Virus record (IMG/VR): IMGVR_UViG_3300043786_001636
Coordinates: 1 to 57,007 of that record
Length of the DNA stretch: 57,007 bases
Reading direction: 5' to 3' (one strand)
Origin: a virus
The translations under genes and the position numbers were made by a program. The notes beneath the pieces were generated by a model, which was not told the DNA's origin, did not search any database, and worked only from the letters and a program-made list of their open reading frames with translations. Below, one piece after another: positions 1-57,007 of this stretch (positions are counted from its first letter, which is position 1; each line of letters opens with the position of its first letter).

Positions 1-127
1 CCTGTGGGCGGGAGCGTGGCCACCGGGCCAACAGATGCCACCTTGTTGTTGCGTCTCGACCCGTTGCCGACGCGCCCCTGTACCATCGAAATTACGTTTT
101 CGCAAGCTCCGCCGACGTTGACGGTTG
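1..127. repeat. Terminal overlap, left copy
   Basis: These 127 bases are identical to 56881-57007. The copy lies within a gene that reads through the join in one frame, so the molecule closes into a circle of 56,880 bp. The overlap is probably an assembly k-mer overlap rather than a biological terminal repeat. Confidence 0.97.
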
Positions 128-351
128 CGGCGATGTGGGATGACAGCCTGTTGCCCGTCGAAGATCACCGCGTTCATTCCATCCTCATCCCGCTGTTCCG
201 GGCCGAACTGCTGGTCACGACGCTGTGGGCCAAGCCAGAGCTCGCTCAAATGGTTGTGGCCAACCAACAAGCCGCACTCAACCGGCTCATGCGCCTGCCT
301 ACTAATTTCGGTTCGTCCTCTGTGCGCATCGGCACTTCACTCGGTTACTGA
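1..351 (+). CDS. Virion neck/tail protein, C-terminal part (gene wraps the contig ends)
   Basis: This is the 3' portion of the gene that starts at 56299. Position 4 here corresponds to 56884, which is 195 codons after that start, so the frame is continuous. The joined product is 310 aa. The visible C-terminal part has no recognised domain and ends in IGTSLGY. The gene lies between a putative adaptor protein (55619-56302) and the fibre-like gene at 355, with only 3 bp before the latter's ATG, which suggests one late virion operon. A structural role near the head-tail junction is inferred from position only. Confidence 0.85.
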   Translation, partial: PVGGSVATGPTDATLLLRLDPLPTRPCTIEITFSQAPPTLTVAAMWDDSLLPVEDHRVHSILIPLFRAELLVTTLWAKPELAQMVVANQQAALNRLMRLPTNFGSSSVRIGTSLGY

Positions 352-354
352 CCC

Positions 355-1212
355 ATGTTCTCCCGCAACGGCAAACTTTCTTCTCCGTCCGCCAAGTCAG
401 ACCACGTCTGGCGCCGCGAAAGCAGTGGTGCGGTCTACCCGATCACGCCAGAGGTTTCCTTGCCGGGCGTTTGGACGTCGGACGGCGTCATGGTGACGCC
501 CGCATTCAACCCAGCGGACGGGTCCGCTGCCGACCCGGCCTGGTCTGGCTACGAGACCGGCGAAATTGCACCGACTGCTGATTATTCCGTCACGGGACAA
601 ATTGATGAAATCCCGAGCGGCGCGAAGAACGGCAGCAACAAGGTGTTTACGTTGACGGAGTCTCCGGTCAGCATCAACCGGCTTTATGTAGAGTTGCGGG
701 GCACACTTTTGACCAAAGTGCTCGACTACGTGCTAGTGGACAACACCCTGACCCTCACCGCCAACGTGACTGCCCCCGCCGCCACCGATTCTTTTTGGGC
801 AACTTATTTTACCGCCGCCGAGATCCAATCAGCCGAACCGGGTCCAATTGCTCCCGTGACACCCCTTGGCAACGATGTCTTGGGTGTTTTTACCGCCGGA
901 GCTTCTTTGAGCGGCGGTCGTTTCGTCTACGTCATCGGCACCACGGTCACCTATGCCAACGCTGCCACGTTGGTCCCGGCCATGGGATTTATTGTGCAAG
1001 CCGTGGCCAACGCAGATGCAATTACGGTCTACAAAGAGGGCATCCTCACCGGCCTGACCGGACTCATTGCTGAGACAGATTACTTCTTGGGCGGCAACGG
1101 CCAAATCACCGCTGCCCCAGGCACCAGTTCCGGCATCATTCAGTTTGTCGGTCGATCTATTTCCACCACCAGCTTGCTTGTAGAAATCGACTCTCCAATC
1201 TTAATCCAATAA
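355..1212 (+). CDS. Putative tail fibre/virion decoration protein
   Basis: A 285-aa protein rich in Thr, Ala, Gly and Val with short beta-prone segments, typical of phage fibre or decoration proteins. The middle (about residues 85-145) looks like a compact beta domain (KVFTLTESPVSINRLYVELRG). The last 75 residues (GFIVQAVANADAITVYKEG to the end) resemble the end of the next protein: both contain V[YF][KH][DE]G followed by ITGLT or ILTGLT, a YY/YFL segment and IQFVG. The two genes therefore share a paralogous C-terminal domain. The gene starts 3 bp after the upstream stop and lacks a clear ribosome binding site. Specific function unknown. Confidence 0.8.
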   Translation: MFSRNGKLSSPSAKSDHVWRRESSGAVYPITPEVSLPGVWTSDGVMVTPAFNPADGSAADPAWSGYETGEIAPTADYSVTGQIDEIPSGAKNGSNKVFTLTESPVSINRLYVELRGTLLTKVLDYVLVDNTLTLTANVTAPAATDSFWATYFTAAEIQSAEPGPIAPVTPLGNDVLGVFTAGASLSGGRFVYVIGTTVTYANAATLVPAMGFIVQAVANADAITVYKEGILTGLTGLIAETDYFLGGNGQITAAPGTSSGIIQFVGRSISTTSLLVEIDSPILIQ

Positions 1213-1215
1213 GTT

Positions 1216-1731
1216 ATGCCAGCAGAAAAATACCAAACATTTGACGGCGGCCAAAAACTCAAACCGTTCCTCCAGACCTCAGCCGGAGCAGCGGACGCCG
1301 GAAAACCAGTCGCCCTTAATAACAGCGGCGAAATCGATTCGTCCATGCTTCCCAATCAGGATGCCGATTCGACGACCCTGCCAGCAAGCGAAAACCTCGC
1401 AGCGGGCGACCTCGTGAATATTTGGTCTGACTCCGGCACGCTCAAGGCGCGAAAAGCTGACGCAACCAGTTCAGCCAAACGGGCTGACGGCTACGTTCTT
1501 GCTGGAGTTACCAGCCCGGCGAACGCTGAGGTCTTTCATGACGGAGCCATCACCGGCCTGACTTCGCTGACCGTTGGCGGGCGCTACTACCTGTCCGCGA
1601 CTGCTGGAGGGTTGACCATCGAGGCTTCGGTTCCAACGACGACCGGAAACTTGATCCAGTTCGTTGGTCAGGCAGTGTCGGCCACCAAACTGCTCTACCA
1701 GCCCGACACGAACCCTCCGGTCATCGCCTAA
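1216..1731 (+). CDS. Small virion protein with paralogous C-terminal domain
   Basis: A 171-aa protein that is mostly a shorter version of the C-terminal domain of its upstream neighbour (AEVFHDGAITGLTSLTVGG, then YYLSATAGG, then IQFVGQAVSATKLLY). The N-terminal half (MPAEKYQTFDGGQKLKPF) has no recognised match. The same block recurs in many phage structural proteins as a beta-rich repeat, so a decoration, baseplate or fibre role is likely. The stop codon overlaps the start of the following gene as TAATG, a sign of translational coupling. Confidence 0.8.
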   Translation: MPAEKYQTFDGGQKLKPFLQTSAGAADAGKPVALNNSGEIDSSMLPNQDADSTTLPASENLAAGDLVNIWSDSGTLKARKADATSSAKRADGYVLAGVTSPANAEVFHDGAITGLTSLTVGGRYYLSATAGGLTIEASVPTTTGNLIQFVGQAVSATKLLYQPDTNPPVIA

Positions 1732-2624
1732 TGCCAGATCTGAACCATGTCTGGACCGGCAGCGGCTTTGCCTTAAAAGCTGCTACCGGAACGGATGTCA
1801 AACTTTACACCGCCGGCGACACCTGGGTGAACCCTTCGCCAGATGTCGCGAAACGGGTTTTCGTTCGGCTAGTTGGCGGAGGCGGAGGCGGCGGGTCTGG
1901 TCGGAAGGGCGCGGCTGGAGAAATTCGCTGCGGCGGCGGCGGCGGCGCTGGCGGATGCGTCGTCGAGGGCTGGCTGCTAACGACCGACATCAACGACGAA
2001 GGAGGCATCTCCGTTACGGTTGGCGCAGCGGGCCTGGGCGGTGAGTCCGTCACCAGCAGCTCAACTAACGGCAATGCGGGGACCGCTGGCGGCGCGACTA
2101 TTTTTTCGCATTACCAAGCCTCTGGCGGAGGCGGCGGCGGCGGCGGGACGACCAGTGCGGGAACCGCGGGCGCTGCGGTAAGCAACGGAAACAACATTGG
2201 CCTTACGTTTTTGAATAGCATTCCTGGCGGCGCTGCTTCTGGCACCGGGACCGCTGGAGCGGCTCCGGCAGCGACTGCGCTGTCCCTGCCAACTGGCGGC
2301 GGTGCGGGCGGCGGTATCACTGCCGCGAATGCGACCTCAAACGGAGGCGCGGGCGGTCAAAGCGGAAATTCAACGCTAGGACAGCTAAACGGGGGTTCGG
2401 GTGGAACAACAGGAAACGGTGGCGCTGGCAACCCAGGAAAGGGCGCGGGAACAGGCGGCGGCGGCGGGGCTTCGCGCAGGACCGGGGCTGCCCCAAACGG
2501 CGGAGCGGGTGGCGGATTTGGCGGCGGCGGCGGCGGCGGAGGCGCGGGCGAAAATAGCGGCGCGAACAGCGGCGCGGGAGGAAACGGTGCCTCGGGTTAC
2601 GCTCTTATTATTACCTATTTATGA
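1731..2624 (+). CDS. Glycine-rich tail tip / receptor-binding protein
   Basis: A 297-aa protein whose residues from about 45 to 285 are dominated by Gly runs (up to eight or nine consecutive) interleaved with Ala, Ser, Asn and Thr. It begins with a short folded part (KLYTAGDTWVNPSPDVAKRVFVRLVGG), which matches the common phage glycine-rich domain with W-x-x-P followed by a VRLVG strand. Such domains form polyglycine-II sandwiches in receptor-binding adhesins of T-even-like phages. A receptor-binding tip is likely but inferred. The DNA contains many GGC repeats that could slip. The gene is coupled on both sides (TAATG before, ATGA after). Confidence 0.8.
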   Translation: MPDLNHVWTGSGFALKAATGTDVKLYTAGDTWVNPSPDVAKRVFVRLVGGGGGGGSGRKGAAGEIRCGGGGGAGGCVVEGWLLTTDINDEGGISVTVGAAGLGGESVTSSSTNGNAGTAGGATIFSHYQASGGGGGGGGTTSAGTAGAAVSNGNNIGLTFLNSIPGGAASGTGTAGAAPAATALSLPTGGGAGGGITAANATSNGGAGGQSGNSTLGQLNGGSGGTTGNGGAGNPGKGAGTGGGGGASRRTGAAPNGGAGGGFGGGGGGGGAGENSGANSGAGGNGASGYALIITYL

Positions 2625-3004
2625 AGCGAGTCGCACACATTGCTGACGGCCAAATCGTTAACGTCAGTCTGGCCAGCGACGACTGGACGCCGCCCGAAAA
2701 CGGCACCCAGATGCTTGAGGAGGACGCGATTGCGGCGGGCATCCCTCGATGGGCTCGCCCGACCGTTTTTGAGCCTGCACCAAGCTGGAAAGTTAAGGTG
2801 TGGTTGATCCGCCAAGGCGTAGACTTAGCCGACATCCCGCAAATCTTGGCGCAGCAAATTCCAATGGGCCCCGAACTAGAAGAAGCGCTTTTGCGTTGGG
2901 AGCACGCGCCCGAAGTGCCGTTCAATCACCCTTTGGTTGGCCTCATTTCATCCGCCCTGAACCTCGACCCGGAAAATGCATGGCCGCAGATCTTGGCGAT
3001 TTGA
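2621..3004 (+). CDS. Putative tail fibre assembly/chaperone-like protein
   Basis: A 127-aa acidic-hydrophobic protein starting MKRVAHIADGQIVNV, an opening seen in many small phage proteins encoded directly after adhesin genes. A segment around residues 55-95 (KVKVWLIRQGVDLADIPQIL) looks helical. It overlaps the glycine-rich gene by ATGA, so the two are probably translated together. By analogy with tail fibre assembly proteins it may help fold or attach the upstream adhesin, but no diagnostic motif is present. Confidence 0.75.
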   Translation: MKRVAHIADGQIVNVSLASDDWTPPENGTQMLEEDAIAAGIPRWARPTVFEPAPSWKVKVWLIRQGVDLADIPQILAQQIPMGPELEEALLRWEHAPEVPFNHPLVGLISSALNLDPENAWPQILAI

Positions 3005-3017
3005 CACCTTAAAAACA

Positions 3018-3359
3018 ATGAGCAACCAACCTATCATTCGCGACAAAGCCGTCACCGGCACTAGCCCAAGGACCGTTTTGGTGCGAGCGGGCGCCTATTT
3101 TATTGAGGCCAAAGATACAAATTCCGGCACAATCAAAATCAAACGAGGCGACGCCGCCGTGTTTGCGACTGGCCAAACGTCGTTTTCAAGAAACCTGCCA
3201 GCGGTCAACACCGTGCAACGCACCCATCCTGACACTTGGATTGAATTCTCCAGCGGATCTGGAATCGTCACTGCCGAGTACGACAAAGACTGTGGGGACA
3301 TTTACGTCTACGGCGCAACCGTGGCAATTGCGGACGCTGCCGTCGCTCTGAAAAGTTGA
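3018..3359 (+). CDS. Small hypothetical virion protein
   Basis: A 113-aa protein, MSNQPIIRDKAVTGTSPRTVLV onward, with alternating polar and hydrophobic residues suggesting a beta fold. The ATG at 3018 is chosen over the longer frame because it follows the upstream stop by 14 bp and begins the conserved-looking sequence. No strong ribosome binding site is visible (AAAAACA precedes the ATG). It sits between the fibre-assembly candidate and a tail-tube-like gene, so a virion role is inferred from position. Confidence 0.72.
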   Translation: MSNQPIIRDKAVTGTSPRTVLVRAGAYFIEAKDTNSGTIKIKRGDAAVFATGQTSFSRNLPAVNTVQRTHPDTWIEFSSGSGIVTAEYDKDCGDIYVYGATVAIADAAVALKS

Positions 3360-3422
3360 ATTTTAAAATTTCTGTCCCCAAGGCTTGCGACCTTTGCCCA
3401 AAGAACAGCAGCAACACCACAA

Positions 3423-4661
3423 ATGAACGACTACATTGACTTCAAAAATCGCGGCGCCGACCAGGCTCTGCATCGGGAACCGGGAGCGTCCACCGCTCTG
3501 CGGATTCAGGCTAGGGACGGCAAATTGTTCGCGCAAACTCGCGACAATGACGCCTCCGTCATTGCGGACCTCTCCAAATCTGCCTCGGATCTTGCCGAGA
3601 CTGTGCGCTACATCCCGACCATTGACACGCAGGGAAGCATTAACGCGAAGACCACGATTAAAATCGTGGCCCAGACGCCAAGCGGCAAACCCGTGCGGCG
3701 CTCCGCCCATCGTCTTCGGGTCCGCGTTCACGATGCTGGAACAGTCACGCTTGCCGAAAGCGCAACAATGGCTGTGGCCAACGCAACAACGTTGCTGACA
3801 AACCTCGACAGCAACAAAGACATCCTCATTGAAGAGGCCGCTGTGGCCAGGTTGACCACCGCATTGACTGGCGCCAACAACGATCTCGTCTACACGTCGG
3901 TCCTTGCTGGAGCCAGCGGCAACGCCACGACCGTGGCCTACGTCAACCCCGGCACCGCTTCCGCTGCGTTGTCTGTAGCCGTCACGGGTCAGGCGATCAC
4001 GGTCAACCTCGCCACCAATGCCGGGACGGCCCAAGTTGAAACCGCCACTGTGGTTGCCGCGGCTGGCGCAACTGAGAACGGCACCTTGCACGTCACGGTG
4101 ACCTCGGCAGCTATTTCGGGGTCGCCGGTCATTGTCCCGGTTTCCCTCACGACCGCCGATGACACCGCCGCAAAAGTGGCCACTGCCATCCGCGCGGCCC
4201 TCACTGCCAACACTGCCACCGCGGCAGCGTTCACGGTTGGCGGATCTACTGCCGCAGTCACTTTGACCGCTAAAATCGCCGCAGCAAACGACAGCACACT
4301 GAACATCGTTTGGACGGACGCCGTTGCCGGTGTGGCCGAGGTTACTGCTTCAACCAACACCACCGCAGGCGCGGCCCCAGCAATCACCTCCACCGCCGCT
4401 CAGGTCGAAACCGCAATCGAGGCGTCAACCGCTGCCAGCGCTTTGGTCACGGTCGCAAATGCTTCCGGCAATGACGGCACCGGCATTGTCACGGCTTTGG
4501 CGCCAACCAACCTCGCGGGCGGCAACGCAAGCGGAGACGTGTTCTGGCTCGAATTGACCAAAGGTTCGGCTGGTACCGTCACCATCGAAACGGGTCCGGC
4601 TCCCTTTGGGGAAATCACTTTGGGAGATTTCAGCACCAAACTGAACGTGACCCACGCTTAA
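3423..4661 (+). CDS. Ala/Thr-rich repetitive structural protein
   Basis: A 412-aa protein. The N-terminal 75 residues are charged (MNDYIDFKNRGADQALHREPG). The rest is a low-complexity Ala, Thr, Val and Ser-rich region containing repeated modules of the form TAAQVETAI, SLTTADDTAAKVATAIRAAL and ASGN[AD]. Similar A-x-x-V-x-x-A-I blocks occur in phage tail tube and sheath-associated proteins and in phage Ig-like decoration regions. No enzymatic motif is seen. It starts after a 63-bp gap with no gene and is followed by an 11-bp hairpin, so it may end a transcript segment. Confidence 0.78.
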   Translation: MNDYIDFKNRGADQALHREPGASTALRIQARDGKLFAQTRDNDASVIADLSKSASDLAETVRYIPTIDTQGSINAKTTIKIVAQTPSGKPVRRSAHRLRVRVHDAGTVTLAESATMAVANATTLLTNLDSNKDILIEEAAVARLTTALTGANNDLVYTSVLAGASGNATTVAYVNPGTASAALSVAVTGQAITVNLATNAGTAQVETATVVAAAGATENGTLHVTVTSAAISGSPVIVPVSLTTADDTAAKVATAIRAALTANTATAAAFTVGGSTAAVTLTAKIAAANDSTLNIVWTDAVAGVAEVTASTNTTAGAAPAITSTAAQVETAIEASTAASALVTVANASGNDGTGIVTALAPTNLAGGNASGDVFWLELTKGSAGTVTIETGPAPFGEITLGDFSTKLNVTHA

Positions 4662-4693
4662 TTTCCCGTCCTGCCGACGGGCCATCCCACACA

Positions 4694-4723
4694 AATCCCG
4701 CCCCGGTTCGCTGGGGCGGGATT
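4694..4723 (+). terminator. 11-bp perfect hairpin, possible terminator
   Basis: AATCCCGCCCC (4694-4704) pairs perfectly with GGGGCGGGATT (4713-4723) around an 8-base loop. It lies 33 bp after the stop of the preceding gene. There is no run of T afterwards, so it may be a weak or factor-assisted terminator, or an RNA-stabilising stem. Confidence 0.5.
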
Positions 4724-4729
4724 CGGGCC

Positions 4730-4858
4730 ATGAAATTCGCCGTGTTTCTTTTTTTGTTCCTTTGGTTGGCTTTCTTGGGAACTGAGATCACCGAGCCCAA
4801 TGTTGTCCTCGGCATTGCGGCAATGTCCTGCGCCATGTTTTTCTTCGGCAAACTATGA
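4730..4858 (+). CDS. 42-aa two-helix membrane peptide
   Basis: A short frame encoding MKFAVFLFLFLWLAFLG followed by a short polar link (TEITEPNV) and a second hydrophobic stretch ending MFFFGKL. Two membrane-spanning helices are likely, at residues 3-17 and 25-40. The stop overlaps the next start as ATGA, which supports real translation. Small two-helix peptides in phage late regions are often holins or antiholins, so this is a lysis candidate, but nothing else in the sequence proves it. Confidence 0.6.
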   Translation: MKFAVFLFLFLWLAFLGTEITEPNVVLGIAAMSCAMFFFGKL

Positions 4859-5586
4859 GCAACAGACCACAAGCCGAGCAGGACGATTTCTTCCCGCTTC
4901 TGGCGGCGCCCGTGCATCCTATCTACGCAAAGAAGATGCACCCCACGGCGCTGCATGGCATCGCCATGCACAACCATCGCTGCCAAGTCCACACGCAGTC
5001 CGTCGCTCAACAACTCCAAAACAAAGTTGCCGGGTTGTCGTTGGAATATTTCGTCGATGGAAAAGGGCAAAAATGGGCTGCGCTCATGCGCCCGGCGGGC
5101 GGAGGGGCAGTGACGCGACGTCCGTTGACTTTGTATTCGACGCAAGTAAACAACCAAGAACGGATTGCAATTCAACCGGGAACGGTGAGCCTTGGCACGG
5201 AGGATCTCAGCATCTCCGACGACGGAGACGTCTTGACGGTGTCCGTGCCGGCGCAAAGCAAAGATCTGGTGCTGCGCCTTGATTTGGTTCCCGGTGCAAT
5301 GGCGCTTGCGTATCTTGCCGATCCTCAGACGGTTCGATACTACGCACAAGGAGTCGCCAGCGTTGTTGATTGGGCAATAAATTGGGAAACTCCAAACCAA
5401 CAATCCGAGCGGGCTGAGGTTGACCCTGTGAGCGGCGAGCCAATCGTGACCGGCACTTATTACGTCCGCATCGGGCGCGCAACGGTGAACGGAGAAACCG
5501 TCACTTTGACAAACTACAAATACGGACCGCTCGCCATAAACCTTTGCGCCAACGGCGATCTGGTCATTGCGCAATTGGAGCCATGA
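4855..5586 (+). CDS. Hypothetical virion protein (243 aa)
   Basis: A 243-aa soluble protein. Residues 1-60 contain several His residues (MHPTALHGIAMHNHRC). The remainder is a mixed beta-rich sequence with repeated short acidic segments (LSISDDGDVLTVSVPA). No family was recognised. It is coupled by ATGA to the small membrane peptide upstream and to the next gene downstream, so all three are probably one translational unit. A minor virion or tail component is the most economical guess. Confidence 0.75.
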   Translation: MSNRPQAEQDDFFPLLAAPVHPIYAKKMHPTALHGIAMHNHRCQVHTQSVAQQLQNKVAGLSLEYFVDGKGQKWAALMRPAGGGAVTRRPLTLYSTQVNNQERIAIQPGTVSLGTEDLSISDDGDVLTVSVPAQSKDLVLRLDLVPGAMALAYLADPQTVRYYAQGVASVVDWAINWETPNQQSERAEVDPVSGEPIVTGTYYVRIGRATVNGETVTLTNYKYGPLAINLCANGDLVIAQLEP

Positions 5587-6416
5587 ATTGCGGTTGTTGT
5601 CGAGTCGTAAGCGAAGGCGAAGTGATTGCCGCCATCAGCGGCACCGTTGCAGGCGGGTGGGCAACTGTTCTTCCAGGCTTCGGAAGCAGCTTTGAGGCCG
5701 ATGGCTTCCCTGATCCCCCCCCCGGCGGCGTGATCAGTGCCTATGCAATCACCCGGGTCTACCAGCAATACCGCACGAGCAACAACGAGTTAATCGGGGA
5801 GGTGGACGGCGTCCAAACGAATGGGACGATTGATCCCCTCCAAATTTGGCTCCCAAACGAATTCGGCGGATTCGACCAAATCAAAGCGCCTGGAGACCCG
5901 GAAATTGAAGAGACAGGCAACAATCCCACCAATGACGGGGAATTCTATTACGTTTACCTGCACGACCGCTGGGACACGGGAACCTGGACCACTGTTTCTA
6001 CAACCACAACCACAGAAACCGTTGCCATCGAAACGTCTGGCGGGCAAACCTACATCGACGAAGAGCGCCTCAACGGTGGACTGGTCTATCGCAAGGTTTG
6101 GGGGCCGATCATCGGGACCGTAGACCACGATGCAATCATGCAGACGCATGCCCATTTAGAGTTTCCTGTCCGCAACTTAACCAATGATTTCGATTGCGCT
6201 GGCGTAGACCTTGGCACCGTGCTTTCCGTGCATGACGAGGTTGCAAACGAAAGCGTTTTGCAAACTGTGGTCATGGACCAACAACAGGTCACCATACCGT
6301 TGCCGACCACCATGAGCGAGGAGGTCGATGGGGTTTCAGGCGCGCTGAACAATTGGGGTTTTGCTTCCCGCTCAATCAATCATTGCCGCAAACTGGGGGC
6401 GCCGGCAATCCTTTAA
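5583..6416 (+). CDS. Hypothetical virion protein, last gene of the plus-strand late block
   Basis: A 277-aa protein beginning MNCGCCRVVSEGEVIAAISG. The early CxCC cluster is unusual for a phage structural protein. A Thr run (TTTTTETVAIET) lies near residues 138-150. The start at 5583 gives an ATGA overlap with the upstream gene. Its stop (TAA, 6414-6416) overlaps the stop of the giant minus-strand gene (6413-6415), so the two converging genes share stop bases and leave no room for a terminator. No family recognised. Confidence 0.75.
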   Translation: MNCGCCRVVSEGEVIAAISGTVAGGWATVLPGFGSSFEADGFPDPPPGGVISAYAITRVYQQYRTSNNELIGEVDGVQTNGTIDPLQIWLPNEFGGFDQIKAPGDPEIEETGNNPTNDGEFYYVYLHDRWDTGTWTTVSTTTTTETVAIETSGGQTYIDEERLNGGLVYRKVWGPIIGTVDHDAIMQTHAHLEFPVRNLTNDFDCAGVDLGTVLSVHDEVANESVLQTVVMDQQQVTIPLPTTMSEEVDGVSGALNNWGFASRSINHCRKLGAPAIL

Positions 6417-9355
6417 TCTTCCAACGGCACCATGTATGCACCCGGCTTTACCGGAGGATTCTGGCCGGGCAACGGCAAATTGTAGCCGCCCTGTTGTTCT
6501 TCTGCCGCTTGTTGTTTGCGCAACCGCAACACCTCTGGCCAAATGTCGCGAATCGCAGTCTGCTTCATGGCCAACCATTCTTTTGTCAGCTTTTCGACGC
6601 TGGCCCGTTCCACCGGACTGATTTCCTTCAGGAAACGCGCCCGCCGATCCTCGCCCTTCTCACCCTTTTCTCCGCGCAAATTGCTCAATGGGTCGCGCGA
6701 ATCGATGATCTCGGCAAATTGTTTGGCCGTGAGAACGGCGTTTGGAGCTTTTCTGTCTTTGGCGCCGATCCGCCCCAGCGCATCAAGCTCGCGTTGCACG
6801 GCCCGAGGGTTGTTGTTCAGGATTGCCTGATAGATCCGTTGCCGAGCTCGCCCAATCCGATCCGTGTCGCCGCCTGGCTCTGGACCGAGGCCGATGCCGT
6901 TCCTCTGCGCCCAACGGTTGGCAATACGCCACACCTGCGGGGTTGCGTTGCGGATGTCGATGCCGGTCCAAGAGCGCAACACGTCGCCGCCTGCAGTGCG
7001 CTTGGCCATGGTGGACCGCTGGACGTTGCCCAAATCCATTCGTTGCGCCAAGTCCTTCAACGGCGATTGCGGCGGCAACAAATTCACGCCGAGGTCAGCA
7101 GTCCGAGGCACGGCGCCCGAACTCGTGATCGGCGCCGGCGCAAGGGTGTTGTAGAGCGCTTTCAAAATTGCGCCAGCTTGTTCCCACCAGCGCATCTCGG
7201 AATGGATCACCGGCTTGTCCGTGAACACGTCGCGGTTCATGAGCGTCGCGATTGCCATTGAGGTCATCGGGCTGGACAACCAACCGCGGCCCAGACGAAC
7301 CAGCATGGGGTCAGGTTCGCGCCCTTCCTCGACTCTCATGCCAACCGATGATGCGTATGGGTTGACGTTCGTCAGGTCGATTTGCTGCAGTTCTCCGTTC
7401 ACCACGAACGGCATCGACATGTAGAAATCAAGCGGGCCGAGTTTCTGGTGACCGCGCAATTCAGCTTGCACCGCTTCCTTGTCGTCGTCGTCGTAGCCCA
7501 GCAAAGTCAACCCGATGTGCGTCAGCAGCGTCGGCATTGCCATGTACTTCAAAAAAGTGGCGGGCCGGTAGCGAATGGCGTTGTTCGCGATCCGCATGGA
7601 TTCTGCGTAGAACGAGTAGAACGGCATGATCGTGCGCTTCAGAGTGCGCACCGTGCCGCTCTGGGCGACCTCGTCGTAGTAGGGAAACCATTGCCGCACG
7701 TATTCCGCGGCGGCTTTTGGCGAAAGCCCCGATTTCCGGGCTTTCACGTAGGCCGCAGCTTTGAACAGGGCGTCCTCAACTTGGTAGGCGTTGTTGACGT
7801 TCTCACGCAGTTTGCCCAAAACGGCTGCAAACCCGGTCAGATTGGGGCTAGGCCCCATCAGAGCTTGGATGGCGGTTGCAAATTCCTGCTGGCCGATGTC
7901 TGCCCCAAGCACGCCTTGGTCGTAAAGCTCGGCGTAGTTCACCGACCCGGCGGCCTGGCGTTTGACCACCAACGTCCAAGCGTCGCTGTAATACCCCCAG
8001 TTCGCGGGGCTCACCGGAGACACGCCGGCAAAGTCCGCAAACATGATGTTGCCGAGAATATTGCGCCCGTGTGTGGCCGGGTTCCAGACCGTTTTTCCTT
8101 CCTTCCACGCAGCCATCAACGCATCGTAAATCTTGACCGCATCATCCCCCGCTTTCGCCAAGGTGTAGAGGTCGCGTGCTAGGTTTTCCTCCACGTATTT
8201 TCCAGCAATTGCCCCGAGGGCTTTGTTGTCGCCCATGCGCACAAACCCGGGGCGCAACGTGTCGCTGACCAGTTCCGGGTTGACTGCCATTTTTGCAAAC
8301 ATTTGCGCAAGCGCAATGTCGTGGTCCATGACGCTGACGATTTTGCCGACAACGTAGCCCGGGTCGCGGATCAACCCCATTGCCGTCAATTCAGCGTCGG
8401 TCTTCGGCTCGATCAATTCGTATTCGTCAGCAATTTGCTGCCGCACGTTGCGGATCTGACTGCGCAATCCAATTTCCAAACGGTCGGCCTGTTTGACCAT
8501 GTTCGGCGTGATGTCCATTCGCCGAGCCGTCTGCTCATCGAGGAAATTGGCAAACCACGCATCGCGTTCAGCAGCGCTGTCAAAGCGCCATCTGCCGTCT
8601 GCGGAGTGCGGCACGGGTTTGGGTTTTGCGCCCGGGATCACCACGGCGTAAGCATCCGAGAGGCGCGCCATGGTGTATTCCAGGTTCATTTTGTTTTTGA
8701 GCATCTTCCGGTCGTTGTGCCGTTCCAACGCATCGCCGATGATCCCCATGAGCCCGTAGCGGTTGGCTTCATGCTTCAGGTAAAATCGCCGCAGGTAAGT
8801 TCCGAGACCTGCGGCGACTGTGGTTGGGTTGAGGATGCCCGCTTTGGCAGCCTGCCTTGACAAAACGTCGATGGTGCGGCGCGCGGCCTGCGCCACGGGC
8901 CGAGCCTCTGGCGGCACCGCAGCAATCGGAGCATCGCCAACGAGGTAATCGAAGATGGCACGCTGCGCGACTGGGTCTTGCGCAATGGCTTTCGGTAAAT
9001 GCAACCCCAATACCTCCGAAGTTCCGCCCTCGCGAAACAAACGCAGCCATTCTTTGCCGCGCATGTTTGCCCGGCTCATGCCGATGTTCGCCTCGCGTTG
9101 CGCCGCAACCGCTTCCGCTGCAACGCCCCAGTGCGGAATGAGTTCGGCGGGCGCCTTTTCCAACACCATCTTGGCGATGGGTCCGATCATGGGGATGCGC
9201 TCGACAATGTTTGCTGCGGTCTCCAAGCCTTTTGCAATGTTGCGCTGGATTTCCGGGTTTGCCGGGTCGGTCGAGGCCAACGCCGAGGAGATGACGCGGC
9301 CCGTCGTCTGGTTCAGCGCGCGCTCCAAGCCGATGCCGCCCATGCCGAGGGCGAC
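6413..9355 (-). other. Giant protein: LPD38-like C-terminal region
   Basis: Residues 4600-5579. It contains NPATHGRNILGNIMFADF (near 5025), WFPYYDEVAQSG and RTIMPFYSFYAES (near 5174), then a hydrophobic patch (AMPTLLTHIGLTLLG). This pattern matches my memory of the large polyvalent-protein-associated domain LPD38, often the last domain of such proteins and thought to aid packaging or delivery. A profile search is needed to confirm the family. Confidence 0.55.
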
Positions 9356-12300
9356 TGGCGTTCTGAGGTTGGCTGCAAGAGTTTGCGCGTCGCGGGCTTC
9401 AATCTCGCCTGCGTAGGCGCGCAGTGCGCCCCCCTGTGAGGCGCGGGATTCAGGGAAGCGGACGGAAAGTGGGATGACTTGGCCGGATTCGTCGCGGAGT
9501 ACCGGGTCGGCGGATTTGATTTGGTTAAGGGCAACAACGAGTAATGAATTGTGGGCCTTTCCAGAAGGTGATTCGTCATCAAATTCAAGCGCATCAAAAC
9601 CCGACGCAATAACCTTCTTTTGAATTGAAGAATAATTTACCGCCTCCGCGATATTGCCGCCAGCAGTGTTTTCCCAATCTACCCCGCGAACATCATCAAG
9701 ATTGGCGACCTTCCCATTAAAGTAAAAAGACTGCACAAGCCCATTGTCGGCGTCATTTGCGTAATCACGAGCTACATCAGTGTCATCCGTTAAAAAGATC
9801 GGCCTGTCTTGCCTTGCGATTTTTTCACCTCCATGAAACCATTTTACAAACCCCGCAGCCTTCGCCGCTGCATCCACCATCCGTTGCGCCGTCTCTAAAT
9901 CCCCACGCGCCACGGCATCCAAATATTCCCGATCCGCGTCAGTAAGGCCGATAGGTTCCAAGTCGCTGGACCTGAGGACATTCCTTTGCTTCACTGCATC
10001 TGCCAGCCAGTTTTCTGCCTCATCAATTGCGTTTGCGACGCTTTCCAGAGGCATTTGTTTTTCGGTCAAAAAGTAAGCGTCTAAAAACCCATGAACCTGT
10101 TGCCATTTTTCGGTGGGTTCATGGTCGCGCACACTGAACCGAAACCTGTTTGCGTCCGAATCATCTCCAGCTTGGTCGAAATACCCCTCGCCGTAGAGAC
10201 TTTGCGAACGCCTGAAATCCCCTAATTGCCCTTGTCCGCTGGTATCAAAAGAAAACCCGTGAACTCCTGGCGGAACCACAAAAGTGTCTTTCAACTCCCA
10301 AAGCGATTGCTCCCAAGAGCTTTCATCTTTAAAATTTTCGTCCCTTTTTGCTGTGTTAACTTCGTCCTCAACGTATGCCGCCGCCTCTCTGAACGTATCG
10401 GCGATCCCTTCAAATTCTTCAGATCCGACTGACCCATAGTATCCGAAACGATTTCCATCTTCAAAAATCGTCAACCAATCCCCGTCGCGAGTGCGAGCGT
10501 TCCAATATCCTTCATCGTCCCCATTTTCCCATTTCAGCGACCCAAAACTGGCATTTTCGTTTTCTTTGCTTTGCTCAACAATCCTTGATCGCTCTTGCTG
10601 CGCTTCTTTTTTGGCAGCATAAAAAGCATTCCATGCCCGGTCCGCGTCAGTGAGGCCGCCCTGCGGAGTCGGTGAATTCTGGGCGGCCCCGTCGCCGGTA
10701 GCCATGCCGCCACTTTGTGCTGATGGCACAAAATTGTCAAGGCCCGTCGGTTCCGCATTGCTGGACCTGAGGATGGAGTCACTGCTCAGGTCGAACCGCT
10801 GGCTCAACGGCACGCCCGTGGAGGCTGCGGCACTCTTGATCTGGTTCGGTCGCAGCACAGCCACGCTGTCCGTCATCGTTCCGTCGGCCTCAAGCTCTGA
10901 TTCGTTGCGGTAGATCAACCCGTCGTAGCCAACAGCTTCAAGCGCGCCTTGCATCCCGCGCAGCGTCCCGTCATGTGCAATGCCCTGCCGAGTCAATTCA
11001 GGGCCAAGCGTTTCCTCCGTCCACGAGCCAAGGTCCGGCACCCGCAGAGGGTTGCGCAGGTCAAGGAAATACCGGGCCGTGTTGCGTTCGCGCTCCTCGG
11101 CCAGCCTGCGGTTTTCGCGGGCTGCGTTTGGCCCAAAAGCGAGCGTCACGCCTTTGGCGATCTGCCGAGACTCCGCTTGGCCTTTAGTGCCGAAATGAAT
11201 TCCGAGTTCCCCCGGATTTGCACGGAAGACGTCGAAACTTCCGGTCTTCGGCGAGTAATGGTAGCCTTCGCGCAAGCCTCGTTGCTTCGCCACCTCGTTC
11301 ACCAAGCGTTGCGCGGTGGCCAGGTCGCCCCGGTTGACCGCTTCCATGTGCGCTGCGTCCGCTCTTGCCGTATTTATCGGTGACGGCGCGGCTTCGCTGG
11401 CGTACAAAATGTTGCTTTTGCCGTTGGCGTCCACGTCGGGTAAACTCTCATCCAATGAGATCCTCTTATTCCGCAGATATGTGGACCGCTCTTTACGTTT
11501 TGAATTGGCGGTATTCGCCACGGAGGTGCGGCGATTTTCAGCTTCGACGCGCGTTTTGCGAACTAGCCGGTCGATGGCTTTGGCCGGGTCTGTGTCCGGC
11601 CCAACGAGTGTTCTTGCTGATAAGATTTTGCCAGTTCCAAGCAGAAGCAGTTCGCCGTAAGGGCGATGTTCGGCATCTGTGTCGATGGCCCCGATTGCTG
11701 CGATTTCCTCTGGGCGTATGTGGGCGGTCACCAATTCTGTTTGTGACCCCGGCTCGCGCACTAGGGGCATTGTTTGGCGACCAAGTGGCGCGTTGGCATC
11801 AGCGAAGGCAACGACGGACATCCCGCTCTCCAACTTGCGCTCCTTGAGGCCGCCTTTCATTGGCGGGGATTCCATATCCCGATTTCGGATTTTCAAGTCA
11901 AGGCCAACGATCCGACCTTGCTGTGCGCGGTTCTTGACGATTTGCTTGGCCAATTTTTCGCCAAGCACTGCCGGCAAATCTGCTGCTTTGTAACTTTGAT
12001 CAACCCTCCAGAGCGATGTGCCTGCGATTCTGAAAGCCACATTGACATTGTCGCCGCGCTTGCTCCAATCGACACCATCGACCTGGGTGCCAAAGTCTGG
12101 AACCCTGGCCCGCACCCCGATCACGGTCTGGTCGCCGTAGGCAGCGCGGAACATCGCTTGGTGAACCTCAATCGCAGCCATCAAAGCGCGACCGTTTTCG
12201 CCGTCTTCCTCGACCGCCTGATCCCAATCGGCGCGCACCTGTTGAATGAAATTTCGACCGCGGAACCACCGTGCAAAGAGATCTTTGGCCCAAGCCACGG

Positions 12301-15300
12301 CGGACGGGTCAATTCCTCGTTGTTGCGCGAGCCTGTCCAATTCGCGGTCGCGCAAGGCCACGACTGAGTCTCCCTGTCCATGCTGCGCTCCTGCGATGCG
12401 CGTTGACTCCTCAGCGGTAAAAGCCGCAGCCGACTCGGCGCTGCTGCGCTTAATCGGGGTTGCGCCAGATGCGCGGAGGATGGAGTCAGATTCGGGGTTG
12501 AAGCGCTCGTCTAGAGGGACTCCCGTGAAGGCGTCGGCGGATTTGATTTGGTTAAGGGCAACAACGAGTAATGAATTGTGGGCCTTTCCAGAAGGTGATT
12601 CGTCACTAAATAAAAGCGCATCAAAACCCGACGCAATAACCTTCTTTTGAATTGAAGAATAATTTACCGCCTCCGCGATATTGCCGCCAGCAGTGTTTTC
12701 CCAATCTACCCCGCGAACATCATGAAGATTGGCGACCTTCCCATTAAAGTAAAAAGACTGCACCAGCCCATTGTCGGCGTCATTTGCGTAATCACGAGCT
12801 ACATCAGTGTCATCCGTTAAAAAGATCGGCCTGTCTTGCCTTGCGATTTTTTCACCTCCATGAAACCATTTTACAAACCCTACGGAATACCCCGCAGCCT
12901 TCGCCGCCTTCTCCACCAAAGCCTCCGCCTCTTTGCGCTCCGCCTCGGTGATCGTCCCGGCGTTGTGCTTCGCCTCAAGCTCCGCGTGCCGCGCAGACAT
13001 GGCGGGCTCGGCGCTGCTGGCGCGAAGGGTTTGCAGCGCGTCAAGATTCACCACGGCAACCTCTTTACCCATGGCAATCGCATCGTATCCGGCCTCGCGC
13101 AGCGCTTGATTCAACCGCTCAGGGTATTGACCTCCCCGGGTAATCTCAAATGGCGCGATACCTGACGGAACCCTTTCAATGGCGTCCGCAGTGAGCCGAT
13201 AACGCTGACCGGCATCTGGCAAGATCGCATCGAGTTGATCCGCCACTTGGCGCAACCTGTCGATTTCTGCTTGATCCGTCTCGTCGATCTGCAACAATTG
13301 AGGGTTCGCCGCGACAAAGTCCTTCCACTCTTTTGAAAGTTTGCGCGGGTCTTTCTCCGTAGTCGATACATTCAAATCCGATGCCACATCAAGCATCCGC
13401 TCAGGGATCTCAGCAGCGACCACGCGCACGCCGCGCAACGGAACCCCGCGAGTCTGCATGAAAAGCGATGCGTCCGTTGCTTGTTGCGGGCCGCGCCAGA
13501 AATAGGCCACGCCCCCAATGTATCCTCTGTTCCCCGAGGTTTGACCGATTGATTTCTCCGAAAACGTGTCGAACTCCCGATCAGTGCCGTGACTCATCCT
13601 GCGCTCAATCGGGATGGCGGCAGATGCTTTTAGGTTCGACAGCGCTTCGATTGCTTTCTTTGTTGCGCTGTCAGTGACCTCAATGCCCTCTTGTCGCACG
13701 AGCAACGCGATGCGCTGGGCGTGATCTCCGAGGAGCTCTCGGGAATCGTCGGCGTTGTTGACGCCGTTGATGCCCTCCATGCGGTTGGTCCCGGTGTGGA
13801 GTCGGATCCCTCCGATGGTCTTGTTGCCCGTCGGCGGGAGGAGGAGCCAGTAATCGACGCGCGAGAGGTAGTCGCGGGCCATGCTTTCGCCGTTGGTGCA
13901 CCAGCTATCGGGGCTGAGCGCCATCAGGGCTTTCACGGCGTCATCCTCTATGGATGGCACTTCTTCGAATCCGATCTTGTTTAGTTCTTCGTCAACAAGG
14001 ACCGACGCTGCTGCGTTGGCCGCAGACTCCTTGTCTGAATATGTATTACCAAGATCATAGGTCTCCCATCTGGTATGACGAAAAACCCACTGCCCTTGGT
14101 ATTCCGCGATAAAGTCTTGAGCCTCTTCCTCTGTGTCGAAGGTCTTGACGGCTTCATCGCCGTCGGGGTCTGCGGACGAGTTGACCGTAAACCCAAAATC
14201 ATCCTCTTCGGCGTAGAACAAATCAGACACCTGAGCCACTTCGATTTCGGAAAAATCCAAATACCCTTCGATCACATCACGGGCCTTATACTCAGCTTCT
14301 ACGCGATCCGATCCAACGACCTTGCTCCCGTCGGCAAAAGTCACGAACACAGAGGTGCCTGAATTCTTATTCCCCGGCACGAACACCCACCGATGCCCGT
14401 CGCCCGCCTTGATCGTGCGCAAGCCCTTCGTCGCCGCCTTGGCCCGCTCCTCGTCGTAGATGGCTAACGGCGACAGCCCGGGCTCACTCCCTGTCGATTG
14501 CAAGGGAGTCCGGGTTCGCGCGTTGGGTGGGTATTTTGCATCGTAGGCAGCCGCGATCTCCAGCTTCTTCGCACTGGGATTTGACTGCTTGAAGCTGCGA
14601 GCAAAAACGCGAAATGGCGGGCGGGATGTGTCGGTGTAGCTTTCAAGAGGGATCACCTCATCTGCATCCGTCTCATCTGCAATCACCTTGTCCGAATTCT
14701 TTCGGATTTCCTCCATGGTGGATTCAAGGACTTCCGGGTTCAATTCGCGAGGCCGCCCGAACCCATGGTTGTCGCGGGCGCCGATGCTGTGTTCGAGAAT
14801 GTCCCACGCTAGGTTGCGGGCGTATGGGTCGGTGATCTCGCGAATCTTGCCGCGCAATTCCTCAAGCTTGGCGATCTTTTGGGCGAAGTATGCGTCACCC
14901 CATCCCTTTGGACGTTCGGCCATTTCTGCCGCCAGCTTCGCCTCTTCTGCGCGAAGCTTCGCGACCTCGCCCTGCGAATCGTCGAGCATGTTCGCCCACG
15001 CCTCCGCCGCCTCGCGCCTCGGGCGGTTGACGTTCTGCTCCACCCACGCTTGCCATCCTGCTTCCGTAGTGACCAATCCTTCGCCCTTTGAGCGAGCCAA
15101 TTCCGCACGCTCATATTCAGCGTAGGCGTCTTCAAATCGCGTCCACGCCTCGTTTGTCCCAAGTCGTTGCGCTTCAGCCTCAAGCCGTTCGTGTTTTCGC
15201 TTCAACGCGGCAATCGCCCTAAGTTCGGCCTGTTCTCGCGCGATTGATTCGGCGTCCGGAGTGTGCAAAAGGTCCAGCGTATTGCGCCCCTCGGCAATCC

Positions 15301-18300
15301 CATACTTGACTTGCTTCTCAGCCGCCGCACGCACTGCTGGCTCCAAATGACGGACGTCTTCCGGGTCAACTTGAAAACGGTTCTGCGAACGGCGTTGAAA
15401 CTCCGCCTCGGCGAATGCGTCAAGGTCCGCCCGGGTCTTGATCTTCAGCGTGTTGATCCGTCCCCGGCGTCGGCTCAGGAACGCAAAGACGAAGGGCTCG
15501 CTTTGACGGTCCACGTTAAAGCGTCGGGCCATAGCCGAGGGAACCGCCGCGCTGGCTCCGAGGGTGTCGTTCTCTGGCGGCGTGACCGGGTCGGCTTGCG
15601 GCGGGGTGAAAGACTGCTCGGATGGGGTGGTCAGTCCCCCAGAACGTGCGATTCCTTGTCGAACTCCAGATCGTACGCTTCCCTTAGCGTCAGCTTTCTT
15701 CCCATCAGCTTTTCCAGATACGGAAGGCTTTCCTGAAGGGCGCGGACCACTTCCGGCGTCAAATCGAGCCCACTCAGGGTGTCGGATTCCGAGGCCGATG
15801 ATTTGTTGGCGGGTGGATTCGGCATCAGTAGAATTTGCCCACATTTGTGTGACTTGTCCAACGAATGCTTTGGAGCGTTTCAAGTCGTCGGTAAAGAGTC
15901 CACGGACTGCCTCCCAAGTGACCGACTGCATTTGGCGCGGCATAATCCCACGTTCTTCGGCGGCTTGCCGGTAAGCTTCGTGGAACATCCAGTAGATGCC
16001 TGAGTTCCCGCCGCCAGCGACACCGGCATCACCGAAGCTCAACCCGACCAAGTATCCTTTGTTGCCCATAGGATACAACGCCGATGCGTTGACTGCGTGC
16101 GTGTCGATTGTGGCATCGCCAGCAGGGCTGTTTGGGGCGATGATGTTGTTGTAGAAATTGCGGATTTTATGCTCGTTACCCAGTGTCGCCGAGATGTTTT
16201 CCGGTGATCCGTCGTAGGCGACGGAAAGCCCCTTGAGGATGAAAACGTCAGCCTGCCAAACCATCTTCTTAGTGCTTCCGTCGAGGTTCCGGCGCAATCC
16301 TAGGTTTTCTCCTTCTGGGGAAAGGACTTGGTGTTCCAGACCGTGGAAGTGCTGTGAGAGCAGGCGGGTCGCTACTGCGGCGAGGCGTTTGTCGACAAGA
16401 TCGCCGGATGCCCACAGATCGTCGATAGAACGACCCTCCAGTAGCTTGAACTCCTTGCGCCGCTTGGCTGCGTCTTGCGCCGAGTCAAGCATGCCGCGCA
16501 TCGTCTTGCTGAACTGCTTTCGCGTGATTACGACGTCACGGTGATTGGCGAAAACATCCGCCATTCTCTGCGCCATAGCGACATTCTGAAACCAATCTTT
16601 CATTGGTGACAGCACCGCCATGATTCCAGCAGCCTGCTCGTTTGTGATGCCGTTATCGGACGCAATCGACTCTGCGATCAGTCGCGCCCCATCATACCAA
16701 TGTGTTGACCGCACCGTCAGGTTGTGACCCAACGTGTCGAACGCATCGTAAAGAGCAAGGATGTTGCCCTTAAAGAAATCGATGAGGACGTCACGACGAG
16801 TTTCTGGGTCGGTGCTCTCCATCAAATAGGACGGCAAAGGAACGTCATCAACAAAGTGCGTGATTTTGGGCATTTGCTTCGCTAGACCTGCGGCATTCAC
16901 GGAGTGAATGCCGTCGTTGGTGTCGCGGGTTGTCGGCTTGACCTTGCCTTGCCATGCGGTGCCAACTCGACTGAAATCGTGCCTGCCGCTCGGGCGACTG
17001 ATCGGGGTGTTTGCATTAAGGGTTGGCACGGCGGCGGACGCCATCAACATCTCGTTTTCGGGCGGCGTTACCGGGTCGGCTTGCGGCGGGGTGAAGGATT
17101 GCTCGGATGGAGCAAACGTATCCTTGCCTGCATCGACAAGAAGCGCCATCGCTCGCGGATTGTCGCGATTCTTGAGTAGAACAGATTGCGCCGCTAGGGT
17201 GATCTGGTCGGCCTGCATTTGTTGCGACAACGGGATCCCCTTGTCCGCCTCGCGTTTGATAAACGCTCGCGCTTTTTGGACTGCATCCCGTAAACCTTGC
17301 GGGTCTAGTTCGCGTGCAAGGGCGATGATGGCCGGGGCCGTGATCGGTTGCGAAGGAGTTGCGCCGGATGCGTTGAGCGTCTCGTTCTGCCCGTCTTCCT
17401 TCGGCTTCGGCGCGGTGAAGGATTGCTCGGATGGGGTCAGTAGGTCGCCCTGTCCGGCCTCGCGGTCGATTTCGGATTGAGTCCGGGAATCGGGTTCAAC
17501 GAACTCCGTCCCTCGCGTGTTCTGTCCCGTGAGTCGGAATCCTGAGTCCTGCCCGGTGGCGTCCAAGAAATCCTTGTCACGGAAGTCGATTGGCTTTGCG
17601 GGAGTCTCACCCTTGAGTTCCGCAATGGTCGCCGGATCGCCGTAGAATCGTTGAAACCGGGCTTTGTCGGATTCAAGAGATTCAATCCGGGATTGCACCG
17701 CTGCCGGGTCGCGAACGTCCACCCCTAGCTTACGGGCGGCTTCCGGGTTGCGCGCCGCGCCTTTGACCGCGCGGATCTGTTCGTCAATCTCGCGAATCCG
17801 TTTCTGCGATTCTTTGACTAGCGCCACCGCGCTGTTGAGGTTTGCGTCATCGAACCCGAACATGTCGCCCTGCTGGCCTTGTTCGTTCGTGTTCCGAGTC
17901 GCTCGGATCAACTGCGTGAGGGCTTCCGGGGAGAGTTCCCCAGCGTAGCGAAGCCCGACCGCTTGGAGCGCGGCATCGCCCGGAGCGGCTTCAGCTATTG
18001 CGGCGGCTTTGGCGTCCGCGATTCGTCCTGCTGAATGGAGAGCGTAGAGATCAGGGCTGCCGTCTCGGCCAATCGCGAAGCCGGAGCGTCCTTTAGCCCT
18101 TGCAAGAAGACCGCGCGCCACCGCTTCCTCGCGCGTGATTCCTGCGGCTCGGAAGTAAGTTGCGAAGTCGGAGATTGAGCCTTTTTCATCTCGGATATTA
18201 AGCTCAGCGTCTAAGATTTGCGCGTCAAATTTCGTGAATCCATCCGATTCGTTAAAAATTTGCGTCGGGATCGTCTTTTCGCCGTTGCGGCGGAACAAAT

Positions 18301-21300
18301 CCAACCGATGCCGCCCGCTGATGACCTCCACGTCCCCGTTGAGCCTGCGCCACGCAATCACTGGTCCCAGTCCGCGCCGATCCACTTTGCCTTCCAATCG
18401 TTCACCGCGAACGACGCCGGTTTCCGGGTCTGCATTCTCTTTGAAGTTGGGGACGTCCTTCGACAGCTTGAGTTTTGCGACTGGGAACTCAGGCTCAAAT
18501 TCAAACTCAAACGCAACCGCGGTCGCAACATCAGCAACATCAGCAACATCAGCAACATCAGCAACATCAGGCGCAGCGATCAACATCTCTTTCATGGTCG
18601 CGTCCACGTTGCTCACGAAACGCTCCAATGCGATAGACGTCACAACGTCCTCCGCGCTCAGGTCGCGCAACAAGCGGTTCAGCGCCGCCTTTACCCACCG
18701 CAGGATTTTGCTGAAGACCAAGCGCAGTTCCGATTGGCGAATCAAATCCTCTGAAATTTGCCCGCCTGGAATCCTGCCTTCTACCACCATGCGCACCAAT
18801 TCCGATGCCATGTGGAAATCCGTGGCCAATCCTGCGGCGATAGCAGCTTGTTTTGCTTCCTTGGTCTGAAAGTATTCTTTGTTGACCAAAGTTTGCAGCT
18901 TGCGCCCGGCCTCGCTCTTGCCCAATTCGGACCAAACTGCCGCGACTTGCTCTTGCGTGAATTCGCCCTTTGCAATGGCGCGAATCATCGCGTGGTGGAT
19001 GAACTCATGGCGCACGGTTTGCGCCACGTAATCGCGGCGCCCACGTTCCAACTGAGACAAAATAACGCCTCGGTGCAGCACCAACGCCTGCTGCTTCATG
19101 TCGTATTCCATCGGCGGCCCGGTTTTTTCATCGGTCACCACAACTTTTGGAAACGACCGCAACATCGGCGCGACTTCTGGTGCCACTTGCGCCAACCACG
19201 CAATCTGCGCCTCGTTTGGCGATGGCTGCGTTTGCGTTGCTGCAGGAGCAATTTGCTCTTCGACGATGCTCGTGCCTTTAGCAATCGTTGCGCCCTCTCG
19301 CGCAAAAGCCGCAGCAACGTCCTCGTTCGATTGTTGCTCTGCGTAGTCTTTCGTCAGCGTGCGCCCGTCATTGGTCTGAATGGTGTAGCGGAATACCGCC
19401 GCATCCTCCGAGGAAGATGCGGCGGCGTCCTGCCGCCCTTGGCTTTGCGCTTCAGGAGTGCCCACCCCTGAAATTCCAGAAACATTTTCCTGCGCCCTCG
19501 TTTGCGCAGTGGCGCGATTGCCATCCCAGTCGCGCGCTTGTTGCTCAGTCATGGCGCTAAGTTGCGCCACTGCTGGCGACGTTTGCTGCAACCAGGCTAG
19601 GCCAGCGTCGGTGACGATGTTTGCCGTTTGGCCAGCTTCCAAAAACGGCGTATTGATGACGGCTTGCACCGCGCCTATCGCCGCCATTTCCGCTTCTGTG
19701 GCCTGCCCGCCATTGAGGATGCGACCGAGCCCGCGGGCCGCTGCGCGATTCTGTTGCCCTTCTCGGGCGGCTTGCATCTGCGGCGACGCTTCTACGTCCT
19801 GCGGTGCGATCCCTGCCTCCAAAGCCTGCTGGCGAGCCTCTGTGATGGCAGTCACGTCCAAAACCGGATCGGTCTCCTGCGCAGCAGCAACAATCGCCCG
19901 CGCCCGGTCTTGCGTGCGCTGCACCGCCTCGGCAACACTGCGCTCAAAATTCGCAGGGTCATTCAACAAAGCGACTGCGGCCAGCGCCTCGTCGCCGTCG
20001 CGGCTTTGGCCAAACATGCTTTCTGCACGTTGTAACGCTTCCTGCGTTACACCGAGTTCATTTGCCAGACGCGCAGGAGCGATGCGTTGCGCGAGCTCCA
20101 TGTTTGCCCGCAGCACTCGCACCATCGGCTCATTGCTTTCTTCAAGAAGCTTGCGCTGCGCCGTTTGCGCTGCCGGCGTCGTCAAATCCAGACGCGCTTG
20201 ATTGTTGGCGAGGTATTCAAATCGCGATGCTGCGTTTTTGATCTTCGCCGCCCGCGCTGCGATCTGCGGCGTGTAACCGGCGGCAACGAGTTGCTCTGCT
20301 GAGGCTTCAGCCACGGTCGGCAACGAGGCCGCCAGTGCTGCTTTCAGATTCGGGTCTGCGACGTTGTTGAGATCGAAAGTTCCGCGCCCGAGGGCATCAG
20401 CCCTGCGCCCACTGCCGTAGACCATCGGCCCGGACATCATCAATATGCCCATGAGCATTTGCGGGGTCATAGCCACAAACTGCTTCATGTCCGATTGAAA
20501 CCGCGCGCCGATGTCGCCGCGGTCAGCCCCAAACAATTCGGCCACAAGGTCGGCTCCGTAGGGCGTCACCTGTTGCACGACTTCCTCAAGGTATTCTTCC
20601 CCGATCCGCAGGCCGAGGCGGCGACCGAACGAAGCCATGGGTCGCACGCCCACGCGAGCCATGCGAGCCGCAAGCGCTCCTCCCGCGGGGCCTAAACCAA
20701 CTTTGAGCGCTTTGCCCAAAAACCTTTCCACGGCGCCCTGCACCGTGCCGACGAGCACCGCATCCACCAGTTTCTCGGTTGCGGTCATTCGGCGGTATGG
20801 GGGCGGGTTCTCCCCGTTCGCAACTGCCGCGCGATGCTTCAGTTGGTTGTCGCCCTCGATTTGTTGGAGTTGATCTAAACGCTCCCCAGCAAAAGCTGCA
20901 GCCATAAGCGGCACGCCGGCAAAGGGAATGGCGCCGAGACCCATGTAGGGCGCCGAATCGATGACGACTTTGGAGCTTTTCTCAAGGAACCCTTCCGTGG
21001 GCTTGATGAATTTGTCCGCAAACGATCCTTTTGTCGGTTCCCACAAGCGTCCAGTCTGCAGCGCCGAAGGACTCCATTCGCCTTGCTGCAAGTCTTTCAA
21101 GCCCCGAATGAACATGTCGTCCAATGACGCTTGTTTCGCTTGTCTCTGTATGGCTTCGGCTTCCGCTGGCGTGGCCTTGCGCTTGGCGGAGCCTGTGCCG
21201 TAATTGCCCCAAGTGGAACTCATGGGCAATTTGGGCGCGTTTTCGTCATCGACCCACAAAGTCCCGCCTTCCAGCACTTGATCGCGGACTGGTTGTTCAG

Positions 21301-23152
21301 CAGCGAGTTGCAACTGACTCAGCACGTTGCCGATGGCGTTTTCGGCGTCGGTCACAACACCTTTGGCGGATTGTTCGGTCTGGCCAAACTCGCCCGCCAA
21401 CTCCTCGCGCAGAAGCGCCAGAGCCTGGTTGACCTCGGCTTCGGAACCAAAATCAGCTTTCTCGCGCAGACTCGTGATGATTTCCGTGAGCTTTTCTGCG
21501 CCAATTGGACCAACCGCCTTGCGATCCTCCACAACAAATTTGCGAATGTCGTCTGCCATGGCTTTCACCTTGGGTCGCAACGACTCAATCAATTCCTTGT
21601 CTTGCGCTTGCGGCAACCGGATGACGCCTCCCATGCCGGCGGTTCGGTAGATCTCCGTGGCTCGGAACAGATCGGCGCCGCTGTCATAGCCAAGTTCTTT
21701 CGCGACTGGGTCCAACGTCGCAATCTGTTTCGAGCTTGCAACGTCTTCGGCTTTTGCGTCTGGCCCCAAAGCTGCAGCAGCTTTTTGCGTAGCATTTAAC
21801 AGGTCTGCAGAAACGCCTTGTTGCACGGCTTCGCTCATGCTCGGCACCGTGATTTCGCGCAATCGTTGCGTAAACTGTTCCGGCGTCAGTTTTCCTTCCT
21901 TGCGCAGTTTGCGCAATTCCTGCACCTGCGCTTCGACGTTTTTGCGTAGTTGTTCTTGTTCGGTTGCGATCTGCGCAGCCCTTGGGCTTGGCGCTGGCGC
22001 AGGAACAGAGGCTTGAGGAGCGGTTGTTGGGGCCGTAGGAGCCGGAGCAGAAGATGCTGGCGCAGACGAGCTTGGCGCCGGCAATTCGGGAGTCGTTGTC
22101 TCCCCAATTTGAGATTTGGCAGTCACTGACTCCCGAATCTCAGGAGCAGCAGAGGATGCTGGCGCAGACGAGCCTGGCACCTGCGCGTTGAACGCATTGA
22201 CTCGACGGTTTTGCGCTTCAATGCCTGCCATGATTTCAGCCTGCTCGGCCATCAATTGGTCTTGGCCTTGCTTTGCCAAGGCCGCCGCTTTGTTCAAGGC
22301 AATGACTCGATCCAGATCCAGTTGCCTCGACTCCCGCGGGCGAAGGCGGCCAGCTTTTGCTTCAGCGTATCGCCGCTCAATTTCCTGCGCGTCTTGTGCG
22401 ACCTTGGCGTCGAACTGCTTTTGTTTTTGCTCAAACGCTTGCAACCTGGTCTCGGTTGCTTTCGTCGCCTCATCGATTTCTAACTGCTCGTTGATCCGCT
22501 CCCCAGCGCTTGGGGCTTGCTGCACCGGAAAACTCTTTGCCGCAATCTCCGACTGGTTGGCCGAGTCCTGCGCCTTTTTTCGGGCGTCCTCAATGCGTTG
22601 ATACTCTGTCTGCTGCTCGGGCGTGCCGTATTGCGAAATCGTGCTTTCGTCCAACCCTTGTTTCTTCAGGAACTCATCCCGCTGTTCTGCGGCTTGGCGC
22701 GCATAGGTCTTTGCCAATTCCGCAGCAGCATCCAAAGATTGCTGTTGTTCCTTTTTGGTCCTTTGTTGTTGCTCTGCTGCAGCTTTCTCCAAGGCCAATC
22801 GGCGTTGATTTGCTTGGTCGGTGAGGTCTTGCTGTTTGCGCTGCAGTTCTTCTTCTGAGGGGAACTCTACGAAGGGTTGCCCGCTCAGGTCTTTCTGAAC
22901 AGGCAAACCAGTGATTCGCGACGTCTCCTGCACCGAATCGTTCCATTTCGCGCGTTGTTCCTCCGCTTCCCTGCGCAATCGTTCTTGCTTCCGCGCTTCG
23001 CGTTCTGCCTCCTGCGCGGCAAAACCTTGCGCGACCATGCTCATGTCGCGCATGTAATCCTCGCGCGCCTGACGCGACGACTCTCCCAAGTTGGGCGGCG
23101 TGTAGAGCAGGACCGGAGGTTTCTGACGAGGCGGGCGAAGCGGGCTGGCCAT
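6413..23152 (-). CDS. Giant polyvalent internal virion protein, 5,579 aa
   Basis: A single uninterrupted frame covering 29% of the genome. Modules in order (residues): coiled coil rich in A, E, Q and R (35-430); two hydrophobic segments (731-757 and 895-915); metallopeptidase motif HEFIHH (1382-1387); a (DVA)n repeat (about 1530-1542); ParB-like module with SGRHR (1612-1616); a module with a DTHA motif (2044-2530); a long coiled module ending in a WCT motif (2539-3173); four ADP-ribosyltransferase-like modules (3182-3375, 3384-3558, 3924-4127, 4401-4600) with unknown modules between; and an LPD38-like C-terminal region (4600-5579). This is the architecture of polyvalent proteins packaged by phages and ejected to counter the host. 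It sits beside capsid genes, as the giant virion RNA polymerase does in N4-like phages, but I see no polymerase motifs. Confidence 0.93.
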   Translation of the reverse strand: MASPLRPPRQKPPVLLYTPPNLGESSRQAREDYMRDMSMVAQGFAAQEAEREARKQERLRREAEEQRAKWNDSVQETSRITGLPVQKDLSGQPFVEFPSEEELQRKQQDLTDQANQRRLALEKAAAEQQQRTKKEQQQSLDAAAELAKTYARQAAEQRDEFLKKQGLDESTISQYGTPEQQTEYQRIEDARKKAQDSANQSEIAAKSFPVQQAPSAGERINEQLEIDEATKATETRLQAFEQKQKQFDAKVAQDAQEIERRYAEAKAGRLRPRESRQLDLDRVIALNKAAALAKQGQDQLMAEQAEIMAGIEAQNRRVNAFNAQVPGSSAPASSAAPEIRESVTAKSQIGETTTPELPAPSSSAPASSAPAPTAPTTAPQASVPAPAPSPRAAQIATEQEQLRKNVEAQVQELRKLRKEGKLTPEQFTQRLREITVPSMSEAVQQGVSADLLNATQKAAAALGPDAKAEDVASSKQIATLDPVAKELGYDSGADLFRATEIYRTAGMGGVIRLPQAQDKELIESLRPKVKAMADDIRKFVVEDRKAVGPIGAEKLTEIITSLREKADFGSEAEVNQALALLREELAGEFGQTEQSAKGVVTDAENAIGNVLSQLQLAAEQPVRDQVLEGGTLWVDDENAPKLPMSSTWGNYGTGSAKRKATPAEAEAIQRQAKQASLDDMFIRGLKDLQQGEWSPSALQTGRLWEPTKGSFADKFIKPTEGFLEKSSKVVIDSAPYMGLGAIPFAGVPLMAAAFAGERLDQLQQIEGDNQLKHRAAVANGENPPPYRRMTATEKLVDAVLVGTVQGAVERFLGKALKVGLGPAGGALAARMARVGVRPMASFGRRLGLRIGEEYLEEVVQQVTPYGADLVAELFGADRGDIGARFQSDMKQFVAMTPQMLMGILMMSGPMVYGSGRRADALGRGTFDLNNVADPNLKAALAASLPTVAEASAEQLVAAGYTPQIAARAAKIKNAASRFEYLANNQARLDLTTPAAQTAQRKLLEESNEPMVRVLRANMELAQRIAPARLANELGVTQEALQRAESMFGQSRDGDEALAAVALLNDPANFERSVAEAVQRTQDRARAIVAAAQETDPVLDVTAITEARQQALEAGIAPQDVEASPQMQAAREGQQNRAAARGLGRILNGGQATEAEMAAIGAVQAVINTPFLEAGQTANIVTDAGLAWLQQTSPAVAQLSAMTEQQARDWDGNRATAQTRAQENVSGISGVGTPEAQSQGRQDAAASSSEDAAVFRYTIQTNDGRTLTKDYAEQQSNEDVAAAFAREGATIAKGTSIVEEQIAPAATQTQPSPNEAQIAWLAQVAPEVAPMLRSFPKVVVTDEKTGPPMEYDMKQQALVLHRGVILSQLERGRRDYVAQTVRHEFIHHAMIRAIAKGEFTQEQVAAVWSELGKSEAGRKLQTLVNKEYFQTKEAKQAAIAAGLATDFHMASELVRMVVEGRIPGGQISEDLIRQSELRLVFSKILRWVKAALNRLLRDLSAEDVVTSIALERFVSNVDATMKEMLIAAPDVADVADVADVADVATAVAFEFEFEPEFPVAKLKLSKDVPNFKENADPETGVVRGERLEGKVDRRGLGPVIAWRRLNGDVEVISGRHRLDLFRRNGEKTIPTQIFNESDGFTKFDAQILDAELNIRDEKGSISDFATYFRAAGITREEAVARGLLARAKGRSGFAIGRDGSPDLYALHSAGRIADAKAAAIAEAAPGDAALQAVGLRYAGELSPEALTQLIRATRNTNEQGQQGDMFGFDDANLNSAVALVKESQKRIREIDEQIRAVKGAARNPEAARKLGVDVRDPAAVQSRIESLESDKARFQRFYGDPATIAELKGETPAKPIDFRDKDFLDATGQDSGFRLTGQNTRGTEFVEPDSRTQSEIDREAGQGDLLTPSEQSFTAPKPKEDGQNETLNASGATPSQPITAPAIIALARELDPQGLRDAVQKARAFIKREADKGIPLSQQMQADQITLAAQSVLLKNRDNPRAMALLVDAGKDTFAPSEQSFTPPQADPVTPPENEMLMASAAVPTLNANTPISRPSGRHDFSRVGTAWQGKVKPTTRDTNDGIHSVNAAGLAKQMPKITHFVDDVPLPSYLMESTDPETRRDVLIDFFKGNILALYDAFDTLGHNLTVRSTHWYDGARLIAESIASDNGITNEQAAGIMAVLSPMKDWFQNVAMAQRMADVFANHRDVVITRKQFSKTMRGMLDSAQDAAKRRKEFKLLEGRSIDDLWASGDLVDKRLAAVATRLLSQHFHGLEHQVLSPEGENLGLRRNLDGSTKKMVWQADVFILKGLSVAYDGSPENISATLGNEHKIRNFYNNIIAPNSPAGDATIDTHAVNASALYPMGNKGYLVGLSFGDAGVAGGGNSGIYWMFHEAYRQAAEERGIMPRQMQSVTWEAVRGLFTDDLKRSKAFVGQVTQMWANSTDAESTRQQIIGLGIRHPEWARFDAGSGPRPSGKPSVSGKADGKKADAKGSVRSGVRQGIARSGGLTTPSEQSFTPPQADPVTPPENDTLGASAAVPSAMARRFNVDRQSEPFVFAFLSRRRGRINTLKIKTRADLDAFAEAEFQRRSQNRFQVDPEDVRHLEPAVRAAAEKQVKYGIAEGRNTLDLLHTPDAESIAREQAELRAIAALKRKHERLEAEAQRLGTNEAWTRFEDAYAEYERAELARSKGEGLVTTEAGWQAWVEQNVNRPRREAAEAWANMLDDSQGEVAKLRAEEAKLAAEMAERPKGWGDAYFAQKIAKLEELRGKIREITDPYARNLAWDILEHSIGARDNHGFGRPRELNPEVLESTMEEIRKNSDKVIADETDADEVIPLESYTDTSRPPFRVFARSFKQSNPSAKKLEIAAAYDAKYPPNARTRTPLQSTGSEPGLSPLAIYDEERAKAATKGLRTIKAGDGHRWVFVPGNKNSGTSVFVTFADGSKVVGSDRVEAEYKARDVIEGYLDFSEIEVAQVSDLFYAEEDDFGFTVNSSADPDGDEAVKTFDTEEEAQDFIAEYQGQWVFRHTRWETYDLGNTYSDKESAANAAASVLVDEELNKIGFEEVPSIEDDAVKALMALSPDSWCTNGESMARDYLSRVDYWLLLPPTGNKTIGGIRLHTGTNRMEGINGVNNADDSRELLGDHAQRIALLVRQEGIEVTDSATKKAIEALSNLKASAAIPIERRMSHGTDREFDTFSEKSIGQTSGNRGYIGGVAYFWRGPQQATDASLFMQTRGVPLRGVRVVAAEIPERMLDVASDLNVSTTEKDPRKLSKEWKDFVAANPQLLQIDETDQAEIDRLRQVADQLDAILPDAGQRYRLTADAIERVPSGIAPFEITRGGQYPERLNQALREAGYDAIAMGKEVAVVNLDALQTLRASSAEPAMSARHAELEAKHNAGTITEAERKEAEALVEKAAKAAGYSVGFVKWFHGGEKIARQDRPIFLTDDTDVARDYANDADNGLVQSFYFNGKVANLHDVRGVDWENTAGGNIAEAVNYSSIQKKVIASGFDALLFSDESPSGKAHNSLLVVALNQIKSADAFTGVPLDERFNPESDSILRASGATPIKRSSAESAAAFTAEESTRIAGAQHGQGDSVVALRDRELDRLAQQRGIDPSAVAWAKDLFARWFRGRNFIQQVRADWDQAVEEDGENGRALMAAIEVHQAMFRAAYGDQTVIGVRARVPDFGTQVDGVDWSKRGDNVNVAFRIAGTSLWRVDQSYKAADLPAVLGEKLAKQIVKNRAQQGRIVGLDLKIRNRDMESPPMKGGLKERKLESGMSVVAFADANAPLGRQTMPLVREPGSQTELVTAHIRPEEIAAIGAIDTDAEHRPYGELLLLGTGKILSARTLVGPDTDPAKAIDRLVRKTRVEAENRRTSVANTANSKRKERSTYLRNKRISLDESLPDVDANGKSNILYASEAAPSPINTARADAAHMEAVNRGDLATAQRLVNEVAKQRGLREGYHYSPKTGSFDVFRANPGELGIHFGTKGQAESRQIAKGVTLAFGPNAARENRRLAEERERNTARYFLDLRNPLRVPDLGSWTEETLGPELTRQGIAHDGTLRGMQGALEAVGYDGLIYRNESELEADGTMTDSVAVLRPNQIKSAAASTGVPLSQRFDLSSDSILRSSNAEPTGLDNFVPSAQSGGMATGDGAAQNSPTPQGGLTDADRAWNAFYAAKKEAQQERSRIVEQSKENENASFGSLKWENGDDEGYWNARTRDGDWLTIFEDGNRFGYYGSVGSEEFEGIADTFREAAAYVEDEVNTAKRDENFKDESSWEQSLWELKDTFVVPPGVHGFSFDTSGQGQLGDFRRSQSLYGEGYFDQAGDDSDANRFRFSVRDHEPTEKWQQVHGFLDAYFLTEKQMPLESVANAIDEAENWLADAVKQRNVLRSSDLEPIGLTDADREYLDAVARGDLETAQRMVDAAAKAAGFVKWFHGGEKIARQDRPIFLTDDTDVARDYANDADNGLVQSFYFNGKVANLDDVRGVDWENTAGGNIAEAVNYSSIQKKVIASGFDALEFDDESPSGKAHNSLLVVALNQIKSADPVLRDESGQVIPLSVRFPESRASQGGALRAYAGEIEARDAQTLAANLRTPVALGMGGIGLERALNQTTGRVISSALASTDPANPEIQRNIAKGLETAANIVERIPMIGPIAKMVLEKAPAELIPHWGVAAEAVAAQREANIGMSRANMRGKEWLRLFREGGTSEVLGLHLPKAIAQDPVAQRAIFDYLVGDAPIAAVPPEARPVAQAARRTIDVLSRQAAKAGILNPTTVAAGLGTYLRRFYLKHEANRYGLMGIIGDALERHNDRKMLKNKMNLEYTMARLSDAYAVVIPGAKPKPVPHSADGRWRFDSAAERDAWFANFLDEQTARRMDITPNMVKQADRLEIGLRSQIRNVRQQIADEYELIEPKTDAELTAMGLIRDPGYVVGKIVSVMDHDIALAQMFAKMAVNPELVSDTLRPGFVRMGDNKALGAIAGKYVEENLARDLYTLAKAGDDAVKIYDALMAAWKEGKTVWNPATHGRNILGNIMFADFAGVSPVSPANWGYYSDAWTLVVKRQAAGSVNYAELYDQGVLGADIGQQEFATAIQALMGPSPNLTGFAAVLGKLRENVNNAYQVEDALFKAAAYVKARKSGLSPKAAAEYVRQWFPYYDEVAQSGTVRTLKRTIMPFYSFYAESMRIANNAIRYRPATFLKYMAMPTLLTHIGLTLLGYDDDDKEAVQAELRGHQKLGPLDFYMSMPFVVNGELQQIDLTNVNPYASSVGMRVEEGREPDPMLVRLGRGWLSSPMTSMAIATLMNRDVFTDKPVIHSEMRWWEQAGAILKALYNTLAPAPITSSGAVPRTADLGVNLLPPQSPLKDLAQRMDLGNVQRSTMAKRTAGGDVLRSWTGIDIRNATPQVWRIANRWAQRNGIGLGPEPGGDTDRIGRARQRIYQAILNNNPRAVQRELDALGRIGAKDRKAPNAVLTAKQFAEIIDSRDPLSNLRGEKGEKGEDRRARFLKEISPVERASVEKLTKEWLAMKQTAIRDIWPEVLRLRKQQAAEEQQGGYNLPLPGQNPPVKPGAYMVPLED
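9353..9952 (-). other. Giant protein: ADP-ribosyltransferase-like module 4
   Basis: Residues 4401-4600. RGDLETAQRMVDAAAKAAG is followed by WFHGGE (W4438), then the same FLTDDTDVARDYA and QIKSAD elements as module 2. It ends PVLRDESGQVIPLSVRF, a fuller form of the ART tail than in module 2. The central 116 residues are almost identical to module 2. Confidence 0.7.
9506..9853 (-). repeat. 348-bp direct repeat, copy A (ART module 4)
   Basis: Matches 12533-12880 without gaps and with only about half a dozen differences visible by eye. It encodes the core of ART module 4. The block is clearly more AT-rich than the surrounding gene, which suggests a recently acquired and duplicated cassette. Confidence 0.93.
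10772..11383 (-). other. Giant protein: ADP-ribosyltransferase-like module 3
   Basis: Residues 3924-4127. RGDLATAQRLVNEVAKQRG leads into GYHYSPKTGSFDVF (H3965), then GIHFGTKGQAESRQ, then GYDGLIYRNE, and ends with VLRPNQIKSAAAST and PLSQRFDLSSDSIL. It has the same order of elements as modules 2 and 4 but differs widely in sequence, so it was acquired or diverged separately. Confidence 0.68.
12479..13003 (-). other. Giant protein: ADP-ribosyltransferase-like module 2
   Basis: Residues 3384-3558. A helical lead (EALVEKAAKAAGYSVG) precedes WFHGGE (W3429, H3431), then RPIFLTDDTDVARDYA, then GFDALLF and ALNQIKSADAFTG, and the tail VPLDERFNPESDSIL. This order (A-A-K-x-A-G, HG, FLTDD..A.DYA, QIKSAD, RF) is the classic layout of polyvalent ART modules. 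It is nearly identical to module 4 at DNA level. Confidence 0.7.
12533..12880 (-). repeat. 348-bp direct repeat, copy B (ART module 2)
   Basis: Same orientation as copy A at a constant offset of 3,027 bp. Differences change few residues (for example FSDES against FDDES, and LHDV against LDDV). Recombination between the copies would delete exactly 1,009 codons in frame. Confidence 0.93.
13028..13609 (-). other. Giant protein: ADP-ribosyltransferase-like module 1
   Basis: Residues 3182-3375. It begins RRMSHGTDREFDTFS, a variant of the HGT...F..F opening of ADP-ribosyltransferase (ART) modules in polyvalent proteins. It continues with a Y-F strand (GGVAYFWRGPQQATDASLF) and closes with YDAIAMGKEVAVVNLDALQ, where the Glu is a candidate catalytic residue. 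It is more divergent than the other three copies. Confidence 0.55.
13634..15538 (-). other. Giant protein: coiled-coil module ending in a WCT motif
   Basis: Residues 2539-3173. The first half is charged and helical (ALKRKHERLEAEAQRLG). The second half contains SPDSWCTNGESMARDYLSR around W3084-C3085-T3086, followed by DYWLLLPP and a basic IRL strand. The W-C-T, Y-L, then aromatic-hydrophobic pattern recurs in phage and conjugative-element proteins of unknown function. It is bounded by border motifs at L2531 and L3174. Confidence 0.45.
15563..17023 (-). other. Giant protein: module with ALSPMKDW-type and DTHA motifs
   Basis: Residues 2044-2530, bounded by module-border motifs at L2036 and L2531. 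It contains STHWYDGARLIAES, MAVLSPMKDWFQNV and ATIDTHAVNASALYP. I have seen related blocks as free-standing phage proteins of unknown function. The DTHA segment recalls the catalytic Asp region of helix-hairpin-helix DNA glycosylases, but no helix-hairpin-helix was identified, so that comparison is speculative. Confidence 0.5.
17873..18526 (-). other. Giant protein: ParB/DdrB-like module
   Basis: Residues 1543-1760. It opens with VAKLKLSKDVPNFK and contains ISGRHRLDLFRRNG (1611-1624), matching the ParB N-terminal motif in which a GxR(H/R)R segment binds nucleotide. A helical section follows (ITREEAVARGLLARAKG). ParB-like modules recur in polyvalent proteins and may act as a CTPase or a nuclease. 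The activity here cannot be told from sequence alone. Confidence 0.65.
18525..18569 (-). repeat. Five tandem copies of a 9-bp unit in the giant gene
   Basis: GCAACATCA is repeated five times without error and encodes a (DVA)n linker between the metallopeptidase and ParB-like modules. Being a multiple of three, gains or losses would change linker length without frameshift. Confidence 0.95.
18653..19195 (-). other. Giant protein: zincin-like metallopeptidase module
   Basis: Residues 1320-1500. H1382-E1383-F-I-H1386-H1387 in the context QTVRHEFIHHAMIRA fits the HExxH zinc-binding and catalytic motif of zincin peptidases. Metallopeptidase modules of this kind are a known component of phage and conjugative polyvalent proteins. 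The third zinc ligand is not obvious. Possible substrates are host proteins or the giant protein itself. Confidence 0.7.
20363..21235 (-). other. Giant protein: hydrophobic, possibly membrane-inserting region
   Basis: Residues 640-930. Two small-residue-rich hydrophobic stretches, near 731-757 (APYMGLGAIPFAGVPLMAAA) and 895-915 (LMGILMMSGPMVYGSG), flank an amphipathic section. By analogy with ejection proteins that form a channel across the envelope, this part may enter the membrane. That is inference only. Confidence 0.5.
21863..23152 (-). other. Giant protein: N-terminal coiled-coil region
   Basis: Residues 1-430. After a Pro-rich start (ASPLRPPRQKPPVLLYTPP) the sequence is dominated by Ala, Glu, Gln, Arg and Lys with heptad-like spacing (QERLRREAEEQRAKW), interrupted by a Pro/Ser/Ala linker at about 325-390. 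Such ends are common in internal virion proteins that fit through a portal. No enzyme motif is visible. Confidence 0.75.
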
Positions 23153-23218
23153 TGGTCGTTTGTGGAAGAGAGCGACGTGCTGCGTTTAGGCTACGACAGG
23201 AGGTTTTTTGGGCGCAGG

Positions 23219-24535
23219 CTAAGGCTGGGACGGAGGCTTCAATGGAGTGCTGCGGTAGCGGGAATTGTAGATTTTGCGATTCGCTCCTACATAATCCTGC
23301 CCCAACACTTGCCCGCGCACTTGCATTTCGGCTTGGGACAAATTGCCGAACCGACGATTGTATTCCGACTGGAGCTTATTGAATTTCTTTGTCTTGCCCG
23401 CACTTTGCAATTCGCGGCCTTGGTTCTGCATCGATTGCTGCATCGCCAATTCCGCTCGCCATTGCCGCACGTCGTCGGCGTCGTAGTTACCGCCATATCC
23501 GACTCCCTTGATGTCTGTGCGCGGTGCAGGATTGGGATATCCATTGCTGTTGATACCCCGAGTGATGTGACCGACTCCGATCTGCCGGTCCAATGCGGCA
23601 TTTTCGGCGGTTTGTTTTTTTGCTGCGTCGATTGCTTCCTTCGGCGAAACTCCATTGATGCGCGGAGTCACCTTTTGCTTCGTGGCCCGATCGACAACTG
23701 TTTCGCCGGGTCCGGTAGGCCGCCGATTCCCGCCGTTCCAATTCGCCCTGTAGAAATCCGGTTGCACTGGCTGCGTGCCATAGGCTCGGCGAAACGCTTC
23801 ATCGTGCGCGCCCCGGCGCTGTTGCATGGCGACCTTGCCCGCTTGATTCATGTCGTATTCGGCTTGGTTGCCAGCCCAGTTCGCTTGGATGTTCTTCACG
23901 CGGTCAATTTGGCGACGTTCGTAATCGCTCATGCCTGGCGTGTATTCCGGGCGGGACATAGGGTCATCCACAGCATTTTTTGAGGCCCCGGCACTCAACG
24001 AATTCAATGCTGGTTGTCCGGCCATCCAATAGGGCGCCGTTTGTTGTTTTTTGCGTCCGCCTTGTTTAGGACCGCGGATGGGCCCTGCTGGAGTGGTGGC
24101 TGCGGGAGTGGCGCCTCGTGACGTCAAATTTGGATTTGCTTTTCCAGCGCGCCCACCTTTGCCGTTTGCTGACGCGAACATGGCCCCGCTCAAGGCCGCG
24201 TCGTAACGACCTTTGATTGCCCGGTCCATCGGCCCCAAAACGTCTTCCCCTTGCGCCTTGCGAGTGAATTCGTTTTTCTCCTCTCCCGAGAGAGCAGCGT
24301 AATCCTCGCGAAATTTCGCGTTTGCTTTGCTAGGGTGCATGCCTCTGTAGCGCCCAGCCTGCATGCGCAATCTGCCGTTGCGCAATTCAGCGCCGCCAGC
24401 CATTGCTTCGTCCTGAGCAAATTCGTAACCCATTTTTGGCGGGCGCATCAGCGGAGTGGATTGCTGCCTCCCCTTACCTCTTGTTTGCTCATACAGACGC
24501 TCGTTTACATTTTCAAGAATTTCGCCCTCATCCAT
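23219..24535 (-). CDS. Putative internal virion protein (438 aa), companion of the giant protein
   Basis: A 438-aa hydrophilic, basic, Gln, Asn and Gly-rich protein (MDEGEILENVNERLYEQTRGK onward) with an FAQDEAMAGGAELRNG segment, a helical part around 75-125, a disordered Pro/Gly/Lys middle (GPIRGPKQGGRKKQQ), and repeated Y-x-x-Q and R-x-Y elements. No family recognised. It is 66 bp upstream of the giant gene on the same strand, so the two are probably co-transcribed and may be co-packaged. The ATG at 24535 begins a divergent intergenic region shared with the terminase genes. Confidence 0.8.
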   Translation of the reverse strand: MDEGEILENVNERLYEQTRGKGRQQSTPLMRPPKMGYEFAQDEAMAGGAELRNGRLRMQAGRYRGMHPSKANAKFREDYAALSGEEKNEFTRKAQGEDVLGPMDRAIKGRYDAALSGAMFASANGKGGRAGKANPNLTSRGATPAATTPAGPIRGPKQGGRKKQQTAPYWMAGQPALNSLSAGASKNAVDDPMSRPEYTPGMSDYERRQIDRVKNIQANWAGNQAEYDMNQAGKVAMQQRRGAHDEAFRRAYGTQPVQPDFYRANWNGGNRRPTGPGETVVDRATKQKVTPRINGVSPKEAIDAAKKQTAENAALDRQIGVGHITRGINSNGYPNPAPRTDIKGVGYGGNYDADDVRQWRAELAMQQSMQNQGRELQSAGKTKKFNKLQSEYNRRFGNLSQAEMQVRGQVLGQDYVGANRKIYNSRYRSTPLKPPSQP

Positions 24536-24632
24536 AACGGATGATTCATCCTGACAATCTGCATCTTATCCACTGCAATTTTAATGGGCGATTGAACTCA
24601 TTGGAACTTAATGAAAATCACTCTGTTTTTTC

Positions 24633-24661
24633 TTGTTAATTCCATAACAAAGCAATATGAT
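24633..24661 (+). promoter_or_regulatory. Sigma70-like promoter for the terminase genes, with overlapping operator-like dyad
   Basis: TTGTTA (24633-24638), 17 bp, then TATGAT (24656-24661), giving a predicted start about 35-40 bp before the ATG at 24706. TTGTTA and TAACAA (24645-24650) form a perfect inverted repeat around ATTCCA, overlapping the -35 box and spacer, as repressor operators often do. The surrounding 170 bp is AT-rich and divergent. Confidence 0.6.
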
Positions 24662-24705
24662 TTCTATAGATTAACTTTTTGCTAAATCCCCACGTATGCC
24701 CCGCC

Positions 24706-25074
24706 ATGAAAACAGAATTCGCCGACGAAACGCAGCGTGATCTTCACAACGAGATCAATGCCCTCAAGACGTCGTTGCTGGAGACAAAGCGACAGCTTTA
24801 CGCGCACAGCAAATTGATCATGGAGGCCCTTGAGCTTCAGCGACAAATCGATTTGCTAAAAACCGTCATTCGTGATCTCCGCAACAACGGCACTGCAACA
24901 ATTGTCTGGATCAAGGCTGCGGACGCAGCCCTCCTTGGCGGAGGCATTAGCCTGAACCAGTTGCGCTCTGACAGGCGCAACGGCATCATCCCGCTGCACG
25001 GTTGGCGCAAGAAAAATAGCCGCGTCTACGAATACCGGCAGGACATCATTTGTTCCCTGTTCCTTCACCCGTGA
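24706..25074 (+). CDS. Putative terminase small subunit / DNA-binding protein
   Basis: A 122-aa protein. Residues 5-60 form a likely coiled coil (LHNEINALKTSLLETKRQL). The C-terminal part (LNQLRSDRRNGIIPLHGWRKKNSRVYEY) looks like a winged-helix DNA-binding segment of the excisionase/MerR type. Its stop overlaps the GTG of the large terminase gene, the classic place for a small terminase subunit, whose members usually combine a DNA-binding part with an oligomerising coil. The ATG at 24706 is preferred to an upstream TTG because it sits 45 bp after a good -10 box. Confidence 0.6.
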   Translation: MKTEFADETQRDLHNEINALKTSLLETKRQLYAHSKLIMEALELQRQIDLLKTVIRDLRNNGTATIVWIKAADAALLGGGISLNQLRSDRRNGIIPLHGWRKKNSRVYEYRQDIICSLFLHP

Positions 25075-26891
25075 GCATTTCGCGCAGTTTTCGTGCGTTG
25101 CTGCAGCAGGCTGTCCGCGGTCCCTACGGTTGCCGCGCATGGATCGCCCAGCACGCATGGATTCTGAACAAGGACGGCGAGCTTGAACGATTCGCTCCAA
25201 ACCCGTTGCAGTCGCGCATCTTGGAAGCGCTAGAATTATGCTTGGCGAATAACTGGCCCGTGCGGATTCTCGGCCTAAAGAAGCGCCAAGGCGGTCTCAC
25301 TACGGTGTGCGCTGCGATTCAGTATTGGTTGCTGAACGTCCGCACCACGAACGCCATGGTGATGGGCGGTCTCAAATGGCAATCGGGGAACGTCTGGAAA
25401 TACATCCGTTTTTTCAAGGACCACGACACGTTCGATTGGGGCAACACGTTCAAGTTGGGCGAGGAAATCGGCGCGGTGTCCAATGGGTCTGCTTTGCAGA
25501 AAGGAACCGCTAAACAACCGGAAAGCTGCCGATCTGCAGCGCTGCGCTCCCTGCACTGCACCGAGGTTGCGCGGTGGGCCACCGACGGCGTGGCGAACGC
25601 CGAGCGCATCCTCACGGGCGCCATGGCTTCATTGCCGAAACTCCCGTGGACGTTTGCGATCTGGGAATCGACCGCCGCCGGGCCGACCGGGATGTTCTAC
25701 AAACGCTGGTCTAAAGCGTTGTCCCTTGAGGAAGTCAAAGCCGGACGGAAACCGCGGCCTGGTCAATTCATCAAGGTTTTTGCCGGGTGGCACGAACATG
25801 AAGACAGCCGGCTGTCGATGACCCCCGACGAGCGATCCGAGTTTGAGCGATCGCTCTCCGAGGAAGAACGAGCCTTGATGAATCGGTTTGACCTCAGCTT
25901 GGAACACCTGTTTTTTCGCAGGGTGACCATCGAAGAAGAGTGCAACGGCGACCCGCAAATTTTCAAGCGGGAATACCCGTTCACGCCAGAGGAGGCGTTT
26001 TCGGCGTCCTCCGCTAGTTTCTTCCCCAGCGCAGGTCTGGCGCACCTTCGCAAGCTGGCCGAGGCCGCCGAGCCCGAGCGGCGCGACGTGTTGCTGCACC
26101 GCGAAAACGCATCAGACCGGGTGCTGGCGCTGCCGGTCGAGGCAAAACAGGCTACGGTTTGGATTTATGAACCGCCCTCCCCCGGAAGCGCATACCATAT
26201 TTCGGCTGATTTCATGGAGGGGCTCGCTGCAGACGAAAAGGGGGATGACCGAGACCACCATGTCGTGCAAGTCTGGCGGGGCGGGTTCTTCGCCGCCGAC
26301 GGGCGGTGGCGCCCGCCTAGGGAGGTAGCCCGAACGGTGAAGCCATGCCGCTTCGCGCCAGACATCGTCGAGGATCTCATTGAGAACCTTGCCGCCTATT
26401 ACGGTGACTGTTTGGTCATCCCTGAAAACAACCGGGACGACGGAATCATCCGCAACCTGGTCAACCGCAACGTGCGCGTCTTTCAGGCTACGGTAGGCGT
26501 GGACGAACGAGGAGATGCCGTGACTGCGCGCCCCTCGGGCCGTTACGGTTTCCGCACCACCGGCGGTGACGGAGAGAGCAGTCGCAAAACCATTCTCAAC
26601 GAGCTTGCTGCTGCCGTCCGTCAATTCACTGACGCTGGCAACGGAGTGGAACTCACGCTGACCACGGTCGAGGAAATGGAGGTCTTTTGCCGCAATTTGC
26701 GCGGCAAGCCGGAGGCGATTGCCGGCCACCATGACGACAGCGTCATCGCTGCCGCCATCGGGTTTTTTTTCCGTGACCTCGGAACGCGCTACACGCCGCG
26801 AAAACACGATTTGGCAGCGTTCCTCAGCAACGATCCGCTTTTGCGCAGACAGCAATCACCGCAGCGCGTCGGTGGTGCGTTCGGGTTGTGA
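25071..26891 (+). CDS. Terminase large subunit
   Basis: A 606-aa DNA-packaging motor with a GTG start overlapping the previous stop (GTGA). ATPase part: Walker A-like KKRQGGLTT (K70-T78) in the K-x-R-Q form used by phage terminases, and a Walker B with catalytic Glu in TFAIWESTAAG (E199), followed by the FYKRW pattern usual after this motif. Nuclease part of the RNase H type: ISADFMEG (D380), PENNRDDG (E452) and HHDDSVIAA (D555, D556). It acts with the small subunit and portal to cut and package DNA. It is encoded opposite to the capsid and portal genes, which is unusual. Its 3' end overlaps the converging gene at 26856 by 36 bp. Confidence 0.93.
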   Translation: MSISRSFRALLQQAVRGPYGCRAWIAQHAWILNKDGELERFAPNPLQSRILEALELCLANNWPVRILGLKKRQGGLTTVCAAIQYWLLNVRTTNAMVMGGLKWQSGNVWKYIRFFKDHDTFDWGNTFKLGEEIGAVSNGSALQKGTAKQPESCRSAALRSLHCTEVARWATDGVANAERILTGAMASLPKLPWTFAIWESTAAGPTGMFYKRWSKALSLEEVKAGRKPRPGQFIKVFAGWHEHEDSRLSMTPDERSEFERSLSEEERALMNRFDLSLEHLFFRRVTIEEECNGDPQIFKREYPFTPEEAFSASSASFFPSAGLAHLRKLAEAAEPERRDVLLHRENASDRVLALPVEAKQATVWIYEPPSPGSAYHISADFMEGLAADEKGDDRDHHVVQVWRGGFFAADGRWRPPREVARTVKPCRFAPDIVEDLIENLAAYYGDCLVIPENNRDDGIIRNLVNRNVRVFQATVGVDERGDAVTARPSGRYGFRTTGGDGESSRKTILNELAAAVRQFTDAGNGVELTLTTVEEMEVFCRNLRGKPEAIAGHHDDSVIAAAIGFFFRDLGTRYTPRKHDLAAFLSNDPLLRRQQSPQRVGGAFGL

Positions 26892-27260
26892 AGTTGCGCT
26901 CATTGCGTCAACGCGCGCCACAGCCTCCTCGCGTTTCGCCATGCGTTGCGCCAGCTTCTTCTGTTTGTCCTCAACGCTGTCGGGAATTTCCAGACGCTCA
27001 ATCGTCCACAATTGCGCCCGGGCGTGGAGCCGACCTTCAGCCAGCAACTCGTTGAACTGCCGCAGCAGATCGGCGTCCGCCATGACCTCGTCAAACTCCG
27101 CCGCTGTCAACGCCCGCCCCCGAAAAACGTAACATTTCCGCACCGGGTCGCCCACCCACGGTTCACGCGCGGCGCCGATAGTCACGAGGGCCCGCAGCGT
27201 TTCTCGGTCGCGGCCTGCAGCGAAGCGGCGAAAACTGCTCTTGATTACGTAATGCGTCAT
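26856..27260 (-). CDS. Hypothetical protein downstream of the capsid gene
   Basis: A 134-aa basic and helical protein, MTHYVIKSSFRRFAAGRDRETL onward, with an FDEVMADADLLRQFNELLAEG helix and a charged C-terminus. No family recognised. It follows the major capsid gene on the same strand after a strong hairpin (27268-27295), and its tail overlaps the terminase gene on the other strand. It could be a head completion or decoration protein by position, but nothing in the sequence shows this. Confidence 0.65.
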   Translation of the reverse strand: MTHYVIKSSFRRFAAGRDRETLRALVTIGAAREPWVGDPVRKCYVFRGRALTAAEFDEVMADADLLRQFNELLAEGRLHARAQLWTIERLEIPDSVEDKQKKLAQRMAKREEAVARVDAMSATSQPERTTDALR

Positions 27261-27267
27261 AACGCAA

Positions 27268-27295
27268 GACGGTGCGAGGAAAGCCTCGCACCGTC
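27268..27295 (-). terminator. 12-bp perfect hairpin after the capsid gene
   Basis: GACGGTGCGAGG (27268-27279) pairs with CCTCGCACCGTC (27284-27295) around a 4-base loop. It lies 29-56 bp past the capsid stop on the minus strand and just before the next minus-strand ATG. There is only a weak T-rich tail. It could reduce read-through, keeping the capsid message in excess, or stabilise its 3' end. Confidence 0.65.
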
Positions 27296-27323
27296 AAGGT
27301 CCATCATCCAAATCCTGGCAAGC

Positions 27324-28829
27324 TCACAAGCTCTTGAACTGCGGGTAGCGAGCCGCAGAGATCAGAACCCGGAAACCCTGCATGCGCCCGGCCACGTCGT
27401 AAGTCGGGGCTTGACCGAAATACTGCGAGATGTATTTGCGGTAGACCAGACCGTTGAAGCGTTCTTGTTCGCGCTGGATGCCGAGGCCGTAAGCCCGCAT
27501 GAGAGAGCGAGCCCCCATGACCAAGTTCCCCACGTAGGTCGTGCCAGCCGCCGTGCAAGGCAGGACAGCGGACCCGATTGGGTGAGCGTCAGTGTTTTTC
27601 GTCGCATCCCACGTCACCGACCCAAGGGTGGTGACTCGGATGCCTGAAGCGGCGGAACCAAGACGGGACGTCACGGCCAACTGCTCTCCAGCGTGGTTGT
27701 TCGCGAATTCATACATGCCCCATTTGCCCTTGTCTGCCCCGGTCAGGTTGATCACCTTGACGTAGAGAGGGCGCTTGGCCCAAGTGTCCACATCAAGCGC
27801 GACTGCGGTCGGGTCAAACGTCTCAAACGAGTTGAACTTGTAGGCATGCCCCGGGAAGAAACGGAACGGTTGCGTTTCTGGGATGGTCGCCCAGTTGGCG
27901 TTGCCGTTGCCGACAATGTTGAAGGTCGCCGTCCCTGCCGCAATGGCCGCGCCGAGTTTGGCATGAGGCGCGAGCGGAACCCCCAACGGGCCCGCCATGG
28001 CCTCATCAACCGCATCGCGCTCCATGATGGTCTGGCCGCGCAGGTCGAGCCAGCCGCCGGCGAAGACAAAATTTTCGGCCCCGCGGATGTCCGCCTGCGT
28101 GATCATATTGCTGTTTATCAATTCCTTCTCAAGGTCACCGAGACCAGGCGTCGGGCAGACAAACAGGTAGTTCTTCACCGTGTTGCGACCGCGGCGTCGG
28201 ATTTGCGCGGGACGCACGTAGCTTTTCATGATCTCCTTCGCGTCGATGACGTCGTCGTAAGACAGCGTGTCGCCAAACGACAGAGTAGACCACGTCTTGT
28301 TGCCAGCAAACTGCGTGTTCACGCCGCTTGCTTTCAAGGCCATGGTGATCTCGGTCAGTTCCGACTTCTTGCGGCCCATCCACTCGCCCTGCAACTCGTG
28401 CTCGTTGGACTGGATCTCGTTGCGCATGCCGTTGATCTCCTCAACGTAATCGCTGCTGGAAAGCGCGTGGCGGATCAGGTCCACCCGCACCTGCCACGGC
28501 AGGATGGTCGGAGTCTCAAACGATTCGGCGTCAAGGAAGAGCGAGTCCCCCATTTTGCCCGCTTTCACGTAGCGCATCATCTCCTTGAAGGTGACGACGG
28601 TGCCCCTGCCATTGGCAGCGCTTTTGTCCACTTGAACGAGGTCGTCGAGTCCCGTGCCCTCCATTTGCATGTAGGGATCTTCGTTGCGCTCGCCGAAACG
28701 GAATCCGTTTGCCCATTGTTTCCGAACTGCGTCCGGTGCCATCGACGCGAGGTTCGCCCCGGTGATGGTGTTGATTTCGAAGGTGCCGTTGCCCGACAGG
28801 GTCGGTTGCGGTCCAGGTGTAATGCTCAT
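27324..28829 (-). CDS. Major capsid protein, N4 gp56-like
   Basis: A 501-aa protein that forms the icosahedral shell. Length, content and position (portal, scaffold, capsid) fit the DUF4043/N4 gp56 capsid family, which has the HK97 fold. Features I associate with it are the early TGANLASMAPDAVRKQWANG segment, a Y-x-K/AGKMGDSLFLD region, RRGRNTVKNYLFVCPTP near the centre, and a late VGNLVMGARSLMRAYGLG segment. It is on the minus strand 31 bp after the scaffold gene. No Shine-Dalgarno is visible; an AT-rich leader precedes the ATG. Confidence 0.85.
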   Translation of the reverse strand: MSITPGPQPTLSGNGTFEINTITGANLASMAPDAVRKQWANGFRFGERNEDPYMQMEGTGLDDLVQVDKSAANGRGTVVTFKEMMRYVKAGKMGDSLFLDAESFETPTILPWQVRVDLIRHALSSSDYVEEINGMRNEIQSNEHELQGEWMGRKKSELTEITMALKASGVNTQFAGNKTWSTLSFGDTLSYDDVIDAKEIMKSYVRPAQIRRRGRNTVKNYLFVCPTPGLGDLEKELINSNMITQADIRGAENFVFAGGWLDLRGQTIMERDAVDEAMAGPLGVPLAPHAKLGAAIAAGTATFNIVGNGNANWATIPETQPFRFFPGHAYKFNSFETFDPTAVALDVDTWAKRPLYVKVINLTGADKGKWGMYEFANNHAGEQLAVTSRLGSAASGIRVTTLGSVTWDATKNTDAHPIGSAVLPCTAAGTTYVGNLVMGARSLMRAYGLGIQREQERFNGLVYRKYISQYFGQAPTYDVAGRMQGFRVLISAARYPQFKSL

Positions 28830-28860
28830 GTCGTTCTATTTTTTTGGTTGTACTGCTCTG

Positions 28861-29847
28861 TCATCGGCGCCCTCCGGTCAGGGCCCGTTGGACCTCCAGG
28901 TAGACCTGGTCGTCGTTCGCGGCCTGCTCGAGGAGCGTCGAAAAGTTTGTGCTGATGGGCCCGGATGCGGCTCCGCTGTAGGGGCCGGGACCACGGCCCG
29001 GCACCAAGGTGCTGGAGGCGACAGGGCGACCGGAGGCCGCCGGAGTCACGGAGGACAGCGACGGCGCCAGCCCAAGGGCAAGGGCGACCTTGTTGGCAAT
29101 GTATTTCGGCCCGTCTGCTGCAAAAACGTTGGCGTCGCCCAGGGCTTCCAGCTTTTGCTGCATTTCCGCCATCGCCGCAAACTCGGGCGTCCCTTTGACA
29201 AACAAGTTGGGATACATTTCGCGGACCTGCTCTTCTGCGTCTGTCCATTGCTCGACGAAGCGTTCGTCAGCGCGTTGCTGCTCAAGCAGGTCGGAGCGGG
29301 TTTTTGCCGCAACCGCGTTGGCGTGAGCGAGCAGCAGCTCTCGCTGCTGGTCGATCAGTGCAGAGAGTTTTTCCGGGTCGTAATCATCAACAGCAGTCTT
29401 CCGAATGTCGTCGATCTCGCGCAATCTGGTTTCAATCGCCTCCAGATCGGGGGCGCTTGGTTCATTCGCCGACTCCGGTTCTTGAGCAGGAGCAGGCGCG
29501 ACGGGCGCGGACTCGGTCAAACCCAGCGCAATCCGGGCGCGCGTCAGGGCGACATCGGCCTCGATGGGGCGCCCGAGCGCTGCCGCCAAGTCTGCCAAGC
29601 GTTGCGCCTCGGCAAACACGTTTGGCACCTCGGGGACGACATTGGCGGGAAGCTCAACCGGAGCAGGTGCAACGGTATCAGACACGACCGGCGAAGCGGG
29701 CTCAACACCTGCGACCCGGTGCCCCGCCTGCAGCAAATCTTTGCTGCTTGCGTAGATTTGCTCATCGAATCCGTCTTCAATGAGCGTAGTGTGGAAGTTC
29801 CCAGGATGCTCTGGGACGTGCGTTGTAATGACCTGATCTGACTGCAT
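28861..29847 (-). CDS. Capsid scaffolding protein
   Basis: A 328-aa acidic, Ala, Glu, Gln and Pro-rich, largely helical protein (EAIETRLREIDDIRKTA, LIDQQRELLLAHANA) encoded between portal and capsid genes, the standard place and composition of a scaffold. A Pro/Ala/Glu hinge (VAPAPAQEPESANEPSAP) separates the two halves. The ATG at 29847 (MQSDQVITTHVPEH) is preferred, because the longer frame lacks an ATG and adds a basic stretch unlike the rest. A 15-bp element recurring elsewhere in the genome lies inside this gene at 29674-29688. Confidence 0.82.
   Translation of the reverse strand: MQSDQVITTHVPEHPGNFHTTLIEDGFDEQIYASSKDLLQAGHRVAGVEPASPVVSDTVAPAPVELPANVVPEVPNVFAEAQRLADLAAALGRPIEADVALTRARIALGLTESAPVAPAPAQEPESANEPSAPDLEAIETRLREIDDIRKTAVDDYDPEKLSALIDQQRELLLAHANAVAAKTRSDLLEQQRADERFVEQWTDAEEQVREMYPNLFVKGTPEFAAMAEMQQKLEALGDANVFAADGPKYIANKVALALGLAPSLSSVTPAASGRPVASSTLVPGRGPGPYSGAASGPISTNFSTLLEQAANDDQVYLEVQRALTGGRR
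29674..29688 (+). promoter_or_regulatory. 15-bp recurring element GGTATCAGACACGAC, site 1
   Basis: Exact copy of the elements at 37673 and 46166, here inside the scaffold gene and antisense to it. The core GTATC-A-GACAC is an imperfect dyad. See the finding on this element. Confidence 0.55.
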
Positions 29848-29996
29848 TTTGCGAGAGAAACTGGCGGGCAAACCATTCTCGCAAAGCCTTTTTCTGCGGG
29901 CGGCAGAAACTCGTCGCAACTTGTGCGACCTTTTTCAGGTTTGCAAACAATTTAGTTGAATTAAATTTGCAAACGGGGATGATGCGGAGCCTGCCC

Positions 29997-31124
29997 ATGA
30001 AACCAGTCAAAATTGCGATTCTCATTTGTTCCGGCATTCTCACAGCGTTATCGGTCACCCTAATTGCCGCGATTCACCTCCACGGAAACCATGCTATCGG
30101 CGCCGACGGCACCGATTTTCAGTCATGGGTTGCCGTGGGCGTCACCGTGGTGACCTGCCTGTCCACCCTTCTGCTCGCCATCGTCCTCTGCAATTGTCGG
30201 ACCTTGCTCGGCAACGCCTACTGGCGCGTGGCTTTGGGCGGCGGCGTGTTGCTGCTGTGCTGCGAGGTTGCAACTTTTGCTTGGCTGCGCGCTGGGTTGG
30301 AGCATTCGATGGTTGCGCGGGATCAAACAGCAATTGCCGCGGCGCAAACCCAAGCGTGGGACGAGATTGAGGCGAAATTGCAGACCGCAGTTGCGCAAGC
30401 GCAAGCTGACCCATCAGACGCAATCTCATTGCGGGCCGAGGTCCAGACGACTCGAAATGAAATCGCCGACCTCGCCGCGCAGGCTGCAACGCTGGATAAT
30501 GATGGAATCCGCAACGATGGTCAAATTCCCGGCCTGCTGGCTGCTGCAGAAAGCAGGAAAGCCGATCTTGCCAATTTGGAGTCGCGGTTGGCGGCTGCTC
30601 TGGACAGAAAAGCCTCCGCCGTTGCCGAGGCGGCGGAGGCCCTCCAGCAGCACCAAAAATCCCGGGCCGAGGTTTTAACGGTCATGGCCGCAGCGCAAAC
30701 CCAACGCCATCAATTCGTGAGGTGGGCTGGCGATTTGCGCTCGTTGTTTCCCAAACTCTCGGAGCCCTTTTGCTTGCAGGTGGTGCTTTCGGCTGTGGCT
30801 TTCAGTCTCATGGTCCCCCAATACGCAGGACTGGCCGGGGTCTCTGCTGCGCTGAAAATGCAAACCGGAGTTCCCGCGCAACCGGCGGCGCCGTCAAATC
30901 GCCGGCGGCGGAAACCGATGAACGTTATCGATGGAAAATTCCTGCCTGAGGATCGGGCGAGTTTGCACTGGCTGGCTCAGAAAGCACGCGAGCTCGGTGT
31001 CATTCGGAACTGCAAAACGTCGTTGGGCAAATATGCAACGCGCAATTTGCGCACGCTGGTGCGCAACGCGCAAAGCAATTCAAGGTTCAGATCAGAGTGC
31101 GAGAATTTCCGCCGGGCCGGCTGA
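29997..31124 (+). CDS. Membrane protein with long periplasmic or cytoplasmic coiled coil
   Basis: A 375-aa protein. Three hydrophobic helices lie at about residues 4-24, 43-65 and 75-97 (ILICSGILTALSVTLIAAI, VTVVTCLSTLLLAIVL, VALGGGVLLLCCEVATFAWL), followed by an Ala/Glu-rich coiled coil (about 100-245), another hydrophobic segment (about 262-285) and a basic tail with an RRRRK cluster. The start at 29997 has GGAG 7 bp upstream. It is the only plus-strand gene between the scaffold and portal genes and is oriented against them, so it probably has its own promoter and timing. It could be a lysis, superinfection-exclusion or host-takeover protein. No family identified. Confidence 0.7.
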   Translation: MKPVKIAILICSGILTALSVTLIAAIHLHGNHAIGADGTDFQSWVAVGVTVVTCLSTLLLAIVLCNCRTLLGNAYWRVALGGGVLLLCCEVATFAWLRAGLEHSMVARDQTAIAAAQTQAWDEIEAKLQTAVAQAQADPSDAISLRAEVQTTRNEIADLAAQAATLDNDGIRNDGQIPGLLAAAESRKADLANLESRLAAALDRKASAVAEAAEALQQHQKSRAEVLTVMAAAQTQRHQFVRWAGDLRSLFPKLSEPFCLQVVLSAVAFSLMVPQYAGLAGVSAALKMQTGVPAQPAAPSNRRRRKPMNVIDGKFLPEDRASLHWLAQKARELGVIRNCKTSLGKYATRNLRTLVRNAQSNSRFRSECENFRRAG

Positions 31125-31359
31125 GTTGCTGGTCAAGCACGTCAAGTTGTCCCGGCGCCCATTGCACGACCCAGAGCAAAGCGTCCCGTCGCGCCCGCAG
31201 AGCGGGGACTTCCTCCGGTTTGCAATGCTCTAAAAGAGCGTTTTCGATGGTGCCGATGGCGGCGTCCAACGCTTCCTGCAGACGAGCGTAACCTGGCGTG
31301 GCCACGAACTTCGTGAGGTCGTCGTGTCGCTTTGCGTCTTCGGGCGTGAATCGGTTCAT
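31087..31359 (-). CDS. Small protein coupled to the portal gene
   Basis: A 90-aa helical protein, MNRFTPEDAKRHDDLTKFVATPGYARL onward. Its ATG overlaps the portal stop (ATGA). Proteins of this size and position are found next to large N4-like portals, and a role in head assembly is possible. The 3' end overlaps the opposing membrane-protein gene by 38 bp. Confidence 0.72.
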   Translation of the reverse strand: MNRFTPEDAKRHDDLTKFVATPGYARLQEALDAAIGTIENALLEHCKPEEVPALRARRDALLWVVQWAPGQLDVLDQQLSRPGGNSRTLI

Positions 31360-33530
31360 ACGCTGGGCTCCACCGCCATGAGGGGTGATGTGACCGGCGC
31401 AGACGGCAACGGAGCTCCCTGCGGCGGGATAGGTGCCGATTGCTCAAGCAGTTCGATTGCCATTTCGGCGTTCGGCGTTTCAAACAGTCGCAATTGCCGC
31501 AACGTCAGCGCTCGGATCGCCGCTTTGACTTCGGGTGGTTGCGCCGCAAAATCTTTGAGCATGGCAATGGCCGCGAGGTTTTGCTGGCTCTGCGCCTCGG
31601 CCCGGAACCGGCTGATTTCGAGGCGCAAATCGAAATCGAATTCCTCGACATTCGCTCGCTCAATGGTTGCCACGGCCACCTCGTTGCCGGCCAGGTAACG
31701 GAAGGTTTCTTTTTCGTCCATGTTCTGCAGCAGCAATTTTATCGCGGTGTGCGTGGCGGCTTCAATGCCTTCGGAGAGTTGGGCAATGAACGGAGCGAAC
31801 TGTTCTTGGTTGGACCGCTCAAGGTGCCGAATGCCAGTGGCCAAATTAGCGGTCTCAAGGCCGGCCATCTGCGCGTCGTTGCTGCTGCTGACGCCTGACA
31901 TGTTCGTCATCATTTGCGTGAGGAACTCAATCATTGCCTGCAGGTTGTTCTGCTTTATGTCAACGATGGGTGTCGCCGTGAACCCGACTTTGCCAGTCGA
32001 GTTTGGCAAACGAGTGTAAACGTGCCCTCCGTTTAAAGCCACGTTGACCGGGTTGGGCTGGCCCTCGAAGTCGCGGTAGACCGACGGGTCCATTTCGTAG
32101 AAGTAGCCGCTGCGCTGGTTGCTCAGGTTGATCCGGTTGAACTGCAGATCGATGCTGCTGTTGAGTTGCCAGCAATCCTCCACCGCCGATTGACCGTGCC
32201 AGCGGTTGTCCACCGGATTGACGCGCACGCAGTGGAACGGTCTGCCGGGGGCGTAGTTGGCGAGGTAATCGTAGAAGATTGGGCGCATGTTCGCCTTGTC
32301 TAAGAGCACGACGATGTTCTGGGTCTGCCCGCGGCCCAGCGCGTCGTAATGCAAGTAGCACTCGGCGATTTCCATGTTCGGTTCCACCGTCAAAGAACTG
32401 TCGTTGGAGGAGACCTGCCCGCTGTAGCCTGGGCTGTAAGTGATTTCGCCCAGGTCGGCCCGGGGAGATCGCTCCGCCGTCCATTGCCTTCTTTGGCCGC
32501 CTTGGTTGCGCAACAATTCGATGATCTTGGGGAGGTTGTCGGCTTGCCCGCTGCGCTGCAAATGCGCCATGTACTCGCCAGCCACGTCAATTGCGGGACG
32601 CGAATAGAGGTGCGCGATGAATTTGGCATCGTCAATGCTGCGTTCGCGCGGGCTGAGAAGGACGTCCTTGTAATTGGGAATTGCGAGGTCAAGCCCGTTA
32701 AATTGGATTTTTTCGCGGTGGATCAGGCGGTAATCAAACACCAGGTTGGCCTCGTCGCCTTCCGCCCAGTTTGGCAAGGCCGTTGTTGTTGACCGGCTCA
32801 AAACCCGGTAGGTCTGTGTCTCGTCCCATTCCCAGTAATCGCTTGGGAAAATGTAATCGCCGTCATCTGCCACGAGGGGTTCGCCATCCACGTCAATGGC
32901 GACCTCGGCGTATTGCTGGTAGTATTCCGATTGCTTGCGCCAGGTAGACTTGACCAAGGCTTCGCCGCGGATAAAAGCGAAAGCGATTGCTTGCGCCAGA
33001 ATGGGTTGAATTTTGGCACGGTTAAAGGCCCATTTGGTCCAGTCGTCCACCAGACGCGCAGTCTCCGCGTCATCTGCGCCTGCAGGAGAGATCGTATACC
33101 ACGGGTCGGTGCCAAAAAAATACCCCTGCGCCCGGGAAATCTGCTGCTTCACGATCCGGTGCGAAAGAGGAATGTGTATGTTGCTCTCTCGGAAAATGGG
33201 CGCCGAGAATTGCCGCCACTCAAGCTGCATCGCGTAGATCATGTCCCACTTTTCTCTTTTCCCGAAAAAGGAATTCATGGGGTCTTGCTCCTGATTGTCC
33301 GTGCTTGACGCATGCTGGCGCCACCAACCTGGTTCGTTGACAATGTTGCGACCCATCTCCGCTTCCAGACCGGCGATTTGCTGGCCGATGTGGAGCATGA
33401 GTTGGTCTTCCTGTTCTCGCGTGAGTTCCAGCGCTGAGGCGAACACGGTGCGGGGCGCGTCTGGCGGCAAGGAAACCTCTAGTCGGCCAGGCAGGGTTGA
33501 CAGGAACGCGTCAAGTTGGTTGCTTTTCAT
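31356..33530 (-). CDS. Portal protein
   Basis: A 724-aa protein that forms the dodecameric ring through which DNA enters and leaves the capsid. The size is in the range of N4-like portals. Supporting features are its place upstream of scaffold and capsid, a central RPFHCVRVNPVDNRWHGQS segment followed by LNSSIDLQFNRINLSNQRSG (the portal crown and clip pattern of long podovirus portals), and a helical C-terminal part (NLQAMIEFLTQMMTNMSGVSS). The ATG at 33530 is chosen because the longer frame lacks an ATG. It overlaps the upstream small gene by 20 bp. Confidence 0.85.
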   Translation of the reverse strand: MKSNQLDAFLSTLPGRLEVSLPPDAPRTVFASALELTREQEDQLMLHIGQQIAGLEAEMGRNIVNEPGWWRQHASSTDNQEQDPMNSFFGKREKWDMIYAMQLEWRQFSAPIFRESNIHIPLSHRIVKQQISRAQGYFFGTDPWYTISPAGADDAETARLVDDWTKWAFNRAKIQPILAQAIAFAFIRGEALVKSTWRKQSEYYQQYAEVAIDVDGEPLVADDGDYIFPSDYWEWDETQTYRVLSRSTTTALPNWAEGDEANLVFDYRLIHREKIQFNGLDLAIPNYKDVLLSPRERSIDDAKFIAHLYSRPAIDVAGEYMAHLQRSGQADNLPKIIELLRNQGGQRRQWTAERSPRADLGEITYSPGYSGQVSSNDSSLTVEPNMEIAECYLHYDALGRGQTQNIVVLLDKANMRPIFYDYLANYAPGRPFHCVRVNPVDNRWHGQSAVEDCWQLNSSIDLQFNRINLSNQRSGYFYEMDPSVYRDFEGQPNPVNVALNGGHVYTRLPNSTGKVGFTATPIVDIKQNNLQAMIEFLTQMMTNMSGVSSSNDAQMAGLETANLATGIRHLERSNQEQFAPFIAQLSEGIEAATHTAIKLLLQNMDEKETFRYLAGNEVAVATIERANVEEFDFDLRLEISRFRAEAQSQQNLAAIAMLKDFAAQPPEVKAAIRALTLRQLRLFETPNAEMAIELLEQSAPIPPQGAPLPSAPVTSPLMAVEPSV

Positions 33531-33717
33531 TGCGCAGGAAGGATTCAATGGCTTGCGCGGCTTTCAAGGCTCGCCTGTAAGCTCGGCCTCGATTGCCGTG
33601 CGCGCTGTCGCCGAAAAACAACCGCAGCCGTTTGCCTTGCCGAGCAAAAGCAACTTGGTAGCCGTGTGGCCCGCGGATGACATGGCTGAATGTGCGCACC
33701 GATGGGTTTCTTGGCAT
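33511..33717 (-). CDS. AP2-like DNA-binding small protein
   Basis: A 68-aa basic protein. The core GPHGYQVAFARQGKRLRLFFGD followed by GRAYRRALKAAQAIESFL has the three-strand plus helix pattern of AP2-like DNA-binding modules (G-Y-x-V, R-x-G-K-R, FF, then an A-rich helix). Such modules occur free-standing in phages, in homing endonucleases and in integrase N-termini. It is the first gene of the minus-strand portal-capsid run and could regulate it. Start at 33717 chosen for the clean domain boundary. Confidence 0.62.
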   Translation of the reverse strand: MPRNPSVRTFSHVIRGPHGYQVAFARQGKRLRLFFGDSAHGNRGRAYRRALKAAQAIESFLRNEKQPT

Positions 33718-33817
33718 GATTGGTTGGCAAATGCACCTGCAAAAAACGCTCCGCGCGGAACTCTGTTGAAGTTGGCGGAACAAAACTCAAGGTTTTGCGG
33801 GTGAATGCAGATTTCGG

Positions 33818-33843
33818 TTGCAGCATGTAAAAAACGTGATACT
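33818..33843 (+). promoter_or_regulatory. Candidate phage promoter element, copy 1
   Basis: TTGCAGC, 10 bases, then CGTGATA and TT one base later. The same arrangement with identical spacing, including AAAAA before CGTGATA, occurs at 46136-46162. Here it is just upstream of the hammerhead ribozyme and the gene at 33954. With TTG about 19 bp before TAnnTT it also loosely resembles a Bacteroidota-type promoter. Confidence 0.45.
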
Positions 33844-33846
33844 TAC

Positions 33847-33912
33847 CCGTAGCGAAACGCTCTTGGGCGTCGCCGGGAGCGTCCTCCCCGGCCTGATGAG
33901 ACAGGACAACGG
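33847..33912 (+). ncRNA. Type II hammerhead ribozyme
   Basis: All invariant core parts are in order. GAA (33854-33856) is followed by stem III ACGCU/GGCGU (33857-33861 with 33866-33870). The cleavage site GUC ends at C33871. Stem I is GCCGGG/CCCGGC (33872-33877 with 33887-33892), then CUGAUGA (33893-33899). Stem II is the open one: C33853 pairs G33900, and CCGU (33847-33850) pairs ACGG (33909-33912) across an internal loop. Loop I has GUCCU (33881-33885), complementary to AGGAC (33903-33907) in that internal loop, a tertiary contact known in bacterial type II hammerheads. Cleavage is predicted between 33871 and 33872, 82 bases before the downstream start codon. Confidence 0.85.
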
Positions 33913-33953
33913 CCCGGCGGAACCGGGATCATCAAACGCAAAAGCGAGAGAGA

Positions 33954-34256
33954 ATGAAATATAGAATGGATGACGGGACCGTAGTTGACACAGACCGCGC
34001 GTCAAATCACTGGAACGAAGACACGTTCTGGGACGGCAACAACCACATCAGCCGGGCAACGGGTTCGCAGTGGAATCACCAAACCCTCTACCAATCCCGA
34101 AAGGGGCGCTACTACGTGGAAAGCACGAGTCAATGGCAAGGATCGCGCGACCATGTCGAATGGGTCAGCCGGGAAGAGGCCGCCCGATGGTTACTGGCGA
34201 ACGAGCACCAGTTGCCGGAAGATCTGGCAAATCTCGAAGACGAGATTACTGAGTAA
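33954..34256 (+). CDS. Small conserved-type protein downstream of the ribozyme
   Basis: A 100-aa protein, MKYRMDDGTVVDTDRASNHW onward, with NHISRATGSQWNHQTLY, KGRYYVE and SQWQGS segments and a helical end (WVSREEAARWLLANEH). I recall near relatives as free-standing small proteins in diverse bacteria and mobile elements, without known function. Its message begins with the hammerhead ribozyme and a short CCCGG/CCGGG hairpin (33913-33927), so its 5' end would be a 5'-hydroxyl after self-cleavage. It has its own strand and is closed by a strong hairpin (34309-34338), so it looks like a single-gene unit. Confidence 0.8.
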   Translation: MKYRMDDGTVVDTDRASNHWNEDTFWDGNNHISRATGSQWNHQTLYQSRKGRYYVESTSQWQGSRDHVEWVSREEAARWLLANEHQLPEDLANLEDEITE

Positions 34257-34308
34257 CTGAGTAATTTGCCGAAAGGCATTGGCGGCGCGCATAGCGTCAA
34301 CTACCACG

Positions 34309-34338
34309 GACCCGCGTCAGAGCAATCTGGCGCGGGTC
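34309..34338. terminator. Bidirectional terminator-like hairpin with GNRA loop
   Basis: 13 pairs (one G-T wobble) between 34309-34321 and 34326-34338 close a GCAA tetraloop. It lies between two converging genes (stops at 34256 and 34364). There is no long T run on either side. Confidence 0.65.
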
Positions 34339-34363
34339 TCTCCGCCTTTAGATTAGGCGAACG

Positions 34364-35038
34364 TCACCCCCGCAAATCAGCCGTCATCTTCCGCAACATT
34401 CTTGCCGAGATGCCGTCTTCGCAGAGGTGCGGTTTGGGGTAAACTTTTCCCCCCTCGACGACGTAGTCGGGGCGCTGTATGTAGACTTGGGCGCTGGGGC
34501 GAGTCGATTTGGATCGTTCACGACGATCGCATTCATCCAACCAGGCAGCTTGTTCGGCTGGCGTGCGCAATCCGACGTGCGACCCCGCGGCCCGGAACAC
34601 CTGTTTGATTTGCGCTGCGGACATGGTTGCGGGGTCGGCCATAATGGTATCGGTTTTCCCGTCGGGTCCGCGCAACAGCAACTGCACTCGCTCGTTCATG
34701 ACCTTTTCCTGTTCTGCGACCGGCAACCTAGCCATGAGTGTCGCCACGCGCCCCCGCAGAAACACCGCCTGTGGCGTCAAGTGCCCTTCTCCGACGGCCT
34801 GCAGTCTGCGGAACACGTCCTGCGTGGCCGCCGGAACCGCAGCCAGCAACTCCTCGCGACCCTCATCGCTCATCTTGCAGAGCATTTTGCCGACCTCAAG
34901 GAGGTCTGCAGACATGGAATTTATGCGAGCCAAAATCTGCTCTGCCAAAGCGCGATCCGCTTTAGACATATGTGTCAGAGCGTAGCCAAGGGGCGATTCA
35001 AGCTCCATCGGAGCCGCTGTCGTGATCGTTCGTTTCAT
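34364..35038 (-). CDS. Hypothetical helical protein, possible terminase- or head-associated
   Basis: A 224-aa, mostly helical protein, MKRTITTAAPMELESPLGYAL onward. The middle (GHLTPQAVFLRGRVATLMARL) and the region around NPATMSAAQ-like residues (DPATMSAAQIKQVFRAAG) resemble helix-turn-helix packing, and RSKSTRPSAQVYIQRPDYVV marks the end domain. No family confirmed. It is at the end of a short minus-strand pair with the gene at 34998 and overlaps it by 41 bp. It lies next to the head genes but is separated from them by the ribozyme unit. Confidence 0.65.
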   Translation of the reverse strand: MKRTITTAAPMELESPLGYALTHMSKADRALAEQILARINSMSADLLEVGKMLCKMSDEGREELLAAVPAATQDVFRRLQAVGEGHLTPQAVFLRGRVATLMARLPVAEQEKVMNERVQLLLRGPDGKTDTIMADPATMSAAQIKQVFRAAGSHVGLRTPAEQAAWLDECDRRERSKSTRPSAQVYIQRPDYVVEGGKVYPKPHLCEDGISARMLRKMTADLRG

Positions 35039-35255
35039 TTTTTCTAGGGTTGATTCCTGCAATCGCTGCCTCCACATTTGCTTCATGCTGCTCGGCCCGG
35101 CGCGCCCTTGTTCGATCCGTCTGTTGCGCTCGGTGTTTCTTCGAGGCTTCAGCGCGGTGATCAAGGAAGGTCTCGTCGTCCCGGTTCCGTTCATACCATC
35201 GGGCGGTTGCCGCTCGCACCGCCAACCGTTGACGTTCTTTGTCTCTGTAAGGCAT
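34998..35255 (-). CDS. Small basic protein of the MPY(K/R)D-type
   Basis: An 85-aa, highly charged protein, MPYRDKERQRLAVRAATARWYERN onward. Many phages encode small proteins opening MPYKDxEKQR, often near HNH nucleases or terminase genes. This one lacks the later His and Cys residues of an HNH nuclease, so it is probably only the N-terminal DNA- or RNA-binding helix type. The start at 35255 was chosen for that opening. Function unknown. Confidence 0.6.
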   Translation of the reverse strand: MPYRDKERQRLAVRAATARWYERNRDDETFLDHRAEASKKHRAQQTDRTRARRAEQHEANVEAAIAGINPRKNETNDHDSGSDGA

Positions 35256-35304
35256 GCCTTGCCAAAGAATCACGCACTAGCAGGCTCGCAACGGCGTCCG
35301 CGTT

Positions 35305-35498
35305 TTGTCCGCACGTTTTCTTCATGACATGATCACTCCAGAGTCAAAACCGCCCTTTTTCCCCGATGACAACAACCGAACTGACCGAAGAAACACAGGT
35401 TCAAATCCTGTACCGCGCATTTCCTCGGACCGCATTCTCAATGCCACGAAAAGTCAAACCTAACAGTGCGTTGACAAATCTGTCCGCAGATTGTCCGC
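35305..35498 (+). repeat. Three direct TGTCCGC repeats flanking the tRNA-like attP core
   Basis: TTGTCCGC at 35305-35312, TGTCCGC at 35481-35487 and TTGTCCGC at 35491-35498, all in one direction, on both sides of the tRNA 3' end segment. They are candidate arm-type binding sites for the integrase encoded next to them. The 253-bp gene-free stretch 35256-35508 holds nothing else that I recognise. Confidence 0.45.
35395..35419 (+). other. Candidate attP core: 3' end of a tRNA gene
   Basis: ACAGG (35395-35399), a TTCAAAT loop and CCTGT (35407-35411) form a perfect T arm with the canonical TTC start. ACCGCGC (35412-35418) and A follow as the acceptor strand and discriminator base. The 5' portion of a tRNA is absent, so this is not a tRNA gene. 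A lone tRNA 3' end 89 bp before an integrase gene is the classic form of a phage attachment site that restores the host tRNA on integration. Confidence 0.75.
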
Positions 35499-35508
35499 GA
35501 GTTTGACC

Positions 35509-36612
35509 ATGCTGAAACCCGGAGAGGTCCACATCCGCGAAATTGGTCCCGGCACAGACAAATTTGACCGAGGCTACAGAGCGGTTGCAACCTTTCGGGC
35601 AAAGAAGAAACGGAAGACGAAATATTTCGCGTCCTTGCGTCAGGCGAAGCTTTGGGCGACGCAATGGCAAGCGCAGGTCATGGCTTCTGGGGCCGCCACC
35701 CCACTGAGCGTTGAGGAGGTTGCGGCAGTGGCGTCGGCCCGCGCAGAAATCGCCGCTTTAAAAAGCACGCTTTCCGAAGTCATCGATGCTGGACTGCCTA
35801 TCGTTCGGGCGCGCAGACTCGGGATCAGCGTGGCGAATTTGGCAGATTTGCGCATAAACAACATGAGATCGCAGGGCGGCAGCAAAGCGCATCTCGCAAA
35901 CTCCATTGCGAGGTTGCACAAATTTGCACAAGCGTTTGGGTCGCGGTCGGCAGCTTTGCTGAGCACAGCAGAAATCGATGCGTGGCTCACTGCGTTGCCA
36001 TGCTCACCGCGGACTCGATTTAATTTCCGGGACTCCATCAGCGCAATGTACGCAAACGGAATCCGCCTCGGACTGCTTGAGCAAAACCCCGTGGTCCGAA
36101 CTCTGCGACCCATTCTGCGGCAAGGGAAGATTGCCATTTTTACGCTGCCTCAGGTCCGCACGTTGCTGAGGATTGCGCCGACCGTCAACGGTTTGGGCTA
36201 CGTCGTGCTGGGTTTGTTTGCCGGCTTGCGGTCCTCTGAAACCATGCGGTTGAAACCAACCGATTTTGGCCCCGGGTGGGTGCGCATTGAATATGGCAAG
36301 ACGCGCGGATCGCGGCGCGTCGTCCGTCTCAATGAGACAGCCTTGGCTTGGTTGCCAGCCGACCCGCTGGCCGACCACGGCGACAAACGCCGCATCAAAC
36401 TGCATGCAGCCATGCCCTTCCCGTGGCCGATCAACGGATTGCGTCACTCGTTTGCCTCCTACCACTTGGCGCATTTTCGCGACCTTACCACGCTCGCTGC
36501 GGACATGGGGTCGTCGCCCGCGGTTGTGCGGCGCGACTACGCCGAATTGGTTTCCCCAGCCGACGCCGCTGAATTTTGGGCATTGCGCCCAACCGATTCG
36601 ACGACTGAGTGA
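35509..36612 (+). CDS. int: Tyrosine integrase
   Basis: A 367-aa site-specific recombinase, probably driving integration at a tRNA gene. The N-terminal part (residues 10-60) is basic with a short beta arm-binding pattern (DRGYRAVATFRAKKKRKTKYF). The core-binding helices are at about 105-195. Catalytic residues: R241 in AGLRSSETMRL, R312-H313 in INGLRHSFASYHL, and nucleophile Y344 in RRDYAELV. The usual first His of the HxxR box is Asn here (N309), and LGHS is replaced by MGSS. Both changes are typical of a subfamily I know mainly from Verrucomicrobiota. The ATG at 35509 follows the attP core by 89 bp. The 3' end overlaps the converging gene by 76 bp. Confidence 0.9.
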   Translation: MLKPGEVHIREIGPGTDKFDRGYRAVATFRAKKKRKTKYFASLRQAKLWATQWQAQVMASGAATPLSVEEVAAVASARAEIAALKSTLSEVIDAGLPIVRARRLGISVANLADLRINNMRSQGGSKAHLANSIARLHKFAQAFGSRSAALLSTAEIDAWLTALPCSPRTRFNFRDSISAMYANGIRLGLLEQNPVVRTLRPILRQGKIAIFTLPQVRTLLRIAPTVNGLGYVVLGLFAGLRSSETMRLKPTDFGPGWVRIEYGKTRGSRRVVRLNETALAWLPADPLADHGDKRRIKLHAAMPFPWPINGLRHSFASYHLAHFRDLTTLAADMGSSPAVVRRDYAELVSPADAAEFWALRPTDSTTE

Positions 36613-37277
36613 AAGACCTCCGGGTTGACGTCTTTGGCGGTCTCCAACAATGCCCGCAGGGTCGCCGGGTCAGACAACCAAGAAGGGTCGGTTTCCTCGG
36701 GCGCGGTCACCGCTTGGTGCTCAATCCGCTGCGCGGGGCGCCCGATGAGATACTCGGCGTAATACATCATAGCTTTGTGCCTGGCGGCCCAGTCAGGGAA
36801 TTCATGCTGCTCACCGTCCTTAGTCAGCATGACCTTGGTTGCCTGCAACATGGAGCGCATGGTTTGCGCGACCTCATGCACGCTCACCGCAGCGTCGAGG
36901 CTGGAGCTCAAGGCTTCGCCGGCGCGCTTGGGGTCAACGATGACAAGGGCCGGCGCCTCTGCAACAAGGCCGTTTGGCATATGTTGGCCGCCGTAGTCAA
37001 TCAACGTAGCTTGCCCGCTGGCGATCTTGCCGGCAATCGCACAGGCTTGCTTTTCTCCAAAAGCCCCGACGCACTCAACCGGGGTTTTGGGAGGAGGATC
37101 GCCTCGCTCTATAGCGTAGTAGGCAATGACCCAAGGGTCAGAGGTTCCCCGCAAAAGCCCTGCTTCCCGGGCCGCGGCGCCGTTGTAGACCACGACGCGG
37201 TCGAGCGAGGCCGCCACAATGCGTTCCCAGACCCATCCGGGGTCCGTCCTGTAGAGGTGCTGTTTTCGTGGTTTCAT
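36537..37277 (-). CDS. Hypothetical protein, partner of an RHH-like regulator
   Basis: A 246-aa protein, MKPRKQHLYRTDPGWVWERIVAASLDRVVVYNG onward. It contains an ERGDPPPKTPVECVG segment, a mixed alpha/beta centre (LIDYGGQHMPNGLVAEAPALVIVDP) and a helical middle (AAVSVHEVAQTMRSMLQATKVML), and ends in a disordered Ser/Ala tail. No family recognised. The ATG overlaps the stop of the upstream RHH-like gene (ATGA), so they form a two-gene unit divergent from the MarR-like regulator. It runs convergent into the integrase gene with a 76-bp overlap, so transcription here would oppose int expression. Confidence 0.68.
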   Translation of the reverse strand: MKPRKQHLYRTDPGWVWERIVAASLDRVVVYNGAAAREAGLLRGTSDPWVIAYYAIERGDPPPKTPVECVGAFGEKQACAIAGKIASGQATLIDYGGQHMPNGLVAEAPALVIVDPKRAGEALSSSLDAAVSVHEVAQTMRSMLQATKVMLTKDGEQHEFPDWAARHKAMMYYAEYLIGRPAQRIEHQAVTAPEETDPSWLSDPATLRALLETAKDVNPEVFHSVVESVGRNAQNSAASAGETNSA

Positions 37278-37558
37278 TGAGCTAATGCGATTTTGAGGAG
37301 GTGCGTCATGACGACGCGCACGCTGGTCTTGTTGGTTTCCGCCAAAACCTGCACGGTTTCGCGCAACGCTTCGTTGCGAATGAACAATTGCGAAGGTTGC
37401 AGCGGCGCCGGCAATTCGCCGAGGCTTGGCGGCAAATGCTGCACTGCTGCGGCGCAATGATGGGCGACCCAATTTGCAAGTGGGCGCCCCTCGACGTCGG
37501 CTCGTTGTTGCGCTCGTTGCCGCATGGCAGATTCTACTTGGAAACTAATAATCTTCAT
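37274..37558 (-). CDS. Putative ribbon-helix-helix DNA-binding protein
   Basis: A 94-aa protein beginning MKIISFQVESAMRQRAQQRAD, a beta strand followed by a helix, then GRPLANWVAHHCAAAV, a second helix: the order of a ribbon-helix-helix domain. The C-terminal part (TSVRVVMTHLLKIAL) may form another helix pair. It is divergent from the MarR-like gene across a 112-bp region that contains a palindrome. It could be the lysogeny or excision control partner. Confidence 0.55.
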   Translation of the reverse strand: MKIISFQVESAMRQRAQQRADVEGRPLANWVAHHCAAAVQHLPPSLGELPAPLQPSQLFIRNEALRETVQVLAETNKTSVRVVMTHLLKIALAQ

Positions 37559-37600
37559 TGTTTAACAATTGACAAATCCAAAATGACAAGGCATTGGGTC

Positions 37601-37621
37601 AAATGTGCATCGCGCACATTT
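37601..37621. promoter_or_regulatory. Palindrome in a divergent regulatory region
   Basis: AAATGTGC (37601-37608), 5 bases, GCACATTT (37614-37621), perfect 8-bp arms. It lies between two divergent regulator genes, so it is more likely an operator than a terminator, although a run of six T follows on the plus strand. Flanking TTGACA-like boxes occur on both strands without convincing -10 partners. Confidence 0.5.
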
Positions 37622-37670
37622 TTTGTCAAAACCCTTTGACTTGTAACGTAATTCAACCAGTCTTCAGAAA

Positions 37671-37979
37671 ATGGTATCAGACACGACAGTCGCGACAGTC
37701 GCACGGTTTCAGGTGCTGAAGAAAGCCGGAGTCAACAGCATCTCGTCAGCAACAGTTCTGTTGCTGACGGCGAAGCAGAAAAACGCTTCGCTCACAATGC
37801 TGTCCCGCCAAATCGGGCACACCACCGCAGCCATTACCGGCGTAGTCGATGCCCTAGAAAGGGCGGGATTGGTCACGAGGGTGACTTCTTGCTGCGACCG
37901 CCGAGTCACCCTGCTCGCCCTAACGCAAAAGGGCGAAGCTGTAATCGCTGAATTTTATGAAGACACCACCATCGCCTGA
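37671..37979 (+). CDS. MarR-like winged-helix regulator
   Basis: A 102-aa protein. Residues 12-90 match the MarR DNA-binding core: a first helix (ISSATVLLLTAKQKN), the turn LTMLSRQIGHTTAAITGVVDALERAGLV (recognition helix followed by the standard E-x-x-G-L-V), then the beta wing with V-T-R-x-x-S-C-C-D-R-R-V-T-L-L-A-L-T-x-K-G. The D-R-R is the hallmark of the wing. The outer dimerisation helices are short, so it is a compact form. A 15-bp element overlaps its start codon, which suggests self-control. It heads the plus-strand recombination and replication block. Confidence 0.85.
   Translation: MVSDTTVATVARFQVLKKAGVNSISSATVLLLTAKQKNASLTMLSRQIGHTTAAITGVVDALERAGLVTRVTSCCDRRVTLLALTQKGEAVIAEFYEDTTIA
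37673..37687 (+). promoter_or_regulatory. 15-bp recurring element, site 2 (over the regulator start codon)
   Basis: GGTATCAGACACGAC covers codons 1-6 of the MarR-like gene. Identical to 29674-29688 and 46166-46180. Position over a start codon is well suited to autorepression. Confidence 0.6.
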
Positions 37980-38199
37980 AATCGTCGTGGACGATTTCGC
38001 CCCGGACCCTGACCTGCTGCAGTGGGTCGAACAAAGTCAAATTCTGCTGGGCAATCCCGGCAATCACAACCCTCACGCCCTCTACTTTTGGGGGCGCTAC
38101 ACGGAATCGCTTATGCAACGATTCGCCGATGACGAGGAAAATCTCGCGTTTATGGACGCGCACCTTGAGGAATTGCGAGAAGAAAGGAGGGTCGCGTGA
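37957..38199 (+). CDS. Small acidic hypothetical protein
   Basis: An 80-aa acidic protein, MKTPPSPEIVVDDFAPDPDLLQWVEQSQ onward, with an LYFWGRYTESLMQRF helix. It overlaps the end of the MarR-like gene by 23 bp and the GTG of the annealase gene by four bases (GTGA). A strong AGGAGG for the next gene lies in its last codons. No family recognised; by position it may be a recombination accessory or regulator partner. Confidence 0.65.
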   Translation: MKTPPSPEIVVDDFAPDPDLLQWVEQSQILLGNPGNHNPHALYFWGRYTESLMQRFADDEENLAFMDAHLEELREERRVA

Positions 38200-39023
38200 G
38201 CGAAATCATTCCCGTAGGCCAAGAGAAACTTCTCGCCGACACGATAATGCCGGGCGCATCGATGCCCGAGTTAAAATTTTTTGCAGAAGTGTGCAACCGG
38301 ATGGGGCTTGACCCTTTCCGGCGCGAAATCCACGCAGTGAAACGCCGCGTCCAAGAAGGCGGTTCGTGGGTGGAACGATACGTTTTCCAAACCGGCATCG
38401 ACGGGTATCGGAAACGGGCGGCGGGCACTGGAGCTTACGCAGGCTCCGATGTGATTACCGAACCAGCCGATGCACCGATCCCAGCCATTGCGCGGGCCAC
38501 AGTCTGGCGCATGGTTTCCGGCCAACGGGTGGCCTTCACGGCATCCGCTCGTTGGAGCGAATACGTTCAAACGTCCAGAGAAGGCAAGCCAACCGCGATG
38601 TGGGCCAAGATGCCCCACACGATGCTGGAGAAGGTGGCGGAGGCCAAGGCTTTGCGGCGGGCCTTCCCCGACGAACTCAGCGGTCTTTACGCAGAGGAGG
38701 AAATGCAACAGGCCAGCAACCCGCCGTCGGCCCCGGCAACTCCAGCCCCGGTTGACTTGGTTGCGACCGTCAATGCCGCCACTCCTAAGCCTCAGCCCGC
38801 ACCCGCCAAAGCTCCGGCTGCCGCGAACCGGAGCGAGGCCGAGGACCTCATCAACCGCCGCATGGAGGAGGATGGAATTTCGGAGTCCGCCCTCAACGCT
38901 TGGGTTGAAAGCCAAACCAAGGGCGCCGTGGATCGCTGGCAAGACCTCCCCGACAAGCACCTGTGTGCTTTGGCCGGAGATGCCAAATGGTCTCAATTCA
39001 CCTCAACCCTTCCTGCAGCATGA
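38196..39023 (+). CDS. bet: Bet/RecT-type single-strand annealing protein
   Basis: A 275-aa recombinase that anneals complementary single strands during phage recombination and recombination-dependent replication. Diagnostic features of the lambda Bet/RecT family: MPELKFFAEVCNRMGLDPFRREIHAV near the start, then RYVFQTGIDGYRKRAAGTGAYAG, ATVWRMVSGQRVAFTASARWSEY and MLEKVAEAKALRRAFPDELSGLYAEEEM. The last 90 residues are a Pro/Ala linker and a small helical C-terminal domain (SALNAWVESQTKG). GTG start with AGGAGG upstream. It is coupled to the nuclease gene downstream by ATGA, the usual annealase-exonuclease pair. Confidence 0.92.
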   Translation: MSEIIPVGQEKLLADTIMPGASMPELKFFAEVCNRMGLDPFRREIHAVKRRVQEGGSWVERYVFQTGIDGYRKRAAGTGAYAGSDVITEPADAPIPAIARATVWRMVSGQRVAFTASARWSEYVQTSREGKPTAMWAKMPHTMLEKVAEAKALRRAFPDELSGLYAEEEMQQASNPPSAPATPAPVDLVATVNAATPKPQPAPAKAPAAANRSEAEDLINRRMEEDGISESALNAWVESQTKGAVDRWQDLPDKHLCALAGDAKWSQFTSTLPAA

Positions 39024-40162
39024 AGGAGGAACACGCATACCTCGCCCCGTTTTTTGCTCCGGGCGGCAAAAGCTGCCTGATCCCCGACATGCATGCCTCG
39101 GAATACCGGGCCGTCCCGGGGATCAACCCGAGCCTCGTGAAAAAAGTCCGCTCTTCGGGGCTCTACGCAGCCCTTGCGGACATGCGCCGGGAGGATCACC
39201 TCGCCCGGGGGTTGGCTGACCCCTACCTGTCGCTGCACAAGCGCAGCGAGGGCACGCCGGCCCACTTTGAGATCGGGACGTTGATCCATTCGCTGGTTCT
39301 TGAACCGGACAAAATTGACCGGGATTACGCTGTTGTGAGCGATTCCATGCTGCGTGACATCATGGCCGCCGCCAAGGGACGCCTCGCTGCGGAACTAGTT
39401 TACAATGCGAATTGGTCCGAGGCCAAGGCGTGGAAATCGGCGCACGGGGTCAACCCGGCAAGCGATGCCGAAAAGGCAGAGGTCATCGCGTCTCGCGTGG
39501 TCAACCTTCTCGCCGGGGAGAAAGCCAGCGAGCAACCGGAGTTCATTGCGTGGAGCGCAGAACAAAAAGCCATCAACAAAACGGTGATATGGCAATCGCG
39601 GCTGGATCAGATCCGCAACGTGGTTGACCGAGCCTTGTCCTACCCGGTCAACCGCCAGGTGTTTGAGTTGCTTGGCAATCAGGGGGCGCTTATTGAGCCA
39701 AGCATTTTTGGAGTCCTTGATGCGGCGCGGACCAAAGGACGGGCGGACTTCGTGACTGCTCCGGTCCTCGGGTCCGTGAAGACCTTGGGCAAAGGCAAGC
39801 GTCTGGAAGCGTTCGACCGTGAAACTGCTCTGTTGGGATACGATATCGCCGAGGGAGCCTACATCGGAATGCTCCGCGATTGCGGGGTCAAGATCGACTA
39901 CGTGGTCTATCTGGTCCTCGAAACGGAAATCCCCTACCGTTCAGTGAGTTGGGTTGAAAGCCTCAACGCCAGCGAAGGCAAGCGGTTCGAGTGGGGCGAA
40001 GACCAGTTCCGTCGAACGGTTGCTGAGATGGCAAAGGCGCACGAGACCGGCGTCCTCGATCCTATGCTGGCGAGCAATGTGCCGCTCCCGCTTCCCGACC
40101 CACGTCCTGGCTACCGTTGCCAATTTGAACCTGAACTTGAACCTGATCATGAAATCGATTGA
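39020..40162 (+). CDS. RecE-like (DUF3799-type) exonuclease
   Basis: A 380-aa protein, partner of the annealase. It degrades one strand to give 3' tails. Family marks: ASEYRAVPGINPSLVKKV near the start, HFEIGTLIHSLVLEPDK (the His-containing helix of RecE-type PD-(D/E)XK nucleases), and KGRADFVTA with D243. The expected acidic residue two before the catalytic Lys is Ser here (S252-V-K254, in GSVKTLGKG), where relatives have D-x-K. Activity may therefore be altered, or another acid may serve. Later elements (YDIAEGAYIGML) are normal. ATG at 39020 overlaps the previous stop. Confidence 0.85.
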   Translation: MKEEHAYLAPFFAPGGKSCLIPDMHASEYRAVPGINPSLVKKVRSSGLYAALADMRREDHLARGLADPYLSLHKRSEGTPAHFEIGTLIHSLVLEPDKIDRDYAVVSDSMLRDIMAAAKGRLAAELVYNANWSEAKAWKSAHGVNPASDAEKAEVIASRVVNLLAGEKASEQPEFIAWSAEQKAINKTVIWQSRLDQIRNVVDRALSYPVNRQVFELLGNQGALIEPSIFGVLDAARTKGRADFVTAPVLGSVKTLGKGKRLEAFDRETALLGYDIAEGAYIGMLRDCGVKIDYVVYLVLETEIPYRSVSWVESLNASEGKRFEWGEDQFRRTVAEMAKAHETGVLDPMLASNVPLPLPDPRPGYRCQFEPELEPDHEID

Positions 40163-40331
40163 GCAAACAAACTATTACCTCGCCATGCTCAGGCTGGGCG
40201 AAGTGCTGGAGGTCGTCGAGGAGTCTCTGAGCCTTGCAGAGACTCTCAGAGAACCGGAAGCCGCCGACATGGTGAGCTTGGCCAAGGGCATGGTTTTGAA
40301 CGCATTGACCATTATCAACGAAATCAAATGA
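40149..40331 (+). CDS. Small helical hypothetical protein
   Basis: A 60-aa helical acidic protein, MKSIEQTNYYLAMLRLGEVLEVVEESL onward. It overlaps the exonuclease gene by 14 bp and the next gene by ATGA. It belongs to a run of small early genes without recognised families. Confidence 0.6.
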   Translation: MKSIEQTNYYLAMLRLGEVLEVVEESLSLAETLREPEAADMVSLAKGMVLNALTIINEIK

Positions 40332-40576
40332 CGCTCTACACACACACCGAGCGCTTCGGCGCCACGCGGTTTTACGTTCGGATTGCAGACGGAATTCTTG
40401 TTGTCATGGACGATGACGAGGAAAGGCTCGTCCACGTTCCGCTCGGGACGAGCCACGATGATGCGACCCTGCAGGACGCGATTGCCGATGTCATCAATGC
40501 GGTTGCTGGCCGAGCGCGGCAAAACGCATTGGACGATGCGTGGGAGGCGGCCAGCAACGCGATTTCAGGTCTATGA
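40328..40576 (+). CDS. Small hypothetical protein
   Basis: An 82-aa protein, MTLYTHTERFGATRFYVRIADGIL onward, with a beta-rich first half containing a DDDEE acidic turn and a helical end (DDAWEAASNAISGL). It is coupled by ATGA to both neighbours. No family recognised. Confidence 0.62.
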   Translation: MTLYTHTERFGATRFYVRIADGILVVMDDDEERLVHVPLGTSHDDATLQDAIADVINAVAGRARQNALDDAWEAASNAISGL

Positions 40577-40827
40577 ACACCATGAACACCGACACACCGT
40601 TGACGGACGGCTACGAGGGCGAATGCCCACTTGGGTTTCGCCCGGTCTCCTTCTGTCGGGAATTGGAACGGGAAAGAAACCGTCTGGAAGAAGACCGACT
40701 CTCCTTGCTGGAAGAGTTGGCTCTTCTGCGCGCGGAATCCAGTCGATTCCGGGCCGGGCTGCCGATGCGCGAGCCGCGCAAGGTAACCTCCATTGCGGAA
40801 CTCTTTGGAGAGTTGTTTGCGTCATGA
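40573..40827 (+). CDS. Small coiled-coil protein
   Basis: An 84-aa protein. After GECPLGFRPVSFCREL the sequence RERNRLEEDRLSLLEELALLRAE forms a coiled coil. Starts at MNTMNT (40573), which overlaps the preceding stop as ATGA. Many phages encode such short coiled-coil proteins of unknown role in the early region. Confidence 0.62.
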   Translation: MNTMNTDTPLTDGYEGECPLGFRPVSFCRELERERNRLEEDRLSLLEELALLRAESSRFRAGLPMREPRKVTSIAELFGELFAS

Positions 40828-41321
40828 AACTATACGACACCAACGAAACGGAAGACCTGTGGACCCTCGCCGAAGCGCGGGAAGCCGCGAAAGCCGGGAT
40901 GGAGCAAGCCGCCGAAACATGCGGCGACCCGTGGCTGGACTACGCGCACGGTTTCATCCTCGACCATTTGGACCGCCGCCAGTTTCTCCACGTTGATGAT
41001 TTGTGGGAGACGGGGCTTGACGTTCCGGCCAACCTCAAGGGACTTGGCCAAGTCATCGCTCGGCTGAAGCGCGAGGGGCACATTCAGCCGATTCGGATCG
41101 CAAACATCCCTCACGCCTTTGCGGCCCGCCCTTCGGTCCGAAGCAACGGGCAGGTGAAACTGGTCTGGAAATCGATGCGCTACCGAGGACCGATGCGGGA
41201 AGCTGGTGAGCTTCACGAGCTTTTAGCTGACATGCGGGAGGCGTTGACGGCGCTCATGCCGTCGGCCCCGGACAAAGATGCCGTGGCAAAGTTGATCGTG
41301 CGAGCGGGAGGGCAACCATGA
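40824..41321 (+). CDS. Hypothetical early protein with possible winged helix
   Basis: A 165-aa protein, MKLYDTNETEDLWTLAEAREAAKAG onward. The centre (FLHVDDLWETGLDVPANLKGLGQVIARLKREGHIQPI) has the helix-helix-turn and GLGQVIARLKREG pattern seen in phage winged-helix and replication accessory proteins. The last third is helical and acidic. ATGA overlap with the gene before. A DNA-binding role fits but is not proven. Confidence 0.65.
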   Translation: MKLYDTNETEDLWTLAEAREAAKAGMEQAAETCGDPWLDYAHGFILDHLDRRQFLHVDDLWETGLDVPANLKGLGQVIARLKREGHIQPIRIANIPHAFAARPSVRSNGQVKLVWKSMRYRGPMREAGELHELLADMREALTALMPSAPDKDAVAKLIVRAGGQP

Positions 41322-41325
41322 ATTT

Positions 41326-41625
41326 ATGAAACCGATACGAATCAAAATCAATCTCAGCAAGCTCGACAAGGGCGCATTTTTCGAAAGCACATCCGGCGAC
41401 AAATGGCTCGACCTCGTGGCCTGGCCGACAAAAGAGAGTCGCTACGGCGAAACCCACTCCCTCAAACAAAGCTACCCAGCAGGAGACGATCGCGCGAAAG
41501 GTTCGCCGTTCGTCGGAAGTTTGACTTTGCCAGACGCTCAGCCATCCGGTCAGCCATCTACCCGTCAAGCCAGCCAGCCGATCCCGTTCGACCAACCCAC
41601 TCAAACCGATGACATCCCGTTCTAA
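41326..41625 (+). CDS. Putative single-stranded DNA-binding protein with DDIPF tail
   Basis: A 99-aa protein. MKPIRIKINLSKLDKGAFFES and KWLDLVAWPTKESRYGE suggest a small beta barrel. The linker is Ser/Gln/Pro-rich (SGQPSTRQASQP) and the end TDDIPF is the acidic tip typical of bacterial and phage SSBs, used to recruit other replication proteins. This layout (barrel, Gln/Pro linker, DDIPF) and the place after the annealase pair support an SSB-like role. It is shorter than standard SSBs. The tip-coding DNA is duplicated at 42406. Confidence 0.68.
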   Translation: MKPIRIKINLSKLDKGAFFESTSGDKWLDLVAWPTKESRYGETHSLKQSYPAGDDRAKGSPFVGSLTLPDAQPSGQPSTRQASQPIPFDQPTQTDDIPF

Positions 41626-41639
41626 AGCGACGGCGGTTG
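41603..41639 (+). repeat. 37-bp direct repeat, copy 1
   Basis: Covers the SSB-like tail codons and the start of the PAPS-reductase-like gene. 35 of 37 bases match 42406-42442. The pair flanks that gene. Confidence 0.9.
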
Positions 41640-42415
41640 AGCCCTCAGGAAGGGTTTTATGCCGCTTCTCCTGCGGTGCCGCTTCCGCTGTCGCTACCAA
41701 GCTGGCAATTGAGAAATACGGCACGGTAGAAATCAACTACTCTGACACTGGCAGCGAACACCCAGACAATGCCCGATTCATCGCGGACTGCGAGCGATGG
41801 TTCGGCCAGAAGGTCACGATCACCAAAAGCGACAAATACCGCGACATCTGGGAAGTGTTCGAGAAAAAGCGGTTCCTCGTCTCGCACCAAGGAGCGCCAT
41901 GCACGGCTGAAATGAAACGCATTCCCGGCGATTCCGTTTGGACAATCGGCGACCGGGAGATTTTCGGGTATACCGTCGAAGAGCGCCATCGGGTGGAGCA
42001 ATGGAAGCGTCAGAATTTTGAGCGGATAATCGAGACCCCGCTGATTGAGCGAAACCTGACTAAAGAAGATTGTTTTGGCATCCTGGACCGCGTAGGAATT
42101 GAGCTTCCGGCGATGTATAAACTAGGGTTTCGTAATAACAACTGCATTGGATGCGTGAAGGCCCGCGACAATCTGGACTACTGGAAAAGGGTGCGGAAGC
42201 ATTTCCCCGAAATCTTCGAGCGCATGGCAAAGCTGGAAAGAGACATCGGAACGACAATCAACCGTATCACAAAGGCCGGGGAACGCTCGCCAATCTTCCT
42301 CGACGAAATCGAAGAAGGAGACCCGAAAGGCTTGGACCCGAACATCCAGTGCGGGTTGTTTTGCATGGCCGAGGCCGACCAATTTGACCGACCAGCAACC
42401 GACCGAAACCGATGA
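41609..42415 (+). CDS. PAPS reductase-like / PP-loop ATP pyrophosphatase-family protein
   Basis: A 268-aa protein. It opens with FSCGAASAVATKLA, a degenerate PP-loop (usual S-G-G-x-D-S) that contacts ATP or PAPS, then IEKYGTVEINYSDTGSEHPDNARFI, the strand and acidic turn of the family, and later RNNNCIGCVKARDNLDYW with a Cys pair, as in phage-borne PAPS reductase-like proteins linked to DNA phosphorothioate chemistry or host sulfur metabolism. The Asp of the PP-loop is Ala here, so chemistry may differ. The start codon lies inside the tail of the SSB-like gene in another frame. It is flanked by 37-bp repeats. Confidence 0.75.
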   Translation: MTSRSKATAVEPSGRVLCRFSCGAASAVATKLAIEKYGTVEINYSDTGSEHPDNARFIADCERWFGQKVTITKSDKYRDIWEVFEKKRFLVSHQGAPCTAEMKRIPGDSVWTIGDREIFGYTVEERHRVEQWKRQNFERIIETPLIERNLTKEDCFGILDRVGIELPAMYKLGFRNNNCIGCVKARDNLDYWKRVRKHFPEIFERMAKLERDIGTTINRITKAGERSPIFLDEIEEGDPKGLDPNIQCGLFCMAEADQFDRPATDRNR

Positions 42416-42442
42416 CATCCCGTTCTGAAACGACGGCGGTTG
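42406..42442 (+). repeat. 37-bp direct repeat, copy 2
   Basis: Repeats the SSB-like tail (TDDIPF then a stop) and the first codons of the PAPS-like gene; the second reading, MTSRSETTAVVTG, stops after 16 codons. This appears to be a leftover of duplication or insertion. Confidence 0.9.
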
Positions 42443-42457
42443 TTACCGGCCCGAAAC

Positions 42458-42482
42458 TTTAATAAGAAACCCTGTTATTAAA
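42458..42482. promoter_or_regulatory. AT-rich palindrome upstream of the HNH-helicase gene
   Basis: TTTAATAA, 9 bases, TTATTAAA: perfect 8-bp arms in an AT-rich stretch that stands out from the flanking GC-rich genes. It could be an operator, a promoter control site or a DNA-unwinding element. Confidence 0.5.
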
Positions 42483-42526
42483 GAAAACAAAACCAGATTT
42501 TAATGTAAATTGCTCCACTTGTTTCG

Positions 42527-44710
42527 TTGAGGCCAATCCAGTTTGACGAAAAGTTGCGCTCCTTTATTTTTAGAACCGCTTCGGCACTGCCGTTGCGAAG
42601 CATCGACTCGGTGAAAAGACTGTTTACAACAAGCCAACGGCTTGCCTTGGTTATCGCCCAAGGTGGGTGCTGCGCAATTTGCGGCGCTCGTTTGGATCGG
42701 ACCTTTCACGCCGATCATAGAATCCCTTTTTCCAAAGGCGGAAAAACGGAGCTTCGCAACGGACAGGCCGTTTGCGCGACCTGTAACCTCAAAAAATCAA
42801 ACAAAATGATTCAAGCCGAAGCTCTGCCTTCAGTTTATACGTTTAAATCTTTACCTGCTCACCGCTTCTGGCAGGATGAGTGCCTCAGTCAGTTTATCCG
42901 TCATGCGCACCGCGACGACGGGCAAAACTTTTCTATTATGGCATGGCCTGGAGCTGGGAAGACGCGCTTGGCTTTGGCGGCATTTCTGACGGCGCGGAAA
43001 CTCAAGCTGGTCAAAAAATGTCTGTGGGTGGTTCCCTCTACCACGCTGCGCATTGATATCGGCCGTGAAGATGGAGGGGGCAACCGGCGCGAGGATTGCT
43101 CTGACGCTGTGTGGGAAGGCAAGCATTCCTCCCCTCCTTGGGGAGTGAAGTGTAATGTCGGCAACGCGGCGATGAAGGCGATGGAAGCTTTCCAGACTGG
43201 TCACTGGCCCGGCGGGGATGACATCGCGCTGTGGGTGATAACCTACGGTCAGCTTCACGCAGAAGCCGATATGTTTGCCGCCCTATGTGGCGCTCATGAG
43301 ACGATGCTAATTCTTGACGAAGTCCACCACGTTCAAGATGAAGGCAAGTGGGGGCAGTCGGTGCGTATTGTGGGCGAAGAATGCGTTTTAAGAATCCCGA
43401 TGTCGGGGACGCTTTTTACTACGACCGGATCGCCGATCCCGTTTGTAAACTACGACGACGGGACCAATGACAACGGGCAAACCGTTCGGGTATTCAAGCC
43501 CAGCTATTCGTTCGGGATGTCCAAAGCGCTCAAGGCGCAGCCCGGAGAAATCACGCCATCCATCCGCCCCGTCACCTTTATCAAGGTCAACGGCGAGGGT
43601 GAGTTGATTCTGCGCAAACCTGGGAGCGGCGAACTCTATACCAAGACCATCGAGATCAGCGAAGATGGCAACGCATCGGAAAAGGTCTCCTATCTCCTGC
43701 ACCGCGATTCTGCCATGGTGGAAGTCATGTTGACGCAGGGGGTAAAGGAACTCAATCGCTACCGGAACGTCGAGATGGACGGCAGTGCTGGCGGACTGAT
43801 TGTCTGCAAGGATGGCGATCATGCGCGGGCTATCTGCGAGGTGTTGCGAACCAAGTTCAATGAAGAGCCGATTCTTGTGTTGCATGACACACCCGGATCG
43901 GCGGAAGCGATTTCTGATTTCAGGACCGGGCGCAACCGCTGGTTGGTCACGGTCCGAATGGTCTCCGAGGGCGTAGACATCCGGCGTTTGCGAGTGCTGG
44001 TCTATTTGACCAACTATATGACTCAGCTTTTTCTGATTCAGGTTTTGGGCCGGATTTGGCGCTGGGATCCAAAGCTCAACGGAGGGCAAGACGGGACCGC
44101 GATTATTTACGCGCATCCCCAGCTCATGAAGTGGGTCGCCGAAATGGAGGAGATGACCTACGAGGCCATTGTCAAAGAAGGCTCTGGGCCGGAAGGCGAT
44201 GACGACAACGAAAACGACGATCCTCCGTGGTGCGGTCCTGGGCCTGAGCGTCACGAGCTAATTGATGCCACGACTGCGGCCGAAATCGCAGGCGGCTACG
44301 TACAAGGCGGCGTTGACTACGATGAACTGATGCGGGTTGAAGCCAATGAGGTTCATGCGGCATTGAATACGGTCAATCCCGGGATTGGCATTAATACCAT
44401 TATCTCGGTATTAAAGGCCCGGAAGGTTGCTTCAGGTGAATTGTTTTCCTTGGTCGGCACCTCAAAGCAACCCACCCGCAGGCAAACAAATTTGGAAGCG
44501 TTGGTGGGGCGGGCAGCGTCCGAGATCCGCGCCAATCCCCCGGCCGATCTTGGGGAAGAGAATCCTTTTGCCTACGTCAATCGCAAGATTAACGCTCAAA
44601 TGGGCGTCTCTCAGTGGCGCGGCGAGATCGCCAGTCGTGCGGAATTTGATAAACGCCGCGACCTGCTCAAAACCATGCTCATTCGCCTGAAAGATGGAAG
44701 CTGGAACTGA
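42527..44710 (+). CDS. HNH nuclease fused to SF2 (DEAD/DEAH-like) helicase
   Basis: A 727-aa fusion. Residues 35-95 form an HNH nuclease: C49-x-x-C52, H61-A-D-H64 followed by RIPFSKGGKTELRNGQAVC, then CATCNLKKSNK. From about 115 there is an SF2 helicase: Walker A GAGKTR (K145, T146), Walker B DEVHH (D264-H268), SGTLF (motif III), then the second RecA domain with VRMVSEGVDIRRLRVLVYL and an arginine-finger motif QVLGRIWRW. It probably loads on or cuts DNA in replication, recombination or defence. A TTG start at 42527 is the first possible after an in-frame stop; no ATG precedes the HNH motif, so the exact start is uncertain. Confidence 0.85.
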   Translation: MRPIQFDEKLRSFIFRTASALPLRSIDSVKRLFTTSQRLALVIAQGGCCAICGARLDRTFHADHRIPFSKGGKTELRNGQAVCATCNLKKSNKMIQAEALPSVYTFKSLPAHRFWQDECLSQFIRHAHRDDGQNFSIMAWPGAGKTRLALAAFLTARKLKLVKKCLWVVPSTTLRIDIGREDGGGNRREDCSDAVWEGKHSSPPWGVKCNVGNAAMKAMEAFQTGHWPGGDDIALWVITYGQLHAEADMFAALCGAHETMLILDEVHHVQDEGKWGQSVRIVGEECVLRIPMSGTLFTTTGSPIPFVNYDDGTNDNGQTVRVFKPSYSFGMSKALKAQPGEITPSIRPVTFIKVNGEGELILRKPGSGELYTKTIEISEDGNASEKVSYLLHRDSAMVEVMLTQGVKELNRYRNVEMDGSAGGLIVCKDGDHARAICEVLRTKFNEEPILVLHDTPGSAEAISDFRTGRNRWLVTVRMVSEGVDIRRLRVLVYLTNYMTQLFLIQVLGRIWRWDPKLNGGQDGTAIIYAHPQLMKWVAEMEEMTYEAIVKEGSGPEGDDDNENDDPPWCGPGPERHELIDATTAAEIAGGYVQGGVDYDELMRVEANEVHAALNTVNPGIGINTIISVLKARKVASGELFSLVGTSKQPTRRQTNLEALVGRAASEIRANPPADLGEENPFAYVNRKINAQMGVSQWRGEIASRAEFDKRRDLLKTMLIRLKDGSWN

Positions 44711-45326
44711 AGACTACACCTTGACCCCGGCGCAAGTGATGGAGCTGTATCATCGCGAATCTGCGTCCACCTTAAACTGCCTCCGGGCTTTGCCTACGAC
44801 CATCATTCTCATGATGACCAAGACGCACCCGGACGGCACGCCATGGTGGCAACGAGTGGAGTTTCCCGACCGGTCCTTTACCTACAAGTCCAAGATCGAC
44901 TTCGTGCGGTCCAACTCGCGTGGAGGGCTTGGCATGACCGTGGAGGTACTCACAAACATGCTGGACTCTGCCGCCGAACTGGTGAGCCGGGCCGATGTGG
45001 AGAAGGCCCGTAGGCTGATCTTTGAGGCGGAGGATGTGATCCCGCACAAGCCTGGGCCAAATGGTGACAATGTAAGCATCTCGCAACACGGCAACTCCGC
45101 CGAATACCTGCGCCGTCGATTGAAGCGGGACGCTCCGGCGCTCTGGGAAGACGTGGTGAGCGGAGTCAAAAGCGCCAGAGCGGCAGCCATTGAAGCCGGG
45201 ATCGTGAAGGTCAAGACGCCAGTGGAGGTTGCGACTGCCAGCCTTGCCAAGCTGACGGACGAGGAGTTTGCAACGGTGGTCGCCATTGAATGGCAGCGGC
45301 GAGGACTTGCGAATCAAGCCATTTGA
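44694..45326 (+). CDS. Hypothetical protein with phage/plasmid 'YLRRRLKRD' motif
   Basis: A 210-aa protein. Residues near 130-165 (GNSAEYLRRRLKRDAPALWEDVVSGVKSARAAAIEAG) match a segment common in phage and plasmid proteins, in which Y-x-x-R-R-L-K-R-D precedes a short helix pair ending A-A-x-x-A-G. The function of this motif is unknown to me. The early part is basic and aromatic. It overlaps the helicase gene by 17 bp and may act with it. Confidence 0.7.
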   Translation: MEAGTEDYTLTPAQVMELYHRESASTLNCLRALPTTIILMMTKTHPDGTPWWQRVEFPDRSFTYKSKIDFVRSNSRGGLGMTVEVLTNMLDSAAELVSRADVEKARRLIFEAEDVIPHKPGPNGDNVSISQHGNSAEYLRRRLKRDAPALWEDVVSGVKSARAAAIEAGIVKVKTPVEVATASLAKLTDEEFATVVAIEWQRRGLANQAI

Positions 45327-45338
45327 CGCCCTCTACGC

Positions 45339-45417
45339 TTGCAATTCACGCGCGTGCGCAAACTGCGGGACACCGCAGCCTTCATGCGAGGACGAGCCAA
45401 AACTTTGCAACTCACGC
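45339..45417 (+). other. Repeated TTGCAA-CTCACGC sites and hairpin before the second recombinase
   Basis: TTGCAATTCACGC (45339-45351) and TTGCAACTCACGC (45405-45417) lie in one direction 66 bp apart. The first is extended by a palindrome (CACGCGCGTG). Between them CTGCGG/CCGCAG (45363-45378) makes a 6-bp hairpin. This short gene-free stretch immediately before a tyrosine recombinase gene is a candidate for its binding or crossover site. Confidence 0.4.
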
Positions 45418-45438
45418 AAATGAAGTAAATTGCCAGCA

Positions 45439-46032
45439 ATGCCCGGGAAGCCAGCAAAACAAACACCGAAACGCGATTCGGTCTATTATTCCGACGAGGA
45501 AATGGAACTGATACTGTCGGCCATATCCCGCCGCACCAAGACTGGGTTGCGCGACCGGGCCGCCGTGCTGGTCATGTGGCGCGGCATGCTGCGCGTGAAC
45601 GAATGTTTGCAGGTGCGTATAGCTGACATCGATTTTAAGACTCGCGAATTGCGAGTGCTGCACGGGAAAGGCGACCGCGCCCGCACCGTGGCGCTGCCAC
45701 CATCTGCGATTGAGGCGATTCAAGCCTGGCTAGAGGTCCGCAAGAAACTCCCAGCCACAAAACTGGACCCGTTGTTTTGCTCGTTATACGGCAAATGTTT
45801 AGACCCGTCTCATTTTCGACATAAACTTCCGCGGATCGCCGCTAAAATTGACCTCGGCAAACGACTTCACGCGCACGGGTTCCGCCATTCCGGGGCCGTA
45901 AGAATGAAACGCCGCGGCATCAACACCATGCAGATATCGTCCGGCCTAGGTCACGCCAACATACAAACGACGGAGACCTATTTGCACCACTTGCGCAACG
46001 ACGATGTCATTGCAATCATGCGCGAGGAATGA
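45439..46032 (+). CDS. Minimal tyrosine recombinase (catalytic domain only)
   Basis: A 197-aa XerC/XerD-type protein that has only the catalytic domain. Visible residues are R52 in MLRVNE, H146-R149 in HAHGFRHSGAVRM, the GLGH box in SSGLGHANIQTT and nucleophile Y181 in TTETYLHHL. The core-binding N-terminal domain of normal integrases is missing, as in some small resolvase-like or defence-associated recombinases. ATG at 45439 chosen over an upstream TTG. As the phage already has a full integrase, this one may resolve genome dimers, invert a segment or serve excision. Confidence 0.85.
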   Translation: MPGKPAKQTPKRDSVYYSDEEMELILSAISRRTKTGLRDRAAVLVMWRGMLRVNECLQVRIADIDFKTRELRVLHGKGDRARTVALPPSAIEAIQAWLEVRKKLPATKLDPLFCSLYGKCLDPSHFRHKLPRIAAKIDLGKRLHAHGFRHSGAVRMKRRGINTMQISSGLGHANIQTTETYLHHLRNDDVIAIMREE

Positions 46033-46088
46033 CCTTGTGCTTATCAAAATGGCTAGAATTGCAAGAATTTGCAGCCCATAACTTTCAT

Positions 46089-46122
46089 ATGAAACACGTT
46101 TCTGTCAAAAAACGTGTTTCAT
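46089..46122. terminator. 13-bp perfect inverted repeat
   Basis: ATGAAACACGTTT (46089-46101) and AAACGTGTTTCAT (46110-46122) around 8 bases. It lies 57 bp after the recombinase stop and 66 bp before the next gene. Without a strict T run it could be a terminator for the upstream gene or an operator. Confidence 0.6.
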
Positions 46123-46135
46123 TTGCACGTTGGAA

Positions 46136-46162
46136 TTGCAGCCAGAGAAAAACGTGATAGTT
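46136..46162 (+). promoter_or_regulatory. Candidate phage promoter element, copy 2
   Basis: TTGCAGC, 10 bases, CGTGATA and TT one base later, with the same spacing as at 33818. Followed at 46166-46180 by the 15-bp recurring element and at 46188 by the next gene. Confidence 0.48.
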
Positions 46163-46165
46163 TCG

Positions 46166-46180
46166 GGTATCAGACACGAC
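46166..46180 (+). promoter_or_regulatory. 15-bp recurring element, site 3
   Basis: Exact GGTATCAGACACGAC, seven bases before the ATG at 46188 and directly after the promoter-like element. A bound regulator here would block this transcript. Confidence 0.6.
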
Positions 46181-46187
46181 CACGACC

Positions 46188-46433
46188 ATGAACATTGAAA
46201 GCATTGAAAGCACCATGTTTATCGAGCGAGACGACTTCGACATCGAAGTCGTCATCACCGCCGAATACGAGCCGGGTTGTCCCGGCCAACGGTGGGACCG
46301 AAATTTTGGCGGCACTCCACCTGCCCCACCTTGCTTGTGGGGTGTCGCGGCAACTTACGCTGGGAAAAAGATTGTCCTCTCTGCTCGCGAAATGGAGCGA
46401 GCCGAAGAAATTCTGTGGGAAAAGGTGGCATGA
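46188..46433 (+). CDS. Small hypothetical protein
   Basis: An 81-aa protein, MNIESIESTMFIERDDFDIEVVITAEYEPGCPG onward. A beta strand pair, then a Gly/Pro-rich turn with CPG and PPC, then a helix (LSAREMERAEEILWEKV). Phages often carry such small proteins with a DIEVxxxYxPG pattern, with no known function. It is the first gene after a promoter-like element and is coupled to the next by ATGA. Confidence 0.7.
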   Translation: MNIESIESTMFIERDDFDIEVVITAEYEPGCPGQRWDRNFGGTPPAPPCLWGVAATYAGKKIVLSAREMERAEEILWEKVA

Positions 46434-47059
46434 GAAACGTGAACCTGCCCAAAGCCCGCGTATGGGTCCGCCGAGACGCTTTCGGCGAAAGCCCCAACGA
46501 GTTTGAGCCGGCCTGGCTTATCTCCGCAAGGGCATTGCGCAACCGCCCGTTCGCGTTTCAGGTCTGGGCCGACAGATTCGCGGCCTGCTACGACAAAATC
46601 CCACCGCACTGCCTCTACTGGAGGCTGCCGGAAGGTGGCGATGAAGCGTTGCCGCTGCACAAGGTGCAAATGTGGGAATGCCTCAGCGGCTCCATTGAGT
46701 GCTGGCAGAAAACGCAACTAGCTGACGTCCCGGTCATCGTCAATTTGGGTGGTGGCCAGCGCATCGGCGGCCACTATTGGTTCACGCTTGACTTCATACC
46801 TGAGGGCCAGGGGCAGGGTATGATTGACGTCGGCGAAGCCGACATCCTTGAAGAACACAAGGAGGCCAACGTCATCCGGCTTGAGAACGGGCAGGTCGCC
46901 ATTTACCCAAACAACAGACTCAAATGGCTTCCGCTTTCTCTGACTCCACCAGGCGCCGCCACCGCAGTGCCGGGATGGAAGGTCGCAACCAATGCCCAGT
47001 GGGACGATTGGTGGGACGACTCAGCCGAGATCTTGGGCGACCAAGATTTCGCCTATTGA
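46430..47059 (+). CDS. Hypothetical early protein
   Basis: A 209-aa protein, MRNVNLPKARVWVRRDAFGESP onward. The first half is aromatic and basic (AFQVWADRFAACYDKIPPH), the second includes IGGHYWFTLDFIPEGQGQGMIDVGEAD and ends in a Trp-rich acidic tail (WDDWWDDSAEI). No family recognised. Coupled by ATGA to the small gene before it. It is followed by 277 bp without a gene that holds five hairpins. Confidence 0.68.
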   Translation: MRNVNLPKARVWVRRDAFGESPNEFEPAWLISARALRNRPFAFQVWADRFAACYDKIPPHCLYWRLPEGGDEALPLHKVQMWECLSGSIECWQKTQLADVPVIVNLGGGQRIGGHYWFTLDFIPEGQGQGMIDVGEADILEEHKEANVIRLENGQVAIYPNNRLKWLPLSLTPPGAATAVPGWKVATNAQWDDWWDDSAEILGDQDFAY

Positions 47060-47105
47060 TCAATCGACTTCGCGAAAGTTTGAAAAGGCAAAACAGAGAT
47101 CCATT

Positions 47106-47327
47106 GCGGTTTTTGGCAACTCAGCTTTGGCTGAGAAACCGCGCCCATGCTTTTGCCCGCCTATTTTTGCAATGTGAGGATTTCCGCTTGCGGAAAAGCT
47201 CACGTTGTTGAGTGTGCCAAAAACCAAAAGGGGCGCCCTGTTTTGACCCCGGGCGCCCCTCAACCGATGATGAAGACATTACACCGGGACCGGAGTCCCG
47301 TCAACTTTGCGTCTCGTTTTTGCAAAG
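47106..47327 (+). ncRNA. Structured leader RNA with five hairpins
   Basis: In order: GCGGTTT/AAACCGC (47106-47112 with 47136-47142) enclosing CTCAGC/GCTGAG; TTTCCGC/GCGGAAA (47181-47196) enclosed by GTGAG/CTCAC (47174-47203); AGGGGCGCCC/GGGCGCCCCT (47229-47260); CGGGAC/GTCCCG (47285-47300); and CTTTGC/GCAAAG (47305-47327) ending at the GGGAGG ribosome site for the gene at 47337. Five perfect stems in 222 bases upstream of one gene suggest a regulatory RNA, a protein-binding leader or a replication origin. Confidence 0.55.
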
Positions 47328-47336
47328 GGAGGCGCC

Positions 47337-47564
47337 ATGCGTGACCGCGTCACGGTCCTCATGGAAATCGTCCGCGCCTTGCAGGACGATCTTCGCGCCG
47401 CGCAAAAGGAGCGCGACACCGCCTGCAGTCTGCTGCAACGACTGATCGGCCTGGCAAATTACGCTGCCGAGGAAGACCCGGACCCAAACATCCTTGAGCG
47501 TCAAGGCCGCATTCTCGTCGAGGACGCCAAGAATTTCACCCAACACCACAACCATGAACAATGA
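47337..47564 (+). CDS. Small coiled-coil protein under the structured leader
   Basis: A 75-aa protein, MRDRVTVLMEIVRALQDDLRAAQKERDTA onward, mostly helical. It has a good ribosome binding site (GGGAGG) whose bases adjoin the last leader hairpin. It overlaps the next gene by 11 bp. No known family. Confidence 0.68.
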   Translation: MRDRVTVLMEIVRALQDDLRAAQKERDTACSLLQRLIGLANYAAEEDPDPNILERQGRILVEDAKNFTQHHNHEQ

Positions 47565-47826
47565 CCTACTATTTGCCCTCCCTGAATGCCCCTCTCCAAG
47601 GATGCGCTGGAAAGAGAAACACCGGGTTGATCAGCGACTTCTCCCCGACGGGCGCATCCGCTGGATCGGCACGTTCCCGCTGACGGGCGGGTTCCTTCTG
47701 CGGCCCGACAAGGTTTACGAAACCGAGGCCAGGTGGTCGGTCGTCGTCTCCCCGGAGACCGATGAAATTGATGCCCTTTTGGAACTCGCTCTTGCTGCAG
47801 GAGCCAAACTCTGGAACGAGCTATGA
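47554..47826 (+). CDS. Small hypothetical protein
   Basis: A 90-aa protein, MNNDLLFALPECPSPRMRWKEKH onward, beta-rich with a helical end (EIDALLELALAAGAKLWNEL). It overlaps genes on both sides. Its ATG lies in the CAACACCACAACC context common to several starts here. By position it may assist the replication initiator that follows. Confidence 0.66.
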   Translation: MNNDLLFALPECPSPRMRWKEKHRVDQRLLPDGRIRWIGTFPLTGGFLLRPDKVYETEARWSVVVSPETDEIDALLELALAAGAKLWNEL

Positions 47827-48806
47827 GCGGCTGGATCAAAATGAGGACATGCTTGTCCCGAACCCCGGAGGTCTACCAGCTTGCCCGGGAAACCGGACTG
47901 GACCGTTTCGCTGTCGTGGGCCGTCTTCTGGAGGTGTGGGCGTGGTTCGACACCATGACGGAGGATGGTAACGCTGTCGGCGTTACTTTTGTAACGCTCG
48001 ATGATGTCGCATGTAACGCTGGCTTTTCGCAAGCAATGTCAAATTGCGGATGGTTGATCGAAACAGAGGCCGGTTTGAGCGTTCCGAAGTTTGAAAAACA
48101 CAACTCCGAGACCGCCAAAAAAAGGGCAAATACGGCCAACCGAGTGGCCCGCCATCGGGCAAAAAATGAGAAACCGACGCCAAATTCGGCTGTAACGCTC
48201 GACGAAAAAAATGTAACGCCAACAGCGTTACCTAGAATAGAGAAGAGAAGAGAAGAAAAAGAATGTACCCCCATACCCCCAAGGGGGCGCACAGACAGCA
48301 GCACTTTGTTCGACTTGCCGACAACGCCGGGGACGGCAAAGGTTGCGCCACCAGCAAAAGCCGAGGTCGCCAACCTGTTCGAAATCCTCTGGGAAATGTG
48401 CCCCACAAAAAAAGGCCGTGGAGCCGCCCAGAAGGCATGGGCAAGGGTGGTCCGCTGTCATGACCCTCGGGACATCGTGCGACGCCTCACAAGGTATCTG
48501 GCGTGCGAACAAGAGCGGTATTCGGCGCGACCCGACGATTACCAGGCGCTGCATCTGTCAACTTGGCTCAACCAAGAGAGGTTTTTGGACGAGCCGACCC
48601 GGGTGCCGGTTCCCCCCGCCCGCTTGTTGCAATCCGCGTGGGTTGCCAGCGGACGCAACGGGTCCGGGCCACCAAAATGGGAGGTTCTGGCGCAACAACC
48701 GGAGGTCGTCGCTGACATGCAGCGCTCGAGTCTCGCGTTCAACCTGTTCCTCGAGGGGCTCGAGGAATGCGTGCGGATCGTTTACCCCAACGCCGAAATC
48801 GTATGA
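47823..48806 (+). CDS. Phage replication initiator / helicase loader
   Basis: A 327-aa protein. The first 110 residues show the winged-helix replisome-organiser pattern: WIKMRTCLSRTPEVYQLARETGLDRFAVVGRLLEVWAWFD, a dosage-type V-G-V-T-F-V-T-L-D-D-V, then GFSQAMSNCGWL and PKFEKHNSETAKKRA. A long disordered basic linker follows. The last 140 residues (ILWEMCPTKKGRGAAQKAWARVV and YLACEQERYSARPDDYQALHLSTWLNQERF) match the C-terminal part of phage replication proteins that contact DnaB. It overlaps the helicase gene by ATGA, the normal initiator-helicase arrangement. Confidence 0.85.
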   Translation: MSGWIKMRTCLSRTPEVYQLARETGLDRFAVVGRLLEVWAWFDTMTEDGNAVGVTFVTLDDVACNAGFSQAMSNCGWLIETEAGLSVPKFEKHNSETAKKRANTANRVARHRAKNEKPTPNSAVTLDEKNVTPTALPRIEKRREEKECTPIPPRGRTDSSTLFDLPTTPGTAKVAPPAKAEVANLFEILWEMCPTKKGRGAAQKAWARVVRCHDPRDIVRRLTRYLACEQERYSARPDDYQALHLSTWLNQERFLDEPTRVPVPPARLLQSAWVASGRNGSGPPKWEVLAQQPEVVADMQRSSLAFNLFLEGLEECVRIVYPNAEIV

Positions 48807-50173
48807 TCAACGAGACTGCGGAAAAGGGGTTTGTCTCCTGCGTCTTGCAGGGGGCTCGTGACGTCCCCACGGTCGGCCCCGACTGGTTCGTGAACACAAC
48901 CTATTGGACCTTGTTGCAGGAATGGCAAAATGCGGACCAACCCGGTCTGGTCGCCCTCGTGGCGCGGCTGCAGCAGCAGGGTCTGCTGGAGCAGATTCCT
49001 GCCGCGCTAGTCAACGAGCTCTGGTTCTTTGCGCCGGCGGCGACCGAACTGCGCTACTACCACAAAGCGCTTGCGAAGGCGCGACTGAAGCGTCGGCAAC
49101 AGACGTTTGCCGCAGAGGTGCTACGGTCTGTCGCGTCTGATACCGACCCGGACCAACTTGCTGCCGATATGGAGGTCAAAGTTTTGGCTCTGCGCGACGA
49201 CCTCAGCGCGCAAGCTGCGGGCGTGCCGTCGCTGAGAGAGGCGGCAATGCAGACGTTCGACGACCTCGAAAAGCGCGTCGTGGCCAAGCGCAAAGGGGTG
49301 TGGCCCGGGATTCCGTCCGGCATCGCCCCGCTCGACGATTTGACCAGCGGGTTCCAAGCTGGGCGAGTCTATGTGTTTGGTGCCCGACCCGGCATGGGCA
49401 AGACATCGCTGCTACGCCAGATCATGCTGCGGGCCGCCGCTTCTGAGTTTCCGGTTTACTTCCTCAACCTTGAAATGTCTGCGGCGCAGACGTTTGAGGC
49501 GTTGCTGGCCACCGAAGGGAAAGTCGATTCCGGGGCGATGCAGGCGGGTGAATTGACGGCCTCTGACATGGCGCGAATTCAGCACACTGCTGAACGCCTC
49601 CTAAAAATGCCCATCTTCGTCGATGATCGGTTTTTGACCGTGCCACAAATTGAGGCGACCGTTCGTCGCATGGTGCGGGAGCACAAAATCAAGATGTTCT
49701 GTCTGGACTACATCCAGCTCGTCCCGGCCAGCAACAGCGAGGAGGAGCGCAACACGCTCATGCGCATCTCGGCTGCGTCGCACGCCATGGTCCGCATCGC
49801 CAAGCAGAACAACATCCCGGTCATAGTGCTGGCCCAACTTAACCGCGAGGCCGTGGTCGATTCCGCGCGCAACCTCACCACGAGGCACATACGCGATTGC
49901 GGCCAGATTGAGCAGGACGCTTGGTTCATCGGCCTCATGGGCCCCGGCGATGACGCGGCGAAAGAGGAGAAGAAAGAACAGGTGGACCGATACGGAAACA
50001 AAGTCGCCACCTCTGTGCCTGTTGAGAAACAAACCAACGGTTCCCCCGACAACCGGATCGGCATGAATGTGGTCAAGAACCGCACGGGAAAATCCTCTGC
50101 CTTTTTCGAGATGACGTTCAACGGTCCTCACCTGCGATTTTCTGTCTGTGAAGAAACCAACAAAAACCGATGA
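48803..50173 (+). CDS. dnaB: Replicative DNA helicase, DnaB-like
   Basis: A 456-aa hexameric helicase that opens the fork. A short N-terminal domain (1-105) is followed by a linker helix and the RecA-like core: Walker A GARPGMGKTS (K200), then FLNLEMSAAQ, Walker B KMFCLDYIQLV, IPVIVLAQLNREAV (motif H3) and a C-terminal IGMNVVKNRTGKSSAFFEM, all characteristic of DnaB. The length is normal. A near copy of the 15-bp element lies inside the gene at 49130. It follows the initiator directly. Confidence 0.95.
   Translation: MINETAEKGFVSCVLQGARDVPTVGPDWFVNTTYWTLLQEWQNADQPGLVALVARLQQQGLLEQIPAALVNELWFFAPAATELRYYHKALAKARLKRRQQTFAAEVLRSVASDTDPDQLAADMEVKVLALRDDLSAQAAGVPSLREAAMQTFDDLEKRVVAKRKGVWPGIPSGIAPLDDLTSGFQAGRVYVFGARPGMGKTSLLRQIMLRAAASEFPVYFLNLEMSAAQTFEALLATEGKVDSGAMQAGELTASDMARIQHTAERLLKMPIFVDDRFLTVPQIEATVRRMVREHKIKMFCLDYIQLVPASNSEEERNTLMRISAASHAMVRIAKQNNIPVIVLAQLNREAVVDSARNLTTRHIRDCGQIEQDAWFIGLMGPGDDAAKEEKKEQVDRYGNKVATSVPVEKQTNGSPDNRIGMNVVKNRTGKSSAFFEMTFNGPHLRFSVCEETNKNR
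49130..49144 (-). promoter_or_regulatory. 15-bp recurring element, site 4 (one mismatch)
   Basis: On the minus strand the sequence is GGTATCAGACGCGAC, differing from the consensus at one base, inside the helicase gene. Confidence 0.4.
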
Positions 50174-50174
50174 T

Positions 50175-50435
50175 ATGGAAAAGACACTAACGGAACGACG
50201 CCGCCTAGCTGGATACATCCAAACCCACCCAGAACGATTCGTGGTCTGCCTCGGCTGCGATTCTATCTTGGCGCGCAGCCGGGTTGACAAGAAAGACGCA
50301 AACGGCTGGGGGCAGGGATTGTGCCACTACTGCGCCTCCTACAGGTTCGACCACGACATTGCGCGCATTTGCGCCCAGGCCCAAGTGAACGGCGAGCAAG
50401 AGTCAGCTATGCCGGAAGTTTGCGGATCGCATTAA
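50175..50435 (+). CDS. Small zinc-ribbon protein
   Basis: An 86-aa protein. CLGCDS and CHYCASY supply two Cys pairs 29 residues apart, typical of a zinc ribbon, within a basic helical frame (LTERRRLAGYIQTHPERF). It directly follows the helicase stop (an alternative GTG at 50148 would overlap it). Small zinc-ribbon proteins in phage replication blocks are common and usually of unknown role. Confidence 0.68.
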   Translation: MEKTLTERRRLAGYIQTHPERFVVCLGCDSILARSRVDKKDANGWGQGLCHYCASYRFDHDIARICAQAQVNGEQESAMPEVCGSH

Positions 50436-50439
50436 CCTC

Positions 50440-50730
50440 ATGAACAACAACCCAAAAGATTTGGCTGTCCTTGGCGCCTTTTCATTGGTTGCCCAAGACA
50501 AAACCACCGGCGAACTGGAATCGGTTATTTGCGCGTCGGAGGACTCCGCTGTCTCGTGCGTCTCACGAAAACGCATTGCCCGGAAAAACAGGTGGTTGCA
50601 CCTTTACGATCCGTCTCTCGCCCTGCGCCGATATGCCAACGGCGACCAAAACCCACTCCGCTGGGTCTGTCGCGGCGTTTCGCCCCACAGGGATAGCGGC
50701 GGGTCACTTGCCGGCCCTCTGCGCGACTGA
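50440..50730 (+). CDS. Hypothetical protein, end of the early block
   Basis: A 96-aa protein, MNNNPKDLAVLGAFSLVAQDKTTG onward, with RKRIARKNRWLHLYDPSLALRR in the centre. It has an ATG in the same T/A/C-rich context as neighbours, four bases after the previous stop. No family. An overlapping frame (50471-50965) looks less natural. Confidence is limited. Confidence 0.5.
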   Translation: MNNNPKDLAVLGAFSLVAQDKTTGELESVICASEDSAVSCVSRKRIARKNRWLHLYDPSLALRRYANGDQNPLRWVCRGVSPHRDSGGSLAGPLRD

Positions 50731-50843
50731 TTGCAGGAGACAACAGTTTTTTGCGGCCAAAAAAACGCCTAGGTGCAACAACTTCGGCAAGCCTGCAAAA
50801 AAACGGATGACGCAGATGCATCGACCGTCAACGCTTGGCGGCG

Positions 50844-51557
50844 ATGCAATCTTCCGTGACCGCGGCCTTGGGTTTTTTAGCCTCCACCGATTCTGCGCCA
50901 GATCGGTCGCGCGGGTTCGCATCGTATCGCGTCCTGCCCCCGCCCCTGCCGCCTGTGCGGCTTGAGGAAGTGCCGGGGGAAAGCGGACGGTTCCGGGTGA
51001 CGGCTCCCTACGTATTCACAGCGCCGTGGGGCGCGAACTACGAAATCCCCGCCGGGTATACGACCGATTTGGCGTCGTCCCCGCGCGCCCTTTGGTCGCT
51101 GCTGGCGCCACACGAGCTTGGCTTCACGGCGACGACAATCCACGATTTTCTGCGAGACAAGGGGCCCGGCCTCGGCGTGACGCGCGCCGAGGCCGACGCA
51201 GCTTTTGAGGCGGTGCTGGAACGGCAACTCGTGGACCCGACCAAAGCCCTGCGCGCCATTGCCGCTGTGCGTCTGTGGTCTCGGTTCCGCAGCGCCGAAG
51301 AACGTCTGACGCAGCATCTTGCCGCCTCCGGGTCTTGGCAGACGCTGCGCATGACAACCAAAACCTTGGCACCGATCGTGTTGGCGGCCCTGCGCTCACG
51401 CCGCGTTGGGCTCGTGAGCGAAGCCTGGCGCATCGGCAAACCGCTCCTTGCCGAATTTCTGCACCGTCGGGGAAAAGCTCCACAACGCAAAGCCATCAAA
51501 GACATCGGCGATCTCATGGCTTTGCCTAGCAACGACGAATTCACCATCGACCTTTAA
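50844..51557 (+). CDS. DUF1353-like protein
   Basis: A 237-aa protein. The central part matches DUF1353: YEIPAGYTTDLASSPRALWSLLAPHELGFTATTIHDFLRDKG, with the usual AGxxTDxAS followed by a conserved HD pair. The family is widespread in phage late regions next to lysis and tail genes, and has no firmly known function. The last third is helical and basic. The ATG at 50844 was chosen over a TTG at 50835. A 113-bp gap precedes it, where a late promoter could lie, though none is clear. Confidence 0.75.
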   Translation: MQSSVTAALGFLASTDSAPDRSRGFASYRVLPPPLPPVRLEEVPGESGRFRVTAPYVFTAPWGANYEIPAGYTTDLASSPRALWSLLAPHELGFTATTIHDFLRDKGPGLGVTRAEADAAFEAVLERQLVDPTKALRAIAAVRLWSRFRSAEERLTQHLAASGSWQTLRMTTKTLAPIVLAALRSRRVGLVSEAWRIGKPLLAEFLHRRGKAPQRKAIKDIGDLMALPSNDEFTIDL

Positions 51558-51559
51558 AC

Positions 51560-51949
51560 GTGAGCGCACGCACGACCGAACAATCACTTTCCCAAAAGGT
51601 CGCCGTTTTGACTCACGACGTCACCGTCCTCTCGCGGAACGTCGATAGTTTGGCCAGCCTCATTCGCGAAAACAGCACGTCCCTTTCAGACCACATCGCA
51701 AAATTGAGCGACCGGATCAATGTTGCCGAACGCGGCCACGGCCCGACATGGACCGGCATTGCGCAGGTGGCAACGCTCATTGCCACCTACACCGTGCTGT
51801 TGTCGGCCTTGGTTGCCCTCTACGTCCGCGGAGAAATCACCGCTGCCGATGCCGTGCATGAGCAATGGCGCAAGGATACCAGCACGGCCATCACCAGGTT
51901 GCAGGCGCAAAACGAAATTGTGTTCAACGCTTCACCTCAAACACCGTAA
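51560..51949 (+). CDS. Single-pass membrane protein with coiled coil, lysis candidate
   Basis: A 129-aa protein. Residues 10-58 are a heptad-rich coiled coil (LTHDVTVLSRNVDSLASL), 66-89 a membrane helix (IAQVATLIATYTVLLSALVALYV), and the rest a short helical tail. This N-terminal coil then single helix layout resembles phage holin-associated or DUF2730/DUF2746-like proteins. GTG start two bases after the previous stop. It overlaps the fibre gene by TAATG. No endolysin lies beside it. Confidence 0.65.
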   Translation: MSARTTEQSLSQKVAVLTHDVTVLSRNVDSLASLIRENSTSLSDHIAKLSDRINVAERGHGPTWTGIAQVATLIATYTVLLSALVALYVRGEITAADAVHEQWRKDTSTAITRLQAQNEIVFNASPQTP

Positions 51950-53973
51950 TGCCTGACATTGTCACTCCGCAAATCGTCCCTCCGCAGGATTCTCAAGGAA
52001 ACAACCTTGGCGGAACGTGGGGAACGCCCACACGGCCATGGGGCGCTGGCTTTTTCCACGCCATGTTCGTTCGCGGCAAAGCTGTCGCCACGGTCGATTC
52101 GCCGCGGTTCGTGGGAACTCCCACCGCGCAGACCCCGAATTCAAACGACAACTCGGAGAGGATCGCCAACACCTCGTGGGTGCGCTCGTTTGTGGCAAGC
52201 GTGCAACTGGGCGCCTCAAACATCACCGGCTTGGCGGCAGGCGTGTTGGCCTGGTTGCAAACGCCCTCGTCTGCGAACCTGTTTGCGGCCATGACCACCA
52301 AGACCGGGACCGGCAATTTGGTGTTTGGCACTTCGCCAACTCTGGTCACCCCGGTTTTAGGCGCCGCCACAGCCACTAGCGTCAACGGCGTGGCGATCAA
52401 CCCTGCCGCTGGCGCAACACTTAACCTAGCAAACAACTCGGCTCTTGCTCTTGCTGGCGGTCACGGACTGACGCTGAACACCACCGGAAGCACTACGCTG
52501 ACCTTGCCGACCTCCGGCACGGTCGCCACGCTGAACGCAGACACCATGCTGGCCAACGGCACCGGCAACCAAGTCACCGCCGCAGATTTGCGCACGCACC
52601 TAGACGACGTGACGAAACACCGCTCAATCAACGACAGCACGGTTGCGACGACTTCGCTGTGGAGCTCGTCGAAAATCAATGGCGAACTGGCAACGATCAA
52701 CACGACCATCGGCCAGCTTCCCGCAGCGCCGACCAACGGCGCCATCATCAATACCATTGCCGCCGCTCTGCAGAGCGGCGGAGGAATCACTTGGTCCTCG
52801 GTTTCCAACACCTCTATCACCCCCAACACCAGCGGACTCCTCAAAGCGGATGGGACGGTGCCGGGCACGGGCCGCCAAGAATTGCTGCGACTCAATTTCA
52901 CCGATTGGACGACCCTGACCATTGCTGCGGGCTCCGTCACCTCGACGCGCACGCTCCACACGGTTGCCGCTGAGGCTGGAACCGCCGACGACCTGACCAC
53001 CATTGAAAGCGCAGAGACCGGCGATTTGTTGATCCTACGGGCAGACGCCGGCGACACCATCACCCTGCGCCACGGCACCGGCAACATCCTTTGCGCTGGC
53101 GGCGCAGACCTCACGTTGGATGGCGCCAAGGTGGCCTATTTGATTCGGCACACCAGCGGGTGGCTGGCCTCGGTGCCAGTCAACGCAACCGGCGCGGGCA
53201 CTGGCGACGTAGTCGGCCCTGCCTCGTCCGTCGATGGCAACCTTGTCGCCTTCAACGGGTCAAGCGGCAAAGCCATCAAGACGGCAGCTACGACGGGGAC
53301 CGGCAACGTGGTCTTGGCCACCTCGCCAACCTTGGTCACTCCAGCGATTGGGACGCCTTCGGCGGGCGTCTTGACGAACTGCACCGGACTTCCCTTGGCC
53401 ACAGGCATTTCTGGACTTGCTGCCGGCGTGGCTGCGCTGCTTGAAACGCCAACCAGCGCCAACCTCCGCACCGCCATCACCGACGAAACCGGCACCGGAT
53501 CTCTCGTTTTTGCCCAATCGCCGACTCTGGTCACCCCCGTGTTGGGCACCCCAGCCAGTGGCAACCTGTCCAATTGCACCAACCTTCCCGGGGCGCAGAT
53601 CGTCGGGCAACGAGAGGTCATTATCATCGCTGCGTCCGATGAAGTCACCAACCTGACGACCGGATCGGCTAAGGTGACGTTCCGCATGCCGTTTGCGATG
53701 ACAGTGTCAAGCGTCCGCGGGTCGCTTTCAACCGCGCAAGGCTCGGGCAATTTGCTGACGGTGGACGTGAACGAAAACGGAACGTCGATTTTGGGACAAA
53801 ATACCAAGCTCACGTTCGACAACAACGAAAAAACCACCACAACAGCAGCTACTGCTGTGGGCTTGTCCGACACGTCGCTCGCCGACGACGCCGAGATCAC
53901 CGTGGACATTGATCAGGTCGGGGCCGCAGGCGCGCGCGGTCTCAAAATCACCCTCATCGGAACAAGAACATGA
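51949..53973 (+). CDS. Tail or head fibre protein
   Basis: A 674-aa fibre. It begins MPDIVTPQIVPPQDSQGNN, then a section (residues 85-200, and again 440-560) built from repeats of the type TGTGNLVFGTSPTLVTPVLG and GISGLAAGVAALLETPTSANL, known in many environmental phage fibres as trimerising beta repeats. The last 120 residues (GQREVIIIAASDEVTNLTTGSAKVTFRMPFAMTVSS to the end) match the C-terminal domain of virion fibre proteins. It probably contacts the cell surface. ATGA coupling to the Fn3 protein follows. Confidence 0.85.
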   Translation: MPDIVTPQIVPPQDSQGNNLGGTWGTPTRPWGAGFFHAMFVRGKAVATVDSPRFVGTPTAQTPNSNDNSERIANTSWVRSFVASVQLGASNITGLAAGVLAWLQTPSSANLFAAMTTKTGTGNLVFGTSPTLVTPVLGAATATSVNGVAINPAAGATLNLANNSALALAGGHGLTLNTTGSTTLTLPTSGTVATLNADTMLANGTGNQVTAADLRTHLDDVTKHRSINDSTVATTSLWSSSKINGELATINTTIGQLPAAPTNGAIINTIAAALQSGGGITWSSVSNTSITPNTSGLLKADGTVPGTGRQELLRLNFTDWTTLTIAAGSVTSTRTLHTVAAEAGTADDLTTIESAETGDLLILRADAGDTITLRHGTGNILCAGGADLTLDGAKVAYLIRHTSGWLASVPVNATGAGTGDVVGPASSVDGNLVAFNGSSGKAIKTAATTGTGNVVLATSPTLVTPAIGTPSAGVLTNCTGLPLATGISGLAAGVAALLETPTSANLRTAITDETGTGSLVFAQSPTLVTPVLGTPASGNLSNCTNLPGAQIVGQREVIIIAASDEVTNLTTGSAKVTFRMPFAMTVSSVRGSLSTAQGSGNLLTVDVNENGTSILGQNTKLTFDNNEKTTTTAATAVGLSDTSLADDAEITVDIDQVGAAGARGLKITLIGTRT

Positions 53974-54569
53974 GCGTGATTATCGTCAACCCATTCGCGG
54001 TCGCTGCCGCAGTCGCGCCAAACCAACCGGGCAGCATCACCGTCTACGCTGGGGACGCTGCCGCCTTGGTCGCGTGGACCGATTCCTCAAGCAACGAAAC
54101 CGGGTTTGAGCTTGAGCGCTACGACATCGACAACGGGTGGAGCCTTGTGGCTTCCCCCGCCGCAAACGCGGTTTCGTTTGAGGAATTTTCCCTTACAAAC
54201 AACACGACCTACTACTACCGCGTCAGAGCCGTGGGCGAAGCCGGCAATTCCTCATGGACGACAAGCTCGTCTTTCACCCCTCAGGCAGGCGCAAGTTTTT
54301 TGGGGACGCCTCAAGATTTCAGCGGCGGCACGACCTTCAGTGACGCTTCGCTGTCGTGGAGCGCAGTGCAATGGGCCACCAGTTACAGCCTTGAATCAAG
54401 CACCGACAACAACACGTTCACCGGGGTCACCGAAACCAGCAGCACAAACGCCACGCATTCGGGTTTGACTAGCAACACCACCTATTACTACCGTGTCAAA
54501 GCCAATCGCTCGGGCCACAATTCGGGCGATTGGGCTTTGTTGACTTTGACCACGCAATCACCACCATGA
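53970..54569 (+). CDS. Protein with two fibronectin type III domains
   Basis: A 199-aa protein. Two Fn3 repeats are visible: residues 17-105 (ALVAWTDSSSNETGFELERYD, then TTYYYRVRAVGEAGNSSWT) and 110-197 (SLSWSAVQWATSYSLESS, then TTYYYRVKANRSGHNSGDW). The W and the YYYRV strand are diagnostic. Fn3 domains on phage tails and capsids give weak binding to sugars or cell surfaces. The gene is coupled to the fibre gene and to the small gene after it. Confidence 0.88.
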   Translation: MSVIIVNPFAVAAAVAPNQPGSITVYAGDAAALVAWTDSSSNETGFELERYDIDNGWSLVASPAANAVSFEEFSLTNNTTYYYRVRAVGEAGNSSWTTSSSFTPQAGASFLGTPQDFSGGTTFSDASLSWSAVQWATSYSLESSTDNNTFTGVTETSSTNATHSGLTSNTTYYYRVKANRSGHNSGDWALLTLTTQSPP

Positions 54570-54745
54570 TGAACAACTCAGATTTGCCACCCAACACTTT
54601 TGCCGCTCATCTCGCCGCCGATGAGGACTTGCATGACGAATTGCTGCAGTTGGCCGAGGACATCGTGCGCTACTGCCCTTCCCTTACGCAGCTTCTGCTT
54701 GCCATGGGCACCCCCAACGACAACCCGATCTACGGAGCCAACTGA
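54566..54745 (+). CDS. Small acidic protein
   Basis: A 59-aa acidic and helical protein, MMNNSDLPPNTFAAHLAADEDLHDELLQLAED onward. Coupled by ATGA to the Fn3 gene and by TGATG to the next. No family recognised. Confidence 0.62.
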   Translation: MMNNSDLPPNTFAAHLAADEDLHDELLQLAEDIVRYCPSLTQLLLAMGTPNDNPIYGAN

Positions 54746-55173
54746 TGGAATACCTGCGCAACGCCGACGACGTCGCTTTTGCAGTCGCTGCCGTGCTGCG
54801 GGGCGGCAATGCCGGCATGTTTGAGGTTCAGGCCAACGGCATCACTGCGCAATGGGGCGCAGATGGGGTCGTCACGTTCACGGGCATTTTGATTCGCGAA
54901 CTCAACGCCACCGCGCTGCTGACGGAGACCGTCGAACCGCAGGTTGTCACGACCACCCGGGAAGAACGCCCCGAAATCATCACGACCAACGAGCAAACTC
55001 AGGATGCGTCAACCGAGGTGACCTTGGAGCAGCGAGCAGCAAGCGTCAGCGAAGTGCGGCAAGATCAAAGCGACGAGGAGCAAACCAACGGCCCGACGGA
55101 AACAACCTCGCAGACCACGCTGGGCAGCGACGAAACGACCCAAGACACAGATTACCAGCAAATCGGAATTTGA
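54745..55173 (+). CDS. Hypothetical virion protein with disordered tail
   Basis: A 142-aa protein. Residues 1-60 look folded (MEYLRNADDVAFAVAAVLRGGN, then VTFTGILIREL). The rest is rich in Thr, Glu and Gln without hydrophobic positions, so probably disordered (SDEEQTNGPTETTSQTT). Such tails often decorate virions or act as linkers. Function unknown. Confidence 0.65.
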   Translation: MEYLRNADDVAFAVAAVLRGGNAGMFEVQANGITAQWGADGVVTFTGILIRELNATALLTETVEPQVVTTTREERPEIITTNEQTQDASTEVTLEQRAASVSEVRQDQSDEEQTNGPTETTSQTTLGSDETTQDTDYQQIGI

Positions 55174-55202
55174 TTCCCATAGCAATTCTAATTTGAAACG
55201 TC

Positions 55203-55556
55203 ATGGCAGACCCCGGAGAATTTGTACCTTACAAAACCAGCACCCGCCAAACAAGAGGGAGCGGTCAAACCAGCACGACCCAACGCGGCGGCTTGAGTTC
55301 AACCAGGAACTCAAACAGCACCCAGCGCACCGTCGAAACACCTGGCAACCAGACGACGACTCGTCAAAACCCGGCCACGGTGCAGCGGACCAAAGAAACC
55401 ACGCCCGCAAACGTCGTCACAACGACGCAAACCAAACCAGCAACGACCACTGTGCAGCGGCAATTCGCGCATGTCGGCGTCCAATTCTCGTTCTCAATCC
55501 GGGTCACATCGCTGCACCCGGTCGATCCAAACGGAGGGTCCGGGTTGGTTTGTTAA
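55203..55556 (+). CDS. Thr/Gln-rich small virion protein
   Basis: A 117-aa protein, MADPGEFVPYKTSTRQTRG onward. Residues 15-85 are almost entirely Thr, Gln, Ser, Arg and Asn, like the tail of the previous protein. The end (FAHVGVQFSFSIRVTSLHP) is hydrophobic and may fold. The ATG at 55203 follows a 29-bp gap without a clear ribosome site. Probably structural. Confidence 0.6.
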   Translation: MADPGEFVPYKTSTRQTRGSGQTSTTQRGGLSSTRNSNSTQRTVETPGNQTTTRQNPATVQRTKETTPANVVTTTQTKPATTTVQRQFAHVGVQFSFSIRVTSLHPVDPNGGSGLVC

Positions 55557-55562
55557 TCTGAG

Positions 55563-55600
55563 TTGACAATTCGTTTGCACAAATTGTCCTGTCTGATACC
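55563..55600. promoter_or_regulatory. Dyad and partial 15-bp element before the neck genes
   Basis: TTGACA (55563-55568) overlaps a dyad GACAATT/AATTGTC (55565-55571 with 55582-55588). GGTATCAGACA lies on the minus strand at 55590-55600, a partial copy of the recurring element. No good -10 box follows. Together they suggest a controlled promoter for the genes at 55619 onward. Confidence 0.5.
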
Positions 55601-55618
55601 AGTGACGTCGTGACGGGG

Positions 55619-56302
55619 ATGGAGGCAAGGGATTTTCTGCTTCGGGCTTTGTACCAGCCCAACGCTGCGGCTGCGCCCGCAACCTTCCACCAAGACGCTG
55701 CCTACGCCCTCAACGCTGCCATGCAGGAAATCGCGGCGTCTCCGTTGGGCAACGCCTGGAACCGCCGGGTCTGGACGTTTGCCACCGTGCCCGGCGTGCC
55801 CGACTACACCCTTTCCCGGGAAATCGCCAACGTGATCGGCGACGTGCGGTGCGACGGCAGGCAGGTTTCGGAGTCTCGGTTTGAGGCGGAGTTTGCCGAG
55901 ATCGGCAAACGCTACCAAGTGCCGGACAAGGGACGCCCTCAATACTACCTTTTGAATCGTCTGCGCAGCGATCTCAGTCAAAAAGACGCCATCACCCTGC
56001 AGATGAAATTGTGGCCCGTTCCGCGGCGCCCCCACACCATTGATTTTGACGCCGCTTTGCAGGCGACCGAGGTCTCAGCCTGCGACCTAAACAACCCGGC
56101 CACGGTGCTTCCCGTCCCCAACGAGCAGGCGCAATCAATTCTGCTGCCGATAGCCATGCATTACCTGTTGCTCACTGCCTTGCATGTGAACGAGCAGGTG
56201 CGGCGGGACACGAAAGAAAAGGTGCAAGAAGCTCGAGCCATGTTGGGTTACTCAGAGCCAAGTCCTGGCCGCAGGCAACCGAGGGAGGTGATTGCGTCAT
56301 GA
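55619..56302 (+). CDS. Putative head-tail adaptor protein
   Basis: A 227-aa protein, MEARDFLLRALYQPNAAAAP onward. LNAAMQEIAASPLGNAW is followed by a strand DYTLSREIANVIGDVRCDGRQVS and by PRQYYLL-like GRPQYYLLNRLRSDL. This is the order seen in phage adaptor or connector-type proteins (helical start, I-x-x-V-x-x-V-R, then P-x-x-Y). A GTG at 55610 is an alternative start. It is followed by the gene that wraps the contig ends, coupled by ATGA. A neck role is likely but not certain. Confidence 0.65.
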   Translation: MEARDFLLRALYQPNAAAAPATFHQDAAYALNAAMQEIAASPLGNAWNRRVWTFATVPGVPDYTLSREIANVIGDVRCDGRQVSESRFEAEFAEIGKRYQVPDKGRPQYYLLNRLRSDLSQKDAITLQMKLWPVPRRPHTIDFDAALQATEVSACDLNNPATVLPVPNEQAQSILLPIAMHYLLLTALHVNEQVRRDTKEKVQEARAMLGYSEPSPGRRQPREVIAS

Positions 56303-57007
56303 CCGTACTTCAAATGCTTGTGCAATCCCTCGACGGCACCAAAACGCCCGACCCGGCGGCTTTGACGCTCGACCAGCAGGGTGTGGTCATGGCTTCGCTC
56401 AACGCGGCCCTGCAAGCCTATTACGAGGCCGCGCCGGACATTTACAAACGGACGACCGGATGGCAGCCCGTCGGGGCACCCCGCGAAGCGGTCGGGTTGT
56501 CCATCGCGGCGCAATCCACACTGAACACCGGCACTCCGTTTCCGGCAGCAGACCGAGGGAAAACCATTCGGCTTGGCAACCAATACAACGAGATCGCCGG
56601 AGCGGCTGAGTTGGTCCGACCCAACGACAACGCAACGACCATCACGCAAGGGACCATTTACGACGACACCATCGCTTTTTTTGACGTGTCCGCAGAGCGA
56701 ATCGTGGGAGACCCTCGGTGCATTGCGGGGTCGGAAACTTGGCCCTTGCACCGCATTGAGGGCAACAGAGCGCGGGCGTATTACGGCTACCAGTCCGCCT
56801 CGGGATTCAATCGTCTCACCGCCAACTTCGGATGGCAGGACCGCATTGCCGGAGATCGACCGGCTTTCTATTCCATTTTGCCTGTGGGCGGGAGCGTGGC
56901 CACCGGGCCAACAGATGCCACCTTGTTGTTGCGTCTCGACCCGTTGCCGACGCGCCCCTGTACCATCGAAATTACGTTTTCGCAAGCTCCGCCGACGTTG
57001 ACGGTTG
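56299..57007 (+). CDS. Virion neck/tail protein, N-terminal part (continues at base 1)
   Basis: The first 195 codons up to the repeat, joined in frame to 4-351, give a 310-aa protein. MTVLQMLVQSLDGTKTPDPAALTLDQQGVVMASLNAALQAYY resembles the N-terminal helix pair of phage adaptor-like proteins, followed by a beta-rich section. A clear GGAGGTGA Shine-Dalgarno 8 bp before the ATG is one of the best in the genome. The stop of the previous gene overlaps as ATGA. The reading frame across the join is the best evidence for a circular map. Confidence 0.85.
   Translation, partial: MTVLQMLVQSLDGTKTPDPAALTLDQQGVVMASLNAALQAYYEAAPDIYKRTTGWQPVGAPREAVGLSIAAQSTLNTGTPFPAADRGKTIRLGNQYNEIAGAAELVRPNDNATTITQGTIYDDTIAFFDVSAERIVGDPRCIAGSETWPLHRIEGNRARAYYGYQSASGFNRLTANFGWQDRIAGDRPAFYSILPVGGSVATGPTDATLLLRLDPLPTRPCTIEITFSQAPPTLTV
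56881..57007. repeat. Terminal overlap, right copy
   Basis: Identical to 1-127. Its removal leaves a 56,880-bp circle. Confidence 0.97.

Follow-up and report, generated by a model that had tools for sequence, protein, structure and literature searches.

A candidate self-cleaving type II hammerhead ribozyme with a loop I pseudoknot ahead of a lone phage gene

Pseudoknotted type II hammerhead ribozymes have already been described in phages (Perreault et al. 2011; PMC3088659). In that work, mutation and compensation showed that fast cleavage depends on the pseudoknot, a pseudoknotted type II hammerhead was fast in vitro, and prophage hammerheads of A. tumefaciens cut themselves in vivo in E. coli. 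Fast cleavage was also seen in a type II construct with a single stem II pair, and another type II ribozyme became slower by orders of magnitude upon deletions or insertions near the pseudoknot (PMC3088659). In prophages, arrays of hammerheads flank single genes (PMC3088659, figure 3; PMC6155905), and the role of phage hammerheads has been described as an open question (PMC6155905). When RiboJ was placed before a gene in E. coli, transcript levels rose about twofold on average and protein levels two- to tenfold (PMC6206723).

We examined a viral record of 57,007 nucleotides (IMGVR_UViG_3300043786_001636; the window, meaning the whole stretch of DNA analysed), in which a preliminary description had recognised a phage leader with a type II hammerhead. 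The ribozyme is not a new kind; it is another example of one known from phages since 2011, which makes the find less surprising than first thought. It shares with bacterial and prophage type II hammerheads (RF02276, PMC3088659) the core order, the closed stems I and III, a putative short open stem II, the pseudoknot between loop I and the 3' strand, the phage context and a small gene downstream. Unlike the usual members, this copy has an extra A in stem II, a sub-threshold Rfam score and, instead of a site between two operon genes, a place in a lone-gene unit. As in the prophage arrays, a small ORF without functional assignment follows it closely, but it is a single copy, and no second hammerhead of any type was found in the 57-kb record. 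RiboJ is engineered and derives from a different hammerhead source, so that its likeness to this leader would be functional only, the proposed effect in both cases being a cleaved leader with a defined 5'-OH end before the gene. The features are as follows:

33850-33910, plus strand: type II hammerhead ribozyme (Rfam Hammerhead_II, model positions 1-66; descriptor; shuffles)
33852-33853, plus strand: 5' strand of stem II, G11.2 and C11.1, pairing with C33902 and G33900 with A33901 bulged
33853, plus strand: C11.1 (sequence)
33854-33856, plus strand: core GAA (sequence)
33857, plus strand: A15.1 of GAAA, first base of stem III (sequence)
33857-33870, plus strand: stem III hairpin, 5 pairs, loop CUUG (sequence, descriptor)
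33871, plus strand: C17, the base after which the cut is predicted (from its place in the hammerhead core)
33872-33892, plus strand: stem I hairpin, 6 pairs, loop AGCGUCCUC (sequence, descriptor)
33881-33885, plus strand: pseudoknot strand in loop I, GUCCU, complementary to 33903-33907
33893-33899, plus strand: CUGAUGA core (sequence, Rfam alignment)
33900, plus strand: G10.1 (sequence)
33903-33907, plus strand: 3' pseudoknot strand AGGAC, offset 2 after G10.1 (sequence)
33929-33934, plus strand: UCAUCA, complementary to core UGAUGA at 33894-33899 (fold of the 3' cleavage product)
33954-34256, plus strand: gene P0001 for a 100-aa protein, predicted accessory (relatives, alignment, predicted fold)
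34309-34338, plus strand: strong hairpin after the gene, 13-14 bp, GNRA-type loop GCAA (repeat search; fold z = -5.19)

The invariant core by which RF02276 is recognised, GAAA, UH and CUGANGA in type II order, was found in the sequence, in the Rfam alignment and by the descriptor. The preliminary description had listed all core elements in this circular order, and a check of the sequence reproduced every coordinate it gave, together with its 6 pairs in stem I and 5 in stem III. Stem III joins 33857-33861 to 33866-33870 (A-U, C-G, G-C, C-G, U-G) and stem I joins GCCGGG (33872-33877) to CCCGGC (33887-33892), with hairpin loops closing both stems, as a type II hammerhead requires. Hammerheads cut 3' of H17, leaving a 2',3'-cyclic phosphate and a 5'-OH; since C17 is position 33871, the cut is predicted at 33871/33872.

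Upon searching with the Rfam model RF02276 at relaxed thresholds, all 66 of its 66 positions were matched with 31.4 bits, and the E value was 4.3e-6 for the 57-kb record and 0.018 across all 4227 Rfam families. The covariance check proposed earlier returned a full-length match, but one below the gathering cut-off of 37 bits, so that a default Rfam scan of the window lists nothing; this cut-off is a curation threshold and not a biological property. Scores of 28-36 bits are also seen for other phage copies that have above-threshold copies beside them in one contig. A strict type II descriptor matched a single site in the window on either strand, and 200 dinucleotide-preserving shuffles of the whole window, searched on both strands, gave 1 match, and 0 when a pseudoknot of at least 5 bp was demanded. 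The descriptor also found no match on either strand of 258 kb of other DNA fetched for the downstream gene. The Rfam match, the descriptor and the shuffles together establish that the feature is real as a motif. The covariance match, the shuffles and the place of the pseudoknot all speak for a predicted type II hammerhead in a phage leader, and we consider it likely that the hammerhead is genuine and would cleave.

Next, we compared the ribozyme with a collection of 523 distinct type II hammerheads, all but this copy from other viral contigs, obtained with exact core patterns and thus biased toward perfect cores. GUCCU in loop I is fully complementary over 5 bp to AGGAC, as had been proposed. 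Such a pseudoknot is known from bacterial and prophage type II hammerheads (PMC3088659), and most members, though not all, carry it. Among the 153 phage hammerheads of a first set, 53 had at least 4 bp of pseudoknot starting 0-5 nt after G10.1 (about 20 expected from tails re-dealt among loops) and 22 had at least 5 bp (4.2 expected), with 33 of the 53 at offset 2 after G10.1, the modal value and the very offset seen here. A second set with A at position 10.2 (n = 133) had 82 with at least 4 bp against about 18 expected, and 63 with at least 5 bp against 5.8. These counts are somewhat inflated by related sequences.

Stem II is where this copy departs from its relatives. Type II hammerheads have an open stem II of about two pairs adjoining the core. 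Here the G33900-C33853 pair is present, and the Rfam alignment treats A33901 as an insertion in the 3' strand; the second pair forms only with A33901 bulged and is absent in register. AGGAC had earlier been placed in an internal loop of stem II and is better placed just beyond the 3' end of a 2-bp stem II in which A33901 is bulged; the outer CCG/CGG helix that would close the putative internal loop has just 3 bp and is unsupported. An unbulged Watson-Crick second pair is present in 513 of the 523 distinct hammerheads, this copy counted once, and covaries cleanly (G-C 353, U-A 139, C-G 19, A-U 2). The first two search patterns fixed one side each of this pair, and hence did not impose the pairing itself, while the last two, smaller in effect, were aimed at copies in which G faces A or the C is shifted. 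G11.2 stands opposite A10.2 in only 4 of the 523, namely this copy, L029, L298 and L317 (3 of the 522 others). L029, which likewise has a bulged A followed by C-G pairs in stem II, a 6-bp pseudoknot and an ORF 29 nt downstream, offers a precedent for the stem II seen here. The RF02276 consensus, as aligned here, appears to pair G-G in stem II, one base off the C11.1-G10.1 register.

The free-energy fold of the ribozyme region is unremarkable (z = 0.11), and for the isolated RNA a structure other than the hammerhead is predicted; the hammerhead lies 7.7 kcal/mol higher with the pseudoknot excluded, in an energy model that omits both the pseudoknot and folding during transcription. For about a quarter of the phage relatives the gap is at least as large. 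Upon folding the 3' cleavage product, UCAUCA was predicted to pair with the core UGAUGA, a possible alternative fold of the cleaved leader. As a general trait such core-masking was found in 3 of 148 phage hammerheads, with no enrichment. That the two segments form a two-state switch around a small CCCGG/CCGGG hairpin, so that either the cut itself or what becomes of the leader afterwards would be regulated and not constitutive, strikes us as very improbable.

Upon examining the sites of the collection, we observed that the ribozyme typically fills the gap between the stop codon of one operon gene and the start codon of the next. A same-strand ORF of at least 90 codons ends 0-20 nt before the ribozyme at 313 of 547 sites, against about 25 expected at random, and the core is followed, at a median distance of 29 nt, by the first start codon with a ribosome-binding-like site (547 sites); such a start codon falls within 60 nt of the core at 398 of the 528 sites with such an ORF, compared with 74 of about 490 random positions. 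The 547-site counts include near-identical contigs, and spacing was taken from direct stop and start distances, a greedy gene caller having been dropped because it often put phantom ORFs over the ribozymes. Several copies occur together in 107 stretches, with up to ten copies each and never on both strands; the loci L066, L021, L033, L079 and L221 are arrays of this sort, with 5 to 10 type II hammerheads spread over a few kilobases of a single strand. This stop-ribozyme-start arrangement fits the proposal that long phage transcripts are cut into single-gene messages (PMC3088659).

In the present window, the start codon of the single small gene described earlier, at 33954, lies 82 nt past the predicted cut and 54 nt past the core, inside the 60-nt range typical of the relatives. 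The 100-aa gene stands alone on the plus strand, flanked by minus-strand genes, with no same-strand gene upstream. Its protein has relatives in 30 viral contigs and 8 bacterial assemblies from scattered phyla, a spread that fits a mobile accessory gene, and its predicted fold is confident (mean pLDDT 88); it has no significant fold match in the PDB and no Pfam or PHROG family. Among 38 related loci no convincing hammerhead was found near the gene, and the gene and the ribozyme are therefore not an obligate pair. RF02276 matches of 14-25 bits in 7 related-locus records were too weak to be accepted as real, and the CUGANGA that lies 44 nt ahead of the L144 relative has no partner elements. The hairpin at 34309-34338 probably marks the 3' end of the single-gene unit; as no good U-run follows it, its terminator role is putative. 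A near-perfect palindrome at 34245-34265 (ATTACTGAGT A ACTGAGTAAT) spans the stop codon of the gene.

To the left of the ribozyme lies an SU10-type portal gene (31356-33548, minus strand) and to the right an integrase gene. The portal gene is preceded by a small minus-strand gene, and the ribozyme begins about 130 nt upstream of where that gene is likely to start; this ORF (33511-33717, minus strand) resembles AP2-type DNA-binding domains by eye and has no Pfam match. A plus-strand ORF at 33295-33804 is antisense to the minus-strand genes and looks like a phantom. A sigma-70 scan gave no promoter with a start at the ribozyme, and TATAAT/TTGACA showed no clear positional enrichment upstream of phage hammerheads. 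A portal-protein search found no close phage relatives in viral contigs, and two distant relatives in phage records, at 21% identity. The leader and gene had no DNA relatives among phage records, and no close relative of this particular ribozyme was found. Elsewhere in the window, a 5579-aa open frame (6413-23152, minus strand) with a DUF7178 match and two ADP-ribosyltransferase-in-polyvalent-protein matches is, as judged by these domains, a giant polyvalent phage protein.

We propose, as a moderately likely reading, that a type II hammerhead with a pseudoknot between loop I and the 3' tail occupies the 5' leader of a phage unit made up of one free-standing gene, where it would cut itself and trim the message. 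The RNA would cleave at 33871/33872 during transcription, anything upstream of the cut would be removed, and the mRNA of the 100-aa gene would then begin with a 5'-hydroxyl and the GC-rich stem I hairpin. Some RNA decay enzymes prefer 5' phosphate ends, and the likely benefit would be a uniform, 5'-end-protected message regardless of where transcription starts, as with RiboJ. Cleavage, its speed with A33901 bulged and its effect on the message are predictions, whereas the core, stems and pseudoknot rest on sequence and statistics. Counted against the leader-ribozyme reading are the sub-gathering score, the extra A, the energy gap, the missing sigma-70 site and the missing close relative of the ribozyme.

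The departures of this copy could also mean that it is decaying, a hammerhead by descent that came with the gene module, lost its fast activity through A33901 and now serves no purpose. Unlike 513 of the 523 hammerheads, this copy has no second stem II pair in register, the relatives of the downstream gene have no hammerhead upstream, and the position, with no same-strand gene just before the ribozyme, is atypical. However, the core, both hairpins and the 5-bp pseudoknot are intact, and decay would not keep them for long; the construct with one stem II pair cleaves fast (PMC3088659), and L029 shares the bulged A, yet with more stem II pairs, a 6-bp pseudoknot and an ORF 29 nt on. Decay appears unlikely to us. 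That the ribozyme is a look-alike, a non-catalytic or chance hairpin region merely matching the core, would agree with the score below the Rfam gathering cut-off and the ordinary fold energy, but we hold it to be extremely improbable given the E value for the record, the shuffle counts and the correct phage and leader context.

The typical site raises the further alternative that a longer plus-strand transcript is cut into single-gene messages here too, from a promoter further upstream or after an upstream gene was lost or inverted. The stop codons found 0-20 nt before the ribozyme at most sites between phage genes speak for such processing, as does its proposal for prophage arrays (PMC3088659). 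Against it, the upstream genes in this window, the portal gene and the likely small gene, are on the minus strand, and the sole nearby plus-strand ORF is the antisense, phantom-like one; we regard processing of this kind as quite unlikely at this locus. With no credible plus-strand gene upstream, operon cutting becomes less likely here and trimming of a single-message leader more likely, and on balance the main role of the ribozyme is probably to trim the leader of the 100-aa gene.

Overall, the survey quantifies the usual layout on viral contigs, in which stop codon, ribozyme and start codon lie close together and always on one strand. Because the gene at the present locus stands alone, with no operon effects, the locus would provide a clean test case for a protected 5' end as opposed to the cutting of operon messages.
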